Shown here piece after piece: positions 1-64,000 of a stretch of DNA of 64,000 nucleotides (positions are counted from its first letter, which is position 1; each line of letters begins with the position of its first letter). The position numbers and the translations under genes are program-made. Source of the stretch: Bacteroidales bacterium (GTDB lineage Bacteria; Bacteroidota; Bacteroidia; Bacteroidales; UBA932); contig JAFZUX010000004.1 of the NCBI GenBank assembly GCA_017618115.1, forward strand, positions 39,059-103,058. Direction: 5' to 3'. Below the pieces are notes generated by a model. The model made no database searches. It had not been told where the DNA came from and saw only the letters and a program-made list of their open reading frames with translations.

Positions 1-1
1 G

Positions 2-379
2 TTTATGAAGATGATTATTGAGGGGGAGACAATTCAGGTTTACAACCACGGAAACCTCAGCAGAGATTTCAGTTACATAGATGACATTGTGAAGGGAGTT
101 GTAAAGGTTCTTGAAGGGCCTAACCACTCAAAGAGAGAGGTCTACAACATAGGAAACAGTTCACCTGTGGCTCTGATGGATTTTATAGGGTGTATTGAGA
201 AGAGCACGGGCAAAAAGGCAAAAAAACGGATGGTTGCAATGCAACGGGGAGATGTTTATACTACATTTGCCTCCGTTTCCCATCTGAAGGAGGATTACGG
301 CTTTGCCCCCAACACTCCGCTTCAGAAGGGCATAGATGAGTTTTATAACTGGTACAAAGCATTTTACAAAATAGATTAA
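2..379 (+). CDS. NAD-dependent epimerase/dehydratase, C-terminal part (UDP-glucuronate 4-epimerase-like)
   Basis: The reading frame is open from the first bases of the window, so this is the last ~126 residues of a longer gene that begins upstream. The segment RDFSYIDDIVKGV and the following NIGNSSPVAL are the hallmark of the C-terminal substrate-binding lobe of extended short-chain dehydrogenases. The ending (MQRGDVYTTFAS, then DYGFAPNTPLQKGIDEF) closely resembles UDP-glucuronate/UDP-galacturonate epimerases of the CapI/WbpP type. Those enzymes interconvert sugar nucleotides for capsule or O-antigen synthesis. The Rossmann NAD-binding half and catalytic YxxxK lie outside the window, so activity cannot be judged. 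The stop codon is one base before the start of alr, so the two genes are probably co-transcribed. Confidence 0.8.
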   Translation, partial: FMKMIIEGETIQVYNHGNLSRDFSYIDDIVKGVVKVLEGPNHSKREVYNIGNSSPVALMDFIGCIEKSTGKKAKKRMVAMQRGDVYTTFASVSHLKEDYGFAPNTPLQKGIDEFYNWYKAFYKID

Positions 380-380
380 A

Positions 381-1487
381 ATGGAAAAAGAGACTTTTGC
401 TCAGATGGAGATAAGCACTCGCAGCGCTCTCCATAACTACAAGTATTTCAGAAGCAAACTCAATAAGAGCACTAAACTTCTAATCCTCATCAAAGCCAAC
501 TCTTACGGCCACGGAGCGGTAGATTTTGCCAAACTGATGGAAAAGGCCGGAGCAGATTATTTTGCTGTGGCTCACCCGGTTGAGGGAGTTGAACTCCGCA
601 AGGGAGGAATTAAGAACCCTATAATTGTTCTCACTACCGGAACGGATTATTACAAGGAGATTATTGAGAACAAACTGGAGCCGGGCATTCCTAATATGTA
701 CTCTTTAAAGAAGTTTGACCAGGTGGTTAAGAAGATGGGCGTTAAGAGTTATCCCGTTCACATTAAGCTGGATACCGGTATGCACCGCCTCGGATTTATG
801 GAGAAGGAACTGCCGGAACTTCTGGAATTCTTAAAGTTCCATAAGGAGATTCACGTTCAGAGCATCTACTCTCACCTTGCCGCTTCGGACGAGAAGAAGT
901 GGGACAAGTTTACTCTATCACAGATAGCACTTTATGATAAGATGGCTCCACAGATTGATAAGGCTGTGGGATACCACCCTATCCACCACATACTCAACTC
1001 TGCAGGTATTGAGCGCTTTACACAGTATCAGAAGGATATGGTACGCCTGGGCATCGGAATTTACGGCGTAAGTGCTGTGGATCAGTCTCTTGTTAAGCCG
1101 GTTGCCTCTCTCAAGTGCAGAATCCTTCAGATTAAGGAACTCTCTCCTGCAGACGGAACCGTAGGTTACGGACGTCACGGAAAGATAGATAAGCCTTCAA
1201 AGATTGCAACCCTGCCTCTTGGCTATGCAGACGGTATCAACCGCCACATGGGAAGAGGTGCGGCCAAGTTCTGCGTCAACGGCAAACTGGTTCCTACAAT
1301 CGGTAACATCTGCATGGATATGTGTATGATAGACGTTACCGGAGTTAAGGATGTTAAAGTGGGAGATATCGTTACCGTATTCGGAGATAAACCTACCGCA
1401 ATAGACCAGGCTAAGGTGCTGGGAACCATACCTTACGAGATTTACACCTCAATAGCAAAGAGGGTAAAGAGAGTGGTTGTTAAGTAA
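381..1487 (+). CDS. alr: Alanine racemase
   Basis: PLP-dependent interconversion of L- and D-alanine, supplying D-Ala for peptidoglycan in the cytoplasm. The 368-residue length is normal for the family. The PLP-binding lysine is K38 in LIKANSYGHG; R136 (HRLGF) matches the conserved arginine near the PLP phenolate; the second catalytic base is Y263 in VGYGRHG. The N-terminal TIM-barrel and C-terminal beta domain are both complete. It follows the epimerase gene with one base between them and converges on holA with stop codons directly abutting (TAA then TTA at 1485-1490). There is no room for a separate terminator between them. Confidence 0.95.
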   Translation: MEKETFAQMEISTRSALHNYKYFRSKLNKSTKLLILIKANSYGHGAVDFAKLMEKAGADYFAVAHPVEGVELRKGGIKNPIIVLTTGTDYYKEIIENKLEPGIPNMYSLKKFDQVVKKMGVKSYPVHIKLDTGMHRLGFMEKELPELLEFLKFHKEIHVQSIYSHLAASDEKKWDKFTLSQIALYDKMAPQIDKAVGYHPIHHILNSAGIERFTQYQKDMVRLGIGIYGVSAVDQSLVKPVASLKCRILQIKELSPADGTVGYGRHGKIDKPSKIATLPLGYADGINRHMGRGAAKFCVNGKLVPTIGNICMDMCMIDVTGVKDVKVGDIVTVFGDKPTAIDQAKVLGTIPYEIYTSIAKRVKRVVVK

Positions 1488-2528
1488 TTAAATCAGAATT
1501 TTTGAGAGCAGTTCGTTGAGGAGGGCTCCGTCATCGGAGCTTCCTCCGTAGTTGCTCTTACTCCTTAAGTCACAATCCTTTATAAGGGAGATTATGTTCA
1601 TTGTCTTAAAGAGAGGGTAGTTTCTGGCTGCCGTCTGGTACTCCCTAACTCTCATAGTACCAAAGACTCCCGCCTTCATTGAGGCCTGGTAGAAATCTCT
1701 CTCTCCGCCCATTATGGTTGCCTGAATAACCAGCAACTGATTGAAGTAGAAGAACATTGCGCCCAGGGTTGCCTGTATCGGATATTTCTTGGAGTTGTTT
1801 GCAAAGACCTCTGCAATTTCAAAACACCTCAGGCGGTTCTTCTCCCCTATTGCCTTGCAGAGTTCAAACGGATTGTAATCTCTTGAGATTCCAACGTTTA
1901 CCTCCACATCCTTGGCGGTGATAACCTTACCGTCTATACCCTTAAAGAGTTTGTCTATCTCCAGAACTATCTTCCTCAGAGAAGAACCCGTGCTCTGGCT
2001 TAACAGCTGGGCTGCATCCTGCTCAATTCTGTACCCCTTCTCCGCCACGTAATCAGTTATCCACTGCGGCACCTTCCATTCGTCCAGAGCAAAAGATTCC
2101 AGTACCTCCGCCTTGTCTTTCAGTTTCTTATAAAAGCCGGTACGTTTGTCCAGAGATTTACCGGTAAAGGAGAGAACTAAAATCGTATCGGGAGCGGGAG
2201 AGGCCAGATAATACTCAAAAGCCTGCAGAGAAGAGAGTTGCTGCGCCTCCTTCACAATAATGAGCTGAAACTCTGACTCCACAGGGTATCTTCTGCAAAG
2301 GCAGACAATCTGCCCCGCGTCAGTGTCGTTTCCGTATACAACGCTGAAGTTGAAGTCTTTCTGGCTCTCTGAAAGCACTGTAGAAGAGAGGGCCTCAATG
2401 ATGACGTCCGCATAGTAAGGCTCCTCGCCGGCAAGAACGTAGATTTTTGCAAATCTTCTCTGCCGGATATCCTCCATTATCTGCTGGAATTTCCTCTGAC
2501 TCCCCTCTTTATCTGCCTTTTGTGCCAT
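1488..2528 (-). CDS. holA: DNA polymerase III subunit delta
   Basis: The delta subunit opens the beta sliding clamp inside the clamp-loader complex during replication. The 346-residue length fits. The N-terminal segment IYVLAGEEPYYADVII matches the family's first strand and degenerate P-loop region (usual form YLLxGEEPYxID), followed by the AAA+-like fold and a C-terminal helical collar domain. A TAATTTTG-like -7 promoter element can be read on the minus strand at 2554-2561. The gene is divergent from the nuclease/CCA-enzyme fusion. In other Bacteroidota an HSDR_N-type gene is often the divergent neighbour of holA, which agrees with this context. Confidence 0.9.
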   Translation of the reverse strand: MAQKADKEGSQRKFQQIMEDIRQRRFAKIYVLAGEEPYYADVIIEALSSTVLSESQKDFNFSVVYGNDTDAGQIVCLCRRYPVESEFQLIIVKEAQQLSSLQAFEYYLASPAPDTILVLSFTGKSLDKRTGFYKKLKDKAEVLESFALDEWKVPQWITDYVAEKGYRIEQDAAQLLSQSTGSSLRKIVLEIDKLFKGIDGKVITAKDVEVNVGISRDYNPFELCKAIGEKNRLRCFEIAEVFANNSKKYPIQATLGAMFFYFNQLLVIQATIMGGERDFYQASMKAGVFGTMRVREYQTAARNYPLFKTMNIISLIKDCDLRSKSNYGGSSDDGALLNELLSKILI

Positions 2529-2587
2529 AAAAAACTCAACTGGTTTTGCTCTTCAAAATTAGATAAAAAATTTGATATCTTTGTGAT

Positions 2588-4396
2588 ATGGAAGAAGTCT
2601 TTGACCCGTTGAGGAAGAAATATGTGGCGCTGACACCGGAGGAGAATGTGCGGCAACAGATGATCACCTATCTTAATGAAAAGAGGGGGTGGCCGCTGCA
2701 TCTTATGATGAGTGAAACGGAGATAAAGATTGGAGAGGTCCGTCTTAGGTGTGACATTGTCTGCTATGACAAAGAGCTTAAGCCTAAGATGATTGTTGAG
2801 TGCAAGAGACCTACCGTAAAGATTACCTCAAAGACTTTTGAGCAACTCTGGAACTACGCTCTCATTCTCAAGGTGGATTACATTGTTGCAACCAACGGGA
2901 AAAAGAGTTACTGCTGCCGTTACAACAGAAACGAGCACAAGTATGATTTCATAGAGGATATCCCTTCATACAATCAGAAAAGAGAGTTTCCGGATAATCC
3001 ATTCCTTAATGACGAAATCTTTCACATCATCTCGGAGACCGCAGAAGAGCAAGGCGTAAGATGTTTTGTAATTGGCGGTTATGTAAGAGACTGTTTCCTT
3101 CAGAGAGAGCGTAATGATATAGACGTGGTTGTTGAGGGAAGCGGAATAGATTTGGCCAAGGCGGTGGGTTTGAAGGTAAAAAGCAAGGTCTCCGTTTTCA
3201 AAAACTTTGGAACCGCAATGCTCAAATTCAAGGGAGTGGAGATAGAGTTTGTGGGAGCAAGAAGGGAGTCTTACAACAGAAATTCACGTAAGCCTATTGT
3301 TGAGGACGGCACATTGGAAGATGACCAGAAGAGAAGAGACTTTACCGTGAATGCTCTGGCATTCTCCTTACAGAGAGAGGATTACGGTAACCTGGTAGAT
3401 CCGTTCGGAGGAGTGGCAGATTTGCAGAAAGGGTTGTTGAGAACTCCTCTTGATCCGGATGTCACCTACAGTGACGATCCTCTGAGAATGATTCGCGCCG
3501 TGAGGTTTGCAAGCCAGCTCAACTTTACAATTGTGCCGGAATCCATCGAGAGTATAAAGAGAAATGTTAAGAGGCTGGAAATCCTTAGCAGAGAGAGGAT
3601 TGCAGAGGAGATGAATAAGATTTTGATGTCAGAAAAACCTTCCATAGGGCTCTCCCTTTTGCAGGAGACGGGGCTTATGGAGGAGTTTCTGCCGCAGATA
3701 AGTGCGCTGCAAGGAGTTGAAACTCTGGAGGGTAAGGGGCATAAGGATAACTTTGCACACACTCTCAAGGTTGTAGATAACATATCGCAGAACACAGATA
3801 ATCTGTGGCTTAGATGGGCCGCGCTGCTTCACGATATCGGCAAACCTCTCACCAAAAAATATGAACCGGGAACGGGTTGGACCTTCCACGGCCATGAGGT
3901 TGTGGGAGCCAAAATGGTGCCCGGTATTTTTAAGAAGATGAAGATGCCGCTGAACGAGAAGATGAAATACGTTCAGAAACTTGTGGCGCTGCATCTAAGA
4001 CCTATAGCGCTGGTGGAGGATACCGTAACTGATTCGGCAGTAAGGCGTTTACTCTTTGATGCTGGAGATGATATTGATGATTTGATGACGCTCTGCGAGG
4101 CGGATATAACCTCAAAGAACGAGGCAAAAGTGCGCCGCCACAAACAGAACTTTCTGCTGGTAAGAGAGAAACTGGTGGAGGTGGAGGCAAAGGATGCCAT
4201 CCGCAACTTTAAAAATCCGGTTACGGGTGAGATGGTTATGGAATACTTTGGTATTGAGCCGTCCAGAGAGATAGGAGAGATTAAGGAGTATGTGAAGAAC
4301 GCCATTTTGGACGGGCAGATTGAGAACAACTATGAGCAGGCCTTTGAACTAATGAAGCAGAAAGGGGCGGAGCTGGGACTTACTCATAAGGATTGA
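2588..4396 (+). CDS. cca: Fusion: HSDR_N-type PD-(D/E)xK domain + CCA tRNA nucleotidyltransferase/HD
   Basis: A 602-residue protein with two recognisable halves. Residues ~1-130 look like the type I restriction enzyme R N-terminal domain: D56, then E71-C-K73, plus Q86, form an intact PD-(D/E)xK nuclease signature. Residues ~137-602 are a class II CCA-adding enzyme: GGYVRD (163-168), the metal-binding DID (177-179), RRDFTVN (249-255), the helical neck, and an HD phosphohydrolase motif HD (415-416). This half adds or repairs the 3' CCA of tRNAs. Neither tRNA-Ser gene in the window encodes CCA, so such activity is needed. There is no in-frame ATG, GTG or TTG at the junction, so the two halves must be made as one chain. 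In related genomes I know of, the nuclease-like domain is usually a separate gene next to holA. Its role here is unknown. Confidence 0.9.
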   Translation: MEEVFDPLRKKYVALTPEENVRQQMITYLNEKRGWPLHLMMSETEIKIGEVRLRCDIVCYDKELKPKMIVECKRPTVKITSKTFEQLWNYALILKVDYIVATNGKKSYCCRYNRNEHKYDFIEDIPSYNQKREFPDNPFLNDEIFHIISETAEEQGVRCFVIGGYVRDCFLQRERNDIDVVVEGSGIDLAKAVGLKVKSKVSVFKNFGTAMLKFKGVEIEFVGARRESYNRNSRKPIVEDGTLEDDQKRRDFTVNALAFSLQREDYGNLVDPFGGVADLQKGLLRTPLDPDVTYSDDPLRMIRAVRFASQLNFTIVPESIESIKRNVKRLEILSRERIAEEMNKILMSEKPSIGLSLLQETGLMEEFLPQISALQGVETLEGKGHKDNFAHTLKVVDNISQNTDNLWLRWAALLHDIGKPLTKKYEPGTGWTFHGHEVVGAKMVPGIFKKMKMPLNEKMKYVQKLVALHLRPIALVEDTVTDSAVRRLLFDAGDDIDDLMTLCEADITSKNEAKVRRHKQNFLLVREKLVEVEAKDAIRNFKNPVTGEMVMEYFGIEPSREIGEIKEYVKNAILDGQIENNYEQAFELMKQKGAELGLTHKD

Positions 4397-4442
4397 CAAA
4401 AGAGATTTTTTTTAGTCTAAAAAAACGTTAATAATTAGTTGT

Positions 4443-5030
4443 ATGAAAAAGGTTATTTTATTTGCAGCCGCGCTGCTGATTTCTTTTGCAGCAGCGAATG
4501 CACAGGAGCAGAACCCTCAGGATATGAAGGGAGAAAGACCTCAGCGTCAACAGCTTAAACCAAAGGAAAGAGCTCAGGCAAACGCAGATTCTCTCAACGC
4601 TTTGGTTCAACTGGATGAAAAACAGTACAAGAAAGTTTACAAGATTTTCCTTGAGGAGGCTAACTCCATGAGTGATTTGTTCCCTAATAGAGGAGGCGGC
4701 CAGAGACCTCCTATGGGTGGCGGCAGACCCGGCGGCTTTAGCGGCGGTGGCGGCGGAAGAGCTCCTATGGGCGGCTACAACGGCGGCGGTGGAGGGAGAC
4801 CTCCAATGGGACAGGGACAAATGATGGGAGGACCAAACGGCCAGATGAAGAGCATCCCTGAGAAAATCAAGGAGATACAGGAAAAGAGAGAGAAGAAACT
4901 GAAGAAGGTTCTCACTGAGGAACAGTATCAGATTTATGATGAGAGCGAATTTAAGAAAGGATTATCAAGGAGTTTTGGAAGAGGTCCTAGAATGGGACAG
5001 GGAGAGAGACCACAACCTGTTCAAATGTAA
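4443..5030 (+). CDS. Secreted Gly/Pro/Met-rich protein, DUF4890-like
   Basis: 195 residues with a clear Sec signal peptide (hydrophobic stretch 4-20, cleavage likely after ANA). A charged helical region with the repeated form LxxEQYxKVYKIF (about 55-75) and a second copy EEQYQIYDESEFKKG (about 160-175) flank a low-complexity centre made of GGGRPPMGG-like units. This layout resembles the DUF4890 / Spy-like periplasmic proteins common in Bacteroidota. Function is unknown; an extracytoplasmic chaperone or stress role is only a guess by analogy. It lies 6 bases upstream of the aldo/keto reductase gene and is probably co-transcribed with it. Confidence 0.75.
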   Translation: MKKVILFAAALLISFAAANAQEQNPQDMKGERPQRQQLKPKERAQANADSLNALVQLDEKQYKKVYKIFLEEANSMSDLFPNRGGGQRPPMGGGRPGGFSGGGGGRAPMGGYNGGGGGRPPMGQGQMMGGPNGQMKSIPEKIKEIQEKREKKLKKVLTEEQYQIYDESEFKKGLSRSFGRGPRMGQGERPQPVQM

Positions 5031-5036
5031 TACTTT

Positions 5037-6356
5037 ATGGAAGATAAAAACATCAGCCGCCGCAAAGCGCTTAAACTATTGGGGCTGGGAGCTGTAGCAA
5101 CCGTTTCTGCAATGAGTTTCAAAAACAACCCGTTTGTCAGCAACCTCCAGGCAAAAGCACTTAACGGAGAGATTACTCCGGTAGACAAACGCCGCAATAT
5201 CAAGAACGGAGATATGATCTCTATGCTTGGATTCGGCTGTATGAGATTCCCTACTAACGGCAAAGGCAGAAACGCCCCTATTGATGTGGAACAGACTCAG
5301 AAACTGGTAGATTACGCTTACGCTCACGGTATTAACTACTATGATACTGCGTACGTTTATCACGGCGGAAAGAGTGAGGGAGTTATTGGAAATGCACTCA
5401 AAAAATATCCTAGAAACAGTTACTATTTGGCAGATAAAATGCCAGGTTACTATGTAAAACAGAAAGAGGATATTCCAAGAATCTTTGAGGAGCAGCTTCA
5501 GCGTTGCGGCGTGGATTACTTTGATTACTACCTGCTTCACACTCTCGGGAAGGTAAGTGACTATGACAGAGTATATGAAGAATTCGGAGGATACAACTAT
5601 CTTCTGGAGCAGAAGAAAAAGGGACGCATCAAGAACCTAGGCTTCTCATTCCACGGAGACAGAAAGGGTTGGGACTACTTCATAGATAAACACGATTGGG
5701 ACTTTGTTCAGATTCAGCTCAACTATATAGATTGGGCAATAGATGGCGAGTACCTCTATAACTCACTGGTAGAGCATAAGATACCTTGCATTGTTATGGA
5801 GCCGCTGCTGGGCGGAAGACTGGCTTCTCTTTCCAGAGCGGCAAACAACATGCTCCTGGAGAAGAACCCTAACAACACCGTAGCATCCTGGGCTTTCAGA
5901 TACTTAGGAACGCTTCCCGGAGTTCTGGTTTCTCTCAGCGGTATGACCTATATGGAGCATCTGGAAGATAACGTTAAGACTTTCACCAACTTCAAGCCTC
6001 TTAGTGCAGATGAGCAGGCTACTCTTCAGAAGGCCATCATAGAGTATCAGAAGTTTAAGAGAATCAACTGCACCTCCTGCCGTTACTGTATGCCTTGCCC
6101 GTTTGAGGTTGAGATTCCATCCGTCTTTACTACTTATAATAAGATGGTTATGGAGAGCAACATCCCAAGTAAGGATGATCAGAGAGAGGAGGATTACAAG
6201 AGAAGAAAGGCAGAATTCACCAAGGCCTTCAGAGAGAAATTCTCAGCAGGCGGCGCTCCTTCTCAGTGCGTTGCGTGCGGAGAATGTCTTAGCAAATGCC
6301 CTCAGCATCTGGCAATTCCGGATCTGATGAGCTCTATCAACAAGCTGATGGAATAA
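5037..6356 (+). CDS. Aldo/keto reductase with Tat signal and C-terminal 4Fe-4S domain
   Basis: 439 residues. The N-terminus ISRRKALKLLGLGA is a twin-arginine-type export signal, so the protein is probably folded with its cofactor and exported. Residues ~45-330 form an aldo/keto reductase barrel (GFGCMRFP start, YYDTAYVYHGG with the conserved Asp and Tyr, the Lys in LADKMP, YYLLH). The C-terminus has cysteine clusters CTSCRYCMPCP and CVACGECLSKCP, which would bind 4Fe-4S centres as in ferredoxins. Proteins of this layout are widespread in anaerobes and usually lack a known substrate. It converges closely on the next gene with only 8 bases between stop codons. Confidence 0.85.
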   Translation: MEDKNISRRKALKLLGLGAVATVSAMSFKNNPFVSNLQAKALNGEITPVDKRRNIKNGDMISMLGFGCMRFPTNGKGRNAPIDVEQTQKLVDYAYAHGINYYDTAYVYHGGKSEGVIGNALKKYPRNSYYLADKMPGYYVKQKEDIPRIFEEQLQRCGVDYFDYYLLHTLGKVSDYDRVYEEFGGYNYLLEQKKKGRIKNLGFSFHGDRKGWDYFIDKHDWDFVQIQLNYIDWAIDGEYLYNSLVEHKIPCIVMEPLLGGRLASLSRAANNMLLEKNPNNTVASWAFRYLGTLPGVLVSLSGMTYMEHLEDNVKTFTNFKPLSADEQATLQKAIIEYQKFKRINCTSCRYCMPCPFEVEIPSVFTTYNKMVMESNIPSKDDQREEDYKRRKAEFTKAFREKFSAGGAPSQCVACGECLSKCPQHLAIPDLMSSINKLME

Positions 6357-6364
6357 GCTTAAGG

Positions 6365-7585
6365 CTAGTCAATAGCCTCAAGGTGAGATACATCCATAGG
6401 GAACTGGTAAACCTTTCCGTTAATGAAGAGGTTTACCAGTACGCTTTTAGTATTAGGTGAATACTTTGCGTATGCATATCCCGTAATTGAGCTCTTTGGC
6501 TCAATTGAGTAGTTGCGCAGATAACCTATGTTGGTGTTAAGTATCTTCTCCCTCTGATCTGCGTAAAAGCCGGATACCAAGATACTTCCAACTATTGCAG
6601 ATTGGTGGATTAAGAAGGATGACATATCGTAAACCAGGTCTCTTTCCCAGTGATGACGGGAATGAGGATGACGGCCGTAATGAGGGTTGCTGTTAAGAGC
6701 CACATCCAAAGTTATTGCCGTTGCAACTCCCGCCGCCTGAATTCCAAAGTTTGCCCAGCCCTGTCTGTTTCTTACTCGGCGATAGAATTCATTCTCAGTA
6801 AAGAACTTCTCGTCTCCCTTGTTGGAGTTTATTGTGCTCTGTGAGAAATTGAAGAATGCCTTCTCCTGAGAGTTATTCTGGATGAAGAGTTCCAACACGT
6901 AGTAACGTCCGTAAAACTTTCTGTACTTGAGATCTATGGAGACGTATAGTCCGTTGATTGCATACGTTTTCCAAGCCTTTCCGTTCTTATCTACAACCAC
7001 CTTCAAATCTGAAGTTGTAACGTCTCTCCACTTTGGAGCGTTGGATGTTGTATCGTAATCCACTGAGTAACCGTTGCCGGACTTTGTGTAATAGTCATTT
7101 ACAAGAACGCCGTCTTTGTACTCCCACTGTGTGCAGGTCTCTCCTTTCTCGTCAAAAGTTGTCTTCACTCCGTTGAGAACTCCGTCCTTATAAAACTCAT
7201 GCTGTTTCATAAGTCCGTTCTCGTAATATTCCGTGAATTCTCCGTCGTTCTGCCCCTCTTTGAAGAATTGCTTTATCCAAACTCTTCCGCTCGGATAATA
7301 GGCTATAAATGAGCCGTCAAAGATGGTATTTCCGTCATCTGAAGGATCTACGTATTTAACCGTTCCGCTGGCTCTCAGCGTATTATCAGAGGCATAGTAA
7401 TCGTTAAAGGAGTTGTTCTTCTCCACTACTCTGTAGTAATTTGCAGAATCTCTGCTCATTACGCCGTATGAAGATGAGTTGTAGTAATAGATTCCGGCGT
7501 AAGTTGTATCCGCCTTCTGAGAATATCCGAAGGAGAGCGTCAGAAGTATAGTTGCTGCAAGTAAAAACAATCTCTTCATAACCAT
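6365..7585 (-). CDS. Exported protein with MORN-like (YwqK-type) repeats
   Basis: 406 residues with a Sec signal peptide (MVMKRLFLLAATILLTLSFG, cleavage near GYS-QKA). Residues ~80-165 hold several copies of a MORN-like repeat of the form G-x-x-x-x-Y-Y-x-x-G-x-x-x (for example IAYYPSGRVWIKQFF and TEYYENGLMKQHEFYKDG), as in YwqK/toxin-antitoxin-style MORN proteins. The remainder has no family I recognise. It is alone on the minus strand downstream of nrdG. Function unknown; surface or periplasmic location is inferred from the signal peptide only. Confidence 0.7.
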   Translation of the reverse strand: MVMKRLFLLAATILLTLSFGYSQKADTTYAGIYYYNSSSYGVMSRDSANYYRVVEKNNSFNDYYASDNTLRASGTVKYVDPSDDGNTIFDGSFIAYYPSGRVWIKQFFKEGQNDGEFTEYYENGLMKQHEFYKDGVLNGVKTTFDEKGETCTQWEYKDGVLVNDYYTKSGNGYSVDYDTTSNAPKWRDVTTSDLKVVVDKNGKAWKTYAINGLYVSIDLKYRKFYGRYYVLELFIQNNSQEKAFFNFSQSTINSNKGDEKFFTENEFYRRVRNRQGWANFGIQAAGVATAITLDVALNSNPHYGRHPHSRHHWERDLVYDMSSFLIHQSAIVGSILVSGFYADQREKILNTNIGYLRNYSIEPKSSITGYAYAKYSPNTKSVLVNLFINGKVYQFPMDVSHLEAID

Positions 7586-7630
7586 AAGTTTTAGTTCAAA
7601 CAGTTATGAGCAAAAATTATGCTAAACGGG

Positions 7631-7658
7631 AAAACCGGCCCCTTTTTAGCCGTTTTTA
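7631..7658 (-). terminator. Possible terminator of nrdDG
   Basis: An inverted repeat (AAAACCGGC pairing with GCCGTTTT, one bulged C, 9-10 base loop) overlaps the nrdG stop codon. Read on the minus strand it ends in a short T-run. The placement suits termination of the nrdD-nrdG transcript, but the T-run is short, so this is tentative. Confidence 0.4.
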
Positions 7659-8113
7659 GGAGGGAAATGGTATTCTGTGAGGGATTTATCCTTACCAACA
7701 AAGAAAAACTTCTGGTTGGTGTTTGGAGAGCGCAGAGGCCCCTTCTCCTCAATGTAAGGACCTATCTTAATGAAGTCAAAATTGCTCAGTGAGATGCTTG
7801 GATGAATCTCTTCAAGACCTGAATACCAGGCGGTTTTTATCTCCTTAAAATTGTTCTTTATGAAGGCGGCCAGAGAATTGACCGTAGCAGGCTCCTGGTC
7901 TCCGCCCATAAAACAGATGCAGGTTATATCTGATTTGTATCTCTCAACTAAGATGGAGAGAAACTTTTCATCCAACAAAACTCCTTCGTCCTTCCAAAGC
8001 CAAGGGCTATGGCACCCCTTGCAATGGTTAGGACAACCGGAGATGTTGAGTGCAAGAGTTACCTCGTCAGGAATTTCCTGACATACCACATCAAAATTAT
8101 AACACTTGATCAC
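7646..8113 (-). CDS. nrdG: Anaerobic ribonucleotide reductase-activating protein (radical SAM)
   Basis: Generates the glycyl radical on NrdD by reductive cleavage of S-adenosylmethionine. It is 155 residues, the normal size for a minimal NrdG. The 4Fe-4S motif CxxxCxxC is C27, C31 and C34 in SGCPNHCKGCHSPWLW. MGGDQEP is the family's GGE/GGD SAM-binding motif. It follows nrdD on the same strand with a 9-base gap, so the pair is translated from one message. Confidence 0.92.
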   Translation of the reverse strand: MIKCYNFDVVCQEIPDEVTLALNISGCPNHCKGCHSPWLWKDEGVLLDEKFLSILVERYKSDITCICFMGGDQEPATVNSLAAFIKNNFKEIKTAWYSGLEEIHPSISLSNFDFIKIGPYIEEKGPLRSPNTNQKFFFVGKDKSLTEYHFPPKNG

Positions 8114-8122
8114 TGTTGTAAA

Positions 8123-10318
8123 TTAAGCCTCTACCTTGGCCTTTTCCTCCACGTAAACTCTCTCGGCCTCAGCCGCTTTCGCAATCGCGTCAACGTCTGT
8201 ATCAGTAAGAGCCTGTGCAATCTCGCCGTGATCCTTTGCATAGAAACGTCTCTCTGCCTCTTTCTGACGTGGAGCTGAGAAGTTGCTTACTCTCTTCATG
8301 TATCCGATGATACGTGTGAGGTAATCTACATTCTTGCTGTGGCAGTGAGGACACTCTTTAAGATAACGTTTGTCTATGTGTCCGCAATCATTGCAGATTG
8401 TATTTGGAATGTTGAATGTGAAGTAGTTACATCCCTCTTTAGCAGCAACCTTGAGCAACTGACGGTATTGTGTCTTGCTAAGGTGCTCCTCCAGATTCAT
8501 GTGGAGTGCGCTACCACCGGTAAGGTGCTCAATGTATTTGCTCCCGTGAAGTTTGAACTTGTCTACTATATTCAGAGTCTTATCCTCTACAATGTAGAAG
8601 TAACTGTTGTAGCAGTCTCTTGGTACATAGTAACCGTCCTCTCTGTCCCACTTAGCGTGCTTAACACCAACGTTTTCTGCAGGTATCATCTCGCAGTTGA
8701 ACATTGTCTCCTTTGTACGGTACTTCTTGTTGTACTTCTCTACCAGACCCAGAACGTCCTGAACATACTTAGCGTACTCAGGGTTATCGTCTATCTTAAT
8801 TCCCAGGAACTCAGCAGCTTCTACCAAACCGTTGATACCTACTGTCAGATACTGACGTCCAATGTTGATGTAACCTGCATCGAACAGAGGAAGCATTCCC
8901 TTTGCCTGGAGGTCTTTAAGGTTCTCGTTGTAAGCAAGTTGTACCTTGTGTACGAGATCAATTACCTCACCCAGGAACTCCATGTAATCCATCTTGTGCT
9001 TAACCGCATACTGAATGCAACGGTTGAGGTTGATGGTAAGAACGCTCTTTGAACCTGTAGATACTCCGCCGGCTCCCAGTGTGTAACTGAAACCGTTGTC
9101 CTGTATCTCGTTACGCAGACGGCAGCAGCTTGAAAGTGAGTCTGCATTGTCTGAAAGGTAAGTGAAGAATGAGTGACCTTCACTGTACATCTCAGCTGTG
9201 AAATCTCCCCACTCCTTATCTTTGATATCTCCGTTCTCTGAAAGGAGAGCCATAGTCTCAACAGGGAATGTAAGAGGAGTCTTCAGACGCTCTGCGTTGA
9301 ACCACTTCATAAAGAGTTTCTGCAACCAGGAGAGAGACGGCCAATAAGGTGCCGTTCCGTCCGGGAAGCGGAATTCTCCAAAGAGGCTCTCAAAGTAGTA
9401 CTTGTCGTAATATGCTACATTCCAGAACACTGCCTGGAAGTTTCTTGCTCCGGTCGGCTGGTTGATTGAGTAAACTACCTGCTCAAAGCAATCTGTGATT
9501 ACCTTCTCTATAGTTCTTTTCTTTATAGAAAGATCTACAACCTCATCACCTCTCTTGTAGTAATCCTCGCCGTACTCCTTCTGAAGGAAGTAGTTCATGT
9601 ACATCAGGAACTCAGGAGTTGCACAAGCACCGCTAAGCATAGATGATACAATGAACACCAGGTTAACAAAACCTCCGCAGAAAGATTTGAGGTTGGTTGG
9701 TTTTGTAGAGTTACCGCCAATGCTCAAAGTTCCGTTCAGAAGCCAAGGGTACATTGTGATACTTGCACAGTAGTTTGCAAGAGATGTCTCGTCATTCTTG
9801 TAAATGAAGTGCTGTGACAGAAGCTTTAAGTACTTATCTGCAAAGTCTTTACCGTACATATCCTTCAGACGGTCCGTAAGCAGACGACGGTTCAGACGAA
9901 TGAATCCCGCCTTTGGAATCTCACCAATAAGGGTTGCAATATTCTTGTGCTCAACGTTTGCGTTGGCATCATACTTACTTCCGGTTGCTGCGTTATCTGC
10001 TTTGCAGTAATTTACAAGGAAATCCAATCTGTCTCTAACATCACGATCCTCCGTATGCTTTTGACGATAAAGCATGTATGATTTTGCAATCTGATAGTAT
10101 TTCTCTTTCATCAATGCTACCTCTACCTGGTTCTGGATATCTTCAACGCTCATACCGTTGCGAATTCCCACGTGAGATAGAATGATTGTTAAATCCTCAT
10201 CCGATGCAAAACTACCTGTTGCCAGGAAAGCTTTTCTGATTGCATTCTTAATCTTCTCAATTGAAAACAGCTCTTGTTTTCCGTCCCTCTTAACAATACT
10301 AATCTGACTAGCTGACAT
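8123..10318 (-). CDS. nrdD: Anaerobic ribonucleoside-triphosphate reductase
   Basis: Class III ribonucleotide reductase, making dNTPs without oxygen. 731 residues. An N-terminal ATP-cone (about 1-95, IVKRDGKQELFSIEKI start) provides allosteric control. The ten-stranded barrel follows. The C-terminus has the four-cysteine zinc site (CNDC ... CPHC) and the glycyl-radical loop RIIGYMKRV, in which the radical-bearing glycine should be G672. It is transcribed with nrdG from a recognisable promoter at 10390-10422. Presence of this system indicates the organism replicates under anaerobic conditions. Confidence 0.95.
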   Translation of the reverse strand: MSASQISIVKRDGKQELFSIEKIKNAIRKAFLATGSFASDEDLTIILSHVGIRNGMSVEDIQNQVEVALMKEKYYQIAKSYMLYRQKHTEDRDVRDRLDFLVNYCKADNAATGSKYDANANVEHKNIATLIGEIPKAGFIRLNRRLLTDRLKDMYGKDFADKYLKLLSQHFIYKNDETSLANYCASITMYPWLLNGTLSIGGNSTKPTNLKSFCGGFVNLVFIVSSMLSGACATPEFLMYMNYFLQKEYGEDYYKRGDEVVDLSIKKRTIEKVITDCFEQVVYSINQPTGARNFQAVFWNVAYYDKYYFESLFGEFRFPDGTAPYWPSLSWLQKLFMKWFNAERLKTPLTFPVETMALLSENGDIKDKEWGDFTAEMYSEGHSFFTYLSDNADSLSSCCRLRNEIQDNGFSYTLGAGGVSTGSKSVLTINLNRCIQYAVKHKMDYMEFLGEVIDLVHKVQLAYNENLKDLQAKGMLPLFDAGYINIGRQYLTVGINGLVEAAEFLGIKIDDNPEYAKYVQDVLGLVEKYNKKYRTKETMFNCEMIPAENVGVKHAKWDREDGYYVPRDCYNSYFYIVEDKTLNIVDKFKLHGSKYIEHLTGGSALHMNLEEHLSKTQYRQLLKVAAKEGCNYFTFNIPNTICNDCGHIDKRYLKECPHCHSKNVDYLTRIIGYMKRVSNFSAPRQKEAERRFYAKDHGEIAQALTDTDVDAIAKAAEAERVYVEEKAKVEA

Positions 10319-10363
10319 AGTGTGAACTCTTTCTTATATTTAATTTTTAGGTTTGTCTCGTTT

Positions 10364-10384
10364 CGCAATTAAAAAAGAATTGCG
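10364..10384. promoter_or_regulatory. Inverted repeat, possible operator for nrdDG
   Basis: A perfect inverted repeat CGCAATT-N7-AATTGCG lies immediately downstream of the nrdD -7 element, where the transcription start should fall. Position and symmetry fit a dimeric repressor site or a leader hairpin. It does not match the NrdR-box consensus I know. Function is inferred from position only. Confidence 0.4.
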
Positions 10385-10389
10385 CTGTA

Positions 10390-10422
10390 CAAAAATAAGA
10401 ATTAAGAAAAGTGGCGTGCAAA
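10390..10422 (-). promoter_or_regulatory. Bacteroidota-type promoter for nrdD
   Basis: Read on the minus strand: TTTG at 10422-10419, a 21-base spacer, then TATTTTTG at 10397-10390. This matches the primary sigma-factor consensus of Bacteroidota (TTTG-N19-21-TAnnTTTG). The start codon lies about 70 bases downstream. Confidence 0.6.
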
Positions 10423-10569
10423 AGATGAATATAAAGAAATGAACAAGTTGCTAACAATTTACCTAACTGTCTGTAAAATTGCCACTTAAGTTGTTACAAA
10501 ATAATTTATCAACTTAGGATATCAACTTTAAAAAAAATTGCTATATTCGCATCCCGTTACATGCGTTTT

Positions 10570-10656
10570 GGAGAGATGGCTGAGTGGTCTAAAGCGCCCG
10601 TTTGGAGGGCGGGTTGGCGGGTAACCGTCACTAGGGTTCGAATCCCTATCTCTCCG
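10570..10656 (+). tRNA. tRNA-Ser (anticodon GGA)
   Basis: 87 nt folding as a class II tRNA: acceptor stem GGAGAGA/TCTCTCC, anticodon stem CCCGT/GCGGG closing loop TTGGAGG (anticodon GGA), a long variable arm (TTGGCGGGTAACCGTC region), and T-arm TAGGG-TTCGAAT-CCCTA. Discriminator G. The 3' CCA is not encoded; the next bases are CAAAAA. It reads serine codons UCC/UCU. A TATATTCG element at 10542-10549 is a plausible -7 box. Confidence 0.95.
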
Positions 10657-10666
10657 CAAAAATAAA

Positions 10667-10706
10667 GAAGATGTAAGCCACAAGCATGCTTGTGGCTTAC
10701 ATCTTC
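10667..10706. repeat. Perfect 40-bp palindrome after tRNA-Ser(GGA)
   Basis: Two perfect 20-base arms (GAAGATGTAAGCCACAAGCA and its reverse complement) with no spacer, 10 bases after the tRNA. A TTTTT tract follows at 10710-10714, so it could act as the tRNA's terminator. One arm (GTGGCTTACATCTTCC) is shared with the C module at 42751-42807, so it is also part of the composite repeat. Confidence 0.85.
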
Positions 10707-10747
10707 CAATTTTTGCAAGGGCCGCTGCGGCGAGCAGTAAGGGAATG
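10692..10747 (-). repeat. Composite repeat module C, copy 1
   Basis: GTGGCTTACATCTTCC, ATTTTTGC, GGGCC and CTGCGGCGAGCAG occur here in this order. They occur again in the reverse complement of 42751-42807 with nearly the same spacing. No coding potential is apparent. It lies between tRNA-Ser(GGA) and module B. Confidence 0.7.
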
Positions 10748-10779
10748 CGCAGCGCAGCGAGCACAATCCCATCATTAAT

Positions 10780-10888
10780 CCGTGCAACGGAAATTCCTGA
10801 TAGCCAATTATTTAGCAATTTGCCTGGTAGCGTTTTTGCGGAGAGGTAATTACATAAAATGCACATTACCAGCAACATACGTTGCACG
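10780..10888 (-). repeat. Composite repeat module B, copy 1 (TIR CCGTGCAAC)
   Basis: About 109 bp bounded by CCGTGCAAC and GTTGCACG. The core TTTGCCTGGTAGCGTTTTTG plus CGGAGAGG and AAAATGCACATT match the reverse complement of the two copies beside the RAYT gene (41605-41714 and 42573-42682). It is diverged relative to those two, which are almost identical to each other. Non-coding. Confidence 0.85.
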
Positions 10889-10916
10889 ACATTCTAGGTC
10901 GGATAAAGAGAAACGA

Positions 10917-10983
10917 GGGTTATCTCCCGGCAGGCCTGCGGGGAGCTATTGAGGGGCTCTCCTCTGCCTGCCGAGGATAACCC
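10917..10983 (-). repeat. Composite repeat module A, copy 1
   Basis: 67 bp beginning GGGTTATC and ending GATAACCC, with inner complementary blocks CGGCAGG/CCTGCCG, able to form a long hairpin or cruciform. The reverse complement matches 41520-41586 over its full 67-bp length with a few substitutions. It lies between module B and the end of cstA. GC content is clearly above the surroundings. Confidence 0.85.
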
Positions 10984-11012
10984 AATTCAGTATGTGCACG
11001 GATAGCCCTATC

Positions 11013-12503
11013 CTATAAGGTAAAATCCTCCAGGTGCTTCTTTCCGTAGAGTTTCATGTGGATGCATACCGCCGTGGTAATGAGCACGGTAAGGGCTGCT
11101 GCACAGATTGCTCCGGTTGTATAGTCCAAACCTATCATCTGTTTTGAGAAGAACAAGAAGTCTGAGCAGATGAAGGTCATAAAGATTGCAGGTATCAGAG
11201 AGACAAAGTAGTACGGCACTCCGCCCTTCTGAACTTTGCAGTGTCTTAAATAGAGGAATACAGTTATTGTCCAGAGTGTAAATACTGCAAGAGTTTGGTT
11301 TGCCCAGGCAAAGTATCTCCAGAGTATGTCATACTTCATAAGCGTTATGGCATAGCCGATTATGAACATCGGGATACAGATATAAAGACGCTTGAGTATG
11401 CTCTTCTGTTCCAAATGCAGGAAGTCTGCAATAATAAGTCTTGAACTTCTGAAGGCTGTATCTCCGGATGTTATAGGTGCTGCAACAACTCCCAAAAGTG
11501 CCAGTATTGCTCCAAACTTTCCGAGTGTTGTGTTGGTGATTTCATTCACTACCCAGGAGGCATCCTGTCCGTGATCCGCCAATGCAGCGTTCAGTCCTGA
11601 AAGGCTGTTTTCCAGACCGTTATAGCCCTTGAAGAATGCCATTGCAGCGGCTGCCCAGATAAGAGCAATTATACTCTCTGAAATCATTGCTCCGTAGAAA
11701 ACAGGGCGGCTCTCCTTTTTGTTTCTAAGACAGCGTGCCATCATAGGAGACTGCGTTGCGTGGAATCCGGAGATTGCTCCGCAGGCTATGGTAATGAACA
11801 TTGTTGGAATGATTGGGAAATCTTTTGCGTTGGTTTTAAAGTTGGATAAGGAGTCCCAACCGTTGATTTCCGGTATCTGAAGGTTACCGGTAAAGAGAAC
11901 TACCAGTATTCCCAATGCCATGAAAATGAGGGCAATTCCAAAGATAGGATAGACATTGCCAATTATCTTATCTATCGGGAGAAGAGTAGCTATAATATAG
12001 TATGCAAAGACAATGTAGAGCCAGATGCTCTTGTCCCATCCGGTCATAGTTGAAAGTATGCCGGCAGGGCCCAGCATAAAGACTGCACCAACCATCATCA
12101 TCATTACCACGGTAAAGAGTCTCATCACCTGTTTTGTGGTAAGACCCAGATACTTACCTATAATCTCCGGCAGGCTCATTCCGTTGTGGTTAAGTGAGAT
12201 TACGCCTGCAACAAAGTCATGCATTGCACCCATAAATATGCCTCCTAGTGTAATCCACAGAAAGGCAGCAGGTCCGTAGGTTGCACCCAGTACGGCACCA
12301 AAGATAGGACCTAGACCTGCAATGTTAAGTAGCTGAATCAGAAAGGTTTTCCAGCGCGGCATTGGAATGTAGTCCACGCCGTCATAAAGATTTTTTGACG
12401 GAACTTGAATGTCATTTTTAATACCGCATACCTTCTCCAGAAATCTTCCGTAGGTAAAGTATGCAATTACCAGTGCCGCAAGGCATATAACAAAAGTTAT
12501 CAT
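11013..12503 (-). CDS. cstA: CstA-family peptide/pyruvate transporter (short form)
   Basis: An integral membrane protein of 496 residues with ~13 hydrophobic segments. The N-terminal block (YFTYGRFLEK, DYIPMPRWKTF, NIAGLGPIFGAVLGATYGP) and FMGAMHDFVAGVISLNHNG are the CstA signature. E. coli CstA is about 700 residues; Bacteroidota commonly have this shorter form. Family members import peptides or pyruvate during carbon limitation; the substrate here is not known. Its start overlaps the stop of the Nudix gene (ATGA at 12500-12503), so translation is probably coupled and it belongs to the tail of the ATP synthase transcript. Confidence 0.88.
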   Translation of the reverse strand: MITFVICLAALVIAYFTYGRFLEKVCGIKNDIQVPSKNLYDGVDYIPMPRWKTFLIQLLNIAGLGPIFGAVLGATYGPAAFLWITLGGIFMGAMHDFVAGVISLNHNGMSLPEIIGKYLGLTTKQVMRLFTVVMMMMVGAVFMLGPAGILSTMTGWDKSIWLYIVFAYYIIATLLPIDKIIGNVYPIFGIALIFMALGILVVLFTGNLQIPEINGWDSLSNFKTNAKDFPIIPTMFITIACGAISGFHATQSPMMARCLRNKKESRPVFYGAMISESIIALIWAAAAMAFFKGYNGLENSLSGLNAALADHGQDASWVVNEITNTTLGKFGAILALLGVVAAPITSGDTAFRSSRLIIADFLHLEQKSILKRLYICIPMFIIGYAITLMKYDILWRYFAWANQTLAVFTLWTITVFLYLRHCKVQKGGVPYYFVSLIPAIFMTFICSDFLFFSKQMIGLDYTTGAICAAALTVLITTAVCIHMKLYGKKHLEDFTL

Positions 12504-13219
12504 AGACTTTGGTTTATATTATCATTTATAATGGAGCGGAATGTATAGACGGTGGGATGGCGGGAAGGGAGGTTGGTTCTGTTGAGGCCGCCGTCATTTA
12601 GAAAACCGGTGGAGAGCATCTTGCGGGCAAAGTTGCGGCGGTCAAACTTCTTGCAATAGACGGCTTCATAAAGAGTCTGGAGTTGTGACATGGTAAACTC
12701 TTCAGGCAGAAGGAAACGCCACAACGGATTAAAGACCAAAGATTTACGCAGAGCCTCCATTGCCTTTTCAAATATCTCCTTGTGGTCAAAGGCCAGTGAA
12801 GGAAGGTCATCTACGGAGAACCATTTTGCCTCTGCGGCATCATCTGCGGCAACAGCATTCACATCTCTTGTAAGAACAATGAATGGAACCGTTACGACCC
12901 TTTGACGGGGATCTCTGTTTGGAGTGGAAAAGACTTCAATCTGCTCAAGATAAAGAGCTTGCAGGCCTGTCTCCTCTTGCAGTTCTCTTACGGCTCCCTG
13001 CTCTGCAGTCTCATCGGGATTTACAAAACCGCCCGGAAAAGCCCAATAATCTTTATAAGGATCTGCACCTCTTTTGATGAGCAACACCTTCAAAGGACTC
13101 TCTTTTCCGTCCGGGGAAAAAGAGAAAACAATGCAGTCTGCGGTCAAGGCCGTCTGCGGATATTTATATACCCAGGGATAAGCCTCTCCTTTTCTATATT
13201 TGAAAACTGCATGTGCCAT
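12500..13219 (-). CDS. Nudix hydrolase with C-terminal winged helix (NrtR-like)
   Basis: 239 residues. The Nudix box begins at G63-G64 (GGFVNPDETAEQGAVRELQE) with the metal-binding core R78-E-x-x-E-E83 intact. The C-terminal ~80 residues (FTMSQLQTLYEAVYCKKFDRR, then NFARKMLSTGFL) match the winged-helix domain of NrtR-type regulators, which sense ADP-ribose or sugar compounds and repress NAD or sugar genes. Because the catalytic residues are present it might hydrolyse rather than only bind. Position between atpG (9-base gap) and cstA (4-base overlap) links energy metabolism genes. The ligand is unknown. Confidence 0.85.
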   Translation of the reverse strand: MAHAVFKYRKGEAYPWVYKYPQTALTADCIVFSFSPDGKESPLKVLLIKRGADPYKDYWAFPGGFVNPDETAEQGAVRELQEETGLQALYLEQIEVFSTPNRDPRQRVVTVPFIVLTRDVNAVAADDAAEAKWFSVDDLPSLAFDHKEIFEKAMEALRKSLVFNPLWRFLLPEEFTMSQLQTLYEAVYCKKFDRRNFARKMLSTGFLNDGGLNRTNLPSRHPTVYTFRSIINDNINQSL

Positions 13220-13228
13220 TGTATCAAG

Positions 13229-14149
13229 TTATTGCACGCTGCCGGCAACAATATCCAGAAGTTCTGCGGTAATGGCCTGCTGGCGGGATTTGTTGTAAAG
13301 AACTGTGAGTTCCTGAATCAAATCTTCAGCGTTATCAGTTGCAACCTGCATAGCCACAGTTCTTGCGGCATGCTCGCTTGCGTAAGAATCTGCCAGACAG
13401 GTGTAGAGTTTTTGCTTAAGCACCTGCGGAATCAGAGAGGTAATCACCTCAGAAACGGAAGGCTCAACAATGTAGTTGTGGAAGAATCCTTCCGGAGAGA
13501 GAGACTCCTCCGCCTTGTAAGAAGAGAGATCCACAGGCAGATAGCCAATCCTCTCAACCTTCTGAACAGCAGGAGATTTGAAATGCTGGTAAACAACGTA
13601 AACCTTATCGTACTCTCCCGCTTTGTACTTATCCATCAACTCTGAAGCGAGTGCAAAAATCTTTTTGTAATCCGGCTTTGCCGCCAGGGACTGAAGCGTA
13701 AACTCCTCCCCCTCTACTTTAACTGAAGTGATGCAGCTGAGCGCCATCTTCTTTGCCGCCTCCTCTATCTTTTTCCCGATAGGATAAACGGTTAAAAACT
13801 TGTCATCTATATGAAGATCCAAAATCAAAGAGGTGAACTCTCTTAAGACGTTGTAGTTGAAAGCACCGCACAAAGAGGAGTTGGAAGAGAAGGCCACAAC
13901 TGCAACCTTACTTACACTCTTCTTTGCATCTTCCTCTTCTTTAAGAACATACGGAGATGAGAATACTGTCTTTCCGGCCAAAAAGTTGGAGACAATTTTA
14001 TCCAGATTCTGCTGGTAAGGAACCATAGCAGTAATGATGGACTGCGCCTTATGAAGCTTGGCGGATGAAACCATCTTCATTGCGGAGGTCACCTTACGTG
14101 TTCCCTGAACAGAACCAATCCTTGTCTTTATCTCCTTGAGTGAAGCCAT
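13229..14149 (-). CDS. atpG: F-type ATP synthase subunit gamma
   Basis: The central rotating shaft of F1. 306 residues. The N-terminal helix MASLKEIKTRIGSVQGTRKV-TSAMKMVS and the C-terminal helix with MQVATDNAEDLIQEL and LYNKSRQQAITAELLDI form the conserved antiparallel coiled coil. It is the last ATP synthase gene in the operon, six bases after atpA. Confidence 0.95.
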   Translation of the reverse strand: MASLKEIKTRIGSVQGTRKVTSAMKMVSSAKLHKAQSIITAMVPYQQNLDKIVSNFLAGKTVFSSPYVLKEEEDAKKSVSKVAVVAFSSNSSLCGAFNYNVLREFTSLILDLHIDDKFLTVYPIGKKIEEAAKKMALSCITSVKVEGEEFTLQSLAAKPDYKKIFALASELMDKYKAGEYDKVYVVYQHFKSPAVQKVERIGYLPVDLSSYKAEESLSPEGFFHNYIVEPSVSEVITSLIPQVLKQKLYTCLADSYASEHAARTVAMQVATDNAEDLIQELTVLYNKSRQQAITAELLDIVAGSVQ

Positions 14150-14155
14150 ACTCTG

Positions 14156-15742
14156 TTACTGAACAAACTGATTTACCGTCATTTGTGCAACCTTCTCAAT
14201 TTTCTGGGTAATATCGTCATTAATGACACCCTTGCGGAGTTCATCCAAAACATCCTTCTGGTTATTAAGGCGCAGATGTTCAATGAAGGTCTTTTCAAAC
14301 TTCTGTATATCGTTTATATCTATATCCTTAAAGAGTCCGTGAGTTCCGCAGTAAAGAATTGCAACCTGCTCCTCAACAGGCATAGGCGAGTACTGAGGCT
14401 GAATAAGCAGACGGGTGTTCTTTCTTCCCTTGTCTATTGCCTGAGCAGTAACCTTATCCATCTCACCGCCGAACTTTGTAAAGGCCTCAAGTTCTTGATA
14501 CTGCGCCTGGTCTATCTTAAGCGTACCGGCAACCTTCTTCATAGATTTTATCTGAGCGTTACCGCCTACACGGGAAACGGAGATACCTACGTTGATAGCG
14601 GGACGGTTACCCTGGTTGAAGAGATCCGTATCCAGGAAGATCTGTCCGTCCGTAATAGAAATTACGTTGGTTGGAATATAAGCGGAAACGTCACCCTCCT
14701 GAGTCTCAATAATAGGAAGCGCAGTAAGCGAACCGCCTCCTTTAACTTTACCCTTTAAAGAATCCGGCAGGTCATTCATCTGCTCTGCAACCTCCTGTTG
14801 ATCAATTATTTTTGCAGCTCTTTCCAAAAGTCTTGAGTGGAGGTAGAAGATATCTCCCGGGTATGCCTCACGTCCTGAAGGACGGCGCAGAATAAGTGAA
14901 ACCTCACGATATGAAACCGCCTGTTTTGAAAGGTCATCATAGACAACCAGCGCATCTCTTCCGGTATCTCTGAAGTATTCGCCTATGGCAGCTCCGGCGA
15001 ACGGTGCAAAGTACTGAAGTGCGGCAGGATCTGCAGCGGTAGCGCAGACAACTATGGTGTAGTCCATAGCACCCTTCTCTCTAAGTGTCTCAACCAATGA
15101 GGCTACCGTAGAACCCTTCTGACCTATTGCAACATAGATGCAATAGACCGGCTTGCCCTCTTTGTGAGCGTTCTGCTGGTTGATGATGGTATCAATTGCA
15201 ATTGCAGTCTTTCCGGTCTGACGGTCTCCGATTATAAGCTCTCTCTGTCCTCTTCCAATAGGAATCATAGAGTCTATAGCCTTTATACCGGTCTGAAGCG
15301 GCTGGTTCACCGGCTGACGGAAAACAACTCCCGGAGCCTTTCTCTCCAGAGGCATCTCAAAGAGTTCACCCTCTATACTTCCCTTACCGTCAAGTGGTTG
15401 GCCAAGCGGGTTAATAACTCTGCCCAGCATACTCTCACCTACTCTTATAGATGCAATTCTCTTAGTTCTCTTAACGGAAAAGCCCTCTTTGATGTTATCA
15501 GTAGGACCAAGGAGCACGGCTCCCACATTGTCCTCCTCCAGGTTCATCACAACGGCCATCTCTCCGTTTTCAAACTCCAGAAGTTCACTCGCTTCCGCAT
15601 TGCGCAAGCCGTAAATACGTACCACTCCGTCACTTACCTGAAGAACGGTTCCAACCTCATCCAGTTGAACCTTTCCCTCAATCCCCTCCAACTGTTTACG
15701 CAAAACATCGGAAACTTCACTTGCTTTAATATTAACTGCCAT
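14156..15742 (-). CDS. atpA: F-type ATP synthase subunit alpha
   Basis: The regulatory nucleotide-binding subunit of F1. 528 residues. Walker A GDRQTGKT at 172-179, and the DELSEED-region equivalents and C-terminal helical domain are complete. [20 protein letters not shown] is the N-terminal segment that contacts the delta subunit. The start is two bases beyond the atpH stop. Confidence 0.97.
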
Positions 15743-15744
15743 AA

Positions 15745-16305
15745 TTAAACTATTCTTCTGTTTTTATCCAGTAGCTGCTGACGTATCTGACGAAGTTTGC
15801 TGGCAATGCTCGCATCCATTCTGAAGTCATCTACATCAATTATGAAACCTCCTTCTATAGAAGGGTTTACACACTTGTACAGCTCTATTTTCTTACCCAG
15901 CACGGAGGATGTTTTGGAGATAATTTTCTCCTCCATCTCCTTGCTTAAAGGTATAGCCGTAGTAATCCTTACCACGGCAATGTTCTTCTTCTCACGGTAG
16001 AGAGTCTGATAGTTGAGCGCGGAAGCTCTCAAATAATTTTCTCTGCGATTCTCAATAATGATGCTGTAAAATCTTTGCACCGTATCGTTTGCCTTATCAT
16101 CACCCGTAAGTGTTGATGAGAGCAGAGACAATTTATCCTGCCGGGAGAGAAGAGGGTCTTCCAATGTACGTGTAAGTGCCGGATTCTGTTTAAGACACTC
16201 CAAAAGAAGGCCCATCTGGGAATAAACCTCCTCTTCTACGCCTTTCTCTAAAGCGTAGTCTAACAATGCCTTAGCATACCTTACCGCCAATACTCCAACG
16301 TCCAT
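15745..16305 (-). CDS. atpH: F-type ATP synthase subunit delta
   Basis: Peripheral-stalk subunit joining the b subunits to the top of F1 (OSCP family). 186 residues. The N-terminus [20 protein letters not shown] is the family signature (RYAxALFxxA), and the C-terminal end [16 protein letters not shown] is the expected G-G-x-x-x-x-x-D-x-x-x-D-x-S motif. It sits between atpF and atpA as usual. Confidence 0.95.
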
Positions 16306-16314
16306 ATAGAATCT

Positions 16315-16830
16315 TTATGCCGTTTTTTCCGCTTTAGTCAGAGTAGATACTTCATCCAGCATTTTTTCAATCATATCCATCTGCGCCTCCTCTGTTGAGA
16401 GTTTCTGACGGATAACTTTCTCCGCGATATCGCAGGAGAGAGCGGCAACCTCTCTTCTTATTGAGAGCATTGCCTCCTCCTTCTCTTTCTGAATCTGTGC
16501 CTTTGCCGTATCCAGCTCTTTTTGAGATATTTTTGAGGCCTCCTCCTTGGCGTTGGCAAGAATCCTGTCTCTCTGCTCAACCGCCTCGTTCAGAACACGC
16601 CCCTGCTCTTTATTAGCCTCAGCCACAATGGCTTTGGAATCCTCCTCCACCTTTGCAAGCTGAATCTTGGCCTTGCGGGCATCTTCCAGCGAGTCCTCAA
16701 TATATCCTCTTCTCTTCTCGACAGATTTGGTTATAATAGGAAAGCCGAACTTGGCCAGTATGAAGAATACCACGCCAAAGGAGATCAGCATCCAGAACAA
16801 CAATCCGCTGTCGGGAACAAGTAATGACAT
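16315..16830 (-). CDS. atpF: F-type ATP synthase subunit b
   Basis: Peripheral-stalk subunit: one N-terminal membrane helix ([20 protein letters not shown], about 10-29) followed by a long charged coiled coil rich in Ala, Lys and Glu (to ~165) that reaches F1. 171 residues is a normal length. It lies in the standard E-F-H order. Confidence 0.95.
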
Positions 16831-16853
16831 AATCTATTGATTTTTAATACTTT

Positions 16854-17123
16854 TTAGCCCTGCTGAACAAAGTAAGAAAGCATACATACGATTACCGCAA
16901 TAAGAGCAACTCCCTCAATGAGTGCTGCGGAAAGAATCATAGAGCTTCTTACATCACCTGCTGCCTGAGGCTGACGTGCAATGGCGTCCATTGCGTTGGA
17001 ACCAATCTTACCGATTCCCATAGCGGCACCCAAAACAACTATACCCGCTCCAATTGCAGCGGCGGCTTTGCTTACTGCCAACGCCATTGTGTACTCCAAA
17101 ATAACTGAAAGAACTGTTAACAT
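16854..17123 (-). CDS. atpE: F-type ATP synthase subunit c
   Basis: The rotor-ring proteolipid. 89 residues with two membrane helices joined by the polar loop ARQPQAAGD. The ion-binding carboxylate is E70 in AALIEGVAL. The Na+-binding glutamine of helix 1 and the Ser/Thr after the Glu that mark Na+ rings are absent, so proton coupling is more likely. The N-terminal ~14 residues before MALAVSK are slightly long, but a leading hydrophobic segment is usual in this phylum. Confidence 0.93.
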   Translation of the reverse strand: MLTVLSVILEYTMALAVSKAAAAIGAGIVVLGAAMGIGKIGSNAMDAIARQPQAAGDVRSSMILSAALIEGVALIAVIVCMLSYFVQQG

Positions 17124-17149
17124 AATCTATTAAATTTTAATTGTTTATA

Positions 17150-18238
17150 TTATTCTTTATCTGTTTTCAACTCCTTTTTGTGATGCTCCACCTGAGCGGA
17201 TCCTATAAATACCGAACTCAGCAAAGTGAATACGTAAGCCTGGATGAAAGCAACCAGAACCTCCAACGCATTCATAAAGATGTTGAAGAGGACTGAAAGG
17301 AAAGTCATTGAACCTCCCAACACCTTACCCGCGCTGAATCCTATGAAAATCAAAACCGTAAGCACAAGCATAGCCATGTGCCCGCCAAGCATGTTTGCAA
17401 AGAGCCTTATCATCAGAGCAATAGGTTTTGTGAATATACCTATGAACTCTATAAAAGGCATAATTGGAATAGGAACCTTTAACCATGTAGGGACATCCGG
17501 CCAAACTATCTCTTTCCAGTACTCCCTTGAACCAAAGATGTTTACAGCAATAAAGGTACAGAGTGCAAGGAAGAGGGTTATACTCATATTGGCCGTAACT
17601 CCCACTCCGCCAGGGAAGAAAGGAATAAGGCTCATAAGGTTGCAGGTGAAGATGAAGAAGAAGGCGGTAAGAAGATATGGAGAGAACTTCTTGTAATTCT
17701 TTCCAACACAAGGTTTTACAATACTGTCTTCCACCAGCGTTACAATCATCTCCACAAAACTTACATACTTGCCCGGAACAGCCTCACAATCATCCTCGTG
17801 TTTTCTGTACCACCTTGCGGCAGGAAGGAAGAGAAGCAGCACCAGCGCTCCGTTTATAAGAAGGGCAAGCGCCATCTTGGTAAGTGAAAGATCTATCGGG
17901 CGAACCATAGTTCCGTCCTCCATCTTCTCCATGAGTTTTCCGGCGTGAGCGCTCTCCTGGTCTGCAGGGAAGAAACCTTCATAACTTCCTCCGTTCTCGT
18001 GAAGACGGCGGGAGGAGAAAACGTGCCAACCGCTTGTTTTACTGTAGAGTATAACAGGCAGATATATCACAATATCTTTATCGCCGATCTTTGTTACGTG
18101 CCAGGAGTAGGAGTCCAGCATGTGTTCAAATATTATCTCCTGCACGTTGAGTTCCTCATGCTTCTCCTCCTCTGCAAATATCATTTGCGGGGAAAGCAGC
18201 AAGGCCAAAAGCAGAAGTATGTATCTGAACCGTCTCAT
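17150..18238 (-). CDS. atpB: F-type ATP synthase subunit a
   Basis: The stator channel for ions. 362 residues, longer than the E. coli protein because of an N-terminal signal-like helix and a ~100-residue exported segment (EEEKHEELNVQEIIFEHML onward), a known feature of Bacteroidota. The essential arginine is R278 in PIALMIRLFANMLGGH. The start overlaps the preceding gene by four bases (ATGA, 18235-18238). Confidence 0.95.
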   Translation of the reverse strand: MRRFRYILLLLALLLSPQMIFAEEEKHEELNVQEIIFEHMLDSYSWHVTKIGDKDIVIYLPVILYSKTSGWHVFSSRRLHENGGSYEGFFPADQESAHAGKLMEKMEDGTMVRPIDLSLTKMALALLINGALVLLLFLPAARWYRKHEDDCEAVPGKYVSFVEMIVTLVEDSIVKPCVGKNYKKFSPYLLTAFFFIFTCNLMSLIPFFPGGVGVTANMSITLFLALCTFIAVNIFGSREYWKEIVWPDVPTWLKVPIPIMPFIEFIGIFTKPIALMIRLFANMLGGHMAMLVLTVLIFIGFSAGKVLGGSMTFLSVLFNIFMNALEVLVAFIQAYVFTLLSSVFIGSAQVEHHKKELKTDKE

Positions 18239-18615
18239 TTAGTTCTCTTCTCCCTATTATAAAAGAATATTGTATCCGTCACTAAAAGAACCAGATAGAA
18301 AAGTCCGAAGAAGAGCAGAAACCACTTTGGCTCCTCCAGGCGGCATGCGCATACTATGATTGCAAAGACAATCAACAGCAGCAGGCGCACACTCTTTACC
18401 AACATATAACCGGAGATATACTTTCTCTGACTCCCCTTTGCAAATCTCTGAAGCCATAAAAAAGAAAGTACTGAGATTACAAAAAAGAGAACTGCAGTTA
18501 CAACTCTCAGATTGCTCCAAGCCGGTTTAAACCAATAAGATATCACCAGGCAGAGGAGCAATGTAACAGCCATTGCAATAAAGTTTCCCGTTATATATTT
18601 TCTAACTGAATTCAT
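18235..18615 (-). CDS. Small four-helix membrane protein in the atp operon (AtpI-like position)
   Basis: 126 residues with four predicted membrane segments and a basic C-terminus (FFYNREKRTK). It lies exactly between atpC and atpB, starting one base before the atpC end coordinate and overlapping atpB by four bases. In other bacteria this slot holds AtpI, which helps c-ring assembly or Mg2+ uptake. Sequence similarity to AtpI is not strong enough for me to claim identity; the assignment rests on size, topology and position. Confidence 0.65.
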   Translation of the reverse strand: MNSVRKYITGNFIAMAVTLLLCLVISYWFKPAWSNLRVVTAVLFFVISVLSFLWLQRFAKGSQRKYISGYMLVKSVRLLLLIVFAIIVCACRLEEPKWFLLFFGLFYLVLLVTDTIFFYNREKRTK

Positions 18616-18861
18616 CTAGCAGATACAAACAGTTACGTTATCGTCACTCATCTCAACAAAGCCGCCTCCGATCTCCACGTTTTGTGTCTCACCCTTCTCC
18701 GTCTCAAATGCTATCACTCCCTTCTCCAAAGAGGAGATGATAGGTGCGTGAGTTGGCAGAATGGTGAAAGGACCCAATGTTCCAGGGAGGGTAACCTCCT
18801 TTACATCTCCCTTAAACAGAGAGCTTTCCGGAGATATTATATTAAGATGAAGAAGTTTCAT
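18616..18861 (-). CDS. atpC: F-type ATP synthase subunit epsilon (short form)
   Basis: An 81-residue beta-sandwich domain starting MKLLHLNIISPESSLFKGDV, with the motif LPGTLGPFTILPTHAPIISS. The usual C-terminal pair of inhibitory helices is missing, a common state in Bacteroidota. I chose the ATG at 18861, four bases after the atpD stop, rather than an upstream in-frame ATG at 18930 that would place 23 extra residues inside atpD. Loss of the helices implies that epsilon-type ATPase inhibition does not operate here. Confidence 0.9.
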   Translation of the reverse strand: MKLLHLNIISPESSLFKGDVKEVTLPGTLGPFTILPTHAPIISSLEKGVIAFETEKGETQNVEIGGGFVEMSDDNVTVCIC

Positions 18862-18865
18862 AATC

Positions 18866-20407
<1,542 letters not shown>

Positions 20408-20489
20408 TTAACAAAATTAAGCGAGAATTGTAAGGATTTTGACTAAATTCGGTCTCGGTTTCTTAAGAATAATTCTAAACATTTAAAAT

Positions 20490-20687
20490 ATGATTGTAAA
20501 AGTCAACAACCAAGAGGTAAGGATATTCAAGGGTGCCAGCGTAAAGCACGCCCTTTTAAGGTATATCCTAAGAGTTAAGGCAGATGTCTCAAATATTGAG
20601 AAACTGCAGGTAAAAGACCGCAAAGGGCATCAACTGGACCAGGATGCTCCGCTTAAGGAGGGAGATTCAATAACCGTAAATCTATAA
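20490..20687 (+). CDS. Small protein of unknown function (beta-grasp-like)
   Basis: 65 residues, no signal peptide or membrane segment. The pattern (two N-terminal strands MIVKVNNQEVRIF, a helix KHALLRYILRV, then two strands ending LKEGDSITVNL) resembles a ThiS/MoaD-like beta-grasp fold. The C-terminal Gly-Gly needed for sulfur transfer is absent, so it is not a carrier. Its stop is three bases before the 5'-nucleotidase start, so the two are translated together. Function unknown. Confidence 0.65.
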   Translation: MIVKVNNQEVRIFKGASVKHALLRYILRVKADVSNIEKLQVKDRKGHQLDQDAPLKEGDSITVNL

Positions 20688-20690
20688 GAG

Positions 20691-22163
20691 ATGAAAAGGA
20701 TACTCTACTTTATTGCAATCCTCTCATTTATCTGTGTAGGTTGCAACCGGACAAAGGAAAACAACTATGTAAGAGCCTCTTATAAGACTGATATCCATAT
20801 TGTTTCCGGCAACGATATTCACGGGGCAATTGAGAATATGCCAATGCTCGCCGCCGCCGTAGACTCTCTCAGGGCTATTGACAAGTCCCTTTTGGTACTC
20901 TCTGCAGGAGACAACCGTACCGGCAACCCTCTCAATGACCTCTATACCATCCCCGCTTTCCCGATGGTTGCCCTTATGAACTACATTGGCTTTGATGCCT
21001 CTACCTTTGGAAATCACGAGTTTGACTCGGAAGAGCCGCTGCTTGCAAAACTTATAAACCTCTCCAACTTCCCTTACATCTGTGCAAATGTTTTTCCCGA
21101 TGCGGAACTTGGAATTCAGAACATCCCTTACAAATTCTTTGACGTAAAGGGAGTGAAGGTTTGTGTTCTGGGCGTGGTACAGCTTGGTATTCAGGGAACT
21201 CCTGACAGCAACCCGGATCATCTTAAGGGCATCCGCTTTGAGGGCGTTGAGGAGACCATAAATAAATATCTCTACCTCAGAGATCAGTGTGACGTCTTCA
21301 TCCTTCTCTCTCACATAGGTTATGAAGATGACTGCGCAATGGCGGAGAAATTCCCTCAGTTTGACCTAATTGTAGGCGGTCACACCCATACTCAGATTGA
21401 GGGCGGTGAACTCCACAACGGAGTGCTCATTACCCAGAACGTAAATAAGCTTCAAAGAGTAACCCACACCATATTAACCGTTGAAAACGGAAAGGTTACC
21501 GGCAAGAGAGCGGAGAATATAGAGATTGCCTCCTCCAAAAATAAGAATCCGTTTGTAGCACAGATAGTTGAAAAGTTCAGCGACAACCCTGAACTTCAAA
21601 GAGTTCTGGCCGTTGCCACCGCACCTTTCTCCACATACGAAGAGCTTGGACTTCTTATGTGTGACGCTCTCAAAGAGATGACACACAGTGAGATTGGTTT
21701 TACCAATATGGGAGGCGTAAGATATGACACCCATCCAAAAGGAGACTTTACCGTAGATGACGTCCTTCGTCTTGATCCGTTCGGCAACGGTGTAGTAATA
21801 ATGGAACTCACTCCAAAAGAGATTGAGGATATGTTAATTGCCTGCTTCTATGCAGACCGCAACCGCTTCCCTTACACCTCCGGAATCAAGTGTGACGTTG
21901 AGTACACAGCCAACAAGAATAACGAACCGGAAAAGGTTGTAAAACTTACACTTACAACAGATGACGGCAAACCTCTGGATCCTAACAAGAAGTACAAGGT
22001 TGCAGGAAACGCTTACGCCGTAACCGTCTCTGACTCACCAAGAGAGGATGAGGGACGCGAGTTCGGTTCCATAAGTTCAGACCTTCTGATAAAATTCCTC
22101 ACGGAAAAGAAACAGATTAACTACAGCGGCCGCAGATGCCTGACAGAACACATCGTTAAATAA
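20691..22163 (+). CDS. 5'-nucleotidase / UshA-family metallophosphatase lipoprotein
   Basis: 490 residues with a lipoprotein signal (FICVGC, lipidated Cys18), so outside the cytoplasm. The N-terminal metallophosphoesterase domain has SGNDIHG, GNHEFD and VGGHTHT, the dinuclear metal ligands. The C-terminal 5'-nucleotidase domain has the substrate-binding segments GGVRYDTHPKGDFTVDDV and PFGN. Family members hydrolyse nucleotides, UDP-sugars or CDP-alcohols for salvage; the exact substrate cannot be told. A strong terminator follows at 22268. Confidence 0.88.
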   Translation: MKRILYFIAILSFICVGCNRTKENNYVRASYKTDIHIVSGNDIHGAIENMPMLAAAVDSLRAIDKSLLVLSAGDNRTGNPLNDLYTIPAFPMVALMNYIGFDASTFGNHEFDSEEPLLAKLINLSNFPYICANVFPDAELGIQNIPYKFFDVKGVKVCVLGVVQLGIQGTPDSNPDHLKGIRFEGVEETINKYLYLRDQCDVFILLSHIGYEDDCAMAEKFPQFDLIVGGHTHTQIEGGELHNGVLITQNVNKLQRVTHTILTVENGKVTGKRAENIEIASSKNKNPFVAQIVEKFSDNPELQRVLAVATAPFSTYEELGLLMCDALKEMTHSEIGFTNMGGVRYDTHPKGDFTVDDVLRLDPFGNGVVIMELTPKEIEDMLIACFYADRNRFPYTSGIKCDVEYTANKNNEPEKVVKLTLTTDDGKPLDPNKKYKVAGNAYAVTVSDSPREDEGREFGSISSDLLIKFLTEKKQINYSGRRCLTEHIVK

Positions 22164-22210
22164 CAGTGTATAAGCTACTATACAGAAAATAAAGTAGTTA
22201 ACAAGAATAC

Positions 22211-22258
22211 TGTACAAGTAATTGTACAAGTGATTGTACAAGTAAATGTGCAAGTCAG
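22211..22258 (+). repeat. Four tandem 12-bp repeats, TGTACAAGTnAn
   Basis: Units TGTACAAGTAAT, TGTACAAGTGAT, TGTACAAGTAAA and TGTGCAAGTCAG follow one another without gaps, between the nucleotidase stop codon and its terminator. Each of the first three contains the palindrome TTGTACAA or TGTACA. They could be protein-binding sites in the transcript end or simple slippage products. Confidence 0.85.
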
Positions 22259-22267
22259 TCAAAAAAA

Positions 22268-22304
22268 AGCACCGGTTAGTTTACGCTAATCGGTGCTCTT
22301 TTTT
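22268..22304. terminator. Bidirectional intrinsic terminator
   Basis: A 12-bp stem (AGCACCGGTTAG with CTAATCGGTGCT, one G-T pair) with a 6-base loop, preceded by eight A and followed by CTTTTTT. It lies between the convergent nucleotidase (+) and TonB receptor (-) genes and can serve both. Confidence 0.88.
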
Positions 22305-22317
22305 ATGTTCAACTTTG

Positions 22318-24654
22318 TTAGAACTTTATTCTCAAATCAATACCGGCCTGTATACCTCTGCCCTTCTGCATAAAGCCGGAGGAGGTGGTATCAAAGTAGA
22401 ATAGAGCGTAATCTTTGTTCAGAATATTCCTGCACCAGAGGGCTACCTCAAGCGCTGAGTATCCGCTCTTTAGAGAGTTGCTCCTGCCAAAAGAGTATGC
22501 TATTCTGCCGTCCAGAAGGCCGTAGAAATTCTGATAAACATCATTGACCTCAGTAAAGTAGATTCTGCCCATACCGGTGTAATCTGCATAGAAGGTAAGT
22601 GCATGACCTCCTGATAGTTCCGCCTTGTAGCAGGCTGCAAGATGGAGGGTGTGCTTTGGAGCAAACGGTACCCTCTTGTCTTTGAAGTCTCTATCTACCA
22701 GCGTCCTCTTGCCTCCCTCGTTTACTACAACCTGAGTGAGATTCTTTACAAACTTGGCATCCGTAAAACCGTAATCTGCAGAGAGCGTAAGGTTGTATAG
22801 AGGGTTTGCAATAAAGGAGATTTCCGCTCCGCGGCTGCGGCTCTCGCCGGCGTTGGAAGTATATCTTCCCATTCCGCTCTCAACAAAACGGGATACCTGC
22901 TGGTCTTTTATGTTCATCCAGAAGAGGCTCATATCCAAACTGATGCGGCCATTGCTCATTGTAAGGTGAGAGCCCAGTTCATAGTTCCAGGAGTACTCCG
23001 GGCGGTAACGGAGTGCTGTGTTTATAGTCTCGTCATTCTCCAGAGTTCCCACATTCTTTGTAAGATCTGTCTGCATATAATCAGAGAGCATCTGAATGTT
23101 GAATCCTCCTCCGCGGTAACCTTTGCTTGCAAGAAAGTAGATGTTGTTTCTTGGATTGAAGTCATACTTGAGTGCAAGACGAGGAAGAAGCGGCATAGAC
23201 TCGTCATACTGCTTACCTATGTAGTTCACTTTGTATGTTCCCTCACCTGTAACCTTTCCCCTCATAGACATCTGGTAGTTCATCTCCGTACCGGTATCGT
23301 ACTTAATCTTAACCTTCTCGTAATCAAATCTTAAGGCAAGTGTTGCGGAGAGACCTTTTGCACCGAAGATATCTTTGAAAACGCTCTGATGGAAGAGAGC
23401 CGCGCCCGATGTTGGAAGGTGGAAGAGACCCGGTACCGCCATATACTCATCCAGGAGAGTAACCTTAATTGGAGAGCGGGCCATTGCGGCATCCATAGTT
23501 GCCTGAAGATCAGATATAAAATCGTGACCGAATGTAAGCGGAGTCTGATTGCGGTTCCAGTTGTAGAAGCCGGAAACGCCTGTAGAAAAGTCCATTCCGC
23601 CCCATATCTCATCCCAGCATCCCTTAACTATAACCTCCTGGCTTATGGTGTTCTGCTTCTGCATCTGCACCATTGTATATCTGTCTTCAGGTGTGTAATC
23701 CTGGTCCATACTCATACGGTCTCTGAGGTATTGCCAACCGCTTACGGAAGTGATTGATATACCCAGATTCTCCGGAGTATACTTTGTTACCAGGCCGGTA
23801 TTCAGCAGGTTACGGTAGTATGAACTCTTAAAGTTATAGTTGGGGTTTGTGTACTCTCCGGTTGCCTTGTTATACTCTCCGTAAGGATAGCCTCCGTCAT
23901 CACAGTACTCGTAACTTACGTTGAGATCAAAACTCAGGTTTTTATTCGGACGCAGAATACCGTGCATTCTTCCGCCGCCGCTCATTCCCTTGTCTATCTT
24001 CTTTCCGTCAAAAGTGTTTCTGTAAAAGCCGCCGCTATAGGTTCCGAAGCCGGATGCGGAGAAAGCAAACTTACTGCTAATTCTGTGATAATGAGCCAGT
24101 GAAAAACGGTAGCCGTTTTTGGTGGCTGCACTCATCATAAAATCTGTTCCGCTGTAATCAAATGGAGATTTGGTACTTACGTTAATAAGACCGCCCATTG
24201 TGTTTCTTCCGTAGAGAGTTCCCTGGGGACCTCTCAATACCTCAACACGCTCAATATCTGCATAGTCAAAATCAAAGGCGGATTTGTCCCAGTAAGGAAT
24301 ACCGTCTACGTACATACCTACTGCAGAGTTATTTATACGGGAGCCCACACCTCTTACATAAATTGAGGAGGTGAGTTTTGTTCCGTAGTTTGGTATATAG
24401 AGATTGGGCACAACTCCGGTAAGACTCTTCATAGAGATTATACCCTCTCTTACCATTCTGTCATTGGTAATAATTGAAGAGGAGAGAGGCTGATCTTTCA
24501 GAGTTCTGCTCTCTTTGGTATCTCCCACAACCCACAAACTTTCAATTAAATACTCTTTTATGGTATCCTTCTGATATCCGTCATAACTGAAACCGCTGTT
24601 TGAAAAGAGAACTACAGCGGCAAAACAAATAGCAAATGCACTCCTAAACTTCAT
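22318..24654 (-). CDS. TonB-dependent outer-membrane receptor
   Basis: 778 residues. Signal peptide to about residue 23, then a plug domain (IYVRGVGSRINNSAVGMYVD, IERVEVLRGPQGTLYGRNTMGG) and a 22-strand barrel ending in an aromatic-rich C-terminus with final Phe (GIQAGIDLRIKF). It imports a large ligand using TonB energy. It closes a four-gene operon with a BtuB-like receptor and two lipoproteins; gaps are two bases. The plug and barrel look more like siderophore/catecholate receptors than SusC, because no carboxypeptidase-like N-terminal extension is present. Substrate unknown. Confidence 0.88.
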   Translation of the reverse strand: MKFRSAFAICFAAVVLFSNSGFSYDGYQKDTIKEYLIESLWVVGDTKESRTLKDQPLSSSIITNDRMVREGIISMKSLTGVVPNLYIPNYGTKLTSSIYVRGVGSRINNSAVGMYVDGIPYWDKSAFDFDYADIERVEVLRGPQGTLYGRNTMGGLINVSTKSPFDYSGTDFMMSAATKNGYRFSLAHYHRISSKFAFSASGFGTYSGGFYRNTFDGKKIDKGMSGGGRMHGILRPNKNLSFDLNVSYEYCDDGGYPYGEYNKATGEYTNPNYNFKSSYYRNLLNTGLVTKYTPENLGISITSVSGWQYLRDRMSMDQDYTPEDRYTMVQMQKQNTISQEVIVKGCWDEIWGGMDFSTGVSGFYNWNRNQTPLTFGHDFISDLQATMDAAMARSPIKVTLLDEYMAVPGLFHLPTSGAALFHQSVFKDIFGAKGLSATLALRFDYEKVKIKYDTGTEMNYQMSMRGKVTGEGTYKVNYIGKQYDESMPLLPRLALKYDFNPRNNIYFLASKGYRGGGFNIQMLSDYMQTDLTKNVGTLENDETINTALRYRPEYSWNYELGSHLTMSNGRISLDMSLFWMNIKDQQVSRFVESGMGRYTSNAGESRSRGAEISFIANPLYNLTLSADYGFTDAKFVKNLTQVVVNEGGKRTLVDRDFKDKRVPFAPKHTLHLAACYKAELSGGHALTFYADYTGMGRIYFTEVNDVYQNFYGLLDGRIAYSFGRSNSLKSGYSALEVALWCRNILNKDYALFYFDTTSSGFMQKGRGIQAGIDLRIKF

Positions 24655-24656
24655 AT

Positions 24657-26348
24657 CTATTTCAGCAGATTATAATCTTTTACACCCAGAACTTCTGTGG
24701 AGAGTTCCCCTATCCATCCGGCCTTGGAACATACGCCTGTCTGAACCTTCACAAAATCTACGTATTGCAGGTTTGCGGCACTTCCGTCCCAACGCACTGC
24801 GTCTGAAATCTTAAAGTGGTTGTCGTTTGCTCCGCCGGAGGAGTTGCTGTCTGATGAGAGGCGGTCTATATTGCTGAAATTATCTGCATAACCCCACTCA
24901 AAATCTCTGTTGTACCAGACATCTTTAGATACCTCCACAGTCTTGGAAATAAGTGAAGATCCGTAGAGTGTATATGTTGAGGATACCCAGGCAGGGAAGT
25001 AACTGTTTTGTGTATGATATGCGGAGAGATAATCTATGCTGCCGCTCTTTCCGTCAGATGAGGTCCATAGAACCGGACTCTTGGAAGAGGTTGGCTTGTA
25101 GTAGGTTATGGAGTAATCCCTGGTCTCCGTAGAGTAGTCACTGCCCTTTAGTTCATACCAGGTATCGTCCGGCAGTCCGTTGCCGTTCTCATCCTGCATA
25201 ACCCAAACTATGCCCGGCTCGGAGGAGTTGGTAAAGGAGTTTCCGGTAACGGCAATATTGTAACCGCCGTCATTTACTACGCTGTGGTCAAAACCTACAA
25301 CTATGTAACCTCCCCAGGCTCCGAGAGATACAATGCCCGCCGTTTTAAATTTATCCTCAGCAAACTTGCAGGCCTCTGCCTGAGTTGTTGCGGTGTAACC
25401 CTCGTTAATGAATTGACCCGGTGCAGGAGTAAACTCATACACTTTATTGCAAGGAGCAGTACCTCCCTCTCTCTTGTATGTACCCTCTTTAGGGCATACG
25501 TTTACGGTAAGCGTCTTGGAGAGGCTTCCGTATTTATTTGTCATTGTAACTATAAGAGTATGAGCACCTACAGCCGTCTCACTACAGAGGAAGTAGTTTT
25601 GATTTGAGTTCTGTTTTTCCACTCCGTCCAGCACCCATTTATAGGTTGCGTCAAAGGCGTTTTCAACTTTGCGTATTAATATTCTTACGGTACGTCCGGT
25701 GGAGTAGTTATAGGTATCACTCTCAAAGTTCCAGTTGAAAGGCATATCGCTCTCATCACACACCTTAACGTTAAAGGAGAAGGTATCAGAGCCGTCCTCA
25801 TTGGTCATCACAACTTTAAGAGCGTGAGTTCCCTTTGAAGATGATTTGTAAGTATAATCTTTTGTGGTTGCAACCTGAGCATTATCCACATACCAGACGT
25901 ATGAGGCTCCTGTTTCGTTTTCTACGGTAGGAGTGAGTTTCAACTCACTATCTTTCAATATAGTAAAACCTCCATCGGGGACAGCAACAAGCACCTTAGG
26001 AAGAAGTTGGGCAGCCACGGTTATTTTAATCTCCTTGCTGGCGGAACCAAACTTTGTGGTGACAGTGAGAGTTATGTAGTTTTCACTTATCTCCTTTCCC
26101 TGAAAGGTTAGATTGGAAGAGGTAGAGATTACGCTGCCGTTCATTACCCAGGAGTAAGTTGCACCCTCAACATTCTTGTATGTAGGAGTTATGGTTATGC
26201 TCTTCCCCAACTTAACCGTATAGGAAACCTTGTCAAATGAGACTGTTGGCGGATCTGTCTTCTCAGGTACCACCTGGTTGGAAGAGCCTGAACAAGAGGC
26301 AATAACCAATGCCGCAAACAGAGGCAATATTCTAAAAATATGTTTCAT
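24657..26348 (-). CDS. Surface lipoprotein with PKD/Ig-like repeats
   Basis: 563 residues with a lipobox (VIASC, Cys19). Three PKD/Ig-like modules follow (about 30-115, 116-200, 201-290), each with the pattern G-A-x-Y-x-W-x-x-(N/D)-G and ending in a (S/T)xTVxV strand. The C-terminal ~270 residues form a separate domain rich in Trp, Asp and Ser (QDENGNGLPDDTWYELKGSD) of a kind seen in Bacteroidota cell-surface proteins located in BtuB/BtuG clusters. It is probably exposed on the cell surface and helps capture the ligand of one of the flanking receptors. Binding partner not shown by sequence. Confidence 0.75.
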   Translation of the reverse strand: MKHIFRILPLFAALVIASCSGSSNQVVPEKTDPPTVSFDKVSYTVKLGKSITITPTYKNVEGATYSWVMNGSVISTSSNLTFQGKEISENYITLTVTTKFGSASKEIKITVAAQLLPKVLVAVPDGGFTILKDSELKLTPTVENETGASYVWYVDNAQVATTKDYTYKSSSKGTHALKVVMTNEDGSDTFSFNVKVCDESDMPFNWNFESDTYNYSTGRTVRILIRKVENAFDATYKWVLDGVEKQNSNQNYFLCSETAVGAHTLIVTMTNKYGSLSKTLTVNVCPKEGTYKREGGTAPCNKVYEFTPAPGQFINEGYTATTQAEACKFAEDKFKTAGIVSLGAWGGYIVVGFDHSVVNDGGYNIAVTGNSFTNSSEPGIVWVMQDENGNGLPDDTWYELKGSDYSTETRDYSITYYKPTSSKSPVLWTSSDGKSGSIDYLSAYHTQNSYFPAWVSSTYTLYGSSLISKTVEVSKDVWYNRDFEWGYADNFSNIDRLSSDSNSSGGANDNHFKISDAVRWDGSAANLQYVDFVKVQTGVCSKAGWIGELSTEVLGVKDYNLLK

Positions 26349-26350
26349 CT

Positions 26351-27508
26351 CTACTTAAGTTCTTTAGTTGTAAATGCTATATGGGCAGGTATGTCTCCGG
26401 TTGAAACCTGCCACTTCTTTTTGCCATCCTTAGTAAAACAGTATAACATTCCGGGTGTTACATAATCTTTTGCGTCTGCAATGAAAATCTCTTTGGTTTC
26501 CGGATTTACTGCAATGCCGGATGGAACCGTTATCTCTTTCTCTGTTCCGTCCGTTATGAAGTTACGTGAAACCACCATCTTCCGCTTAACGTCATAGATG
26601 GCGTAAGAGACTGTGTTAGACTGAGTAAAGTTATTCCAGGATGTACTGTAAACATAGAGGGAATCTCCGCAGATTGTCATATCCGTGCAAGGGAGAAGTT
26701 CAAGGAAATCCACCACCTCGTCCGTTGCGGAATTTATAACTGAAACGGTAGAAGGTATATCATAGTAATCTCCTCTGGATGAGACATATATGTAGCCATA
26801 TTTATCAATTTCCATTCTGTGAAGATTGATTGCAACATCTATGTTCTTTACTACCTGGAATGTGGAGAGGTCTATAACGCTTACAGTATGGTCATAGTTT
26901 GGAACACGGTAGCCGCCGGAGTTTGCAACATAGAGTTTACCCTTGTTTACAACCATCTCCTCAGGCTGATAGCCGACCACACAAGTTGCAACCTCAGAGA
27001 GTGTTAGAGTATCTATCTTTGCAACGTATCCTTTGCGTGAGGTAGGATCCAATTCCACCGGCCCGGCGTAAGAGGAGACGTATGCGTAGCCACTGTCAAA
27101 TGTGATGTAACGGCAGTTGGGAATGGAAATCTGGGCAATGTGTTTGCCGCTTCTAAGATCCATTACCTCAACAAGATTGGAGCAGTTGATCACTGCATAG
27201 AGTTTGCCGCCGTAAATCTTTATATCGTTTCCCACATCTCCCAACTCACGTGTAACTCCCGGGTTCAGAGTGGCAAAGATATTTCTCATATATACTCCGC
27301 TGCCGTAGTCAAAGTAATCCAGGGTTGCCTTGTTGCTTCCCATATTTCCCTCATTCAAAAGGAAGAAGCCCTTAATATCTCCCGCCTCTCCGCCGGTAAC
27401 AGGAATATCCGTTGCCTTTTGAATATCTGGCAGATGACGGCAGGAGAAAAGAAGCAATGCAACTGCCGTCAAAAGGATAAATTTTACCGTTTTGCAACCC
27501 GTTATCAT
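26351..27508 (-). CDS. YncE/DUF5074-type beta-propeller lipoprotein (BtuG-like)
   Basis: 385 residues, lipobox LLFSC. Repeated blade motifs such as GGKLYAVINCSNLVEVMDL, KGKLYVANSGGY and YGYIYVSSRGDYY predict a seven-bladed propeller. In Bacteroides, BtuG proteins of this class sit on BtuB and bind cobalamin very tightly. Here it overlaps the start region of the BtuB-like receptor gene by four bases, the same pairing. Ligand identity is inferred from family and neighbour only, and no cobalamin riboswitch precedes the operon. Confidence 0.75.
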   Translation of the reverse strand: MITGCKTVKFILLTAVALLLFSCRHLPDIQKATDIPVTGGEAGDIKGFFLLNEGNMGSNKATLDYFDYGSGVYMRNIFATLNPGVTRELGDVGNDIKIYGGKLYAVINCSNLVEVMDLRSGKHIAQISIPNCRYITFDSGYAYVSSYAGPVELDPTSRKGYVAKIDTLTLSEVATCVVGYQPEEMVVNKGKLYVANSGGYRVPNYDHTVSVIDLSTFQVVKNIDVAINLHRMEIDKYGYIYVSSRGDYYDIPSTVSVINSATDEVVDFLELLPCTDMTICGDSLYVYSTSWNNFTQSNTVSYAIYDVKRKMVVSRNFITDGTEKEITVPSGIAVNPETKEIFIADAKDYVTPGMLYCFTKDGKKKWQVSTGDIPAHIAFTTKELK

Positions 27509-29544
27509 AAAATGAAATTCAATTTTATCTTAAAGTTTGTTCCCGGCATAGGATAACATTGAACAACCTCATACTGCTGGTTGAAAATGTTGTTAACCTC
27601 CAATGTAACCCTAAGCACTTTACTCTCTACACCTTTTGTACCAAAGTAGAAACTCTTGCTTACTCCTATATCTGAGGTATACCACGGAAGTTGGTAGTTT
27701 TCAGGGATATTGGCTACGGAATCATACCTCTCTCCGGTGTAGATGAAACTGTAGTTGAAGTTCCAACCTCTGTAATCTACAGATACAACGGCCGTTCCGC
27801 TGTGACGCGGTATGTATGGTATCTGCCCTTTGTACCATTGGCTTGTCTTATCCGTCACATCTTCAGCCCTTTGGAAGGTGTAAGAGGCTCTTAAAGTCCA
27901 ATCCACCTCTCCCGTTTTAACCATGGTCTGAAGCAGTGCATCCAATCCCTTTATCTTTACCTTTCCAAAGTTGAGCATTGTCCAACGGAACTGGTTGGAG
28001 GTTGGAAGTGCTACAATTTTATCCTCAATAGTGTTGTAGTAGCCGTCCAGTTGAGCCTCCAGGCCACTCAGCCATCCCTCCTTAAAGGATTTACGATAAA
28101 TGACTCCTATATCATACTGAGTTGCCTTCTCCGGTTTTAGACTCTTGTTTCCTATTGTGGTGTAGTACAAATCGTTGAAGGTAGGCATACGGAAAACCTT
28201 CTTGTAGAAACCCCTAAACTCCAGATCTACACCCTTTAACGGCCTGTAGGAGAGCACTGCGGAAGGGGTAAATTTACTTCTGTTGGAAGATTCCAAGTTA
28301 GTTTTGTCCTTTATGAAAGTGTGAAGCAGACTCGCCTGAAGTTTTAACCTGTTTAAAGATAAAGAGGTGGAGGCGGCGGAGTAGAGAGAGTATCTGTTTG
28401 GATAGACAAAATCTGCAAGGTCCGCATTGAGTTTGTTCCACTGGAAATCGTTTGAAAGTGAGGCGCTCCACCACTTGGTAAAATTGAAGAGATTGGCCAG
28501 AGAAAAGTACCCCTCCTGCTGACGGTAGTGGTTGTTAACGTACATTGTGGAGACATCTTCACGCGGGTCCGAGAGGTAATGGAGGTAATCGTAGGCATAC
28601 TTTCCGTTCAGCATAAGAGAGTAGAAATCAGAGATTTGCTCTCTCCAGGAGGCCTGTAGGAAGAAGTTGTCATCCCACTGGCGGTCCTGATGGCGGAACT
28701 TGCCCGGCTCCTCCCTTACGGAGGCTCCCGGATAACCCCTCTCAGAGTCATAGAAGTAGCCCTTTACCCTCCATTCGCCGTCATTTGTAACGCCAAAGAG
28801 AGCCACCTCCGCCCTCTCCATCCTAACGTCTCCGTTATGACGCCTTTGGGTGGTGTCATATCCTCCCTTGGTTTGGTAGGTAAATTTGAAGCGGCCGTTG
28901 GTGTACATATACTCCGTGCTGGCGGAAAGAGAGACCCTGTCGCTGAGTTTTTGCTCCCAAAGCAGAGATGGGTTAATTGTTCCAAAGGAGCCGCCCTTAA
29001 CTCCAAAGTTAAAATTGCTCCGTTTGCCGGGGGCAAAAAGCGGAACCTTTGTCTGCATATAGACGGCGTTAGCACTGGCAAAATCCTTGGCAGGCTGGAA
29101 GATAGCACTCTTCTGTCCGTTGTAGAGGGAGATTGCCTCCATATTGTCCAAAGAGAATCGGCCCAAATCCACCACTCCGTTCTGGGCGTTACCCAGTTCT
29201 ATACCGTCATAGAAGACTCCTACGTGCTGGCTTCCCAGACTTCTGATATTCACCGTCTTAAGGCCGCCTATTCCGCCGTAGTCCTTAATCTGCACTCCCG
29301 CAAAATACCTTACGGCATCCGCTACGGAGTAAGCGCTAAGTTTTTGAAGCTGCGCTCCGCTTAAAACCTGTACGGGCATAACCTCCTTTACCATCCTCTC
29401 CGCCACAACTTTCACTGTAGAGAGGGTATTATAACGGCTGGTATCCAGGGTATAAAGAGAGTCCCGGCTCTGCGCAGAAACCATCGCGGAGCTGAAAAGT
29501 GAACAAAAACACCCTAAAACTATGAATCTCTTAAATAACTTCAT
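27505..29544 (-). CDS. TonB-dependent receptor, BtuB-like
   Basis: 679 residues, signal peptide ending near VSAQ. The plug includes LSGAQLQKLSAYSVADAVRY, GGLKTVNIRSLGSQHVGVFY and GIELGNAQNGVVDLGRFSLD, which is the Bacteroidota BtuB form. The barrel ends in FKIKLNFIL. It is the first gene of the receptor operon (this gene, propeller lipoprotein, PKD lipoprotein, second receptor). By family it should import corrinoids, but related receptors import other metal chelates, so the substrate is not settled. Confidence 0.82.
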   Translation of the reverse strand: MKLFKRFIVLGCFCSLFSSAMVSAQSRDSLYTLDTSRYNTLSTVKVVAERMVKEVMPVQVLSGAQLQKLSAYSVADAVRYFAGVQIKDYGGIGGLKTVNIRSLGSQHVGVFYDGIELGNAQNGVVDLGRFSLDNMEAISLYNGQKSAIFQPAKDFASANAVYMQTKVPLFAPGKRSNFNFGVKGGSFGTINPSLLWEQKLSDRVSLSASTEYMYTNGRFKFTYQTKGGYDTTQRRHNGDVRMERAEVALFGVTNDGEWRVKGYFYDSERGYPGASVREEPGKFRHQDRQWDDNFFLQASWREQISDFYSLMLNGKYAYDYLHYLSDPREDVSTMYVNNHYRQQEGYFSLANLFNFTKWWSASLSNDFQWNKLNADLADFVYPNRYSLYSAASTSLSLNRLKLQASLLHTFIKDKTNLESSNRSKFTPSAVLSYRPLKGVDLEFRGFYKKVFRMPTFNDLYYTTIGNKSLKPEKATQYDIGVIYRKSFKEGWLSGLEAQLDGYYNTIEDKIVALPTSNQFRWTMLNFGKVKIKGLDALLQTMVKTGEVDWTLRASYTFQRAEDVTDKTSQWYKGQIPYIPRHSGTAVVSVDYRGWNFNYSFIYTGERYDSVANIPENYQLPWYTSDIGVSKSFYFGTKGVESKVLRVTLEVNNIFNQQYEVVQCYPMPGTNFKIKLNFIL

Positions 29545-29571
29545 TTACCCATTACCCGTAGAGGGGGGGAG

Positions 29572-29617
29572 CAAATTTAGAAAATTTAGCATAATTGTTG
29601 CTAACTGATTAACTTTG
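29572..29617. promoter_or_regulatory. Divergent -7 elements between btuB-like and macroglobulin genes
   Basis: TAAATTTG on the minus strand (29579-29572) and TAACTTTG on the plus strand (29610-29617) both fit the TAnnTTTG element, 20-30 bases from their start codons. Clear TTTG -33 boxes are not visible (TTTA at 29585-29588 is the nearest for the plus-strand one). The 94-base intergenic space is too short for a cobalamin riboswitch. Confidence 0.4.
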
Positions 29618-29638
29618 TAAAGACTCAAACAATTTGGT

Positions 29639-32600
29639 ATGAAAAGACTTTTTACTCTCTTTGCTTTTATCACATTAGCTATTTTACTGAACTGCAATGC
29701 TTTTGCTCAGTCATACAACAGCCTTTGGCATGAAATAAAGAAGGCCCAGGAAAAGGATTTGCCCAAAACGGTTATTCAACTCTGTGATCAGATTATCTTC
29801 TTTGCCAAACAGGAGAACAACTCCGGCCAGCTGCTAAAAGCGTATGTTACTAAAAGTGAATACAGAAGAGCCGTTTCTTCTGACTCACTCTACAGAGACA
29901 TTCAGGAGCTTGAAAATATGGCGGAAGAGAGCACCGTTCCGGCAGAGAAAATGGTGATTCACTCACTTCTAGGCAGCATCTATGCAAATTATGCCAGAAA
30001 CAACTACTGGGCGCTGAGCAAAAGAACCGTGCTGGAGGGAAATGATAGCAAAGATATTAAAGAGTGGGACAAAGAGAATTTCAAAAAGGTGATATTTAGC
30101 CATATAGATGAGTCTTTAAAGGATTTCTTCCTGCTTCACAATACCTCTTCAAAAGAATTCATACCGTTTACTATTACAAATGATAACAGCCGCTATTTTA
30201 ATCACGATCTGCTCCATGTTGTTGTAAACAACGCCGTTAAGAGCTTAAAGATAATTGAGTTCATTGGGGCGGAAGAGATCAGAGCAAAGAAGATGGAGAT
30301 TATAGAGTCTGAAATAGGGTTCTATAAAGAGGCTCAGATGGAGGATGCGGTAATACTTGCAACTCTCTTTAAGATAGAAGAGCTTGAAAACAAGGAGGAG
30401 AAACTGCGTGCCCTTCTATCTGAGTCTAATCCGGCCAACGAACTATGCGGGGAGATTATTGCCCGTCTGGCTCAGACCGTCTACAGCAGAGGAGACAAGG
30501 TTGAGACTCTTGCTCTGTGCAGAAAAGGATTGGCGGAGTATCCAAAATACAAACGTGGCAAAAAGTACTTTGAAGATCAGATAGCGTATATTCTTGCTCC
30601 TTCCGTAAATATCTCCTGTCCGGGTTACGTTTATCCGGGTGTAGAGACGGAAATCTCTGTAAATCATGTTAATGTAGATGAGTATGAACTTCTTCTGTAC
30701 CGTATTAAAGATAGCAAAAAAAAGGAGTATGAGGTTGCCAAGCGCTATCAGATGAAATTGAATAAACCAAAGAACTATCAGAGAGATTACATAAAAGAGA
30801 AGATAGAGTTTCCAACCTGCGGGCAGTACCTTATTGCAATCAACTATAACAACAGAATTGATACCTGTAAGAATGTTATAACCGCAGGAAAGATGGCGGT
30901 TCTTGTAAACCGTTATAAGGAGACTCTGGAAGCCATTGTGGTAGACAGACTCTCCGGAAACCCAATAAGCGGAGCCAAGGTTACCATAAATGGCAGTAGA
31001 AACAGTACGGATACTGTGGAGGCGAGCGGATTAACAGACAAAAACGGAAAGGTCTTTCTCAAATATGATCAGAATTACTACTATGAAATTACGGCCACAA
31101 AGGGTGACGATTCCAATTACGGAGAACACTCTATGTATCTGCAGGACAGTTACCGTCCGGATTCCTGGAGCAATAACGTCTGGCTCTTTACAGACCGTTC
31201 CATCTACCGTCCGGGGCAGACCGTCCATCTGAAAGGTATTTTTTATTACAGATATCACGATGAAACTTCCGTTCAGCCGGATAGAGGCTTTGAGATTACT
31301 GTAAGAGGCAACAACAAAACCGTTTACACAGAAAAGATAAGGACCAATGAATTCGGTTCTTTTACAACCTCTTTCACTCTGCCAACCTCCGCTCTTAATG
31401 GCGAATATTATATTACAGCCCAAAGCGGTAACGTTGTAAGAGCCTCTGAAACAATAAGGGTTGAAGAGTATAAGAGACCTTCCTTTGAAGTTGAACTTCA
31501 GGAACCTACACAGACCTTCTCTTTGAATGACACCGTAGATATTAAGGGATTTGCAAAGGCCTTCTCCGGAGCGGCAACTGCGGAGGCCAAGGTACAGTAC
31601 AAGGTAATCTCTTCCGTATCAAGATTCTGGGGAGTAAGCGCTTCAGTAAACAATGTCTCTTCCGGTGAGACTGTAACGGATGAAAAGGGAGAATTCACCA
31701 TTCCAGTTATACTCAAAAAGCCGGAGAACGGACCAAGTTATTACGGAGACTATCCATACTGCTTTGTTGTAGAGGCCTCCGTTACAAGTATTTCCGGAGA
31801 GACCCAGAGTACAAGCACTGCTATCTACGCCTCAAACAAAGGGGTTGTTCTCTCGTTTTCCGGAAACAAACTCTTAGATAAGAACGGAGACCTCTCCGTA
31901 ACATTCAAGGCCTATAACCTTAAAGCGGTTCCGGTAAACAAAGAGATTTCATATAAGCTCTTTACAAAGAAGGATGGGAAAAAGATTGCAGTAGACAGCG
32001 GAAAAGTTACCTCCAACACCAAGACATTTATGGAGAGTTGGAAGAGCATTCCTTCCGGCTATTATACTCTGGAGATGAGTGCATTGGATGATAAGGGCAG
32101 AGAGTGCACCGCAAAGAGTGACTTTACATTGTTTTCAACGCTTGACAAGACTCCAATACCGGAAACCAAACTCTGGTTCTACAGAGACAAAGAGTATATC
32201 TACTACGGAACATCATATAATAATGCAACCATATACGTAGACATTTTTGCAGGAGAAAAGAAGGTCTCCTCAAAGGTTGTACCTGTTTCAAATTCAATAA
32301 ACAAGATAAAGTTTGAGTATCTTCCTTCATACGGAGACGGAGCCTTTCTCTCCGTCTGTATGGTAAGAGATGACAAATTCTACATTGAGACGGCAACCGT
32401 TGTAAAACCTCTGCCTAACAAAAACTTAAATCTTAAATGGAGCGTCTTCAGAAACAAACTCTATCCTGGCCAGAAGGAGGAGTGGAAACTCTCAATTTTA
32501 GATAAGGACGGCAAGCCGGCTGCTTCAGAACTTCTGGCCTATATGTATGACGCCTCTTTGGATCTGATTATTCCTCACAGAATTAAAGGAAGCGTAAGAT

Positions 32601-35245
32601 TTTCTAGATGGATATTTGATCCGAACTGGAGAATGATTAACCTTCAGTCATATAGACGGTTAGGCATACCGGTCAGAACCAGCCAGGGTCATTTATCCAT
32701 ACCGTTGGAGTATGACCGCTTTGACTACATGATGTCATTCGAATACAGTGGTAGAATCAGAGGTGTTGTGGGAAGTGCTGTTTATAAGACATCTGCCGTT
32801 ATGTCAAATGATGTTGTAGAGGATATGGAAGTGGATTATATGCATTTAGAAGACTCCGGTAAGAGTCCTTCTGTTGAAGAGAATCAGCCGGATATACAGC
32901 CAAAGAAAGTTCAGATAAGAACCAACTTTGATGAGACTGCATTCTTCTATCCTCAACTCAGAACGGATAAGGATGGAATGGTAACGCTCAGTTTCACTCT
33001 GCCTGAGAGTCTTACAAGGTGGAAGTTCCAAGCGTTGGCTCATACAAAGAGTATGGATGTTGGAATTCTGGAGGATGAGATTGTGGCACAGAAAGACTTT
33101 ATGGTGGCTCCTTATATGCCTCGTTTCTTAAGGGTTGGAGACCATACAGTGATTGCCTCTACAATCACTAACCTTACGGATAAGGAGGTTGAGGCAAACG
33201 TTAAGTTTGAACTCTTTGACCCTGCAACGGAGAAGGTATATCAGACTCAGAGCAAGAGCATTAAAGTTGCCGGAGAGAGAAGCGGAAAGGTTTCATTCGG
33301 TTTTGACGTAAGCAGTGAATGGGATGTTGTAGGAGTAAGAGTTGTGGCAGACGGAGGTAAGTTCTCAGACGGCGAGCAGCATCTTTTGGCAGTTCTTTCA
33401 GACAGAACTCCTCTCATTGAGAGCGTACCAATGCCAATAAGAGGCAATCAGACACGCACGTTCTCTCTGGAAAAACTCTTCAACCATCACTCACCTACTG
33501 CAACCAAGAAGAGTATGACCGTTGAGTTTACCGGCAACCCTGCCTGGTATGCGGTTCAGGCGCTTCCGTCTTTGCAGCAGCCGGAATCAGATAATGTTAT
33601 CTGCTGGTCTAACGTACTTTACACCAATACTCTCTCATCTTTTATTGCCAACTCTACTCCTAAGATTAAGGAGGTATTTGAGAGTTGGAAGAAGAGCGGA
33701 GAGAATAAGGAAAGTATGCTTAGCAACCTCTCCAAGAATCAGGAACTCAAGAACATCCTTTTGAATGAGGCACCTTGGGTTCTGGAGGCAAGGAACGAAG
33801 AGCAGGCAAGAGAGAGAATTGCTACGCTCTTTGACTTGAACAACATTAAGGTTTCTAACGAGAAGGCTATTAAGAAGTTGCAGGAACTCCAGAAACCGGA
33901 CGGAGGATGGAGTTGGTTTAAGGGAATGGATAGTTCTCCTTGGATGACGGAGTATGTTCTTACTCAAAACATCAGAGCAATGGTTCTTACAGGAGAGAAG
34001 ATGGATGAGACCTTAAAGGCAATGCACTCAAAGGGATTGGAATTCATGCACTCAGAAATGCAGGAAGATTATGATTGGATTATAAAGCACAAGAATAAGA
34101 GCAAGGGAGTAAGTTACTTCACTCTCAGATACTTATACCTGGTTGCTTTGGAGGCTGAAGCTGAGGGTAAGAGTCCGCTTGATATTGTTCCTCAGAGATA
34201 CCGCAAGGCATACAACTACTTCCTTAAGAAGGTGAACGAGGTTCCTCGCCACCAGGATATTCAGGAGAAGGCAATTACGGCTGTAGTTCTCAACGCCAAC
34301 GGAAAGAGCAAGGATGCCGGTGATTATCTCAAATCTATTAAGGAGTACCTCACCTACTCAGATGAACTGGGTATGTTCTTTGACTTTGACGACAATCCAT
34401 ACCGCTGGTCTTCAAGTCATCTGAGTGCGCAGATTGCTGCTATGGAGGCATTTGACAAGGTGGCTAAAGATTCCGCCGCAGTTGAGGAGATGAAGATATG
34501 GCTGCTTAAGCAGAAGCAGACTCAGATGTGGAAGAGCAACACCTTCACTGCAGACGCCATCTATGCTCTCCTTGCAAGAGGTACAAATTTACTCAACAAC
34601 AAGGGTGAGGTAATTCTCTCATTTGCAGACAGAACCCTCAGCACTACGGAGAGAGATGAGAGCGGTAAGGCTCCTGTTACCGGATTGGGTTACATTAAGA
34701 GCTGCTATACGGATGACAACACCGTAAACGCCACTTCCATTAAGGTGGAGAAGAAAGATGCAGGCATTGGTTGGGGTGCGGTTTATGCTACATTCAGTGA
34801 AAAACTAGCCAACGTTCAGCAGAATGGAATTAAGGAGTTAAGTATCTCTAAAGAGCTCTATATCAAGAAGGATGACAAACTCATTCCTATCAAGGACAGA
34901 GATCAGATTAAGGTTGGAGATATAGTAACCGCCAGAATGATTATAAAGGTAGACAGAGAGATGCAGTTTATGCAGCTCAAGGAGATGAGAGGCAGTTGTC
35001 TTGAGCCGCTCAAGCAACTCTCAGGTTACAAGTGGGGCGGCGGCACCTGGTACTATGAGGAGATTAAGGATGCCTCAACCAACTTCTTCTTCTACAACCT
35101 TACAAAGGGAACTTACGTTATGGAGGTCAACTACAGAGTCTCCCGCGCAGGAGAGTACGAGATTGGTCTGGCATCACTGCAGTGCGCGTATGCACCTGAA
35201 TTCTCAGCACATACAGCCTCAGTAAGAGTAACTGTCGCGGAGTAA
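29639..35245 (+). CDS. Alpha-2-macroglobulin family protein, thioester-less
   Basis: 1868 residues with a Sec signal peptide (ILLNCNAFAQ). An N-terminal TPR-like helical region (~20-310) is followed by macroglobulin domains: the MG2 hallmark TDRSIYRPGQTVHLKG lies at about 518, and the A2M segment FTLPESLTRWKFQALAHTKS near 1120. The alpha-alpha toroid region that should carry the CxEQ thioester instead reads SDNVICW near 1317-1323, so covalent trapping of proteases is not possible. The toroid continues with LQKPDGGWSWF. Such large proteins act at the envelope as protease inhibitors or in surface assembly; its role here is unknown. Its stop abuts that of the convergent dipeptidase gene. Confidence 0.88.
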   Translation: MKRLFTLFAFITLAILLNCNAFAQSYNSLWHEIKKAQEKDLPKTVIQLCDQIIFFAKQENNSGQLLKAYVTKSEYRRAVSSDSLYRDIQELENMAEESTVPAEKMVIHSLLGSIYANYARNNYWALSKRTVLEGNDSKDIKEWDKENFKKVIFSHIDESLKDFFLLHNTSSKEFIPFTITNDNSRYFNHDLLHVVVNNAVKSLKIIEFIGAEEIRAKKMEIIESEIGFYKEAQMEDAVILATLFKIEELENKEEKLRALLSESNPANELCGEIIARLAQTVYSRGDKVETLALCRKGLAEYPKYKRGKKYFEDQIAYILAPSVNISCPGYVYPGVETEISVNHVNVDEYELLLYRIKDSKKKEYEVAKRYQMKLNKPKNYQRDYIKEKIEFPTCGQYLIAINYNNRIDTCKNVITAGKMAVLVNRYKETLEAIVVDRLSGNPISGAKVTINGSRNSTDTVEASGLTDKNGKVFLKYDQNYYYEITATKGDDSNYGEHSMYLQDSYRPDSWSNNVWLFTDRSIYRPGQTVHLKGIFYYRYHDETSVQPDRGFEITVRGNNKTVYTEKIRTNEFGSFTTSFTLPTSALNGEYYITAQSGNVVRASETIRVEEYKRPSFEVELQEPTQTFSLNDTVDIKGFAKAFSGAATAEAKVQYKVISSVSRFWGVSASVNNVSSGETVTDEKGEFTIPVILKKPENGPSYYGDYPYCFVVEASVTSISGETQSTSTAIYASNKGVVLSFSGNKLLDKNGDLSVTFKAYNLKAVPVNKEISYKLFTKKDGKKIAVDSGKVTSNTKTFMESWKSIPSGYYTLEMSALDDKGRECTAKSDFTLFSTLDKTPIPETKLWFYRDKEYIYYGTSYNNATIYVDIFAGEKKVSSKVVPVSNSINKIKFEYLPSYGDGAFLSVCMVRDDKFYIETATVVKPLPNKNLNLKWSVFRNKLYPGQKEEWKLSILDKDGKPAASELLAYMYDASLDLIIPHRIKGSVRFSRWIFDPNWRMINLQSYRRLGIPVRTSQGHLSIPLEYDRFDYMMSFEYSGRIRGVVGSAVYKTSAVMSNDVVEDMEVDYMHLEDSGKSPSVEENQPDIQPKKVQIRTNFDETAFFYPQLRTDKDGMVTLSFTLPESLTRWKFQALAHTKSMDVGILEDEIVAQKDFMVAPYMPRFLRVGDHTVIASTITNLTDKEVEANVKFELFDPATEKVYQTQSKSIKVAGERSGKVSFGFDVSSEWDVVGVRVVADGGKFSDGEQHLLAVLSDRTPLIESVPMPIRGNQTRTFSLEKLFNHHSPTATKKSMTVEFTGNPAWYAVQALPSLQQPESDNVICWSNVLYTNTLSSFIANSTPKIKEVFESWKKSGENKESMLSNLSKNQELKNILLNEAPWVLEARNEEQARERIATLFDLNNIKVSNEKAIKKLQELQKPDGGWSWFKGMDSSPWMTEYVLTQNIRAMVLTGEKMDETLKAMHSKGLEFMHSEMQEDYDWIIKHKNKSKGVSYFTLRYLYLVALEAEAEGKSPLDIVPQRYRKAYNYFLKKVNEVPRHQDIQEKAITAVVLNANGKSKDAGDYLKSIKEYLTYSDELGMFFDFDDNPYRWSSSHLSAQIAAMEAFDKVAKDSAAVEEMKIWLLKQKQTQMWKSNTFTADAIYALLARGTNLLNNKGEVILSFADRTLSTTERDESGKAPVTGLGYIKSCYTDDNTVNATSIKVEKKDAGIGWGAVYATFSEKLANVQQNGIKELSISKELYIKKDDKLIPIKDRDQIKVGDIVTARMIIKVDREMQFMQLKEMRGSCLEPLKQLSGYKWGGGTWYYEEIKDASTNFFFYNLTKGTYVMEVNYRVSRAGEYEIGLASLQCAYAPEFSAHTASVRVTVAE

Positions 35246-35938
35246 TTATTCAAAGGTTACAGGGAAGGTAAAGTAAGTGGTTGGATACGGCTCGTTCCTT
35301 AAAGTGAAGTGCCACCACTCTGAGTAAAGCGGCTTAAAACCAAACTTTAGCATAGCCTCCCTGAGTTTCATACGGTTGGCTATCTGCTCTTTGGTAAGAT
35401 TGCCGACATAATCGGGATGGGCGGAAGGGTCCAGCATATCAAAGGTTCCTCCCATATCAACCTCCTTACCGGTCTTCATATCAAAGAGGGTGAGATCCAC
35501 GGTACTTCCGCGGCTGTGACCGGACTTGGTTGCTATGTAATCCTCCTTAAAGAGACGGTCTTTCTCCAGGTTCGGATAAAAATAACGCTTCATTGAGGTG
35601 TCTGCATCTTTAGCCCATCTACAAAAGTGAGATACAGCACATTGCGGACGGTATGCGTCATAGATTTTTAGACGGTAGCCCTTTGTCATTACGTAGTCAC
35701 TCACCTTCTTGAGTGCTGCAGCGGCCTCTCTTGTAATAAGCGCCACAGGTTCCTTGTAACCGTCTATGCGGGTGCCCACAAAGTTGTATGTTGAGTAGTA
35801 TCTGATTTCCAGAATTACATCCGGAACCGCCTCAGAAAGAACAACAAAGCCGGAGCGGTCTGCTGCGTTTTTAGATTTCTGTGAGTATGCTCCAATAGCA
35901 AGAAGCAACAAAAGAGAAAGTGCTAAAACCCTTTTCAT
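35246..35938 (-). CDS. ddpX: D-alanyl-D-alanine dipeptidase (VanX/DdpX, peptidase M15D)
   Basis: 230 residues with a signal peptide (LLLLLAIGAYSQ). The zinc ligands and base are H141 and D148 in SGHSRGSTVDLTLF, and E207 and H210 in SEWWHF; R97 in DAYRPQ matches the substrate-binding arginine. It cleaves D-Ala-D-Ala released from peptidoglycan, in the periplasm. VanX homologues can confer glycopeptide resistance, but no VanA/VanH-type ligase or dehydrogenase is nearby, so a recycling role is more likely. First-in-line partners are the two small exported genes just upstream on the same strand. Confidence 0.88.
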   Translation of the reverse strand: MKRVLALSLLLLLAIGAYSQKSKNAADRSGFVVLSEAVPDVILEIRYYSTYNFVGTRIDGYKEPVALITREAAAALKKVSDYVMTKGYRLKIYDAYRPQCAVSHFCRWAKDADTSMKRYFYPNLEKDRLFKEDYIATKSGHSRGSTVDLTLFDMKTGKEVDMGGTFDMLDPSAHPDYVGNLTKEQIANRMKLREAMLKFGFKPLYSEWWHFTLRNEPYPTTYFTFPVTFE

Positions 35939-35959
35939 AAAAACTGATTATTGATTTAA

Positions 35960-36430
35960 TTATTTGGAAACCAGACGTACGGAACGCCCAAAGTTGCGTA
36001 CGAATCCGAAAACTGCGTGATTCTTTGCGTTGAAATAGAGGCCCCAGCCGCCGTCACTGTCGTCCGGAGTGGAAGACCAGTAGTAGCCCAACGCCCCAAC
36101 TCTCATAAGGGAATCATTATGAGAATAGCCTTGTGCCAAGAGTTCTATGGAGTTTCCGTTTTTACCCTTAACACGGTAACCCTTGCCCGTCCAGGTCCAG
36201 GTACAACGCACAATAAGTTCCTCCCACTGTTCCTTTGTAGGAAGACTTTTTCCAAAGCGCGCCATTGCCTGATCGTAAGTAAAATAACCCGTTTCATTCT
36301 TAGCTTTCCAGAGTGTTCCGGACGGCAGTCCCAGGTTCACAAACCCGTTAGCAGCAGCCATTTCCGAAGACGGAGCCTTCATAGATAGGGCTAGAAAACA
36401 AAATAGACTGAGTAGCAGAAGCTTTTTCAT
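35960..36430 (-). CDS. Exported Fib_succ_major-type protein
   Basis: 156 residues from the ATG at 36430 (MKKLLLLSLFCFLALSMKA signal peptide); a longer in-frame start at 36475 would run into the upstream gene. The body begins FVNLGLPSGTLWKAKNETGY and contains SLPTKEQWEELIVRC, YYWSSTPDDSDGGWGLYF and the end NFGRSVRLV. These are the features of the Fib_succ_major / FGE-like domain abundant in Bacteroidota. Function is unknown. It is four bases downstream of the preceding gene. Confidence 0.75.
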   Translation of the reverse strand: MKKLLLLSLFCFLALSMKAPSSEMAAANGFVNLGLPSGTLWKAKNETGYFTYDQAMARFGKSLPTKEQWEELIVRCTWTWTGKGYRVKGKNGNSIELLAQGYSHNDSLMRVGALGYYWSSTPDDSDGGWGLYFNAKNHAVFGFVRNFGRSVRLVSK

Positions 36431-36434
36431 ATAA

Positions 36435-36821
36435 CTAGTTTTTTTGTTTTTCGGTTTGTGGTTTCCCCATCTCAAAGAGCCTTGCGTGAAGATGTTCCGG
36501 ATCCAACAGATAGACGTGTCCCAGAATTCCGAATGAGATTCTCTTTCTTCCCTTAACCGTCTCCAGATAGCCTATACTGCAGACCCCGTATCCTAAAACC
36601 TTGAGGTTAGGGTTAATAACCCTCTCCATAAACTCCTCGCCTATCTTCAGGTTCTTCTGATTTTGGGGATCATTTGCGTCAATTCCAAGATCTTTGATGA
36701 TACCGCTCTGGTACTTGTTTATGACAGCATCCTTGTGAGCCCTCCTTCCCGGACAGGTAACTGCCAGTACCACAATAATTACCGCCAGAACGGCCAGCAA
36801 TATTTTATACAACCTTTTCAT
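36435..36821 (-). CDS. Membrane-anchored protein, DUF4359-like
   Basis: 128 residues: an N-terminal hydrophobic anchor (ILLAVLAVIIVVLAVTCPG) and a soluble part with GYGVCSIGYLETVKGRKRIS and SFGILGHVYLL. The short layout TCPGRRAHKDAVI after the anchor resembles DUF4359, but I am not certain. Function unknown. It is in a leftward run with the Fib_succ_major protein and the dipeptidase. Confidence 0.6.
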   Translation of the reverse strand: MKRLYKILLAVLAVIIVVLAVTCPGRRAHKDAVINKYQSGIIKDLGIDANDPQNQKNLKIGEEFMERVINPNLKVLGYGVCSIGYLETVKGRKRISFGILGHVYLLDPEHLHARLFEMGKPQTEKQKN

Positions 36822-36848
36822 ATCCCGCCAACGCTATTCTACACAAAT

Positions 36849-37985
36849 TTACAAAAAGAGTCCGTCTAAGTATTCATCTACGGCCATAATTTCTCTCTTT
36901 GCCAGAGAATCTAATTCAACTTTAAGCGCCCCTTTTACATAGTTTCTCCAGCGTATCACCTGATTTTCAGCTATATAATCCGCCGCAGCCATTCTAACCC
37001 TTGCATCTTTGTCAAACAGAAGGCTCGCCACCCATTTCTTCATACTCCACGATGGATGATCCTTCATCCACTTAATCCCCTCAATCTTCTCATCTGCAGT
37101 GCCGTAGACAAAGGTACGGTAGAGTGATGCCTCTTTCATCAAATCCTCTTCCGTCAAAATCTTCTCACCTTGTGAAAGTGAAGGATCACACAAAGAATCG
37201 GGATATGAGATGTAACTCTTTCCGGCACACCATCTTATGAGCCTCGGTATCATCCACATCATACCGGCAGTACTCTCCGGATGGCCTATAGAGGTGCAGA
37301 TTCTTCCCCTGCCGTAGTTGTTTCCAAGAATAAAAGGCTTGCCGGGTGAGGCTCCGCTCTCTCCGCCACCCATTCCGTAGACATCGCTAATCATCTCTAC
37401 AAAAGAAGTATACGGGGTTGCATCTCCAAGAAGTGAACTATCTGCCGGCTCCAGTAGAGGGCCGTTTTCATAGAGAAGGTAAAGAGTGTCCAGCCCCTTG
37501 AGTTCCGGGAAGATAGCTTCCCCATCGGGAGTAAGCTTAACGGCAACCCGCCCCTGCCCTCTGGAAGAGTGGTCAAGGTCATAAACAGAGGCTCCGTTCA
37601 TTGCTATGCAGGCATAATCCGGAGTGTGAGAGAGGGCATAACCTCCCGCACAGATGGCAAGTATTCCGCCGCCGTTCTTTGCAAACTCCTTAACCTTCTG
37701 AGTGTTGGTCTCTCCCAAAGAGAAGGTGTGAGCGGAACCAGCCCCACCCGGAAATATCAGAACATCCAGAGAATCAAGCACTCCGGATGCAATATCTGCA
37801 GTAGTAACATACCTTGCCTTAATTACCGGATCCAGAGCACAGGCCGCAAAAGCCTCAGGCATATTGATATCCCCGCTCCCTATTCCGTCCAACATTCCAA
37901 CGCGTATAACCTCCCTGTCCCCATGGAAGTTACAAGATACAGCAAATAAAGTAGCAACAACTATAAAGGCAAAGATTTTTTTCAT
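36849..37985 (-). CDS. BPL_N / glutamine amidotransferase-like lipoprotein
   Basis: 378 residues, lipobox FAVSC (Cys18). Residues ~25-250 form a class I glutamine amidotransferase-like fold: IFPGGAGSAH and the nucleophile elbow AICAGGYAL with C112. This is as in the biotin-protein-ligase N-terminal (BPL_N) family. Residues ~280-378 are helical and HEAT-like (DKDARVRMAAADYIAENQVI). Activity and substrate are unknown; location should be the outer face of the envelope or periplasm. Confidence 0.75.
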   Translation of the reverse strand: MKKIFAFIVVATLFAVSCNFHGDREVIRVGMLDGIGSGDINMPEAFAACALDPVIKARYVTTADIASGVLDSLDVLIFPGGAGSAHTFSLGETNTQKVKEFAKNGGGILAICAGGYALSHTPDYACIAMNGASVYDLDHSSRGQGRVAVKLTPDGEAIFPELKGLDTLYLLYENGPLLEPADSSLLGDATPYTSFVEMISDVYGMGGGESGASPGKPFILGNNYGRGRICTSIGHPESTAGMMWMIPRLIRWCAGKSYISYPDSLCDPSLSQGEKILTEEDLMKEASLYRTFVYGTADEKIEGIKWMKDHPSWSMKKWVASLLFDKDARVRMAAADYIAENQVIRWRNYVKGALKVELDSLAKREIMAVDEYLDGLFL

Positions 37986-38003
37986 AAAACAAGATTCTTT
38001 TCA

Positions 38004-38035
38004 CAAAAGTAAAGAAAAGCTTAGGGAGTGTCAAG
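38004..38035 (-). promoter_or_regulatory. Probable promoter of the BPL_N lipoprotein gene
   Basis: Minus strand: CTTG at 38035-38032 (one mismatch to TTTG), a 20-base spacer, and TACTTTTG at 38011-38004. The start codon is 18 bases further on. Confidence 0.45.
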
Positions 38036-38064
38036 ATTAAATTATTAAATTTGTGTAACCGATT

Positions 38065-39108
38065 ATGGCAAAGAAATATGAAATAAGAAACAGCACTGCG
38101 GAGTTCCTAATTTTCCAGATTGAGGGGAAGGAACAAGGCGTTGAGGTGTATTACAAAGATGAGAACATTTGGGCAACGCAAAAGGCCATGGCAACTCTGT
38201 TCGACTGTTCTACTGATAATGTTAGTTTACACCTTAAGAACATATACGATACTAGGGAGCTAGTTTATGAGGCAACTGCCGAGAAAATCTCGGTAGTTCG
38301 TCTCGAGGGTAATCGTAATGTTAATCGTACGCTACAGTTCTATTCCCTTGATGCTATCATTGGGGTTGGTTATCGAGTAAACAGCATCCGTGCCACCCAG
38401 TTCCGGCAATGGGCTACAGCAGTTCTTCGTCAGTTCGCCATTCGAGGCTATGTGCTAGACAAAAAACGCATGGAGAACGGCTCCTTCTTAGGTGAGGACT
38501 ACTTCGAGCATTTGCTGGCCGAGATCCGTGAGATTCGCTTGTCTGAACGGCGTTTCTACCAGAAACTTACCGACATCTACGCCACGGCAGTGGACTATAA
38601 CCGCGATGCTCCCACCACACAGCTGTTTTTCAAAATGATGCAAAACAAAATGCATTATGCCGTACATGGCCACACTGCGGCAGAACTGATTATGGAACGA
38701 GCAGATGCAGACAAGGAGCACATGGGACTGACTACCTGGGAGAATGCACCAGGTGGAAAGATTGTGAAAACAGACGTGTCAATTGCCAAGAACTATTTGA
38801 AGGAAGTTGAGTTGGCTGATATGGGACAGCTGGTGAATGGTGTGCTTGATTTGGCAGAACGAATGGCGAAACGCCATATCCCAATGACAATGGAAGATTG
38901 GGCCAAGAAGATAGACACTATCTTAGCAGCTGGCGGCAACGAAGTCCTGCAAAACCCAGGAAGGGTGAGCACAAAAGAAGCTAAGGAATACGCAGAAACA
39001 GAGTTTGAGAAGTATCGCATCATACAAGACCGCCTGTTCCAAAGCGACTTCGACAAGTTCCTTGGAGCATTACCCTTTGAGGAGGATAAATCTAATAATA
39101 CTGAATAG
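38065..39108 (+). CDS. RhuM-family (virulence RhuM / Fic-island type) protein
   Basis: 347 residues. The N-terminal two thirds (EVYYKDENIWATQKAMATLF, NVSLHLKNIYDTREL, VNRTLQFYSLDAIIGVGYRV, NSIRATQFRQWATAVLRQFA) are the RhuM signature; a Bro/KilA-like DNA-binding role has been suggested for related domains but is not proven. No signal peptide. Arginine codons are mostly CGN, whereas neighbours use AGA, so the gene was probably acquired recently. RhuM genes often occur in genomic islands and near restriction or abortive-infection genes. It stands alone between two oppositely directed genes. Confidence 0.85.
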   Translation: MAKKYEIRNSTAEFLIFQIEGKEQGVEVYYKDENIWATQKAMATLFDCSTDNVSLHLKNIYDTRELVYEATAEKISVVRLEGNRNVNRTLQFYSLDAIIGVGYRVNSIRATQFRQWATAVLRQFAIRGYVLDKKRMENGSFLGEDYFEHLLAEIREIRLSERRFYQKLTDIYATAVDYNRDAPTTQLFFKMMQNKMHYAVHGHTAAELIMERADADKEHMGLTTWENAPGGKIVKTDVSIAKNYLKEVELADMGQLVNGVLDLAERMAKRHIPMTMEDWAKKIDTILAAGGNEVLQNPGRVSTKEAKEYAETEFEKYRIIQDRLFQSDFDKFLGALPFEEDKSNNTE

Positions 39109-39115
39109 CGCTCAG

Positions 39116-40501
39116 CTATTTGTTAAAGAACGTATAACTTTTCCCGCCATCCGGCATTGTGAAGGTTATCTCCTCAATTGCAATTGAGTCATACTTAATT
39201 CCGTACTTAGCACCCTTAAGCGCATCCCCTCTCATCTGCATGAATGCATTCTTAAAGGCCTCAGCCTCATTAAGCGGAACCTTTATCTTAAATCCGTTCC
39301 ACATTGCCATAGTTGGAATAAGCGCAAACTCCTCATTATCTGCATCGTATGGCCCAAGAATAACAGTGTAGCCATTAAAAGATTCCAAAAACTTTTTAGG
39401 AACTTCATGCTTAATAAGATACTCTTTCTGCTTTTCCGGATTATTCTGCCTCTCATTAAACTGCTGAGTGGTCTCAAACTCCCCCTTCTTGCTCACAAAA
39501 TTTTTCACGTATGAACTGTAAGACCAACTCTTAAAATCGTTTACCACAGCTGAAAGATCCTTTGCAGAGTTCCACGTACAAGGCAGCAAATAAGTGTTAT
39601 CAAGCAAGTAAGCACCCCACTTACCATTCTCTTTAACAGCAAGATAGCGAGCAAACGGACCTCCGTTAAAAAGCAGCACCTTCTCAAAAACCTTAGCCCA
39701 GAGTTCGTTTCCCTTTTTGTCATAAACCTTTACCCTGTTCTCAGCTTTATTTCTCCATACCACAAACCCCTCTTTGCAAAAGACCGCATAACCATCCGCT
39801 TCCGTTTTAAATGTTGCAGCCTGTGACAGATCCTCATTAAACTCCGTAAAGCCGCCATCCCTATAAAGAATCACCCCTTCCGAACCGGCAAGCAGCTCTC
39901 CTTTATATGTATTAATAAGCTGAAACTCAGAATTGTAAACAAAAGATTCCCCGTTTTTAAACTTAACAATATATGGCAGCCTTCCCAACGGATAAACAGC
40001 GGAGTAACCATTCTCTTCTATATCCATTACCAGAGGAACCAGCTCCTCCTTACCCTTTTTGTTCTTTTCTATCTTATAAACACCTGAGAAGCAAGTACTC
40101 TTGTCATTATATGATGAAACCCACTTTTTATCCCGATAGTATCTGAACAGTTTACCCTTTTGCGGCACCATCCAAACCAACCCGTCAAACTCCTTTGCAT
40201 AACCATCTGATGCTTTGATAAATATGCAATCATGCCAAAGTGCTATACTAAAGTTGCCCTCCACCTTTTGCAAATCATTCGCTTTGTCAAGCAATGGAAA
40301 AATTCTTTGCCTTGTCTTTGTGTTGGCTATTATAAACTCCACCGGATTACCCTGCGGAGTTTTTCTCATGTACTGCAGCTGATAATCACCGTAATTGTGC
40401 ATAGACCAATCAAACGGCTTTAGCATATACTTATTCTGCTGACCGTTAGCACTTAGCACAAATGCCATCAGCACAGATAGGAGAAAAATTGAACGTTTCA
40501 T
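39116..40501 (-). CDS. Secreted WG-like repeat protein of unknown function
   Basis: 461 residues, signal peptide to ANGQ. The middle region has irregular repeats of aromatic/Gly strands (YAVFCKEGFVVWRNKAENRV, YLAVKENGKWGAYLLDN) like WG/KWG beta-repeat proteins. No enzymatic motif is visible. It follows the LRR lipoprotein gene with a 29-base gap and is probably co-transcribed. The stop is close to that of the convergent RhuM gene. Confidence 0.6.
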   Translation of the reverse strand: MKRSIFLLSVLMAFVLSANGQQNKYMLKPFDWSMHNYGDYQLQYMRKTPQGNPVEFIIANTKTRQRIFPLLDKANDLQKVEGNFSIALWHDCIFIKASDGYAKEFDGLVWMVPQKGKLFRYYRDKKWVSSYNDKSTCFSGVYKIEKNKKGKEELVPLVMDIEENGYSAVYPLGRLPYIVKFKNGESFVYNSEFQLINTYKGELLAGSEGVILYRDGGFTEFNEDLSQAATFKTEADGYAVFCKEGFVVWRNKAENRVKVYDKKGNELWAKVFEKVLLFNGGPFARYLAVKENGKWGAYLLDNTYLLPCTWNSAKDLSAVVNDFKSWSYSSYVKNFVSKKGEFETTQQFNERQNNPEKQKEYLIKHEVPKKFLESFNGYTVILGPYDADNEEFALIPTMAMWNGFKIKVPLNEAEAFKNAFMQMRGDALKGAKYGIKYDSIAIEEITFTMPDGGKSYTFFNK

Positions 40502-40530
40502 ACTAGAACTTTGAAGAGGCGTTTAACCGG

Positions 40531-41421
40531 CTATCGCTTAGTGTAACCGATAAGCTCCACATCTTTATCTGCCAACGCCAAACTAATTTTTGGATTATTT
40601 GTCAAATCCACGCTGGTAAGCTTATTTCTGTTGCACATTAGCCATTGCAGTTTAGGATTCTTACTAACATCCAGAGAAGTAAGCTGGTTGCCCTCGCAAT
40701 TCAGGTCGTTAAGTTCAGGCAGTTTTGTAACATCCAGAGTTGTCAGCAGGTTGTTAACGCAAAACAGATGCTCCAGTTTAGTGTTATTGCTTACATCCAG
40801 AGTTGAAATCTGATTTGTAGAGCATGCAAGATTCGTAAGATCAATGCACTTGCTTACATCCAGACTCGGGATTTGATTATCGTTGCAGGATAGATTAATC
40901 AGCTTTGTGTTCTTGCTTACATCCAAAGAGGTCAATTCACAAGATGAGCATACAAGTTCTTCAAGGAGAGTATTCTTGCTTACATCAAGAGTGCCAATCT
41001 TATTGCTACTGCAAAATAATTGCTTGAGTTTGGTATTGTTACGTACGTCCAGGCTTGTAACCTGATGATATTCTAAAACCAGTTTCTCCAGATTCGTAAA
41101 GTATTCAAGACCCTTTAAAGATTGCAGCGGCTGCTCATATTCCCATTTTGAGTCTGATTCTTCACTCGCATAAGGAGACTCAAACACAAGTTCGGTCACG
41201 GCAGCGGCTTCTTCCATAGAAATCTTGCCGTCTGAATTGGTATCAAAATTCTTCTTGCATAATGCTATGAATGAAGAATCTTCCATTACAGTGCACACAT
41301 CCTCAACTTCCGTAAGGACAAATGCCTCCTCTTCAATCTCAGCGTTCTTAGGATTCTTGCAGGAGAAGAGAAGTAAGCACATTGAAACAATGGCAAACGA
41401 TGCTAAAACAACTTTTTTCAT
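40531..41421 (-). CDS. Leucine-rich-repeat lipoprotein with an EF-hand-like loop
   Basis: 296 residues from the ATG at 41421 (MKKVVLASFA, lipobox LLFSC, Cys21). A longer in-frame start at 41712 would place 97 residues across the module A/B repeats and is rejected. Residues 60-71 (DTNSDGKISMEE) form a canonical EF-hand/dockerin-type calcium loop. About eight 21-residue LRRs follow, of the form L-x-x-L-x-C-x-x-N-x-(L/I)-x-x-L-D-V-S-x-N. The repeats are also visible at DNA level with a 63-bp period. Probably a surface adhesin-like protein; ligand unknown. Confidence 0.82.
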   Translation of the reverse strand: MKKVVLASFAIVSMCLLLFSCKNPKNAEIEEEAFVLTEVEDVCTVMEDSSFIALCKKNFDTNSDGKISMEEAAAVTELVFESPYASEESDSKWEYEQPLQSLKGLEYFTNLEKLVLEYHQVTSLDVRNNTKLKQLFCSSNKIGTLDVSKNTLLEELVCSSCELTSLDVSKNTKLINLSCNDNQIPSLDVSKCIDLTNLACSTNQISTLDVSNNTKLEHLFCVNNLLTTLDVTKLPELNDLNCEGNQLTSLDVSKNPKLQWLMCNRNKLTSVDLTNNPKISLALADKDVELIGYTKR

Positions 41422-41519
41422 ATTCTGATTGATTAATATTATTCTATTATCTTGACAATTACAGCAAGTACAATTATAGCAAATTAACGGCAGAATAACA
41501 ATATGCCCCCGTGGAAACC

Positions 41520-41586
41520 GGGTTATCCTCGGCAGGTTGAGGAGAGCCCTCAATAGCTCCCCGCAAGCCCTGCCGGGAGATAACCC
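41520..41586 (+). repeat. Composite repeat module A, copy 2
   Basis: 67 bp, GGGTTATC...GATAACCC, with nested complementary blocks (CGGCAGG/CCTGCCG and TTGAGG/CCTCAA), able to fold into a branched hairpin. Same length as and homologous to the inverted copy at 10917-10983. It sits 18 bases before module B copy 2. Confidence 0.85.
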
Positions 41587-41604
41587 GCAGCAGTTCCCAA
41601 GATG

Positions 41605-41714
41605 CCGTGCAACATATATAGCTGACAATGTGCATTTTAAGCACTTCCCTCTCCGCAAAAACGCCACCAGGCAAATCATTAAACAACTAAGTATCAAGTA
41701 CTTCCGTTGCACGG
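41605..41714 (+). repeat. Composite repeat module B, copy 2
   Basis: 110 bp bounded by perfect 9-bp inverted repeats CCGTGCAAC / GTTGCACGG. It is nearly identical to 42573-42682 in direct orientation (a handful of differences near the right end). It ends five bases before the stop codon of the RAYT gene. Confidence 0.9.
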
Positions 41715-41719
41715 CTATT

Positions 41720-42481
41720 TTATCGGTGATCGTCTTCTTTGATGTCGTGTTCAGATCCGGTATATGAATTCATAGCCAGAACCGCTTGATCTATGTTTCC
41801 GAACAAAGAAACAATAGCTTCGTAGTCTAGAGGGTTATAAGTATTTATAATGAAATCTTTTAATTGCAAAGCCTCTTCCCTATTAACGCTAGAAAACAAA
41901 GATTTCAGAAGAGGATAAGTCAGATAATTATCTGAAGTGTAGATATCTTTTACTTGTTTTACGGTCTTTCTAAGACAGTTTCTTGATTTAGCCAACACTA
42001 ATGGTTTTGAAAAAGGATACCTAGATTTATAGAAAGCGATAAAGTTCCACACATACTCCTCAAGATTTCTACACATCTTAGCCTCAACAGGGTTGTTACA
42101 AATATAAGAAATACAGTTCCTTACATATTTATCAGTATACTTGAAAGCCCTTCCGTATGATTTGCTGAACAGCGAGCCACTCCTCTCATACTCTTTGTTG
42201 TATATGATAGAAAAGGTTGAAGAATATTCTTGGACAAATGAGGATATAATATCTATGTGTCTTGATTTCACAAATATATGAATGTGATTCTTCATAAAAC
42301 AAAGTGCAAAAATCTTGACACCAAACTTCTTTGCTTTAATACTCAAAATTGAAAGTAGTACGATAGCGTCATAAGAATTACGAAAAATGAGACTCTTATC
42401 AATACTACGTTGATAGATATGATAGCCGGCAAAAGATGATGGAATCTTTTTATTATCAGAATTATAGAAACAACCCTTCAT
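41720..42481 (-). CDS. REP-associated tyrosine transposase (RAYT, Y1/IS200-like HUH)
   Basis: 253 residues. The HUH motif is H66-I-H68 in FMKNHIHIFV. GSLFSKSYGRAF and YVRNCISYICNNPVEAKM are the segments expected in RAYTs, with Y126 or a neighbouring Tyr as the candidate nucleophile. The C-terminal ~100 residues are an extra helical region with no family I recognise. RAYTs nick single-stranded DNA at REP/BIME hairpins and are usually single-copy, domesticated-looking genes embedded in their own repeats. That fits here: module B lies on both sides in direct orientation. The gene looks intact. Confidence 0.88.
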   Translation of the reverse strand: MKGCFYNSDNKKIPSSFAGYHIYQRSIDKSLIFRNSYDAIVLLSILSIKAKKFGVKIFALCFMKNHIHIFVKSRHIDIISSFVQEYSSTFSIIYNKEYERSGSLFSKSYGRAFKYTDKYVRNCISYICNNPVEAKMCRNLEEYVWNFIAFYKSRYPFSKPLVLAKSRNCLRKTVKQVKDIYTSDNYLTYPLLKSLFSSVNREEALQLKDFIINTYNPLDYEAIVSLFGNIDQAVLAMNSYTGSEHDIKEDDHR

Positions 42482-42572
42482 AATCGCCCCTTCTAATTAT
42501 TTATTCTAGGTACGAAGGTAATTGATTTCAGTTAGACACACAACAATAATCAACAATTTTTTCTCCCAAATA

Positions 42573-42682
42573 CCGTGCAACATATATAGCTGACAATGTG
42601 CATTTTAAGCACTTCCCTCTCCGCAAAAACGCCACCAGGCAAATCATTAAATAGCTAAGCATCAGCAACTTCCGTTGCACGG
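42573..42682 (+). repeat. Composite repeat module B, copy 3
   Basis: 110 bp, CCGTGCAAC...GTTGCACGG, upstream of the RAYT start codon and in the same orientation as copy 2. It contains the 13-base string CTCTCCGCAAAAA that also forms the 3' end and flank of tRNA-Ser(GGA). Confidence 0.9.
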
Positions 42683-42890
42683 CTATAGAAATAAGATTGG
42701 ATGCCATGAGGGTTATCCTCGGTTAAAGCCCTCCGGCTTCAGGGATTGGCTGCATCCCTATCTGCTCGCCGCAGGGGCCCAAGCAAAAATAGGAAGATGT
42801 AAGCCACGGGGAAACCCCTGCCTCTCCGGGATTCCGTCGGGCTAAAGCCCTCCGGCTTCCCTGCCCGCCTGCGGCGGGGCAGTGCAAATA
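42683..42890. repeat. GC-rich non-coding block with module A remnant, module C and a 17-bp direct repeat
   Basis: GGGTTATCCTCGG (from about 42709) matches only the left edge of module A. Module C (42751-42807) is homologous to 10692-10747 in reverse complement. TAAAGCCCTCCGGCTTC occurs twice, at 42724-42740 and 42843-42859. The block is much richer in GC than its surroundings and contains no convincing gene. It separates the RAYT locus from tRNA-Ser(TGA). Confidence 0.75.
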
Positions 42891-42896
42891 GCTATC

Positions 42897-42934
42897 AAAA
42901 AAGCGCATTCAAGTAAACTTGATGCGCCTTTTTT
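42897..42934. terminator. Terminator of tRNA-Ser(TGA)
   Basis: An ~11-bp stem (GCGCATTCAAGT with ACTTGATGCGC, one bulge) flanked by A6 and T6 tracts, 12 bases beyond the 3' end of the tRNA on the minus strand. Its symmetry would let it work in both directions. Confidence 0.85.
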
Positions 42935-42945
42935 CTACCTATTTG

Positions 42946-43031
42946 CGGAGAGACAGGGATTCGAACCCCGGGAGGCTATTCACCTCAACAGTTTTCAAGA
43001 CTGCCGCAATCGACCACTCTGCCATCTCTCC
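42946..43031 (-). tRNA. tRNA-Ser (anticodon TGA)
   Basis: 86 nt class II tRNA on the minus strand: acceptor GGAGAGA/TCTCTCC, anticodon stem GCAGT/ACTGT with loop CTTGAAA (anticodon TGA), long variable arm, T-arm with GGTTCGAATCC. No encoded CCA. It lies 62 bases downstream of lspA on the same strand. The acceptor stem is identical to that of tRNA-Ser(GGA) at 10570. Confidence 0.95.
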
Positions 43032-43093
43032 GAATTGGGTTGCAAAGATAGACCTTTTTCCAATATCTGCAAAAAAAGTTTCTCTGCAACCTG

Positions 43094-43738
43094 TTATACT
43101 TTATCCTTTTGCTCCTTCTTACCAAAATCTTTCCAGTGGAAAAGAATCAGGTAAAAGACTCCGCAGGTTATGCAGGAGTCCGCAAAGTTGAAGATAGGAC
43201 GGAAGAACTCAAACGGCTCGCCTCCGTGGAATGGGAACCAGGAAGGGAGGGTGCCGTGAATGATTGGGAAATAGAACATATCCACAACCTTACCGCACAT
43301 AAACGGTGCATAGCCCTGGCCAAACGGGACCAGGTGTGCAACGGTTTCATGTGTGGACTCGCTGAATATGAGGCCGTAAAAGGCACTGTCTACCATGTTG
43401 CCCACCGCTCCCACAAGAATCATTGTCATTCCAACAAGAACTCCTATAGGGGCCTTCCCCCTCTTTATCAAACGATGGATATACCAGATGAGAGCGGCAA
43501 TAAGAACCAGACGCAGAGAACTCAGCAGTATCTTTCCTGCAACTCCCCCAAGTTGCATTCCAAAGGCCATTCCGTTGTTCTCAATGAACAGGAACTGGGC
43601 CCACTTTCCGCTGCCGAACATCTCAAATCCCCCACCGTAAGCAAAGTTCAGCTTTACATAAAACTTTATCAGCTGATCTGTTGCCAACAGTATCAGAAAT
43701 AGGAGAACTACCGTCCACTTCTTGCCTTTAATGCTCAT
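43094..43738 (-). CDS. lspA: Lipoprotein signal peptidase (signal peptidase II)
   Basis: A 214-residue, four-helix inner-membrane aspartyl protease that removes signal peptides from prolipoproteins. The catalytic aspartates are in GAVGNMVD and FNFADSCITCG; ENNGMAFGMQ is the conserved first motif. Length is above the E. coli form (164) because of loop insertions typical of Bacteroidota. It serves the many lipoproteins in this window. Gene order ileS, DksA-like, lspA is normal for the phylum. Confidence 0.95.
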   Translation of the reverse strand: MSIKGKKWTVVLLFLILLATDQLIKFYVKLNFAYGGGFEMFGSGKWAQFLFIENNGMAFGMQLGGVAGKILLSSLRLVLIAALIWYIHRLIKRGKAPIGVLVGMTMILVGAVGNMVDSAFYGLIFSESTHETVAHLVPFGQGYAPFMCGKVVDMFYFPIIHGTLPSWFPFHGGEPFEFFRPIFNFADSCITCGVFYLILFHWKDFGKKEQKDKV

Positions 43739-43744
43739 CTAATG

Positions 43745-44668
43745 CTATCTGCTCTCTTTATCCTCAACGTTCAAAGTTGCATGAGGCACCAGTTTTAGTC
43801 TTTCTTTTGGTATCAATTTACCCGTTTTACGACTGATTCCATAGGTCTTGTTTTCAATTCTAACAAGCGCTGCCTCAAGGTTTTGGATAAATTTGTATAA
43901 CCTACTAGCAAACTGAGCACTTTCCTCCTTTGAAAGAGCTGAAGCACCCTCTTCAATAACAGTAAATGATGGAGAGGTATCTTCCACACCATTGCTGGAA
44001 CTATGAGTAATCGCGCTACGGAGCATCTCGTACTCATCCTTTGCCTTTGCAAGTTTGTCGAGAATAAGTTCTTTAAACATTTTTAAATCAGCATCGCTGT
44101 AGCGAACTTTTGGGGGCTCAGGAGTTTTGGTCTTTTCAATAGGCTGTACCACAGGCTTAACTACAGGTTTTGGAGCAGGAGCTGCTACAGGCTTTGATAC
44201 AGGCTTTGGAGCCGGTGCAGGAACTGGTTTTACAACCGGTTTTGGTGCAACCTTCTTAACCTCAGGCTTTTTAGCAACCACCTTCTTTACAGGAGCCTTA
44301 ACAACTACCTTCTTTACTGGAGCTTTCTTTGCTACCGGTTTCTTAGCAACTACCTTTTTAACGGGAGCTTTCTTAACTACCGCCTTCTTTGGGGCAACCT
44401 TCTTTGGGGCAGCCTTCTTAACTACAACTTTCTTTGCAGGAGCTTTCTTTGCAGGAGCTTTCTTTGCAGCAGGCTTCTTTGCAACTACCTTCTTAGCAGG
44501 AGCTTTCTTTGCTACAGGTTTCTTTGCAACTACTTTCTTAGCAGGTGCTTTCTTTGCTACCGCCTTCTTTGCAGGAGCCTTAGCAGCAGGCTTCTTTGCT
44601 ACACTCTTTTTAACGGGGGAAGCAACTTTCTTCACGGTCTTAGCCGCTTTCTTAACTTTTGTTGCCAT
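43745..44668 (-). CDS. Histone H1-like Lys/Ala/Pro tail fused to a DksA/TraR-like domain
   Basis: 307 residues. Residues 1-~175 are almost only K, A, P and V in units such as [18 protein letters not shown], as in bacterial H1-like DNA-binding tails and AlgP. Residues ~188-307 match the cysteine-less TraR/DksA form of Bacteroidota: [19 protein letters not shown] then [14 protein letters not shown], where other DksA proteins carry zinc cysteines. The second half alone is the usual gene in this position before lspA. The tail should bind nucleic acids and might tether the factor to DNA or RNA polymerase. The repeats cause a misleading open frame on the opposite strand. Confidence 0.85.
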
Positions 44669-44697
44669 AACAGTGTTTGTTTTAAGTTATACTTATT

Positions 44698-47600
44698 TTA
44701 TCTCTCAACTTTTATCTTAATTGTGGAGCCCTCTTCCCACTCAGCCTCGGAGGCTCCCTGAAGCTCAGGAGAGTTGGCGTCAACCAACTTGATGCTGTTT
44801 GCAAGTGTCTGAGCGCAAACATATTCGCACAGAGCCTTGTTGGCTTCTCCTCCTATAGCATCTACCACTTCATTTCTGTTTTCCAGAGCGATGGAAATTC
44901 TGTCCGTAACCTCAAAACCGGAATCTTTTCTCAGGTTCTGAATACGGTTAACCAGCTCACGTGCAACACCTTCTCTCTTCAATTCATCTGTAAGCTGAAT
45001 ATCCAACGCCACTGTAAGAGTTCCCTCAGTTGCTACGAGCCAACCCGGCATATCCTCTGAAGATATCTCATAATCACCCTTTTGCAGCACTACCTCTCCA
45101 AGCGGAAGAGCCAGCTTGTACTCGTCACTTCTCTCTATTGCGGAAATCTCTTTCTGTGTAAAGTTAGCAAAAGATGCAGATATTTCCTTCATCTGTTTGC
45201 CATATTTTTTACCAAGAGATTTGAAGTTTGGCTTTATCTTTTTGGTAATCAAACCTTCAGTATCCGTAATGTACTCTATCTGTTTTACGTTAACCTCGCT
45301 CAGGATTATGCTCTCCACTTTCTGCAGCTGCTCCTTAACCTTAGGATCAATTACAGGAATCATAATCTTTGCAAGCGGCTGACGTACTTTGATATTGACT
45401 TTTCTTCTGAGAGCCAGAACCATGGAGGTGCTCTTCTGCGCCAAAGCCATTCTCTCCTCCAAGTCTTTATCTATCAGGCTCTCATCTGCCATAGGCATCA
45501 TAGTCATGTGAACGGAAGGTTCAGTATGAATCTTGGAAACTGCATTCAGATCCAGGAAGAGACGCTCCATATAGAACGGCGCAATAGGAGCCGCAAGTAT
45601 GGCAACCGTCTCCAGGCAGGAGTAAAGTGTCTGATAAGCAGCCAGTTTATCACTGTTCATAGTACCGCCCCAGAATCTCTTGCGGTTAAGACGAACATAC
45701 CAGTTGCTCAGGTGGTCACATACAAACTCCTGAATCAGACGGCCTGCGGTAGTTACGTCATAATCTTCATAACGCTCCTTAACGTCTCTGATTAAAGAGT
45801 TGAGGTATGAAATAATCCAGCGATCTATCTCAGGACGCTCTTTTACAGGAATTTGCGGAGCATCATTGGTAAACTTGTCCACATTTGCATAGAGAGCAAA
45901 GAAGGAGTATGTGTTGTAGAGGGTTCCAAAGAACTTTCTTCTGACCTCATCAACACCGGCCTCGTCAAACTTGAGATTATCCCAAGGCTGAGCGTTGGTA
46001 AGCATATACCATCTCAGAGCATCCGCACCGTAAGTGTTTATCTGGCCGAACGGATCTACCGCATTGCCCAGTCTCTTACTCATCTTCTCACCCTTCTTAT
46101 CCAGCACCAAACCGTTGGAAACCACCGTCTTGAATGCAGGGGTATGAGAAACCATAGTGTGAATTGCATGGAGCGTATAGAACCATCCGCGAGTCTGATC
46201 CACACCCTCTGCAATAAAGTCTGCAGTTTGTCCAAACTCCTCAGTTCCAAGCTTTGCCAGCCACTCCTGAGCGTAAGGCATGGCACCTGAATCAAACCAA
46301 ACGTCAATCAAATCACTTTCCCTTCTCATTGGTTTACCGGAATCAGAAACAAGAACAATCTGATCTATGTAAGGCTTGTGAATATCTATCTTGTTGTAGT
46401 TCTCATCTGAGAAGTCGTTTGGAACAAACCCCTTCTCTTTCAGAGGGTTGAAAGCCATAACGCCCGCCGCAACAGCCTTATCTATTTCACTGTAAAGCTC
46501 CGCGATGGATCCTATGCACTTCTCCTCTTTCTTATCTTCCGTTCTCCATATTGGAAGCGGAGTGCCCCAATATCTGCTGCGGGAGAGGTTCCAATCCTGC
46601 AGATTCTCAAGCCATTTGCCAAAGCGGCCGCTGCCGGTGCTCTCAGGCTTCCAGTTAATCTGCTTGTTGAGTTCTATCATCTCATCTCTAACTGCGGTAG
46701 CACGGATGAACCAACTGTCTAAAGGATAGTAAAGTACAGGCTTGTCCGTTCTCCAGCAGTGAGGATATGAGTGAACGTGTTTCTCAATCTTGAAGGCCTT
46801 GCCCTCCATCTTCATCTGAACGCAGATATCAACATCCAGAGTCTCTGCGTCCGGAGCCAGAGAGGAATCGTAGGCGTTCTTTACATAACGGCCCGCCCAC
46901 TTTTTGTACTCCTCTGTAACTCTCTCTTTTACAAACTCTTCATCCAGGTCTTCAACTTTGTAAAATTTACCCGTACGGTCTACCATAGGTCTCCAGAGAC
47001 CCTCTTTGTCTTTGAGTGTGAATGGAGCAATGTTGTTCTGTTTACCAACTTTGTCATCATCCGCACCAAAGGTTGGAGCAATATGAACTATACCGGTACC
47101 TTCCTCGGTAGAGACAAAGTCTCCGGTAATAACTCTCATAGTGTTCTCCTCAGGCTTAATCCAAGGCAGAAGCTGACGGTATCTTATACCCTCAAGGTCT
47201 CGTCCTTTGAAAGATTCAAGCACCTTGTAAGGAACCTTAGGGTTGAAGTTGGCAGCCAGAAGTTCCTTGGCTACAATGTAAGTTGCCTCCTTTCCGCTGT
47301 AAGGGTTGACAGAGCGAACCTTAACGTATTCAATATTAGGGCCTACGCAGAGTGCAACGTTTGAAGGAAGAGTCCACGGAGTGGTTGTCCAGGCAATGAA
47401 GAAGAGTTCACCCTCATTAACATCGTTGAACAAAAATTCACTCTTGGCATCTCTAACCACCTCAAACTGAACGGTTGCCGTAGTATCCTTAACGTCTCTG
47501 TAGCAACCCGGCTGATTGAGCTCGTGAGAACTCAAACCCGTTCCTGCAGCCGGAGAGTAAGGCTGAATGGTATAACCCTTATAAAGCAACCCCTTGTTGT

Positions 47601-48099
47601 ACAAATCTTTAAGAAGGTACCACAGGGTCTCAATGTATCTATTGTCGTATGTGATATATGGGTTATCCATATCTACCCAGTAGCCAATCTGCTCGGTAAG
47701 GTTAACCCACTCTTTGGTATACTTCATAACCTCCTTGCGGCAGGCCATATTGTACTCATCTACAGAGATTTTCTTACCAATATCCTCCTTGGTGATACCC
47801 AACATCTTCTCCACACCCAACTCCACAGGAAGGCCGTGAGTGTCCCAACCGGCCTTACGGTCTACCCTGTAACCGGTCTGAGTCTTGTAACGGCAGTAAA
47901 CATCCTTAATGGATCTAGCCATAACGTGGTGAATACCAGGCATTCCGTTTGCGGATGGCGGACCCTCAAAGAAGACAAACTTAGGTGCCCCCTCCCTTGC
48001 TTTGCTCACATTCTCAAAGCACTTTTCTTCCTTCCATTTCTTAAGGACTTCCCGTCCCAGTTCTACAAGGTCAAATTTCTTATACTCTTCAAAACCCAT
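44698..48099 (-). CDS. ileS: Isoleucine-tRNA ligase
   Basis: 1133 residues, class I aminoacyl-tRNA synthetase. The HIGH equivalent is GIHH near residues 55-58 (PPSANGMPGIHHVMARS), the editing domain (CP1) contains GTGIVHIAPTFGADD, and KMSKR is at 672-676. The length and style correspond to the eukaryote-like IleRS2 type, which in other bacteria is often less sensitive to mupirocin; that is family knowledge, not tested here. Divergent from cvpA. Confidence 0.95.
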   Translation of the reverse strand: MGFEEYKKFDLVELGREVLKKWKEEKCFENVSKAREGAPKFVFFEGPPSANGMPGIHHVMARSIKDVYCRYKTQTGYRVDRKAGWDTHGLPVELGVEKMLGITKEDIGKKISVDEYNMACRKEVMKYTKEWVNLTEQIGYWVDMDNPYITYDNRYIETLWYLLKDLYNKGLLYKGYTIQPYSPAAGTGLSSHELNQPGCYRDVKDTTATVQFEVVRDAKSEFLFNDVNEGELFFIAWTTTPWTLPSNVALCVGPNIEYVKVRSVNPYSGKEATYIVAKELLAANFNPKVPYKVLESFKGRDLEGIRYRQLLPWIKPEENTMRVITGDFVSTEEGTGIVHIAPTFGADDDKVGKQNNIAPFTLKDKEGLWRPMVDRTGKFYKVEDLDEEFVKERVTEEYKKWAGRYVKNAYDSSLAPDAETLDVDICVQMKMEGKAFKIEKHVHSYPHCWRTDKPVLYYPLDSWFIRATAVRDEMIELNKQINWKPESTGSGRFGKWLENLQDWNLSRSRYWGTPLPIWRTEDKKEEKCIGSIAELYSEIDKAVAAGVMAFNPLKEKGFVPNDFSDENYNKIDIHKPYIDQIVLVSDSGKPMRRESDLIDVWFDSGAMPYAQEWLAKLGTEEFGQTADFIAEGVDQTRGWFYTLHAIHTMVSHTPAFKTVVSNGLVLDKKGEKMSKRLGNAVDPFGQINTYGADALRWYMLTNAQPWDNLKFDEAGVDEVRRKFFGTLYNTYSFFALYANVDKFTNDAPQIPVKERPEIDRWIISYLNSLIRDVKERYEDYDVTTAGRLIQEFVCDHLSNWYVRLNRKRFWGGTMNSDKLAAYQTLYSCLETVAILAAPIAPFYMERLFLDLNAVSKIHTEPSVHMTMMPMADESLIDKDLEERMALAQKSTSMVLALRRKVNIKVRQPLAKIMIPVIDPKVKEQLQKVESIILSEVNVKQIEYITDTEGLITKKIKPNFKSLGKKYGKQMKEISASFANFTQKEISAIERSDEYKLALPLGEVVLQKGDYEISSEDMPGWLVATEGTLTVALDIQLTDELKREGVARELVNRIQNLRKDSGFEVTDRISIALENRNEVVDAIGGEANKALCEYVCAQTLANSIKLVDANSPELQGASEAEWEEGSTIKIKVER

Positions 48100-48127
48100 A
48101 ATTGATACGTTGAGTTGTTTAGGGGGG

Positions 48128-48155
48128 CAAATTTACAATAAATCCCCTATATTTG
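48128..48155. promoter_or_regulatory. Divergent -7 elements of ileS and cvpA
   Basis: TAAATTTG on the minus strand (48135-48128) and TATATTTG on the plus strand (48148-48155) both match TAnnTTTG at suitable distances from the two start codons. TTTG -33 boxes are not clear for either. Confidence 0.42.
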
Positions 48156-48162
48156 CACCGCT

Positions 48163-48666
48163 ATGTCAATATTGGATTTTATAATTGTTGCAATAGCTGT
48201 CATTTCCTTTCTCTGGGGAATCAGAAAAGGATTTGTGGGACAGCTTATGTCCCTTATAGGACTGATATTCGGTCTTTGGGGCGCCTCTAAACTTACGGTT
48301 CCAATCACCTCCAAGATTATGCCTCTTTTGGGGCCTAGCGTTCCGGAGGGTACGGTGAGAATAGTCATCTACATAATACTGGCCGTTCTCTTTATTATTC
48401 TCTTCAACTGGTTGGGCAGACTCCTTGAGAAAGTGATGAATCTCACCATATTAGGAGGATTAAACAAAGTGCTTGGAGCGGTATTTTCTCTCCTGAAGGC
48501 AGTTGTGGTTGCCATGATTATTGCTTCCATAATTGACCAATCACCTGAGTCATTGGGAATTAGCAAACTTGAATTTATTAAGGAGAGCAAGATCTACCCT
48601 ATTTTGGTTCATCAGGCAGAATTGTTCTTCCCGTTCATCAAGAGTTTGTTCGCCTGCGTCGTTTAG
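48163..48666 (+). CDS. CvpA family membrane protein
   Basis: 167 residues with four membrane helices and the family's start DFIIVAIAVISFLWGIRKGF and GFVGQLMSLIGLIFGLW. E. coli CvpA is needed for colicin V production and envelope homeostasis; its molecular role is unclear. It lies just upstream of the peptide-export genes, but a terminator (48679-48712) separates them, so a functional link is uncertain. Confidence 0.82.
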   Translation: MSILDFIIVAIAVISFLWGIRKGFVGQLMSLIGLIFGLWGASKLTVPITSKIMPLLGPSVPEGTVRIVIYIILAVLFIILFNWLGRLLEKVMNLTILGGLNKVLGAVFSLLKAVVVAMIIASIIDQSPESLGISKLEFIKESKIYPILVHQAELFFPFIKSLFACVV

Positions 48667-48678
48667 TTTTCTTCCGTT

Positions 48679-48712
48679 TTTTGGGATAATTCTGCAATCA
48701 TCCCAAAATTTT
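48679..48712 (+). terminator. Terminator of cvpA
   Basis: A 9-bp stem TTTTGGGAT/ATCCCAAAA, 12-base loop, followed by TTTT. It begins 12 bases after the cvpA stop codon. Confidence 0.7.
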
Positions 48713-48728
48713 GGATAATTACAAGATT

Positions 48729-48766
48729 TTCCCCTCAAAGTATTTACGCGAATGCTTTGAGGGGAA
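48729..48766 (+). promoter_or_regulatory. Second hairpin, leader of the peptide-export locus
   Basis: A perfect 12-bp stem (TTCCCCTCAAAG with CTTTGAGGGGAA) and 14-base loop. The right arm contains the TTTG that could be the -33 box of the next promoter. It might be a second terminator (weak T-run, GTCTTTT) or an operator-like structure. Confidence 0.5.
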
Positions 48767-48786
48767 GTCTTTTACACCCAACTTTG
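48756..48786 (+). promoter_or_regulatory. Possible promoter of the peptide-export locus
   Basis: TTTG at 48756-48759, a 19-base spacer, and CAACTTTG at 48779-48786 (one mismatch to TAnnTTTG), 16 bases before the ATG of the 53-residue membrane protein. Confidence 0.45.
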
Positions 48787-48802
48787 CAACAAAAAAGAGG
48801 CA

Positions 48803-48964
48803 ATGGGAAAACTGAGACAAGAGAGAGAAAAAACATTCCAAAGATTCACGCCTGAATCGTACGGGATTGTCCCTATGAGGGGGAGAGTTACCGCACTCTA
48901 CTTTCTTCTCATTCTCCTCTGCTTTGCAATATGCATAGGCACCCTGTGCCTGTTGTTATCCTAA
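48803..48964 (+). CDS. 53-residue single-helix membrane protein
   Basis: The frame starts MGKLRQEREKTFQRF and ends with a strong hydrophobic helix (ALYFLLILLCFAICIGTLCL). AGAGG lies seven bases before the ATG. The charged N-terminus should be cytoplasmic. No double-glycine motif, so it is not an exported peptide of this system. Its position directly before the C39 transporter gene makes it a candidate immunity or accessory protein, but I recognise no family and the call rests on open frame, topology and placement. Confidence 0.55.
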   Translation: MGKLRQEREKTFQRFTPESYGIVPMRGRVTALYFLLILLCFAICIGTLCLLLS

Positions 48965-48978
48965 TTTAGTATAGGAGG

Positions 48979-49020
48979 GTACCGGGATATAATTGAGATT
49001 ATTTGGGGCTTTCCCGGTAC
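48979..49020 (+). promoter_or_regulatory. Hairpin before the C39 transporter gene
   Basis: GTACCGGGA (48979-48987) pairs with TCCCGGTAC (49012-49020), leaving a 24-base loop. It ends 12 bases before the chosen ATG and could mask or regulate translation. No T-run follows, so it is not an intrinsic terminator. Confidence 0.5.
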
Positions 49021-49032
49021 TCGTTGGAAATT

Positions 49033-51225
49033 ATGAGAAGTATTCTAAATATAAAGCAGACAGACTCTTATGACTGTGGAGCAGCATCTTTGGCGAGCGT
49101 TGCGGGATGGTGGGGAGTATATCTTCCGCTCAGCCGCTTCAGAAGAGAGTGCGGCTGCAGCAAAGAGGGTGTCACAATTCAGGGGATAATAGACGGAGCC
49201 AGAGCGGTTGGCCTAAGTGCCAAAGCTCTGAAGGTTGAGGAGAAAGAGAAACTCTCCAAAGAGGAGAAGATAAATAGACTCCGTTCCTTAAATGTTCTCA
49301 AGGCCCCTGTAATTCTGCACATTACATCGGACAAAGGAATGCTTCACTTTGTGGTTATGACAAAGTGCGTAGGAAAACGCATACACATTATGGATCCGGC
49401 TAAGGGGAGGATTGAGAAGAGATTGATTGGTGAGTTTGCACAACAATGGAGCGGATATGTAATTCTGTGTTCACCGGGGGAAGGGTTTGCAAAGAGAGAT
49501 GAAGCGGAGGGGAGATTTGGAAGAATTATAAAACTCCTGAAGTTCCACAAGAGAGAGGTAATCCTCTCTTTGGCAGGGTCTGTTGCTCTCTCCGCGGTGG
49601 GAGTCTGCAACTCCCTTCTGCTTCAGTTACTTATAGATGACGTTATCCCATCGGGAAATAGGTCACTTCTGGTTATTATATCTGCGGCCATACTGGCATT
49701 GATGCCGCTATCACTGGCGGTGAGTTACATAAGAAACCTCTATATGATCAGTTGCGGGGTGGCGCTGGATACAAGGCTGAATACCGGGTTTATGAGAAGA
49801 ATACTCTCTATGGATGCACGCTTTTTCAGAGATTACCCCAAGGGAGAGTTGGAATCCAGATTATCAGACAGTTATAAAATAAGAGCACTCGTAAATGAGG
49901 GTACGGTACAGGCGGGGGTCTGCATCACAACCTTATTAATCGTCTTAATATTACTTTTTACCTTCTATCAAAAACTTGCACTATTTCTCATACTCACTAT
50001 CCCCGCCTATATCGTTATGCTTATTCTTTCACACAGAGCAAACAAGAAAATCAGTAAAAAAATAATGTCTTCAGCCTCTCTCTATGAAGCGGATATAATA
50101 GATACCATAGAGGGAGCGGACCAGATAAGACATTTTAACATAGACCCGTCAACTCTCAGATATAACGGAAGTTATGCTACGCTGGCCCTGGAGAGTTACA
50201 GAGCCGGAAAAATCTCCAGCGCTCTGCAGCTTATGGGCAGCGGAATCTCTCAACTTATTATGGCGGTTATACTGATTGGAGGAGGTACGGCCGTTCTCTA
50301 CTCAAAGATGAGCGTGGGCGAACTCGTTTCATTTTTTACACTCAGTACGTTCTTCATCTCCCCCTTGAACGAGCTACTCCAATTAAACTCAGCGTTGAAC
50401 GAGGCACTTACGGCATCTGACAGAGTGTATGACATTACCTCCTCCCAACCGGTATATGAAGGAATCGTTACAGACTCCGTAAAAAACAAAGTAAATCAGA
50501 GGGGACTGGAACTGCAGAATGTAAGTTTCAGATATCCGGGAAGAGAAACGCTTATAGAGAACTTCAGCTGTTCTTTGCCAAACGGCTCAATAACTGCAAT
50601 TTATGGCGCAAGCGGCTCGGGAAAGAGCACTCTGGTTTCACTGTTTATGAGAGATTGGAAACCTACTGAGGGCAAAATTCTATATGGTGGTATTGATATC
50701 TATTTTTACAATCCTACAAGCTGGAGGAAAATTATTTCTGCCGCACCTCAATATTCTCACTTATTCAATGCCACCATTCTTGAAAACATTACTATGGAGC
50801 TGGGAAGCTCTCATAAAGAGATAGATGATGAGTCTTTAAGAAAGATAGCCTCAATTTCGGAGCAGATTGGGATGGAAAAGATGATTAACAGACTTCAGAG
50901 CGGAATTATGACACAGGTGGGAAAGGGAGGAGTTCAACTATCGGGAGGAGAGACGCAAAAAGTGCTGCTGGCCAGAGCGTTGTACCGCAACCCAAAGATT
51001 CTCATCCTGGATGAGACCACCTCTTTTATGGACAGTGAAAGCAGATTAAAAGTATATGATACACTACAAAAACTGAAACAAACGGGATGTTGTATTGTCT
51101 TGATTTCTCATAACAGAGATACTCTCTCCATCGCAGACCGTGCAATAGAACTTTGTAATAAAAAGACCGGTCAACTAACAAAGGCGGAATCCGGCGCGCC
51201 AATTCTGCCGGAACCTAAAAGCTAA
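49033..51225 (+). CDS. Peptidase-containing ABC transporter (C39, double-glycine leader processing)
   Basis: 730 residues from the ATG at 49033; an upstream TTG at 49003 in the same frame lies inside a hairpin and is less likely. The N-terminal C39 cysteine protease has its catalytic residues: C15 (YDCGAASLASVAGW), H105 (LHFVVM) and D121 (IMDPAKGR). A six-helix exporter domain (~155-440) and a nucleotide-binding domain follow: Walker A GASGSGKS (525-532), signature LSGGE (636-640), Walker B ILILDE (656-661). Such proteins cut precursors after a Gly-Gly leader and export the mature peptide across the inner membrane. Two GG-leader peptides are encoded directly after it and a TolC/HlyD pair follows, giving a complete predicted route out of the cell. 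Confidence 0.93.
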   Translation: MRSILNIKQTDSYDCGAASLASVAGWWGVYLPLSRFRRECGCSKEGVTIQGIIDGARAVGLSAKALKVEEKEKLSKEEKINRLRSLNVLKAPVILHITSDKGMLHFVVMTKCVGKRIHIMDPAKGRIEKRLIGEFAQQWSGYVILCSPGEGFAKRDEAEGRFGRIIKLLKFHKREVILSLAGSVALSAVGVCNSLLLQLLIDDVIPSGNRSLLVIISAAILALMPLSLAVSYIRNLYMISCGVALDTRLNTGFMRRILSMDARFFRDYPKGELESRLSDSYKIRALVNEGTVQAGVCITTLLIVLILLFTFYQKLALFLILTIPAYIVMLILSHRANKKISKKIMSSASLYEADIIDTIEGADQIRHFNIDPSTLRYNGSYATLALESYRAGKISSALQLMGSGISQLIMAVILIGGGTAVLYSKMSVGELVSFFTLSTFFISPLNELLQLNSALNEALTASDRVYDITSSQPVYEGIVTDSVKNKVNQRGLELQNVSFRYPGRETLIENFSCSLPNGSITAIYGASGSGKSTLVSLFMRDWKPTEGKILYGGIDIYFYNPTSWRKIISAAPQYSHLFNATILENITMELGSSHKEIDDESLRKIASISEQIGMEKMINRLQSGIMTQVGKGGVQLSGGETQKVLLARALYRNPKILILDETTSFMDSESRLKVYDTLQKLKQTGCCIVLISHNRDTLSIADRAIELCNKKTGQLTKAESGAPILPEPKS

Positions 51226-51229
51226 TAAT

Positions 51230-51451
51230 ATGGAAGACAAGAGGTTAATGCTGAGGGGCTTTATTAGTGTAAACGATGAAGAGCTTCAGCTCTCCGGAGG
51301 AATTTCACCGGAGACAATCAAGAAGATTGCCAGAATTATCGGATTTGTTTTGGATTTCATCTCCAGTTACAGTTCCGATTTCAACAAAGGCTACAAGAAG
51401 GGGCTTGAGGGCAAGCCGTTTTTTCAACTGATGCCAACAGCAGTAAGATAG
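51230..51451 (+). CDS. Double-glycine-leader peptide 1 (predicted substrate)
   Basis: 73 residues. The leader ends NDEELQLSGG with E at -8 and L at -4 relative to the cleavage point after G24, as in class II bacteriocin leaders. The predicted mature peptide is 49 residues, net charge about +4, beginning ISPETIKKIARIIGFV (amphipathic helix), then a polar middle with a GYKKG (GxxxG) motif and an end PFFQLMPTAVR. It starts four bases after the transporter stop. No cysteine is present in the mature part, so no lanthionine or disulfide chemistry is expected. The second ATG (M7, MLRGF) could be the true start. Activity unknown. Confidence 0.8.
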   Translation: MEDKRLMLRGFISVNDEELQLSGGISPETIKKIARIIGFVLDFISSYSSDFNKGYKKGLEGKPFFQLMPTAVR

Positions 51452-51460
51452 GAGGTTGAG

Positions 51461-51637
51461 ATGAAAGGATTTGTTGAAGTTTCAAAGAGTGAGTGCTCTT
51501 ATGTTGTAGGAGGCAAAGATTCTGAAGTAGCAAGAGTGGTTGAACTTATAGGATACGGAATCGGTGCCTTAGTAAGAGCAATCAAGAATTTCAGAGAAAA
51601 CAGGAAAAAACAGAGTATGCAACTTATTATGATTTAA
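51461..51637 (+). CDS. Double-glycine-leader peptide 2 (predicted substrate)
   Basis: 58 residues. The leader MKGFVEVSKSECSYVVGG fits the consensus closely (V-12, S-11, E-8, V-4, G-2, G-1). The mature peptide is 40 residues, net charge about +4, beginning KDSEVARVVELIGYGIGALV with a GYGIG (GxxxG) motif and a basic part RAIKNFRENRKKQ. Both leaders share the start (R/K)GF(I/V)xV, indicating one processing enzyme. A strong Shine-Dalgarno (AGGAGG, 51450-51455) lies before the ATG; such sites are rare in this phylum and suggest high expression. It follows peptide 1 by nine bases. A terminator comes 25 bases after the stop. Confidence 0.8.
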   Translation: MKGFVEVSKSECSYVVGGKDSEVARVVELIGYGIGALVRAIKNFRENRKKQSMQLIMI

Positions 51638-51662
51638 TATTCTGTTGAACCTTAGATTTTTG

Positions 51663-51692
51663 AAGGGTGGGGTGCGCCCCACCTTTCTTTTT
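51663..51692 (+). terminator. Terminator after the peptide genes
   Basis: Stem GGTGGGG/CCCCACC with a TGCG loop, extended by A-T pairs, followed by TTTCTTTTT. It separates the transporter-peptide unit from the TolC-HlyD unit, or lets part of the transcripts continue. Confidence 0.82.
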
Positions 51693-51733
51693 AATAATAG
51701 ATTATAGTGTAATATTTCATATATTTGTCGTCT

Positions 51734-53062
51734 ATGAAAAAGTTAGTGGTAATAACGTTGTTTCTCTTCTCTTCCTTCACTCTTGTTTGGGGGCAGAAGT
51801 CATCTCAATGGAGATTGGAAGATTGCATCTCATACGCAAGAGAAAACAACTTACAGGTAAAGATTGGGGAGATTGGCGTTGAGCAGTCTCAAAGGGTGCT
51901 CAATGAGAGCAAGTGGTCTATGGCTCCATCACTCAGTGCGGGGATGAGCCACAATATGAGTTGGGGAAGAAGCGTTAACCTTCAGACTCTGGAGATTATA
52001 AAGAATAAGAGGACTATGTCCACCAGCGGAAGTTTAAGCGCCTCCGCAACCGTATTTGGCGGACTCTCTAAGCAGAATTCCATTAAGGCAAACAGGACCT
52101 CTCTTCTGATTGCATCTGAACAGGTGGAGAAGATAAAGAACGACATCACAATTCAGATAACTCAGGCATATCTGCAACTGCTTCTTAGCAAGGAGATTGA
52201 GCGCTCCGCAGAGGAGAGTTGCAAGAGTATGGAGGAGCAGGTGGACCGCACCGCAAAACTGGTAGACGCGGGAAGCCAGGCATACAGCACCCTGCTTGAG
52301 GTAAAGGCTCAGCTGGCAAACGAGAAGAGCCAGCTTGTTTCCGCAAGAAACGATGTAAGAAGCAACCGCCTGAATCTTATGCAACTTCTTGATCTGCCTT
52401 CAGATATGTGGGAAACGTTTGACGTTGTGGCACCGGACAGAGACCTTGCCGCAAACGTCTATCCAACGGAGACTATGAATTCCATCTATGAGAGGGCTCT
52501 CTCACTTCCGCAGATAAAGATTGCAGAGTATGACCTTCAGAAGAGCAACTATGACTACAAGGCGGCTCGCGGCAGGCTCTACCCTTCCATCTCAGTTCAA
52601 GCGGGTTACGGCTCTTACTATTCAGACAGTCAGAGCGGCGCCTTCTTCTCTCAGTTTGATCACAACAGAAACCCTTCACTGGGATTTTCACTCAGCATAC
52701 CTATCTTCAATGCACTCTCCTATAGAATGAGCGCACGCAATGCAAAGGATGAGATTGAGAGAAACCGTCTCACCCTTCAGATGCAGAAACAGTCTCTCTA
52801 TAAGGAGATTCAGAGCGCATACAACGAGGCTTTCTCCGCACTTGAGAGGATGAGGGCGGCGGAAGAGAATATGAAATCCATACAGGAATCATTCACCTAT
52901 ACGGAGAATAAGTTCAACGTCGGAATGATGAACGCAACAGATTACAACCTTGCAAAGTCCAACCTCTTTAAGGCTGTATCTTCCTACTATCAGGCAAAAT
53001 ACCAGTATCTGTTCGAACTCAAGATTTTAGATTTTTATAAAGGAAAAGCAATAACTCTTTAA
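51734..53062 (+). CDS. TolC-family outer-membrane channel
   Basis: 442 residues from the ATG at 51734 (MKKLVVITLFLFSSFTLVWG signal peptide); a TTG nine bases upstream is in frame but less likely. The two-fold OEP repeat begins WRLEDCISYARENNLQVKIG and has long helical hairpins (AQLANEKSQLVSARNDVRSN). It should form the trimeric outer-membrane tunnel for the peptide exporter. A TATATTTG element at 51720-51727 is only six bases before the ATG, so a transcript from it would be nearly leaderless. One base separates the stop from the HlyD-like gene. Confidence 0.88.
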   Translation: MKKLVVITLFLFSSFTLVWGQKSSQWRLEDCISYARENNLQVKIGEIGVEQSQRVLNESKWSMAPSLSAGMSHNMSWGRSVNLQTLEIIKNKRTMSTSGSLSASATVFGGLSKQNSIKANRTSLLIASEQVEKIKNDITIQITQAYLQLLLSKEIERSAEESCKSMEEQVDRTAKLVDAGSQAYSTLLEVKAQLANEKSQLVSARNDVRSNRLNLMQLLDLPSDMWETFDVVAPDRDLAANVYPTETMNSIYERALSLPQIKIAEYDLQKSNYDYKAARGRLYPSISVQAGYGSYYSDSQSGAFFSQFDHNRNPSLGFSLSIPIFNALSYRMSARNAKDEIERNRLTLQMQKQSLYKEIQSAYNEAFSALERMRAAEENMKSIQESFTYTENKFNVGMMNATDYNLAKSNLFKAVSSYYQAKYQYLFELKILDFYKGKAITL

Positions 53063-53063
53063 T

Positions 53064-54299
53064 ATGACTACAACTGCAAAAAAGAAAAAGGGCGGAAAGA
53101 TTTGGTGGATTCTCAGTGCCGTACTTATTGTGGTACTGATGATTGCGTCCAAGAAGTGCGGAAAAGAGAAGGGAACCTTTGTAACCATCTCCTCTCCGGA
53201 AAGGAAAACCATTGTGGAGACAATTCCGGCAAACGGTAAGATTCAGCCTGTTACAGAGGTGAAGATATCTCCTGACGTATCCGGTGAGATTATAGAACTC
53301 CATGTTAAAGAGGGTGACTTTGTAAAGAAAGGGCAGCTGCTTATAAAGATTAAGCAGGACATCTATCTCTCTGCCGTAGACCAGGCTATGGCCTCTCTGA
53401 ATTCAGTTAAATCTTCATACAAGCAGCAGCAGGCTCAGACGCTTAAGTCAAAACAGAACTATGACCGTGCAGTAAAATTGTATGAACTGAAGACCATCTC
53501 AAAGGCTGAATATGAGAGCGCCTGCGCAGATTGGGACGTGGCTCAGCAGATGCTGGACGGAGCCCGCTACAACATCTCCAGCGCGGAGGCACATCTTAAG
53601 GAGGCCAGAGAAAACCTTCTTAAAACCACCATTTACTCCCCGATGGACGGCGTAGTCTCCAAACTGAGCGTGGAACTTGGAGAGAGAGTTGTTGGAACCA
53701 GCCAAATGGCAGGAACAGAGATGCTTAGAGTTGCAAACTTTGACCAGATGGAGGTGCTTGTAGATGTAAACGAGAACGATATTATACGCCTCAACGCATC
53801 TGACAGCGCGCAGATAAGCGTAGATGCATATCCGGGGCGTAAATTTGACGGAGTAGTAACGGAGGTTGCAAACTCCTCAAAGAACTCCTCATCCACTTCA
53901 ATAGATCAGGCAACAACATTTGAGGTCAAGGTGAGAATTCTTCCTCAGTCATACGCAGATTTAAGAGAGGCGGGAACCAATCCTTTCCGTCCGGGAATGA
54001 GTGCATCCGTTCAGATAAACACCTGCAAGGTGGAGAACGTTCTCACCCTTCCTATCTCTGCAATCACCACAAGATCAGACCTCCAGGATGTTAACTCAAA
54101 TGAGACCAAACAGTTTGTATTCCTCTATGACAAGAAAACTCAGAGCGTTCAGACATCTGTAGTAAAGACCGGAATCCAAGACCTCAGCAACATAGAGATT
54201 ACTGAGGGACTCTCAGATTCCTCAAAGGTTGTAACAGGTCCGTTCACCGCAATATCCAAAACTTTGAAAAACGGCACCAAGGTTAAAATCAGTAAGTAA
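53064..54299 (+). CDS. HlyD/MacA-type periplasmic adaptor
   Basis: 411 residues: an N-terminal membrane anchor (IWWILSAVLIVVLMIASKK), a lipoyl/barrel-sandwich half (VSGEIIELHVKEGDFVKKGQ), a coiled-coil hairpin (~105-190, QQQAQTLKSKQNYDRAVKLY), the second lipoyl half (TTIYSPMDGVVSKLSVELG), and beta-barrel and membrane-proximal domains. It would join an inner-membrane exporter to TolC. Its closest style is MacA, which pairs with ABC proteins. No other ABC permease is nearby, so the C39 transporter is the obvious partner. Confidence 0.88.
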   Translation: MTTTAKKKKGGKIWWILSAVLIVVLMIASKKCGKEKGTFVTISSPERKTIVETIPANGKIQPVTEVKISPDVSGEIIELHVKEGDFVKKGQLLIKIKQDIYLSAVDQAMASLNSVKSSYKQQQAQTLKSKQNYDRAVKLYELKTISKAEYESACADWDVAQQMLDGARYNISSAEAHLKEARENLLKTTIYSPMDGVVSKLSVELGERVVGTSQMAGTEMLRVANFDQMEVLVDVNENDIIRLNASDSAQISVDAYPGRKFDGVVTEVANSSKNSSSTSIDQATTFEVKVRILPQSYADLREAGTNPFRPGMSASVQINTCKVENVLTLPISAITTRSDLQDVNSNETKQFVFLYDKKTQSVQTSVVKTGIQDLSNIEITEGLSDSSKVVTGPFTAISKTLKNGTKVKISK

Positions 54300-54301
54300 C
54301 A

Positions 54302-55009
54302 ATGAGTTCAGAGAGTCTTATTCTTCTATTGGAGTCTGCAACGGACAGTTGCTCCGTAGCCCTTTCAAAGGGGAAGACTCTTATTGCAGAGAAGTGCTCC
54401 TTTGTGGGTAAGGCTCACGATACCCTAATGGCTCCCTTCATAGATGAGATTCTCAAAGAGAACAACGTAAAGGTTTCAGACCTTGCGGCCGTTGCCGTAA
54501 GCCAGGGGCCGGGAAGTTATATGGGGCTTAGAATAGGTGTCTCACTGGCCAAGGGAATTGCATACGCAGGCGGCTGTAAAATTATAGGAGTGAGCACTTT
54601 GGCAGCCATTGCAAGATGTGCTTTGGACAACACTTCATTCAATGCTGATCTTATTGTTCCTATGATAGATGCCGGAAGAATGGAGGTCTATACGGCAACC
54701 TTCAACTCCGTAGGAGAACAACTCACCAAGACTGAGGCAAAGATTCTTACCAAAGAGAGTTTCTCAGAAGAGATAGCAAACCACAAAGTTTTATTTGCCG
54801 GCAACGGAGTTGAAAAGTTTCAGAAACTGCTTGAGAACGAGGGCGTTGATCTTTCCAACACGCTCTTTATGAATCAAATGCCAAAGGCTTGCGGCCTTAG
54901 AGTTGAGGCAACAAAAAAACTGGAAGCAGGAGATCTTGCAGACCTTGCCTACTTCCAGCCTGAATATCTAAAAGAATTTATTCCTGGCAAACAGAAGAAA
55001 CTGCTTTAG
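54302..55009 (+). CDS. tsaB: tRNA threonylcarbamoyladenosine biosynthesis protein TsaB
   Basis: 235 residues. ILLLESATDSCSVALSKG and VSQGPGSYMGLRIGVSLAKG are the ASKHA-fold motifs of TsaB, the partner of TsaD in making t6A37 on ANN-decoding tRNAs. It starts two bases after the adaptor gene. Its last 32 bases overlap the convergent thioredoxin-fold gene. Confidence 0.92.
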   Translation: MSSESLILLLESATDSCSVALSKGKTLIAEKCSFVGKAHDTLMAPFIDEILKENNVKVSDLAAVAVSQGPGSYMGLRIGVSLAKGIAYAGGCKIIGVSTLAAIARCALDNTSFNADLIVPMIDAGRMEVYTATFNSVGEQLTKTEAKILTKESFSEEIANHKVLFAGNGVEKFQKLLENEGVDLSNTLFMNQMPKACGLRVEATKKLEAGDLADLAYFQPEYLKEFIPGKQKKLL

Positions 55010-56123
55010 AAAGTCTTGCAGTTTCAAAAACGTTTTTACTTACAATGGTTCCCTTCTTGTCAAAAAGGAAGAGAGCGGGAAGTGCTGTAACGTTATAAGT
55101 CTGAAGGGCTACGCAGTTTGCACCGTTTCCGTCACAAACGTTAATCCACGGGAAGCGGTTGGTAATTGCATTCCAATAAGCCTTATCTGTGGAGATGCAA
55201 ACGGAATAGATCTCAAATCCCTTTCCTTTGTACTGATTGTAAATGGATTCAATCTCTGCGTTGAGCATCTTCTGTGCGTTGTCTGTAGGATCCCAGAAAA
55301 TAAGCATAAACGGACGGCCCTCAAGCTGAGAGAGTTTCTGCATCTGAGCCTTATTGTCCGGAAGTTCTATATCCGGGAAAGAACTCTCTTTCACATTATT
55401 GAATCTGCCGGAGAGTTCCATCTGATTGTAGAACTCTGCAACCTCCTTGTCCAATACCTTTACGTATGCAGACTCAGGATATTTGCTCTTTAAAGAGTCT
55501 GAGAGCTGCTTGTAGTAAACACCGTCTTCCAACTGAGCAAAGAGCGGGAAGTTGGCGTTGAACCTGCGGTAGAGATTAGGAATGTTGGTAAAGGAGAAGG
55601 GATTGGTAACCAAATGTTTAACCGCGCCCTGCTTCTGATTTACATAGAGACGTCCCAACTCATATCTTAAACGTTTTGAGCCCTCGGTATCCCCTATCTG
55701 GTCACAAGCCAGAAGCTGAACCGTAAGAGAATCAAACTGTTTCTGTCCCTTCTCAATATCCGAATTAACCTGCTGCAAAAGAACAGACTCCTCTGAGCCG
55801 CTTATCTTAAGGTTCTTACCAAGAGTATCTACGGAAACCTTAACCTTATCTCCCGGAGCAAGAATGAGTGATGCAATCTGAACTCCGTTGTAGGATACGT
55901 AGTAAAAGTTTGGAGATTCGTCTGGAAGATCCAACTTAACGCTCGCCCCACCCTTCTTTAAAGTAAGGGTATCCACTACGTTCATCTTGTTGATATCCAG
56001 AACACTTACAACTACTTTCCCCTCCTGCAGGTTATCTACGTTAAGTTTAAGGGTTGCCTTTTTGCTCTTTCCGCACCCTGCAACAAGCAGAACTGAGAGC
56101 AGAATAAAGAGTATCTTTTTCAT
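54978..56123 (-). CDS. TlpA/DUF4369-like thioredoxin-fold lipoprotein lacking CxxC
   Basis: 381 residues, lipobox LVAGC (Cys17). Residues ~22-115 resemble the DUF4369 N-terminal domain (VDTLTLKKGGASVKLDLPDE), a helical linker follows, and residues ~245-381 have the TlpA/AhpC thioredoxin fold (PFMLIFWDPTDN, FEIYSVCISTDKAYWNAI, VTALPALFLFDKKGTIV with the cis-proline). The usual WCxxC is replaced by WDPTDN, so disulfide exchange is not possible. A binding or structural role is likely. It overlaps the tsaB end by 32 bases, tail to tail. First gene upstream is the HIT gene, one base away. Confidence 0.82.
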   Translation of the reverse strand: MKKILFILLSVLLVAGCGKSKKATLKLNVDNLQEGKVVVSVLDINKMNVVDTLTLKKGGASVKLDLPDESPNFYYVSYNGVQIASLILAPGDKVKVSVDTLGKNLKISGSEESVLLQQVNSDIEKGQKQFDSLTVQLLACDQIGDTEGSKRLRYELGRLYVNQKQGAVKHLVTNPFSFTNIPNLYRRFNANFPLFAQLEDGVYYKQLSDSLKSKYPESAYVKVLDKEVAEFYNQMELSGRFNNVKESSFPDIELPDNKAQMQKLSQLEGRPFMLIFWDPTDNAQKMLNAEIESIYNQYKGKGFEIYSVCISTDKAYWNAITNRFPWINVCDGNGANCVALQTYNVTALPALFLFDKKGTIVSKNVFETARLSKAVSSVCQE

Positions 56124-56124
56124 A

Positions 56125-56520
56125 TTAGAGTTCCTTAACTATCTTGTCTGCAATCTGTTGCATCTCCTCAGCAGGGAGAGTAAGCTTCTTTGCACTGTCA
56201 AAATCCAAATCACCCTCTCTGTTCATAGGAACCAGATGTATATGAGCGTGAGGCACTTCCAAACCAATAACAGCAATGCCTATCTTCTTGCAAGGGATGG
56301 CCTTCTTCTGAGCCTTTGCAATCTTCATCGCAAACTTCCAAAGACCTGCATAGTACTCCGGATCATAATCAAAGATATAATCCTTCTCATCCTTAGGAAT
56401 TACCAAAGTGTGTCCCTTCTGAACCGGATTGATATCCAAGAAGGCAAAGTAGTTCTCATCTTCTGCAATCTTATAGCAAGGAATCTCTCCCGCTATAATC
56501 CTGGAAAAAATTGAAGCCAT
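56125..56520 (-). CDS. HIT family nucleotide hydrolase (Hint-like)
   Basis: 131 residues. The HIT triad is H91-A-H93-I-H95 in VPHAHIHLVPM, and FAFLDINPVQKGHTLVIPK is the N-terminal signature. Such enzymes hydrolyse adenosine phosphoramidates and aminoacyl-AMP. It is in the leftward run greA-HIT-TlpA-like. Confidence 0.92.
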   Translation of the reverse strand: MASIFSRIIAGEIPCYKIAEDENYFAFLDINPVQKGHTLVIPKDEKDYIFDYDPEYYAGLWKFAMKIAKAQKKAIPCKKIGIAVIGLEVPHAHIHLVPMNREGDLDFDSAKKLTLPAEEMQQIADKIVKEL

Positions 56521-56540
56521 TGTATAAATGTTTAAAGTTT

Positions 56541-57014
56541 CTAGATGGAAATCTCCAAAATCTCAAATTTGATGATGCCGGCCGGAGCGTTAACATCCAC
56601 AACCTCACCCTTCTTGCGTCCAAAAAGCGCCTTTCCGATAGGAGTAGAGACAGCCAGTTTGCCCTCCGCAAGGTTAGCCTCACTCTCTCCCACAAGCGTG
56701 AAGACCATCTTGGCGCCAGTCTTTAAGTTCTTGACGGTTACCTTGTTAAGCATACCAACCTGCTCCGTGCTTATCTTGCTCTCATCTATGATTTTGGCAT
56801 TGGCAATCAGATCCTGAAGCTTGGAAATCTTAAGCTCCAGAAGCCCCTGAGCCTCTCTTGCCGCATCGTACTCCGCATTCTCTGAAAGGTCTCCCTTATC
56901 TCTTGCCTCGGCGATAGCTTTAGATATAGCGGGTCTCTCCACGGAGATCATGTGATTAAGTTCCTCTCTTAGTTTCTCGAGTCCCTCTTGTGTTAAATAT
57001 TGTCCTTTTGCCAT
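56541..57014 (-). CDS. greA: Transcription elongation factor GreA
   Basis: 157 residues from the ATG at 57014 (MAKGQYLTQEGLEKLREEL). The N-terminal coiled coil has the acidic tip RDKGDLSENAEYDAAREAQG, with the D/E pair that stimulates RNA polymerase to cut backtracked RNA. The FKBP-like C-terminal domain ends GIIKFEILEISI. An in-frame upstream ATG (57062) would add 16 unconserved residues. Confidence 0.95.
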   Translation of the reverse strand: MAKGQYLTQEGLEKLREELNHMISVERPAISKAIAEARDKGDLSENAEYDAAREAQGLLELKISKLQDLIANAKIIDESKISTEQVGMLNKVTVKNLKTGAKMVFTLVGESEANLAEGKLAVSTPIGKALFGRKKGEVVDVNAPAGIIKFEILEISI

Positions 57015-57069
57015 AATAAAAAAATTAAGAAGAACTCTTGGTAGAGTTCCCCACTTGGTCACTGCAAAT

Positions 57070-57957
57070 TTAGCAAAAAATCTTATTTGCGCTCTCTTTG
57101 TCCTTTTCCAACTGGAGTTTAAGCTCCTTCAAAGAGTTGAATTTTATCTCATCCCTGATTCTGGAAACAAAACGGATTCCCAAATCCAGGCCGTAGATAT
57201 CCTCGTCAAAATCAAGGATATGCGTCTCAATGGTCATAACCTTCCCCTCGGAAACGGTAGGCCTTACCCCAATGTTGCATATACCCTTGTAAGTCTCATG
57301 CCTGAGCAAAACCTCAACCGCATAAACTCCACCGCCAGGAATAAGTTTGAGCGGATCATAGAGTTTGAGGTTGGCGGTTGGAAAACCAATGGTTCTTCCA
57401 AGATGGTTGCCGCTGACAACAACTCCCTTCAATGAGTAGTTATATCCCAAAAGAGAAGAGGCAGAAGAGACATCCCCTGTCTCTAAACAACGTCTTATCT
57501 TTGTGGAACTTACAACAATGCCGTCCATATTGAACTCTCCTACTCTTACAACCTCCAGACCACAGCGGCGGCAGGTTGCAATCATCTGTTCCTGAGTCTC
57601 GTTAACGTCACATCCAATCTTGTGGTCATATCCCACAACCAGAACCTTAACCCCGCATCTTCCTATAAGATACTCTTTTACAAACTCCTCCGTAGTAAGA
57701 CGGCTGAACTCCTTGGTAAACTCCAACACCGTAACGTCAGATATTCCCATAGAGTAAAAGAGCTCCTTCTTCTCCTCCAAAGAGGTAAGCAGCCTCAGCT
57801 TGTAAGCCTCCTGCTGAAGCACGCCCCTTGGATGCGGCCAAAAAGTAACTATCTGACTCTTAAGGTTTTTCTCCTTAGCCAGACGAATCACCTCATTTAC
57901 CACCGAGCGGTGTCCGCGGTGAACCCCGTCAAAAAATCCTGTAGCAGCTACACTCAT
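57070..57957 (-). CDS. ribF: Bifunctional riboflavin kinase / FAD synthetase
   Basis: 295 residues. The N-terminal nucleotidyltransferase has GFFDGVHRGHRS (the HxGH-like motif) and SSTKIRRCLETGDV; the C-terminal flavokinase has GRTIGFPTANLKL. It converts riboflavin to FMN and FAD. The N-terminus is shorter than in E. coli, beginning directly before the first motif. The start overlaps the xseB stop by four bases. Confidence 0.94.
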   Translation of the reverse strand: MSVAATGFFDGVHRGHRSVVNEVIRLAKEKNLKSQIVTFWPHPRGVLQQEAYKLRLLTSLEEKKELFYSMGISDVTVLEFTKEFSRLTTEEFVKEYLIGRCGVKVLVVGYDHKIGCDVNETQEQMIATCRRCGLEVVRVGEFNMDGIVVSSTKIRRCLETGDVSSASSLLGYNYSLKGVVVSGNHLGRTIGFPTANLKLYDPLKLIPGGGVYAVEVLLRHETYKGICNIGVRPTVSEGKVMTIETHILDFDEDIYGLDLGIRFVSRIRDEIKFNSLKELKLQLEKDKESANKIFC

Positions 57958-58166
57958 TTCTTCTCTTCCACCTCTTTTTGCAGTGCTGCAAACCTATCCT
58001 TATAACCCTTTAACTGCTCTTTGCAAAAGGCTATAAGGGTGGTTGCCCTTTTGATATCTTTCTCTATGCGGTCAAACGGAGCGTCTTTTTCTTCCACTCT
58101 ATCTACCAGCGTCTGAAGCTCTTGCATTGCCTTCTCATAAGAAAGCTCTTCATTTTTCTCTGCCAT
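57954..58166 (-). CDS. xseB: Exodeoxyribonuclease VII small subunit
   Basis: 70 residues, helical. ELSYEKAMQELQTLVDRVEE and a second helix rich in Lys/Glu are the XseB form. Five bases follow the xseA stop and the end overlaps ribF, so all three are translated together. Confidence 0.9.
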   Translation of the reverse strand: MAEKNEELSYEKAMQELQTLVDRVEEKDAPFDRIEKDIKRATTLIAFCKEQLKGYKDRFAALQKEVEEKK

Positions 58167-58171
58167 ATTCT

Positions 58172-59446
58172 TTACTTTTTGTTGATTACTACATTATTAG
58201 CCGTAAACTCCGCCTCTCCGTCCTTCATCACAATCCGAACTCTCCCCCCTTCTTTAATTGACTCTATCTCAGATACTTTCTCTCCATCTATGAGTATTAT
58301 GCCGTACCCTTTCTCCAGTATTCGCGATGGGTCTGCTCCCAAAAACCTCTGCAGGAGCATCTCCAGCAGCCTCTCATCTGAAGAAATCCTCTCCTTCATG
58401 GCCCCCAGCAGCCGGAACTTAACGTCACTCAGTTTTTCAAACCTACTCTCTACATAATTCCCTATAACTGAGGATATTCTCAGGTGCAGTGAATCCAGAC
58501 GGCTCTTTGCCTCCTCCAAAATCTCCCTTACAGCCTCGTCCAGTCTCTCGCTCAAATCCGCCAGCTCTTCTGCGGCCGCTGCAAACATCTCAATCAGATA
58601 GTCCGCCGCACCGGTAGGAGTCTTCACCCTAACAGCCGCCACGTCATCGCAGATATGGTTGTCCCGCTCGTGCCCTATTCCGCTTATAACGGGCAGGTTA
58701 CACATCGCGATGGCTCTGGCCACCAGGTAATCGTCAAAGCAGGCCAAATCCAAATTGCTGCCGCCGCCCCTTATAAAGACCACAACGTCAAACTCCCGGC
58801 TGCAAAGGTTGATTCTCTCAAAGGCCTCGGAGATTCCATCGGGAGCCTCACTTCCCTGCATAGGGGCCTCAAAGAGCTCCACCTTAAAATTGATGCCGGA
58901 ATCCTTCAGGTGCTTTAGAAAATCTCCATATCCGGCCGCCCCCTTTGCGGAGACAAGTGCAATCCTGCAGGGCAGAACGGGTATGGCCAGTTCCTTGTTC
59001 CTCTCCATAAGCCCCTCTTTCTCAAGCCTCTTTAAAGTAGCCAGCCTCTGAGCCTCCATATCACCCAGAGTATAAGAAGGGTCTATCCCAATCACATTCA
59101 GTGAGAAACCCCAGAGTGCGGAGTAACTCACCATTACATTCAGTAAAACCTTTATACCGGCCCTCAGCGTCCCGCCGGTCTTCTCCTCAAACATCGGTGC
59201 CAGAACCCTGGCACGGCTGCTCCAAATAGTACCTCGGGCCTTTGCCACCATGCTCCCCATTTGGTCGTTTTCCACCAATTCAAGGTAGCAGTGCCCTTTG
59301 CTCCAGCTTACGGAGGCAATCTCGCATACAACCCATTCGGGCGCTCCGAAAGCATCTTCAAGTACCTCACGTACACCGTCCAGGTACTCGGAAAGTTTCA
59401 TATAACCCTCCCTCACATCATCCATATATGATAAAATCTCTTTCAT
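58172..59446 (-). CDS. xseA: Exodeoxyribonuclease VII large subunit
   Basis: About 424 residues. An N-terminal OB fold (WVVCEIASVSWSKGHCYLEL) is followed by the catalytic domain (SAKGAAGYGDFLKHL, VVFIRGGGSNLDLACFDD, PVISGIGHERDNHICDDVAA, RVKTPTGAADYLI) and a coiled coil. It degrades single-stranded DNA with XseB. Start: I chose the ATG at 59446; a TTG at 59464 and an ATG at 59401 (MKLSEYLDGV) are alternatives, and the last agrees best with where related proteins begin. Confidence 0.92.
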   Translation of the reverse strand: MKEILSYMDDVREGYMKLSEYLDGVREVLEDAFGAPEWVVCEIASVSWSKGHCYLELVENDQMGSMVAKARGTIWSSRARVLAPMFEEKTGGTLRAGIKVLLNVMVSYSALWGFSLNVIGIDPSYTLGDMEAQRLATLKRLEKEGLMERNKELAIPVLPCRIALVSAKGAAGYGDFLKHLKDSGINFKVELFEAPMQGSEAPDGISEAFERINLCSREFDVVVFIRGGGSNLDLACFDDYLVARAIAMCNLPVISGIGHERDNHICDDVAAVRVKTPTGAADYLIEMFAAAAEELADLSERLDEAVREILEEAKSRLDSLHLRISSVIGNYVESRFEKLSDVKFRLLGAMKERISSDERLLEMLLQRFLGADPSRILEKGYGIILIDGEKVSEIESIKEGGRVRIVMKDGEAEFTANNVVINKK

Positions 59447-59484
59447 CCGGGGTGCAAGGTACAAACAAAATCCCGTTTTTTTCT

Positions 59485-59492
59485 TAAATTTG
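59485..59492 (+). promoter_or_regulatory. -7 element of engB
   Basis: TAAATTTG 19 bases before the engB ATG, matching TAnnTTTG. No clear TTTG at the -33 position. Confidence 0.38.
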
Positions 59493-59511
59493 CCCGCAAA
59501 GCAGAGAGTAT

Positions 59512-60150
59512 ATGAAAATCAAGAAGGCGGCATTCGTATCCAGTTGCACAACACTCAGGGGGAAACCTGCCTTCAAAAGGCCGGAGATAGCTTTTATTGG
59601 CCGTTCCAACGTTGGCAAATCTTCCCTAATCAATATGCTCTGCTTTGACGCTCAGAAAGAAACAAAGGGCAAAGAGCTGGCCCGCACCAGTGCCTCTCCG
59701 GGCAAGACGGTGGCAATCAATCACTTCCTCATAAATGACAGTTGGTATCTGGTAGATCTGCCGGGTTACGGCTATGCCAAACTCTCTCAAAAACAGAGAG
59801 ATGAGCTGGCACGGATGAACAACGAGTTCATAAGCAAATCTGAGGAACTGGCCATACTCTTCGTACTGCTGGATTCCCGTCATGAACTTCAGAAGATAGA
59901 TTTGGACTTCATCCTCCAACTGGGAGAGGGTGGAATTCCCTTTGCCATAATCTTCACAAAGGCAGACAAATCCAAGAAGAGCGAACTAGAGAAGAATATC
60001 TCCACAACCAAAAAGACTCTGCTCAACTGGTGGGAAACCCTCCCGCCCATTTTTGTAAGCTCCTCTGAAGACAAAAGAGGCAAAGATGAGATAACTGACT
60101 ATATTGCAGAGGTTTTGGAGACGGTTAAAAAACAGAATAAAGAAAAATAA
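59512..60150 (+). CDS. engB: Ribosome biogenesis GTPase YihA/YsxC/EngB
   Basis: 212 residues. P-loop GRSNVGKS (30-37), switch region with T in TSASPGKT, G3 DLPGYG, G4 TKAD, G5 SSE. It acts late in 50S subunit assembly. Divergent from xseA, followed by prs after 21 bases. Confidence 0.95.
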   Translation: MKIKKAAFVSSCTTLRGKPAFKRPEIAFIGRSNVGKSSLINMLCFDAQKETKGKELARTSASPGKTVAINHFLINDSWYLVDLPGYGYAKLSQKQRDELARMNNEFISKSEELAILFVLLDSRHELQKIDLDFILQLGEGGIPFAIIFTKADKSKKSELEKNISTTKKTLLNWWETLPPIFVSSSEDKRGKDEITDYIAEVLETVKKQNKEK

Positions 60151-60171
60151 TAGATAATAAAAACAAACAAT

Positions 60172-61116
60172 ATGGAACATCCTATTAAAATCTTCTCAAC
60201 AAGGAACTCCAGATATTTGGCTGAGAACATTGCAAAATCTCTCAACATGGAGCTCGGAAAATGTGACGTTACCGTCTTCAGCGACGGCGAATTCCAACCA
60301 ATCTATCTGGAGAGCGTAAGAGGCGTAGCGGTATTTATTGTCTGCTCAACCTTCCCTCCTATGGAGAACCTTATGGAACTTATGCTTATGATAGATGCAG
60401 CAAAGAGGGCCTCTGCATACAAGGTAGTTGCCGTTATGCCTTACTTTGGCTGGGCACGCCAGGACCGCAAAGACCGTCCGAGAGTTTCCATCGGTGCCAA
60501 GTTGGTTGCCAACCTTTTGGAGGCTGCCGGATGTGACCGCGTAATGACAGCAGATTTGCACGCAGATCAGATTCAGGGATTCTTTGATTTCCCTGTAGAT
60601 CACATATATGCAAGTTCCATCTTCCTTCCTTATCTGAGAGGACTCAAGATAGACAACCTCTCCATTGCCGCCCCGGATATGGGTAGCGCAAAGAGAGTAA
60701 ACGCTTACTCCAGAATAATCGGCTGCCCTATGATTATCTGTCATAAGAGTAGAGAGAGAGCAAACGTTGTAGGTTCTATGACAGCTATCGGAGACGTAGA
60801 GGGGCGCAACATTGTAATTGTAGATGATATGGTAGATACTGCCGGCACTCTTTGCAAAGCCGCTAAAATGCTTATAGACAAGGGTGCTACATCTGTAAGA
60901 GCCGTTGCCACCCACCCTGTTCTCTCAGGCTGTGCATACGAAAACATTGCCGCTTCTCCTCTTACGGAACTGGTTGTAACAGATACCATTCCGCTCAGAG
61001 CACCGGAAGGGGCAGATACCAGCAAGATTAAGGTTATCTCTGTTGCAGAACTCTTTGGAGATGTAATTGACAAGGTTTACAGAGATAAATCCTTTGGCAA
61101 TTCAATACTTTACTAA
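60172..61116 (+). CDS. prs: Ribose-phosphate pyrophosphokinase
   Basis: 314 residues. Makes PRPP from ribose 5-phosphate and ATP. PYFGWARQDRKDRPRVSIGA is the ATP-binding loop, ADLHADQIQGFFD the conserved metal/ATP region, and IVIVDDMVDTAGTLCKAA the PRPP-binding loop. Its stop is one base before the nadE start. Confidence 0.96.
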   Translation: MEHPIKIFSTRNSRYLAENIAKSLNMELGKCDVTVFSDGEFQPIYLESVRGVAVFIVCSTFPPMENLMELMLMIDAAKRASAYKVVAVMPYFGWARQDRKDRPRVSIGAKLVANLLEAAGCDRVMTADLHADQIQGFFDFPVDHIYASSIFLPYLRGLKIDNLSIAAPDMGSAKRVNAYSRIIGCPMIICHKSRERANVVGSMTAIGDVEGRNIVIVDDMVDTAGTLCKAAKMLIDKGATSVRAVATHPVLSGCAYENIAASPLTELVVTDTIPLRAPEGADTSKIKVISVAELFGDVIDKVYRDKSFGNSILY

Positions 61117-61117
61117 T

Positions 61118-61969
61118 ATGCTCATACACACAGAATTCACAATAGAAGAAATCCACGCTCTGCTGGTTAAAGGCATTAAAGATTACTTCCAAAAATGCAA
61201 TATGACCAAGGCGGTTCTGGGACTGAGCGGCGGTATAGATTCCGCTGTGGTAGCGGCTCTTGCAGTTGAGGCACTCGGCAAAGAGAACGTGCACGGTCTT
61301 ATGCTTCCAAGTGAATTCTCAACTCTCCACTCCATACAAGATGCTGTAGATCTGGCAGATAACCTGGGCATAGGTTACCACGTGGTTGCCATATCGGAGA
61401 TCTACAACAAGATGATGAAGGGGTTGGAAGAGGTGTTCAAAGATAAAAAAGAGTGGAGCGTTACAGAGGAAAACCTTCAGGCCAGAATTAGAGGCACGCT
61501 TCTTATGGCCTACTCCAACAAGTTCAACGCGCTGCTGCTCAACACCTCCAACAAAAGTGAACTATGTACCGGATACGGCACCCTTTACGGAGACCTTGCC
61601 GGAGCCATTATGGTCATTGCAGATCTCTATAAAGGAGACGTTTACGAGCTTGCATACGACATTAACAAAGATTCTGAAATCATACCAATCAACACCCTAA
61701 CCAAGGCCCCTTCCGCAGAACTTCATCCAGGTCAGTTAGATTCAGATTCCCTGCCTGATTATGAAGATATGGATCCTATCCTCTACTCTCTCAACGAGGG
61801 AGGCAAGACTCCGGAGGAACTTGAAAAAGAGGGAGTTGACAAAGAGTTATTAAGCAGAATCACCTCTCTTATGGGAAAGTCCTCCTTTAAGATTCATCAG
61901 ATTCCGCCTATACTCAACATAAGCAGCGCACCTCTGGTTTACCCTCAGAAGTGCCTTATTAAAAAGTAA
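61118..61969 (+). CDS. nadE: NAD+ synthase, ammonia-dependent type
   Basis: 283 residues from the ATG at 61118; a longer in-frame ATG at 61067 lies inside prs. ATP-pyrophosphatase P-loop SGGIDS (37-42), LLNTSNKSELCTGYGTLYGD for the deamido-NAD site. There is no N-terminal nitrilase/glutaminase domain, so ammonia must come directly or from a separate protein. Some Bacteroidota carry a long glutamine-dependent NadE instead. Confidence 0.9.
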   Translation: MLIHTEFTIEEIHALLVKGIKDYFQKCNMTKAVLGLSGGIDSAVVAALAVEALGKENVHGLMLPSEFSTLHSIQDAVDLADNLGIGYHVVAISEIYNKMMKGLEEVFKDKKEWSVTEENLQARIRGTLLMAYSNKFNALLLNTSNKSELCTGYGTLYGDLAGAIMVIADLYKGDVYELAYDINKDSEIIPINTLTKAPSAELHPGQLDSDSLPDYEDMDPILYSLNEGGKTPEELEKEGVDKELLSRITSLMGKSSFKIHQIPPILNISSAPLVYPQKCLIKK

Positions 61970-61982
61970 TTACAAACCACAG

Positions 61983-62279
61983 ATGAGCACCCTCTATACC
62001 GTTCTTATAGCCGTTCTCATTTTGGGAGTTTGCATATTTGGAATGTGCTTCAACATAATCTTTAAGAAGGACGGCAAGTTTCCGGACGGAGAGATTGGGC
62101 GCAACAAAGAGCTCCGCAAAAGGGGCATCATCTGTATGAGGGAAGAGGATGAAAAGATATGGGGCAAATCTGCCCACATACGTGTAACCAAAAGAGGCTC
62201 AAGGGTTAAGAGAGAGCCGGATGAGGAGTGCATTGGCTGCACTCAAAACTGTTCTCTAAAAGAACTCATCGGAAAATAA
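61983..62279 (+). CDS. Small Cys-containing membrane protein of unknown function
   Basis: 98 residues: an N-terminal helix (LYTVLIAVLILGVCIFGMCF), a basic GRNKELRKRGIICM segment and a C-terminal cluster ECIGCTQNC. The four C-terminal/central cysteines could bind an iron-sulfur centre or metal. The layout (helix, then NKELRKRGI-C, then C-x-x-C) is one I have seen in Bacteroidota membrane proteins without a firm function. It lies between nadE (13-base gap) and der (18-base gap). Confidence 0.6.
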   Translation: MSTLYTVLIAVLILGVCIFGMCFNIIFKKDGKFPDGEIGRNKELRKRGIICMREEDEKIWGKSAHIRVTKRGSRVKREPDEECIGCTQNCSLKELIGK

Positions 62280-62297
62280 ACTAAAACAGAAAGAGTT

Positions 62298-63611
62298 ATG
62301 GGAATTGTAGCAATAGTAGGAAGACCAAACGTAGGTAAGTCCACTCTCTTTAACAGGATGGTGGGGCAGAGAAAAGCCATTGTAGATGAGACGGCCGGAG
62401 TAACCAGAGACCGCCACTACGGAAAGTGCGAATGGTGCGGCAGCATCTTCTCAGTAATAGATACGGGAGGTTACACCACCAATTCAGATGATGTCTTTGA
62501 AAATGAGATACGTAAGCAGGTTCTGGCTGCAATAGAGGAGGCAGATGTAATCCTCTTTATGTGTGACGTTGCAACCGGTATCACAGATTACGATATGGGT
62601 ATTGCAAAGATTCTCAGAAGATGTGACAAGCCGGTCATTCTTGCTGTTAACAAGGTAGATACTGGAGCCAAGATTTATGGAACCTACGAGTTTGCACGCC
62701 TGGGTTTGGGAGACCCAATCTCCATTGCATCTGCAAGCGGCGGCGGTACCGGAGACCTTATGGACCGCATTGTGGAGGAACTTAAAAAGTGCCAGCGTCT
62801 TAATGCCAACCAGGAGGAGCTTAATCTTCCTAAAATCACAATAGTAGGACGCCCTAATGTGGGCAAATCCTCCATGACCAACGCCCTGCTGGACCAGGAG
62901 AGAAATATTGTAACTCCGGTTGCCGGAACAACCAGAGATTCCATCTCCACCCGTTACAACAAGTTTGGTTATGACTTCCTGCTCATAGACACCGCAGGTT
63001 TGAGAAAGAAGAACAAGGTTTCAGAAAACCTTGAGTTCTACTCCGTTATGAGGGCTATCAGAAGTATAGAGAGTTCAGATGTCTGCATACTTATGATAGA
63101 TGCAACGGAGGGAGTTCAGGCTCAGGATATGAACATCTTCAACCTAATCCAAAAGAACGGAAAGGGTTGCGTCATTGTTGTAAATAAATGGGATCTCATT
63201 GAGAAAGAGACCCTTACAATGAAGAACTTCACACAGGAGATTCTGCAGAAGATTGCTCCGTTTACAGACGTTCCCATTGTATTTACCTCCGTCATCAACA
63301 AACAGAGAATCCATGATGTTCTCCAAAAAGCAATGGAGGTCTATGCAAACTACTCACAGAAAGTAGATTGGAAGGAACTCAATGATGCCCTTATGCCAAT
63401 CATTGAGGAGCACCAGCCACCAATGTACAAGGGCAAAGAGGTAAAGATCAAGTACATAACCCAGCTCTCCACCTCTGTTCCATCCTTTGCCTTCTTCTGC
63501 AACCTCCCTCAATATATAAAGGAGCCATACAGACGTTTCCTGGAGAACAGACTAAGAGAGAAGTTCAACTTCACCGGCTGCCCCATCAACATCTACTTCC
63601 GCCAGAAGTAA
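62298..63611 (+). CDS. der: Ribosome biogenesis GTPase Der (EngA)
   Basis: 437 residues with two GTPase domains: G1 GRPNVGKS at 8-15 and again at 184-191, DTGGY and DTAGL as G3 motifs, NKVD and NKWD as G4, then a KH-like C-terminal domain ([20 protein letters not shown]). Needed for 50S assembly. Confidence 0.96.
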
Positions 63612-63654
63612 ATTTGTCTCCAAACGCTTTAACCTCAAATGATCTGATTGTTGT

Positions 63655-63685
63655 TTGATATTCTGAAAAGGAAACCCTAACTTTG
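63655..63685 (+). promoter_or_regulatory. Bacteroidota-type promoter after der
   Basis: TTTG at 63655-63658, a 19-base spacer, TAACTTTG at 63678-63685: a full match to the TTTG-N19-TAnnTTTG consensus. The next ATG is 31 bases downstream. Confidence 0.65.
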
Positions 63686-63716
63686 AAACCAGTATTCAAA
63701 CCAAAACAAAAAGAAT

Positions 63717-64000
63717 ATGAAGAAGTTATTTACAATTCTTTTCCTTTCTGTTTGCTTTGTTTCAGTTCCATCTTGTCAGAAAGACAACAACGGGAAAGGA
63801 GATGATCCTAACCGCCTCCTCAATTTAATCAAACGATATATGCGGTATTTGCTTCAAATTAACAAAACTCAGATTATGAGATTCTATTTGCTCACCATTA
63901 ACTTATTACTCATTTGGGGATTTGCTCAAGGGCAAGATTTGAGGTTATTAGATGGATTGGGGCATGGTGGAATAGGGGTAAGATTTCTTACAGAAGTGAA
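63717..64000 (+). CDS. Lipoprotein start, partial, with a second internal signal peptide
   Basis: Open to the window end. It begins MKKLFTILFLSVCFVSVPSC with a lipobox (VPSC), then a polar segment KDNNGKGDDPNRLLNLIKRY. In the same frame at 63876 a second Met opens another signal-like helix (MRFYLLTINLLLIWGFAQG) followed by QDLRLLDGLGHGGIG. The first part may be the remnant of a small lipoprotein joined to a second exported protein, or translation may really begin at 63876. No family can be named from the visible part. Confidence 0.5.
   Translation, partial: MKKLFTILFLSVCFVSVPSCQKDNNGKGDDPNRLLNLIKRYMRYLLQINKTQIMRFYLLTINLLLIWGFAQGQDLRLLDGLGHGGIGVRFLTEV

Follow-up and report, generated by a model that had tools for sequence, protein, structure and literature searches.

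In a Bacteroidales bacterium (UBA932; GCA_017618115.1, contig JAFZUX010000004.1), the gene for a C39 peptidase-containing ABC exporter is followed by two small genes, A and B, that encode double-glycine precursors, and the three form a cassette often headed by a gene for a small membrane protein, o53. Genome comparison established the gene anatomy of this cassette, the conservation of the pair, purifying selection on both precursors, recurrent motifs in their mature parts and the separability of the cassette from a neighbouring TolC cluster. The cassette probably, though by no means certainly, specifies an exported, membrane-active peptide pair in which A and B act jointly through GxxxG-like helices.

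The locus lies within a stretch of 64,000 nt, hereafter the window, in the order C39 peptidase/ABC transporter, precursor A, precursor B, terminator, TolC, MacA-type adaptor. All of these parts, claimed in a preliminary description of the window, were located there, among the following features:

48728..48767, + strand: terminator-like hairpin in the gap between cvpA and the cassette (18 pairs; hairpin scan)
48803..48964, + strand: o53, gene for a 53-aa protein with a single transmembrane (TM) segment, a candidate immunity or transporter-accessory protein (open reading frame and TM segment)
49033..51225, + strand: C39 peptidase-containing ABC exporter (PCAT), 730 aa (ATG at 49033; Pfam, structure alignment)
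51230..51451, + strand: peptide A precursor, 73 aa, with predicted cleavage after G24 (conserved Y47 and G54xxxG58)
51461..51637, + strand: peptide B precursor, 58 aa, with predicted cleavage after G18 (conserved [GA]31xxxG35)
51662..51687, + strand: terminator-like hairpin closing the C39-A-B unit (11 pairs and a T-run)
51734..53062, + strand: TolC-family outer-membrane channel, a neighbour that is probably used and not dedicated (ATG at 51734; Pfam)
53064..54299, + strand: MacA/RND-type periplasmic adaptor, likewise a neighbour, probably used and not dedicated (Pfam, NCBIfam)

The o53 frame upstream of C39 and the hairpin at 48728–48767 do not appear in the preliminary description, nor does the TsaB gene, which begins 2 nt past the adaptor gene. 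Over 7.2 kb the hairpin scan returned 13 terminator-like sites, where shuffled sequence gave 6.2 on average, and a hairpin with a T-run lies 3′ of B in 30 of 50 loci, compared with 7 of 150 shuffles. The usual site of the cassette is between cvpA and the TolC-adaptor-TsaB cluster.

The exporter carries the Pfam domains Peptidase_C39, ABC_membrane and ABC_tran, and it has the features of a PCAT: an N-terminal C39 domain with Cys, His and Asp, a transmembrane domain, a nucleotide-binding domain and GG-leader substrates encoded beside it. Residues C15, H105 and D121 align with solved PCAT protease domains; the best match, 7n87, carries Ala at the Cys position, and the next, 4ry2, carries Cys. C15 is kept in 50 of 51 C39 homologues, the exception (L078) having a run of N at this position, and H105 and D121 are kept in all 51. 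The structure alignment and the homologues together confirm the earlier claim of an intact Cys15-His105-Asp121 triad. The C39 gene has a dN/dS of 0.12 across four close loci, and it encodes the single C39 domain found in the source genome (89% complete).

Both precursors are real genes under purifying selection. The leader of A ends in ELQLSGG and is followed by a mature part that begins ISPETIKK and spans 49 residues in the window; the leader of B ends in CSYVVGG, and its mature part begins KDSEVARV and spans 40 residues. Over the aligned codons of four close loci, dN/dS is 0.15 for A and 0.09 for B, and within the mature parts mean dN and dS are 0.037 and 0.27 for A, and 0.025 and 0.40 for B. 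The preliminary description had proposed coding constraint as a check on the short frames, and constraint is what was found. Chance open reading frames as an explanation of A and B are ruled out by dN/dS and conservation.

The mature parts carry recurrent motifs. GxxxG occurs in 45 of 49 A members (shuffles: mean 12.0, maximum 22) and in 34 of 50 B members (shuffles: mean 8.7, maximum 16); in held-out loci, the counts are 40/40 and 34/40, respectively. The looser small-xxx-small motif is found in every A (n = 49) and every B (n = 50). Helices computed from the sequence have a helical moment above 95% of their own shuffles in 44/49 A but only 28/50 B members, and the median net charge is +2 for A (range −5 to 5) and +3 for B (range −4 to 6). 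Neither mature peptide of the window contains cysteine, and at least two cysteines were counted in two A members (n = 49) and no B member (n = 50). The YGNG box was found in none of the 49 A or 50 B members. The absence of a YGNGV box and of bacteriocin cysteines, as originally claimed, therefore holds for the window peptides, and identity with class IIa bacteriocins or bacteroidetocins is ruled out by the lack of a YGNG box and of conserved cysteines. Correspondingly, the suggestion that the pair belongs to a different class from the bacteriocins known in this phylum stands with respect to bacteroidetocins. No Pfam or NCBIfam model fitted the 42 A and 39 B members systematically, which excludes membership of a family known to these collections; weak contacts, each with one to three members, were made with ComC (3e-5), BlpC (4e-4), a CTB bacteriocin model (0.008) and lactococcin G-beta (0.009).

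Both peptides are present in 37 of 39 genus genomes, and among the 39 examined they lie after C39 in all 37 that have the transporter. Across the family, A was found in 115 of 249 genomes, with one match per genome at 1e-5. C39, A and B occur together in 40/40 held-out family loci; as these loci were picked by an A match among the 115 A-bearing genomes, the independent evidence in this result comes from C39 and B. The order C39-A-B, scored by distance, was recovered for B in 40/40 and for A in 38/40 held-out loci, the remaining two A frames starting far upstream, outside the distance order. Homologues beside C39 transporters, whose absence from other genomes had been named as an argument against the locus, were thus found. 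Outside the family, samples of 393 genomes of the order and 395 of the phylum gave weak matches only; those resembling peptide A were sub-threshold, and five of six weak B matches in phylum genomes lay inside frames of 634–722 residues and were judged to be chance. Eight of 59 C39 loci (L086, L091, L094, L095 and L099–L102) were excluded from the A/B statistics, having a transporter of another type or a contig end, and L079 and L080, also of another type, were left out from the start. Of the 51 retained loci, 48 yielded both peptides to the search pattern; L085-A and L096-B (G066) were found by other means, and L093-A was not found. Two genomes, G010 and G044, show an empty site without C39, A or B, where cvpA lies ~105 nt from tolC; G044 has another C39 on a different contig. 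G001 also lacks C39, A and B, but its TsaB is at a contig end and the site was not scored as empty. One relative came from water-buffalo reticulum, the sole record stating an origin.

Descent of the cassette is mostly vertical. The C39 tree has 14 of 21 well-supported splits in common with the IleS tree (5 conflict), the TolC tree 12 of 18 (4 conflict) and the A+B tree only 6 of 13 (4 conflict). Plasmids gave no match for A or B and phages none for A; on these grounds, and for the fixed site in most loci, a mobile-element carrier was rejected.

We infer the steps from cleavage and export to pairing, membrane action and target as follows. The C39 domain most likely cuts both leaders after GG, and the ABC part would export mature A and B, which probably exit by way of the MacA-type adaptor and TolC encoded alongside. 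Once outside the cell, A and B probably act together as amphipathic helices, one from each peptide, whose GxxxG-like motifs bring them into a pair; like two-peptide bacteriocins, the paired helices would insert into membranes.

The preliminary description had combined exporter, peptides, channel and adaptor into one dedicated secretion route. Juxtaposition of these parts is indeed the rule, which makes use of TolC and the adaptor plausible, but their dedication to the exporter is not supported, since cluster and cassette occur apart. TolC-adaptor-TsaB is a cluster older than the cassette and is also found where C39 is missing: by a hand count over 47 genomes of other families, 19 have the adaptor next to TsaB and no C39 match nearby, and the cluster lacks the cassette in five family genomes (G010, G044, G050, G060 and G068). 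Conversely, six C39-A-B loci (L081, L145–L147, L149 and L150) have no TolC-adaptor at the site and TsaB directly 3′ of the cassette. A terminator divides the TolC cluster from B, and in L104 five other genes, ~9.6 kb, lie between them. The two units may accordingly be mere neighbours, with the peptides leaving the cell by a different adaptor and channel and TolC-adaptor serving a MacB-type pump, an arrangement that has a real but lesser likelihood. The best solved relatives of the adaptor are MacA, and MacB-type domains occur in 118/118 genomes, with seven matches in the source genome. Set against this, the cassette adjoins TolC-adaptor in 34/40 held-out loci (in one further locus the contig breaks off) and in almost every genus locus of sufficient length, and in L059, L076 and L078 everything from C39 to TsaB is inverted together with respect to cvpA-ileS. 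Partial distance correlations of C39 are highest for TolC in the genus (29 loci; TolC 0.71, adaptor 0.56, TsaB 0.42, CvpA 0.31) and for TsaB over 39 loci (TsaB 0.55, TolC 0.40, adaptor 0.26).

What the exported pair would do is a separate matter. Competitive bacteriocins do not usually show retention across nearly a whole genus or constraint on the mature peptide, as A and B do, and a core signalling or envelope role is therefore possible. It is conceivable, if rather unlikely, that A and B serve as conserved pheromone-like signals between cells, or belong to the envelope or surface of the producer itself, and are not weapons. The single A match per genome, the purifying selection, the predominantly vertical inheritance, the lack of plasmid matches for A or B and of phage matches for A, and the lack of a universal immunity gene all agree with such a role. 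The typed neighbours (IleS, CvpA, TsaB, HIT, GreA and RibF), however, include no sensor or regulator, and two amphipathic helices that each bear a GxxxG-like motif suit a membrane-active pair better than receptor ligands. A similarly tentative, broader proposal is a core-genome two-peptide export unit that serves the producer's own population in signalling, self-recognition or the envelope, either instead of killing competitors or in addition to it. That A and B make up a genuine class IIb bacteriocin, with immunity provided by o53, is somewhat less likely still. The pairing, the double-glycine leaders, the C39 exporter, the GxxxG motifs and a single-TM protein in the cassette all suit it, and CbnZ is reported to be an immunity protein of 42 aa with a single TM segment (PMC8538875). 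A small TM frame precedes C39 in 31 of 49 testable loci, five CvpA tails having been removed (antisense control, 0/49), and o53 has a dN/dS of 0.17, with no Pfam match over the cut-off and no NCBIfam match. Against an immunity function, an o53-like frame was not found in 18/49 loci, and in L071, L073 and L074 a stretch resembling the N-terminal part of o53 is seemingly fused to C39, so a transporter accessory fits o53 better.

The signature of the pair is reproducible within one Bacteroidales family, and its conservation suffices to define two peptide families, permitting metagenome searches for both; A and B are also short enough for chemical synthesis. It has become testable whether a double-glycine pair retained by almost all species of a genus serves attack, signalling or structure. 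No published description of such a pair was found by searches of the open-access literature, and the core-unit proposal, if true, would represent a class of Gram-negative exported peptides without a description found there.

The double-glycine peptides of Bacteroidales met in the literature are bacteroidetocins and modified RiPPs, whereas A and B are a cysteine-free pair. Bacteroidetocins (PMC6671954) likewise combine a double-glycine peptide with an ABC transporter that has a peptidase domain, and a search for their immunity protein found none; the peptides contain two or more cysteines, and their loci include a 5-TM protein and, in most cases, a thiol oxidoreductase, genes absent from the A/B unit. 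Nine Bacteroidales RiPP clusters (PMC10352776) place a PCAT beside precursors with a GG motif, in some cases together with MFP and OMP; these clusters have modifying enzymes (rSAM, YcaO, LanC, LanM), whereas in the window the interval from cvpA to TsaB contains none.

Class IIb bacteriocins of the lactococcin G and plantaricin EF/JK type are exported by a C39 ABC exporter and, like A-B, are encoded as two adjacent double-glycine precursors. Their definition includes a GxxxG-like motif in each mature peptide (PMC8538875), and A and B are two different co-encoded peptides with a GxxxG or GxxxG-like motif in each. A and B show no systematic match to the curated class II bacteriocin models, which are not a formal definition of that class; one of 39 members touches the lactococcin G-beta model. 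Class IIb hosts are Gram-positive, whereas the A/B host is Gram-negative, and the A/B unit is without a proven immunity gene and is near-universal and mostly vertical in its genus. A Gram-negative counterpart is the Cdz system of Caulobacter (CdzABCDI), which PMC5380434 describes as a two-peptide toxin with a glycine zipper, an ABC transporter and adaptor, TolC encoded elsewhere and a small membrane immunity protein. Cdz belongs to another phylum, its peptides are 84 and 86 aa and CdzI has three TM segments; the system is likened to A/B as a Gram-negative peptide pair with an ABC transporter.

The two short genes behind the C39 ABC transporter (730 aa), which encode the double-glycine peptide precursors A (73 aa) and B (58 aa), are real, conserved peptide genes. 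They lie in the window in the following order:

48163-48666, + strand: cvpA (named by sequence likeness)
48728-48767, + strand: terminator-like hairpin between cvpA and o53
48803-48964, + strand: o53, 53-codon ORF for a single-TM protein
49033-51225, + strand: C39 ABC transporter, with C39, ABC_membrane and ABC_tran domains
51230-51451, + strand: peptide A
51461-51637, + strand: peptide B
51662-51687, + strand: terminator-like hairpin between B and tolC
51734-53062, + strand: tolC
53064-54299, + strand: MacA/RND-type adaptor
54302-55009, + strand: TsaB, 2 nt past the adaptor (named by sequence likeness)

The names cvpA, TsaB and IleS, like those of the remaining flanking genes, are assigned by sequence likeness. 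Further upstream, the protein at 43745-44668 (- strand) carries a long N-terminal KKAPAKK-repeat, histone H1-like tail on what is presumably a TraR/DksA-like C-terminal half.

In a sample of 118 genomes of relatives, 65 carried C39 homologues (E up to 1e-60), and the profiles of A and B matched 49 and 51, respectively. Within the genus, each of the three was found in 37 of 39 genomes, and the count for B was the same on a repeat over all 39. Reading every one of the 37 genus loci placed A and B within a few hundred bases past the C39 stop codon. Across the family, A occurs in 115 of 249 genomes and 9 of 25 genera, at one copy per genome. C39, A and B were all present in 40/40 held-out loci from family genomes unused in profile building; as these were hand-picked from the A match table, only the presence of C39 and B (40/40) counts as independent. 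By the script's distance rule B passes in 40/40 and A in 38/40, because two A frames begin far upstream. Among the four closest loci, dN/dS values were 0.15 (A), 0.09 (B), 0.12 (C39) and 0.17 (o53). Thus, on two points that the preliminary description had held could refute its peptides, homologues of the short frames do lie near C39 transporters elsewhere and both frames are under coding constraint.

The leader of A ends in about E-L-x-[LMIV]-x-GG, and that of B is of canonical double-glycine type. Mature A is marked by an invariant Tyr and by G[YFLI]xxG on its C-terminal side; across 42 aligned sequences Y47 and G54 are invariant besides Met1 and GG, and G58 is present in at least 90%. Most mature B peptides contain [GA]xxxG, with the second Gly invariant (n = 39). 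GxxxG occurs in 45/49 mature A peptides (shuffled mean 12.0, maximum 22) and 34/50 mature B peptides (mean 8.7, maximum 16), and a small-xxx-small motif in every one of both sets. Median length and net charge are 42 and +2 for A, and 43 and +3 for B. The maximum helical moment computed from sequence exceeds that of >95% of a peptide's own shuffles in 44/49 A and 28/50 B. The YGNG box is absent from all 49 A and 50 B, in keeping with the earlier claim that the peptides lack the pediocin box; 38/49 A and 33/50 B are cysteine-free.

C39 transporters cleave after GG and export the product, and from its family membership this one is predicted to do so with A and B. Among solved structures it is most closely related to bacteriocin-type PCATs and only slightly less so to ComA, and residues C15, H105 and D121 align with those of solved protease domains, which bears out the catalytic triad described previously. 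None of the 25 NCBIfam models listed reached its cut-off. The cassette's C39 domain is the only one found in the source genome (1.85 Mb, 26 contigs, 89% complete).

By script, 36/49 loci have a small TM ORF immediately before C39 (two of 51, at contig ends, were untestable), a number that falls to 31/49 once five CvpA tails are removed; the antisense control yields 0/49. In three loci (L071, L073 and L074) the C39 protein begins with a stretch like the o53 N-terminal motif (PxW..L), so that a role for o53 as transporter accessory would fit as well as one in immunity.

Two genomes, G010 (of the same genus) and G044 (of the same family), have empty sites: cvpA and tolC are ~105 nt apart there, and the gap holds neither C39 nor A nor B. 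No C39 match (E up to 1e-60) was found anywhere in G010; G044 has a C39 of another kind on another contig. In G001 the cassette is absent and the contig ends at that point. A terminator-like hairpin follows B in 30/50 loci versus 7/150 shuffles, these hairpins being unlike each other in sequence between loci, and one falls inside the C39-A-B stretch in 7/50. In genomes of other families the adaptor adjoins TsaB in 19/47 (hand count), with no C39 match nearby (E up to 1e-60), and TolC is directly upstream in 10/12 such loci inspected; TolC-adaptor-TsaB is therefore older than the cassette. Both TolC and adaptor lie downstream of the cassette in 34/40 held-out loci (L163 is cut by a contig end). 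The preliminary description saw one secretion route dedicated to the two peptides. That dedication does not hold: TolC-adaptor-TsaB occurs without the cassette in five family genomes (G010, G044, G050, G060 and G068), and conversely C39-A-B runs directly into TsaB without TolC-adaptor in L081, L145, L146, L147, L149 and L150, with TsaB 521-558 bases past the C39 match end in the last five. MacA-type adaptors usually work with MacB-type proteins, whose domains occur in 118/118 genomes, with seven matches in the window's own. TolC and the adaptor are thus likely partners of the cassette, though not dedicated ones. In L104 (G020), five other genes over about 9.6 kb separate B from tolC; these ORFs (6853-16198; 838, 176, 356, 1152 and 538 aa) resemble, by size alone, a sigma/anti-sigma plus SusC/D insertion. 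Relative to the window, the whole C39-to-TsaB block is inverted with respect to cvpA-ileS in L059, L076 and L078.

The cassette has been inherited vertically for the most part, with a degree of exchange. For C39, A and B, pairwise distances correlate with those of IleS (Spearman 0.48-0.58; 0/200 permutations as high), and those of TolC, adaptor, TsaB and CvpA at 0.60-0.64. Of the well-supported splits in trees of 31 genus loci, 14/21 for C39 agree with IleS (5 in conflict), 12/18 for TolC (4 in conflict) and 6/13 for A+B (4 in conflict). One group (L046, L048, L052 and L053) is at odds with IleS whether the tree is built from C39 or from A+B, as if the cassette had been exchanged there as one piece. 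A plasmid search with A and B and a phage search with A gave no match.

In a sample of 393 genomes of the order, A had strong matches only in three same-family genomes, besides four weak ones (1e-4 to 0.0096). For B, the only strong match in 395 phylum genomes was in the window's own, with six weak matches, five of them within frames of 634-722 residues. Two weak extra-family A matches (L126 and L129) are ORFs of double-glycine type that resemble A in a C-terminal (E/D)GLxDG(Y/W), which suggests that A may belong to a wider, older peptide type. These two loci come from other Bacteroidales families (G128 and G371), and a second double-glycine ORF adjoins that of L129. Pfam and NCBIfam gave no systematic match to the members searched (42 of A, 39 of B); isolated members matched ComC (3e-5), BlpC (4e-4) and lactococcin G-beta (0.009), and three B members and one A member matched a CTB-family bacteriocin model at 0.008. 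Eight more weak A matches in the 118-genome sample (E 0.001-0.007) sit away from the cassette. Six loci (L137-L142, from G009, G023, G006, G025, G007 and G016) encode, at about 2050-2360, single-TM proteins of 48-50 aa (the L137 frame is 78 aa) that end in ~EYWPxIxEGFxRGW, the C-terminal signature of A, and lack a double-glycine leader; in four of the six a gene that we take to be a DEAD-box helicase is close by. Four short ORFs with EELEKVNGG-like leaders cluster in L144 (G008, contig C119, 1647-2733), and the mature parts of two of them contain several cysteines; the C39 cassette of G008 is on a different contig.

How A and B might act is suggested by their motifs. Class IIb bacteriocins are described in PMC8538875 as carrying a characteristic helix-pairing motif in each member, and PMC13289728 applies this criterion likewise. 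Because both peptides carry this motif, a membrane-active pair would be the preferred mode of action. The want of an immunity gene would be no bar, since bacteroidetocin producers are self-inhibited and show no such gene (PMC6671954). Two features speak against a plain weapon: nearly every genome of the genus has the cassette, and the mature parts are under constraint. On these grounds, the A/B unit is classed with two-peptide double-glycine systems by the way it would work, and not as a proven class IIb bacteriocin. For the membrane-active pair proposed here, the Cdz system of Caulobacter (PMC5380434) provides a Gram-negative precedent.
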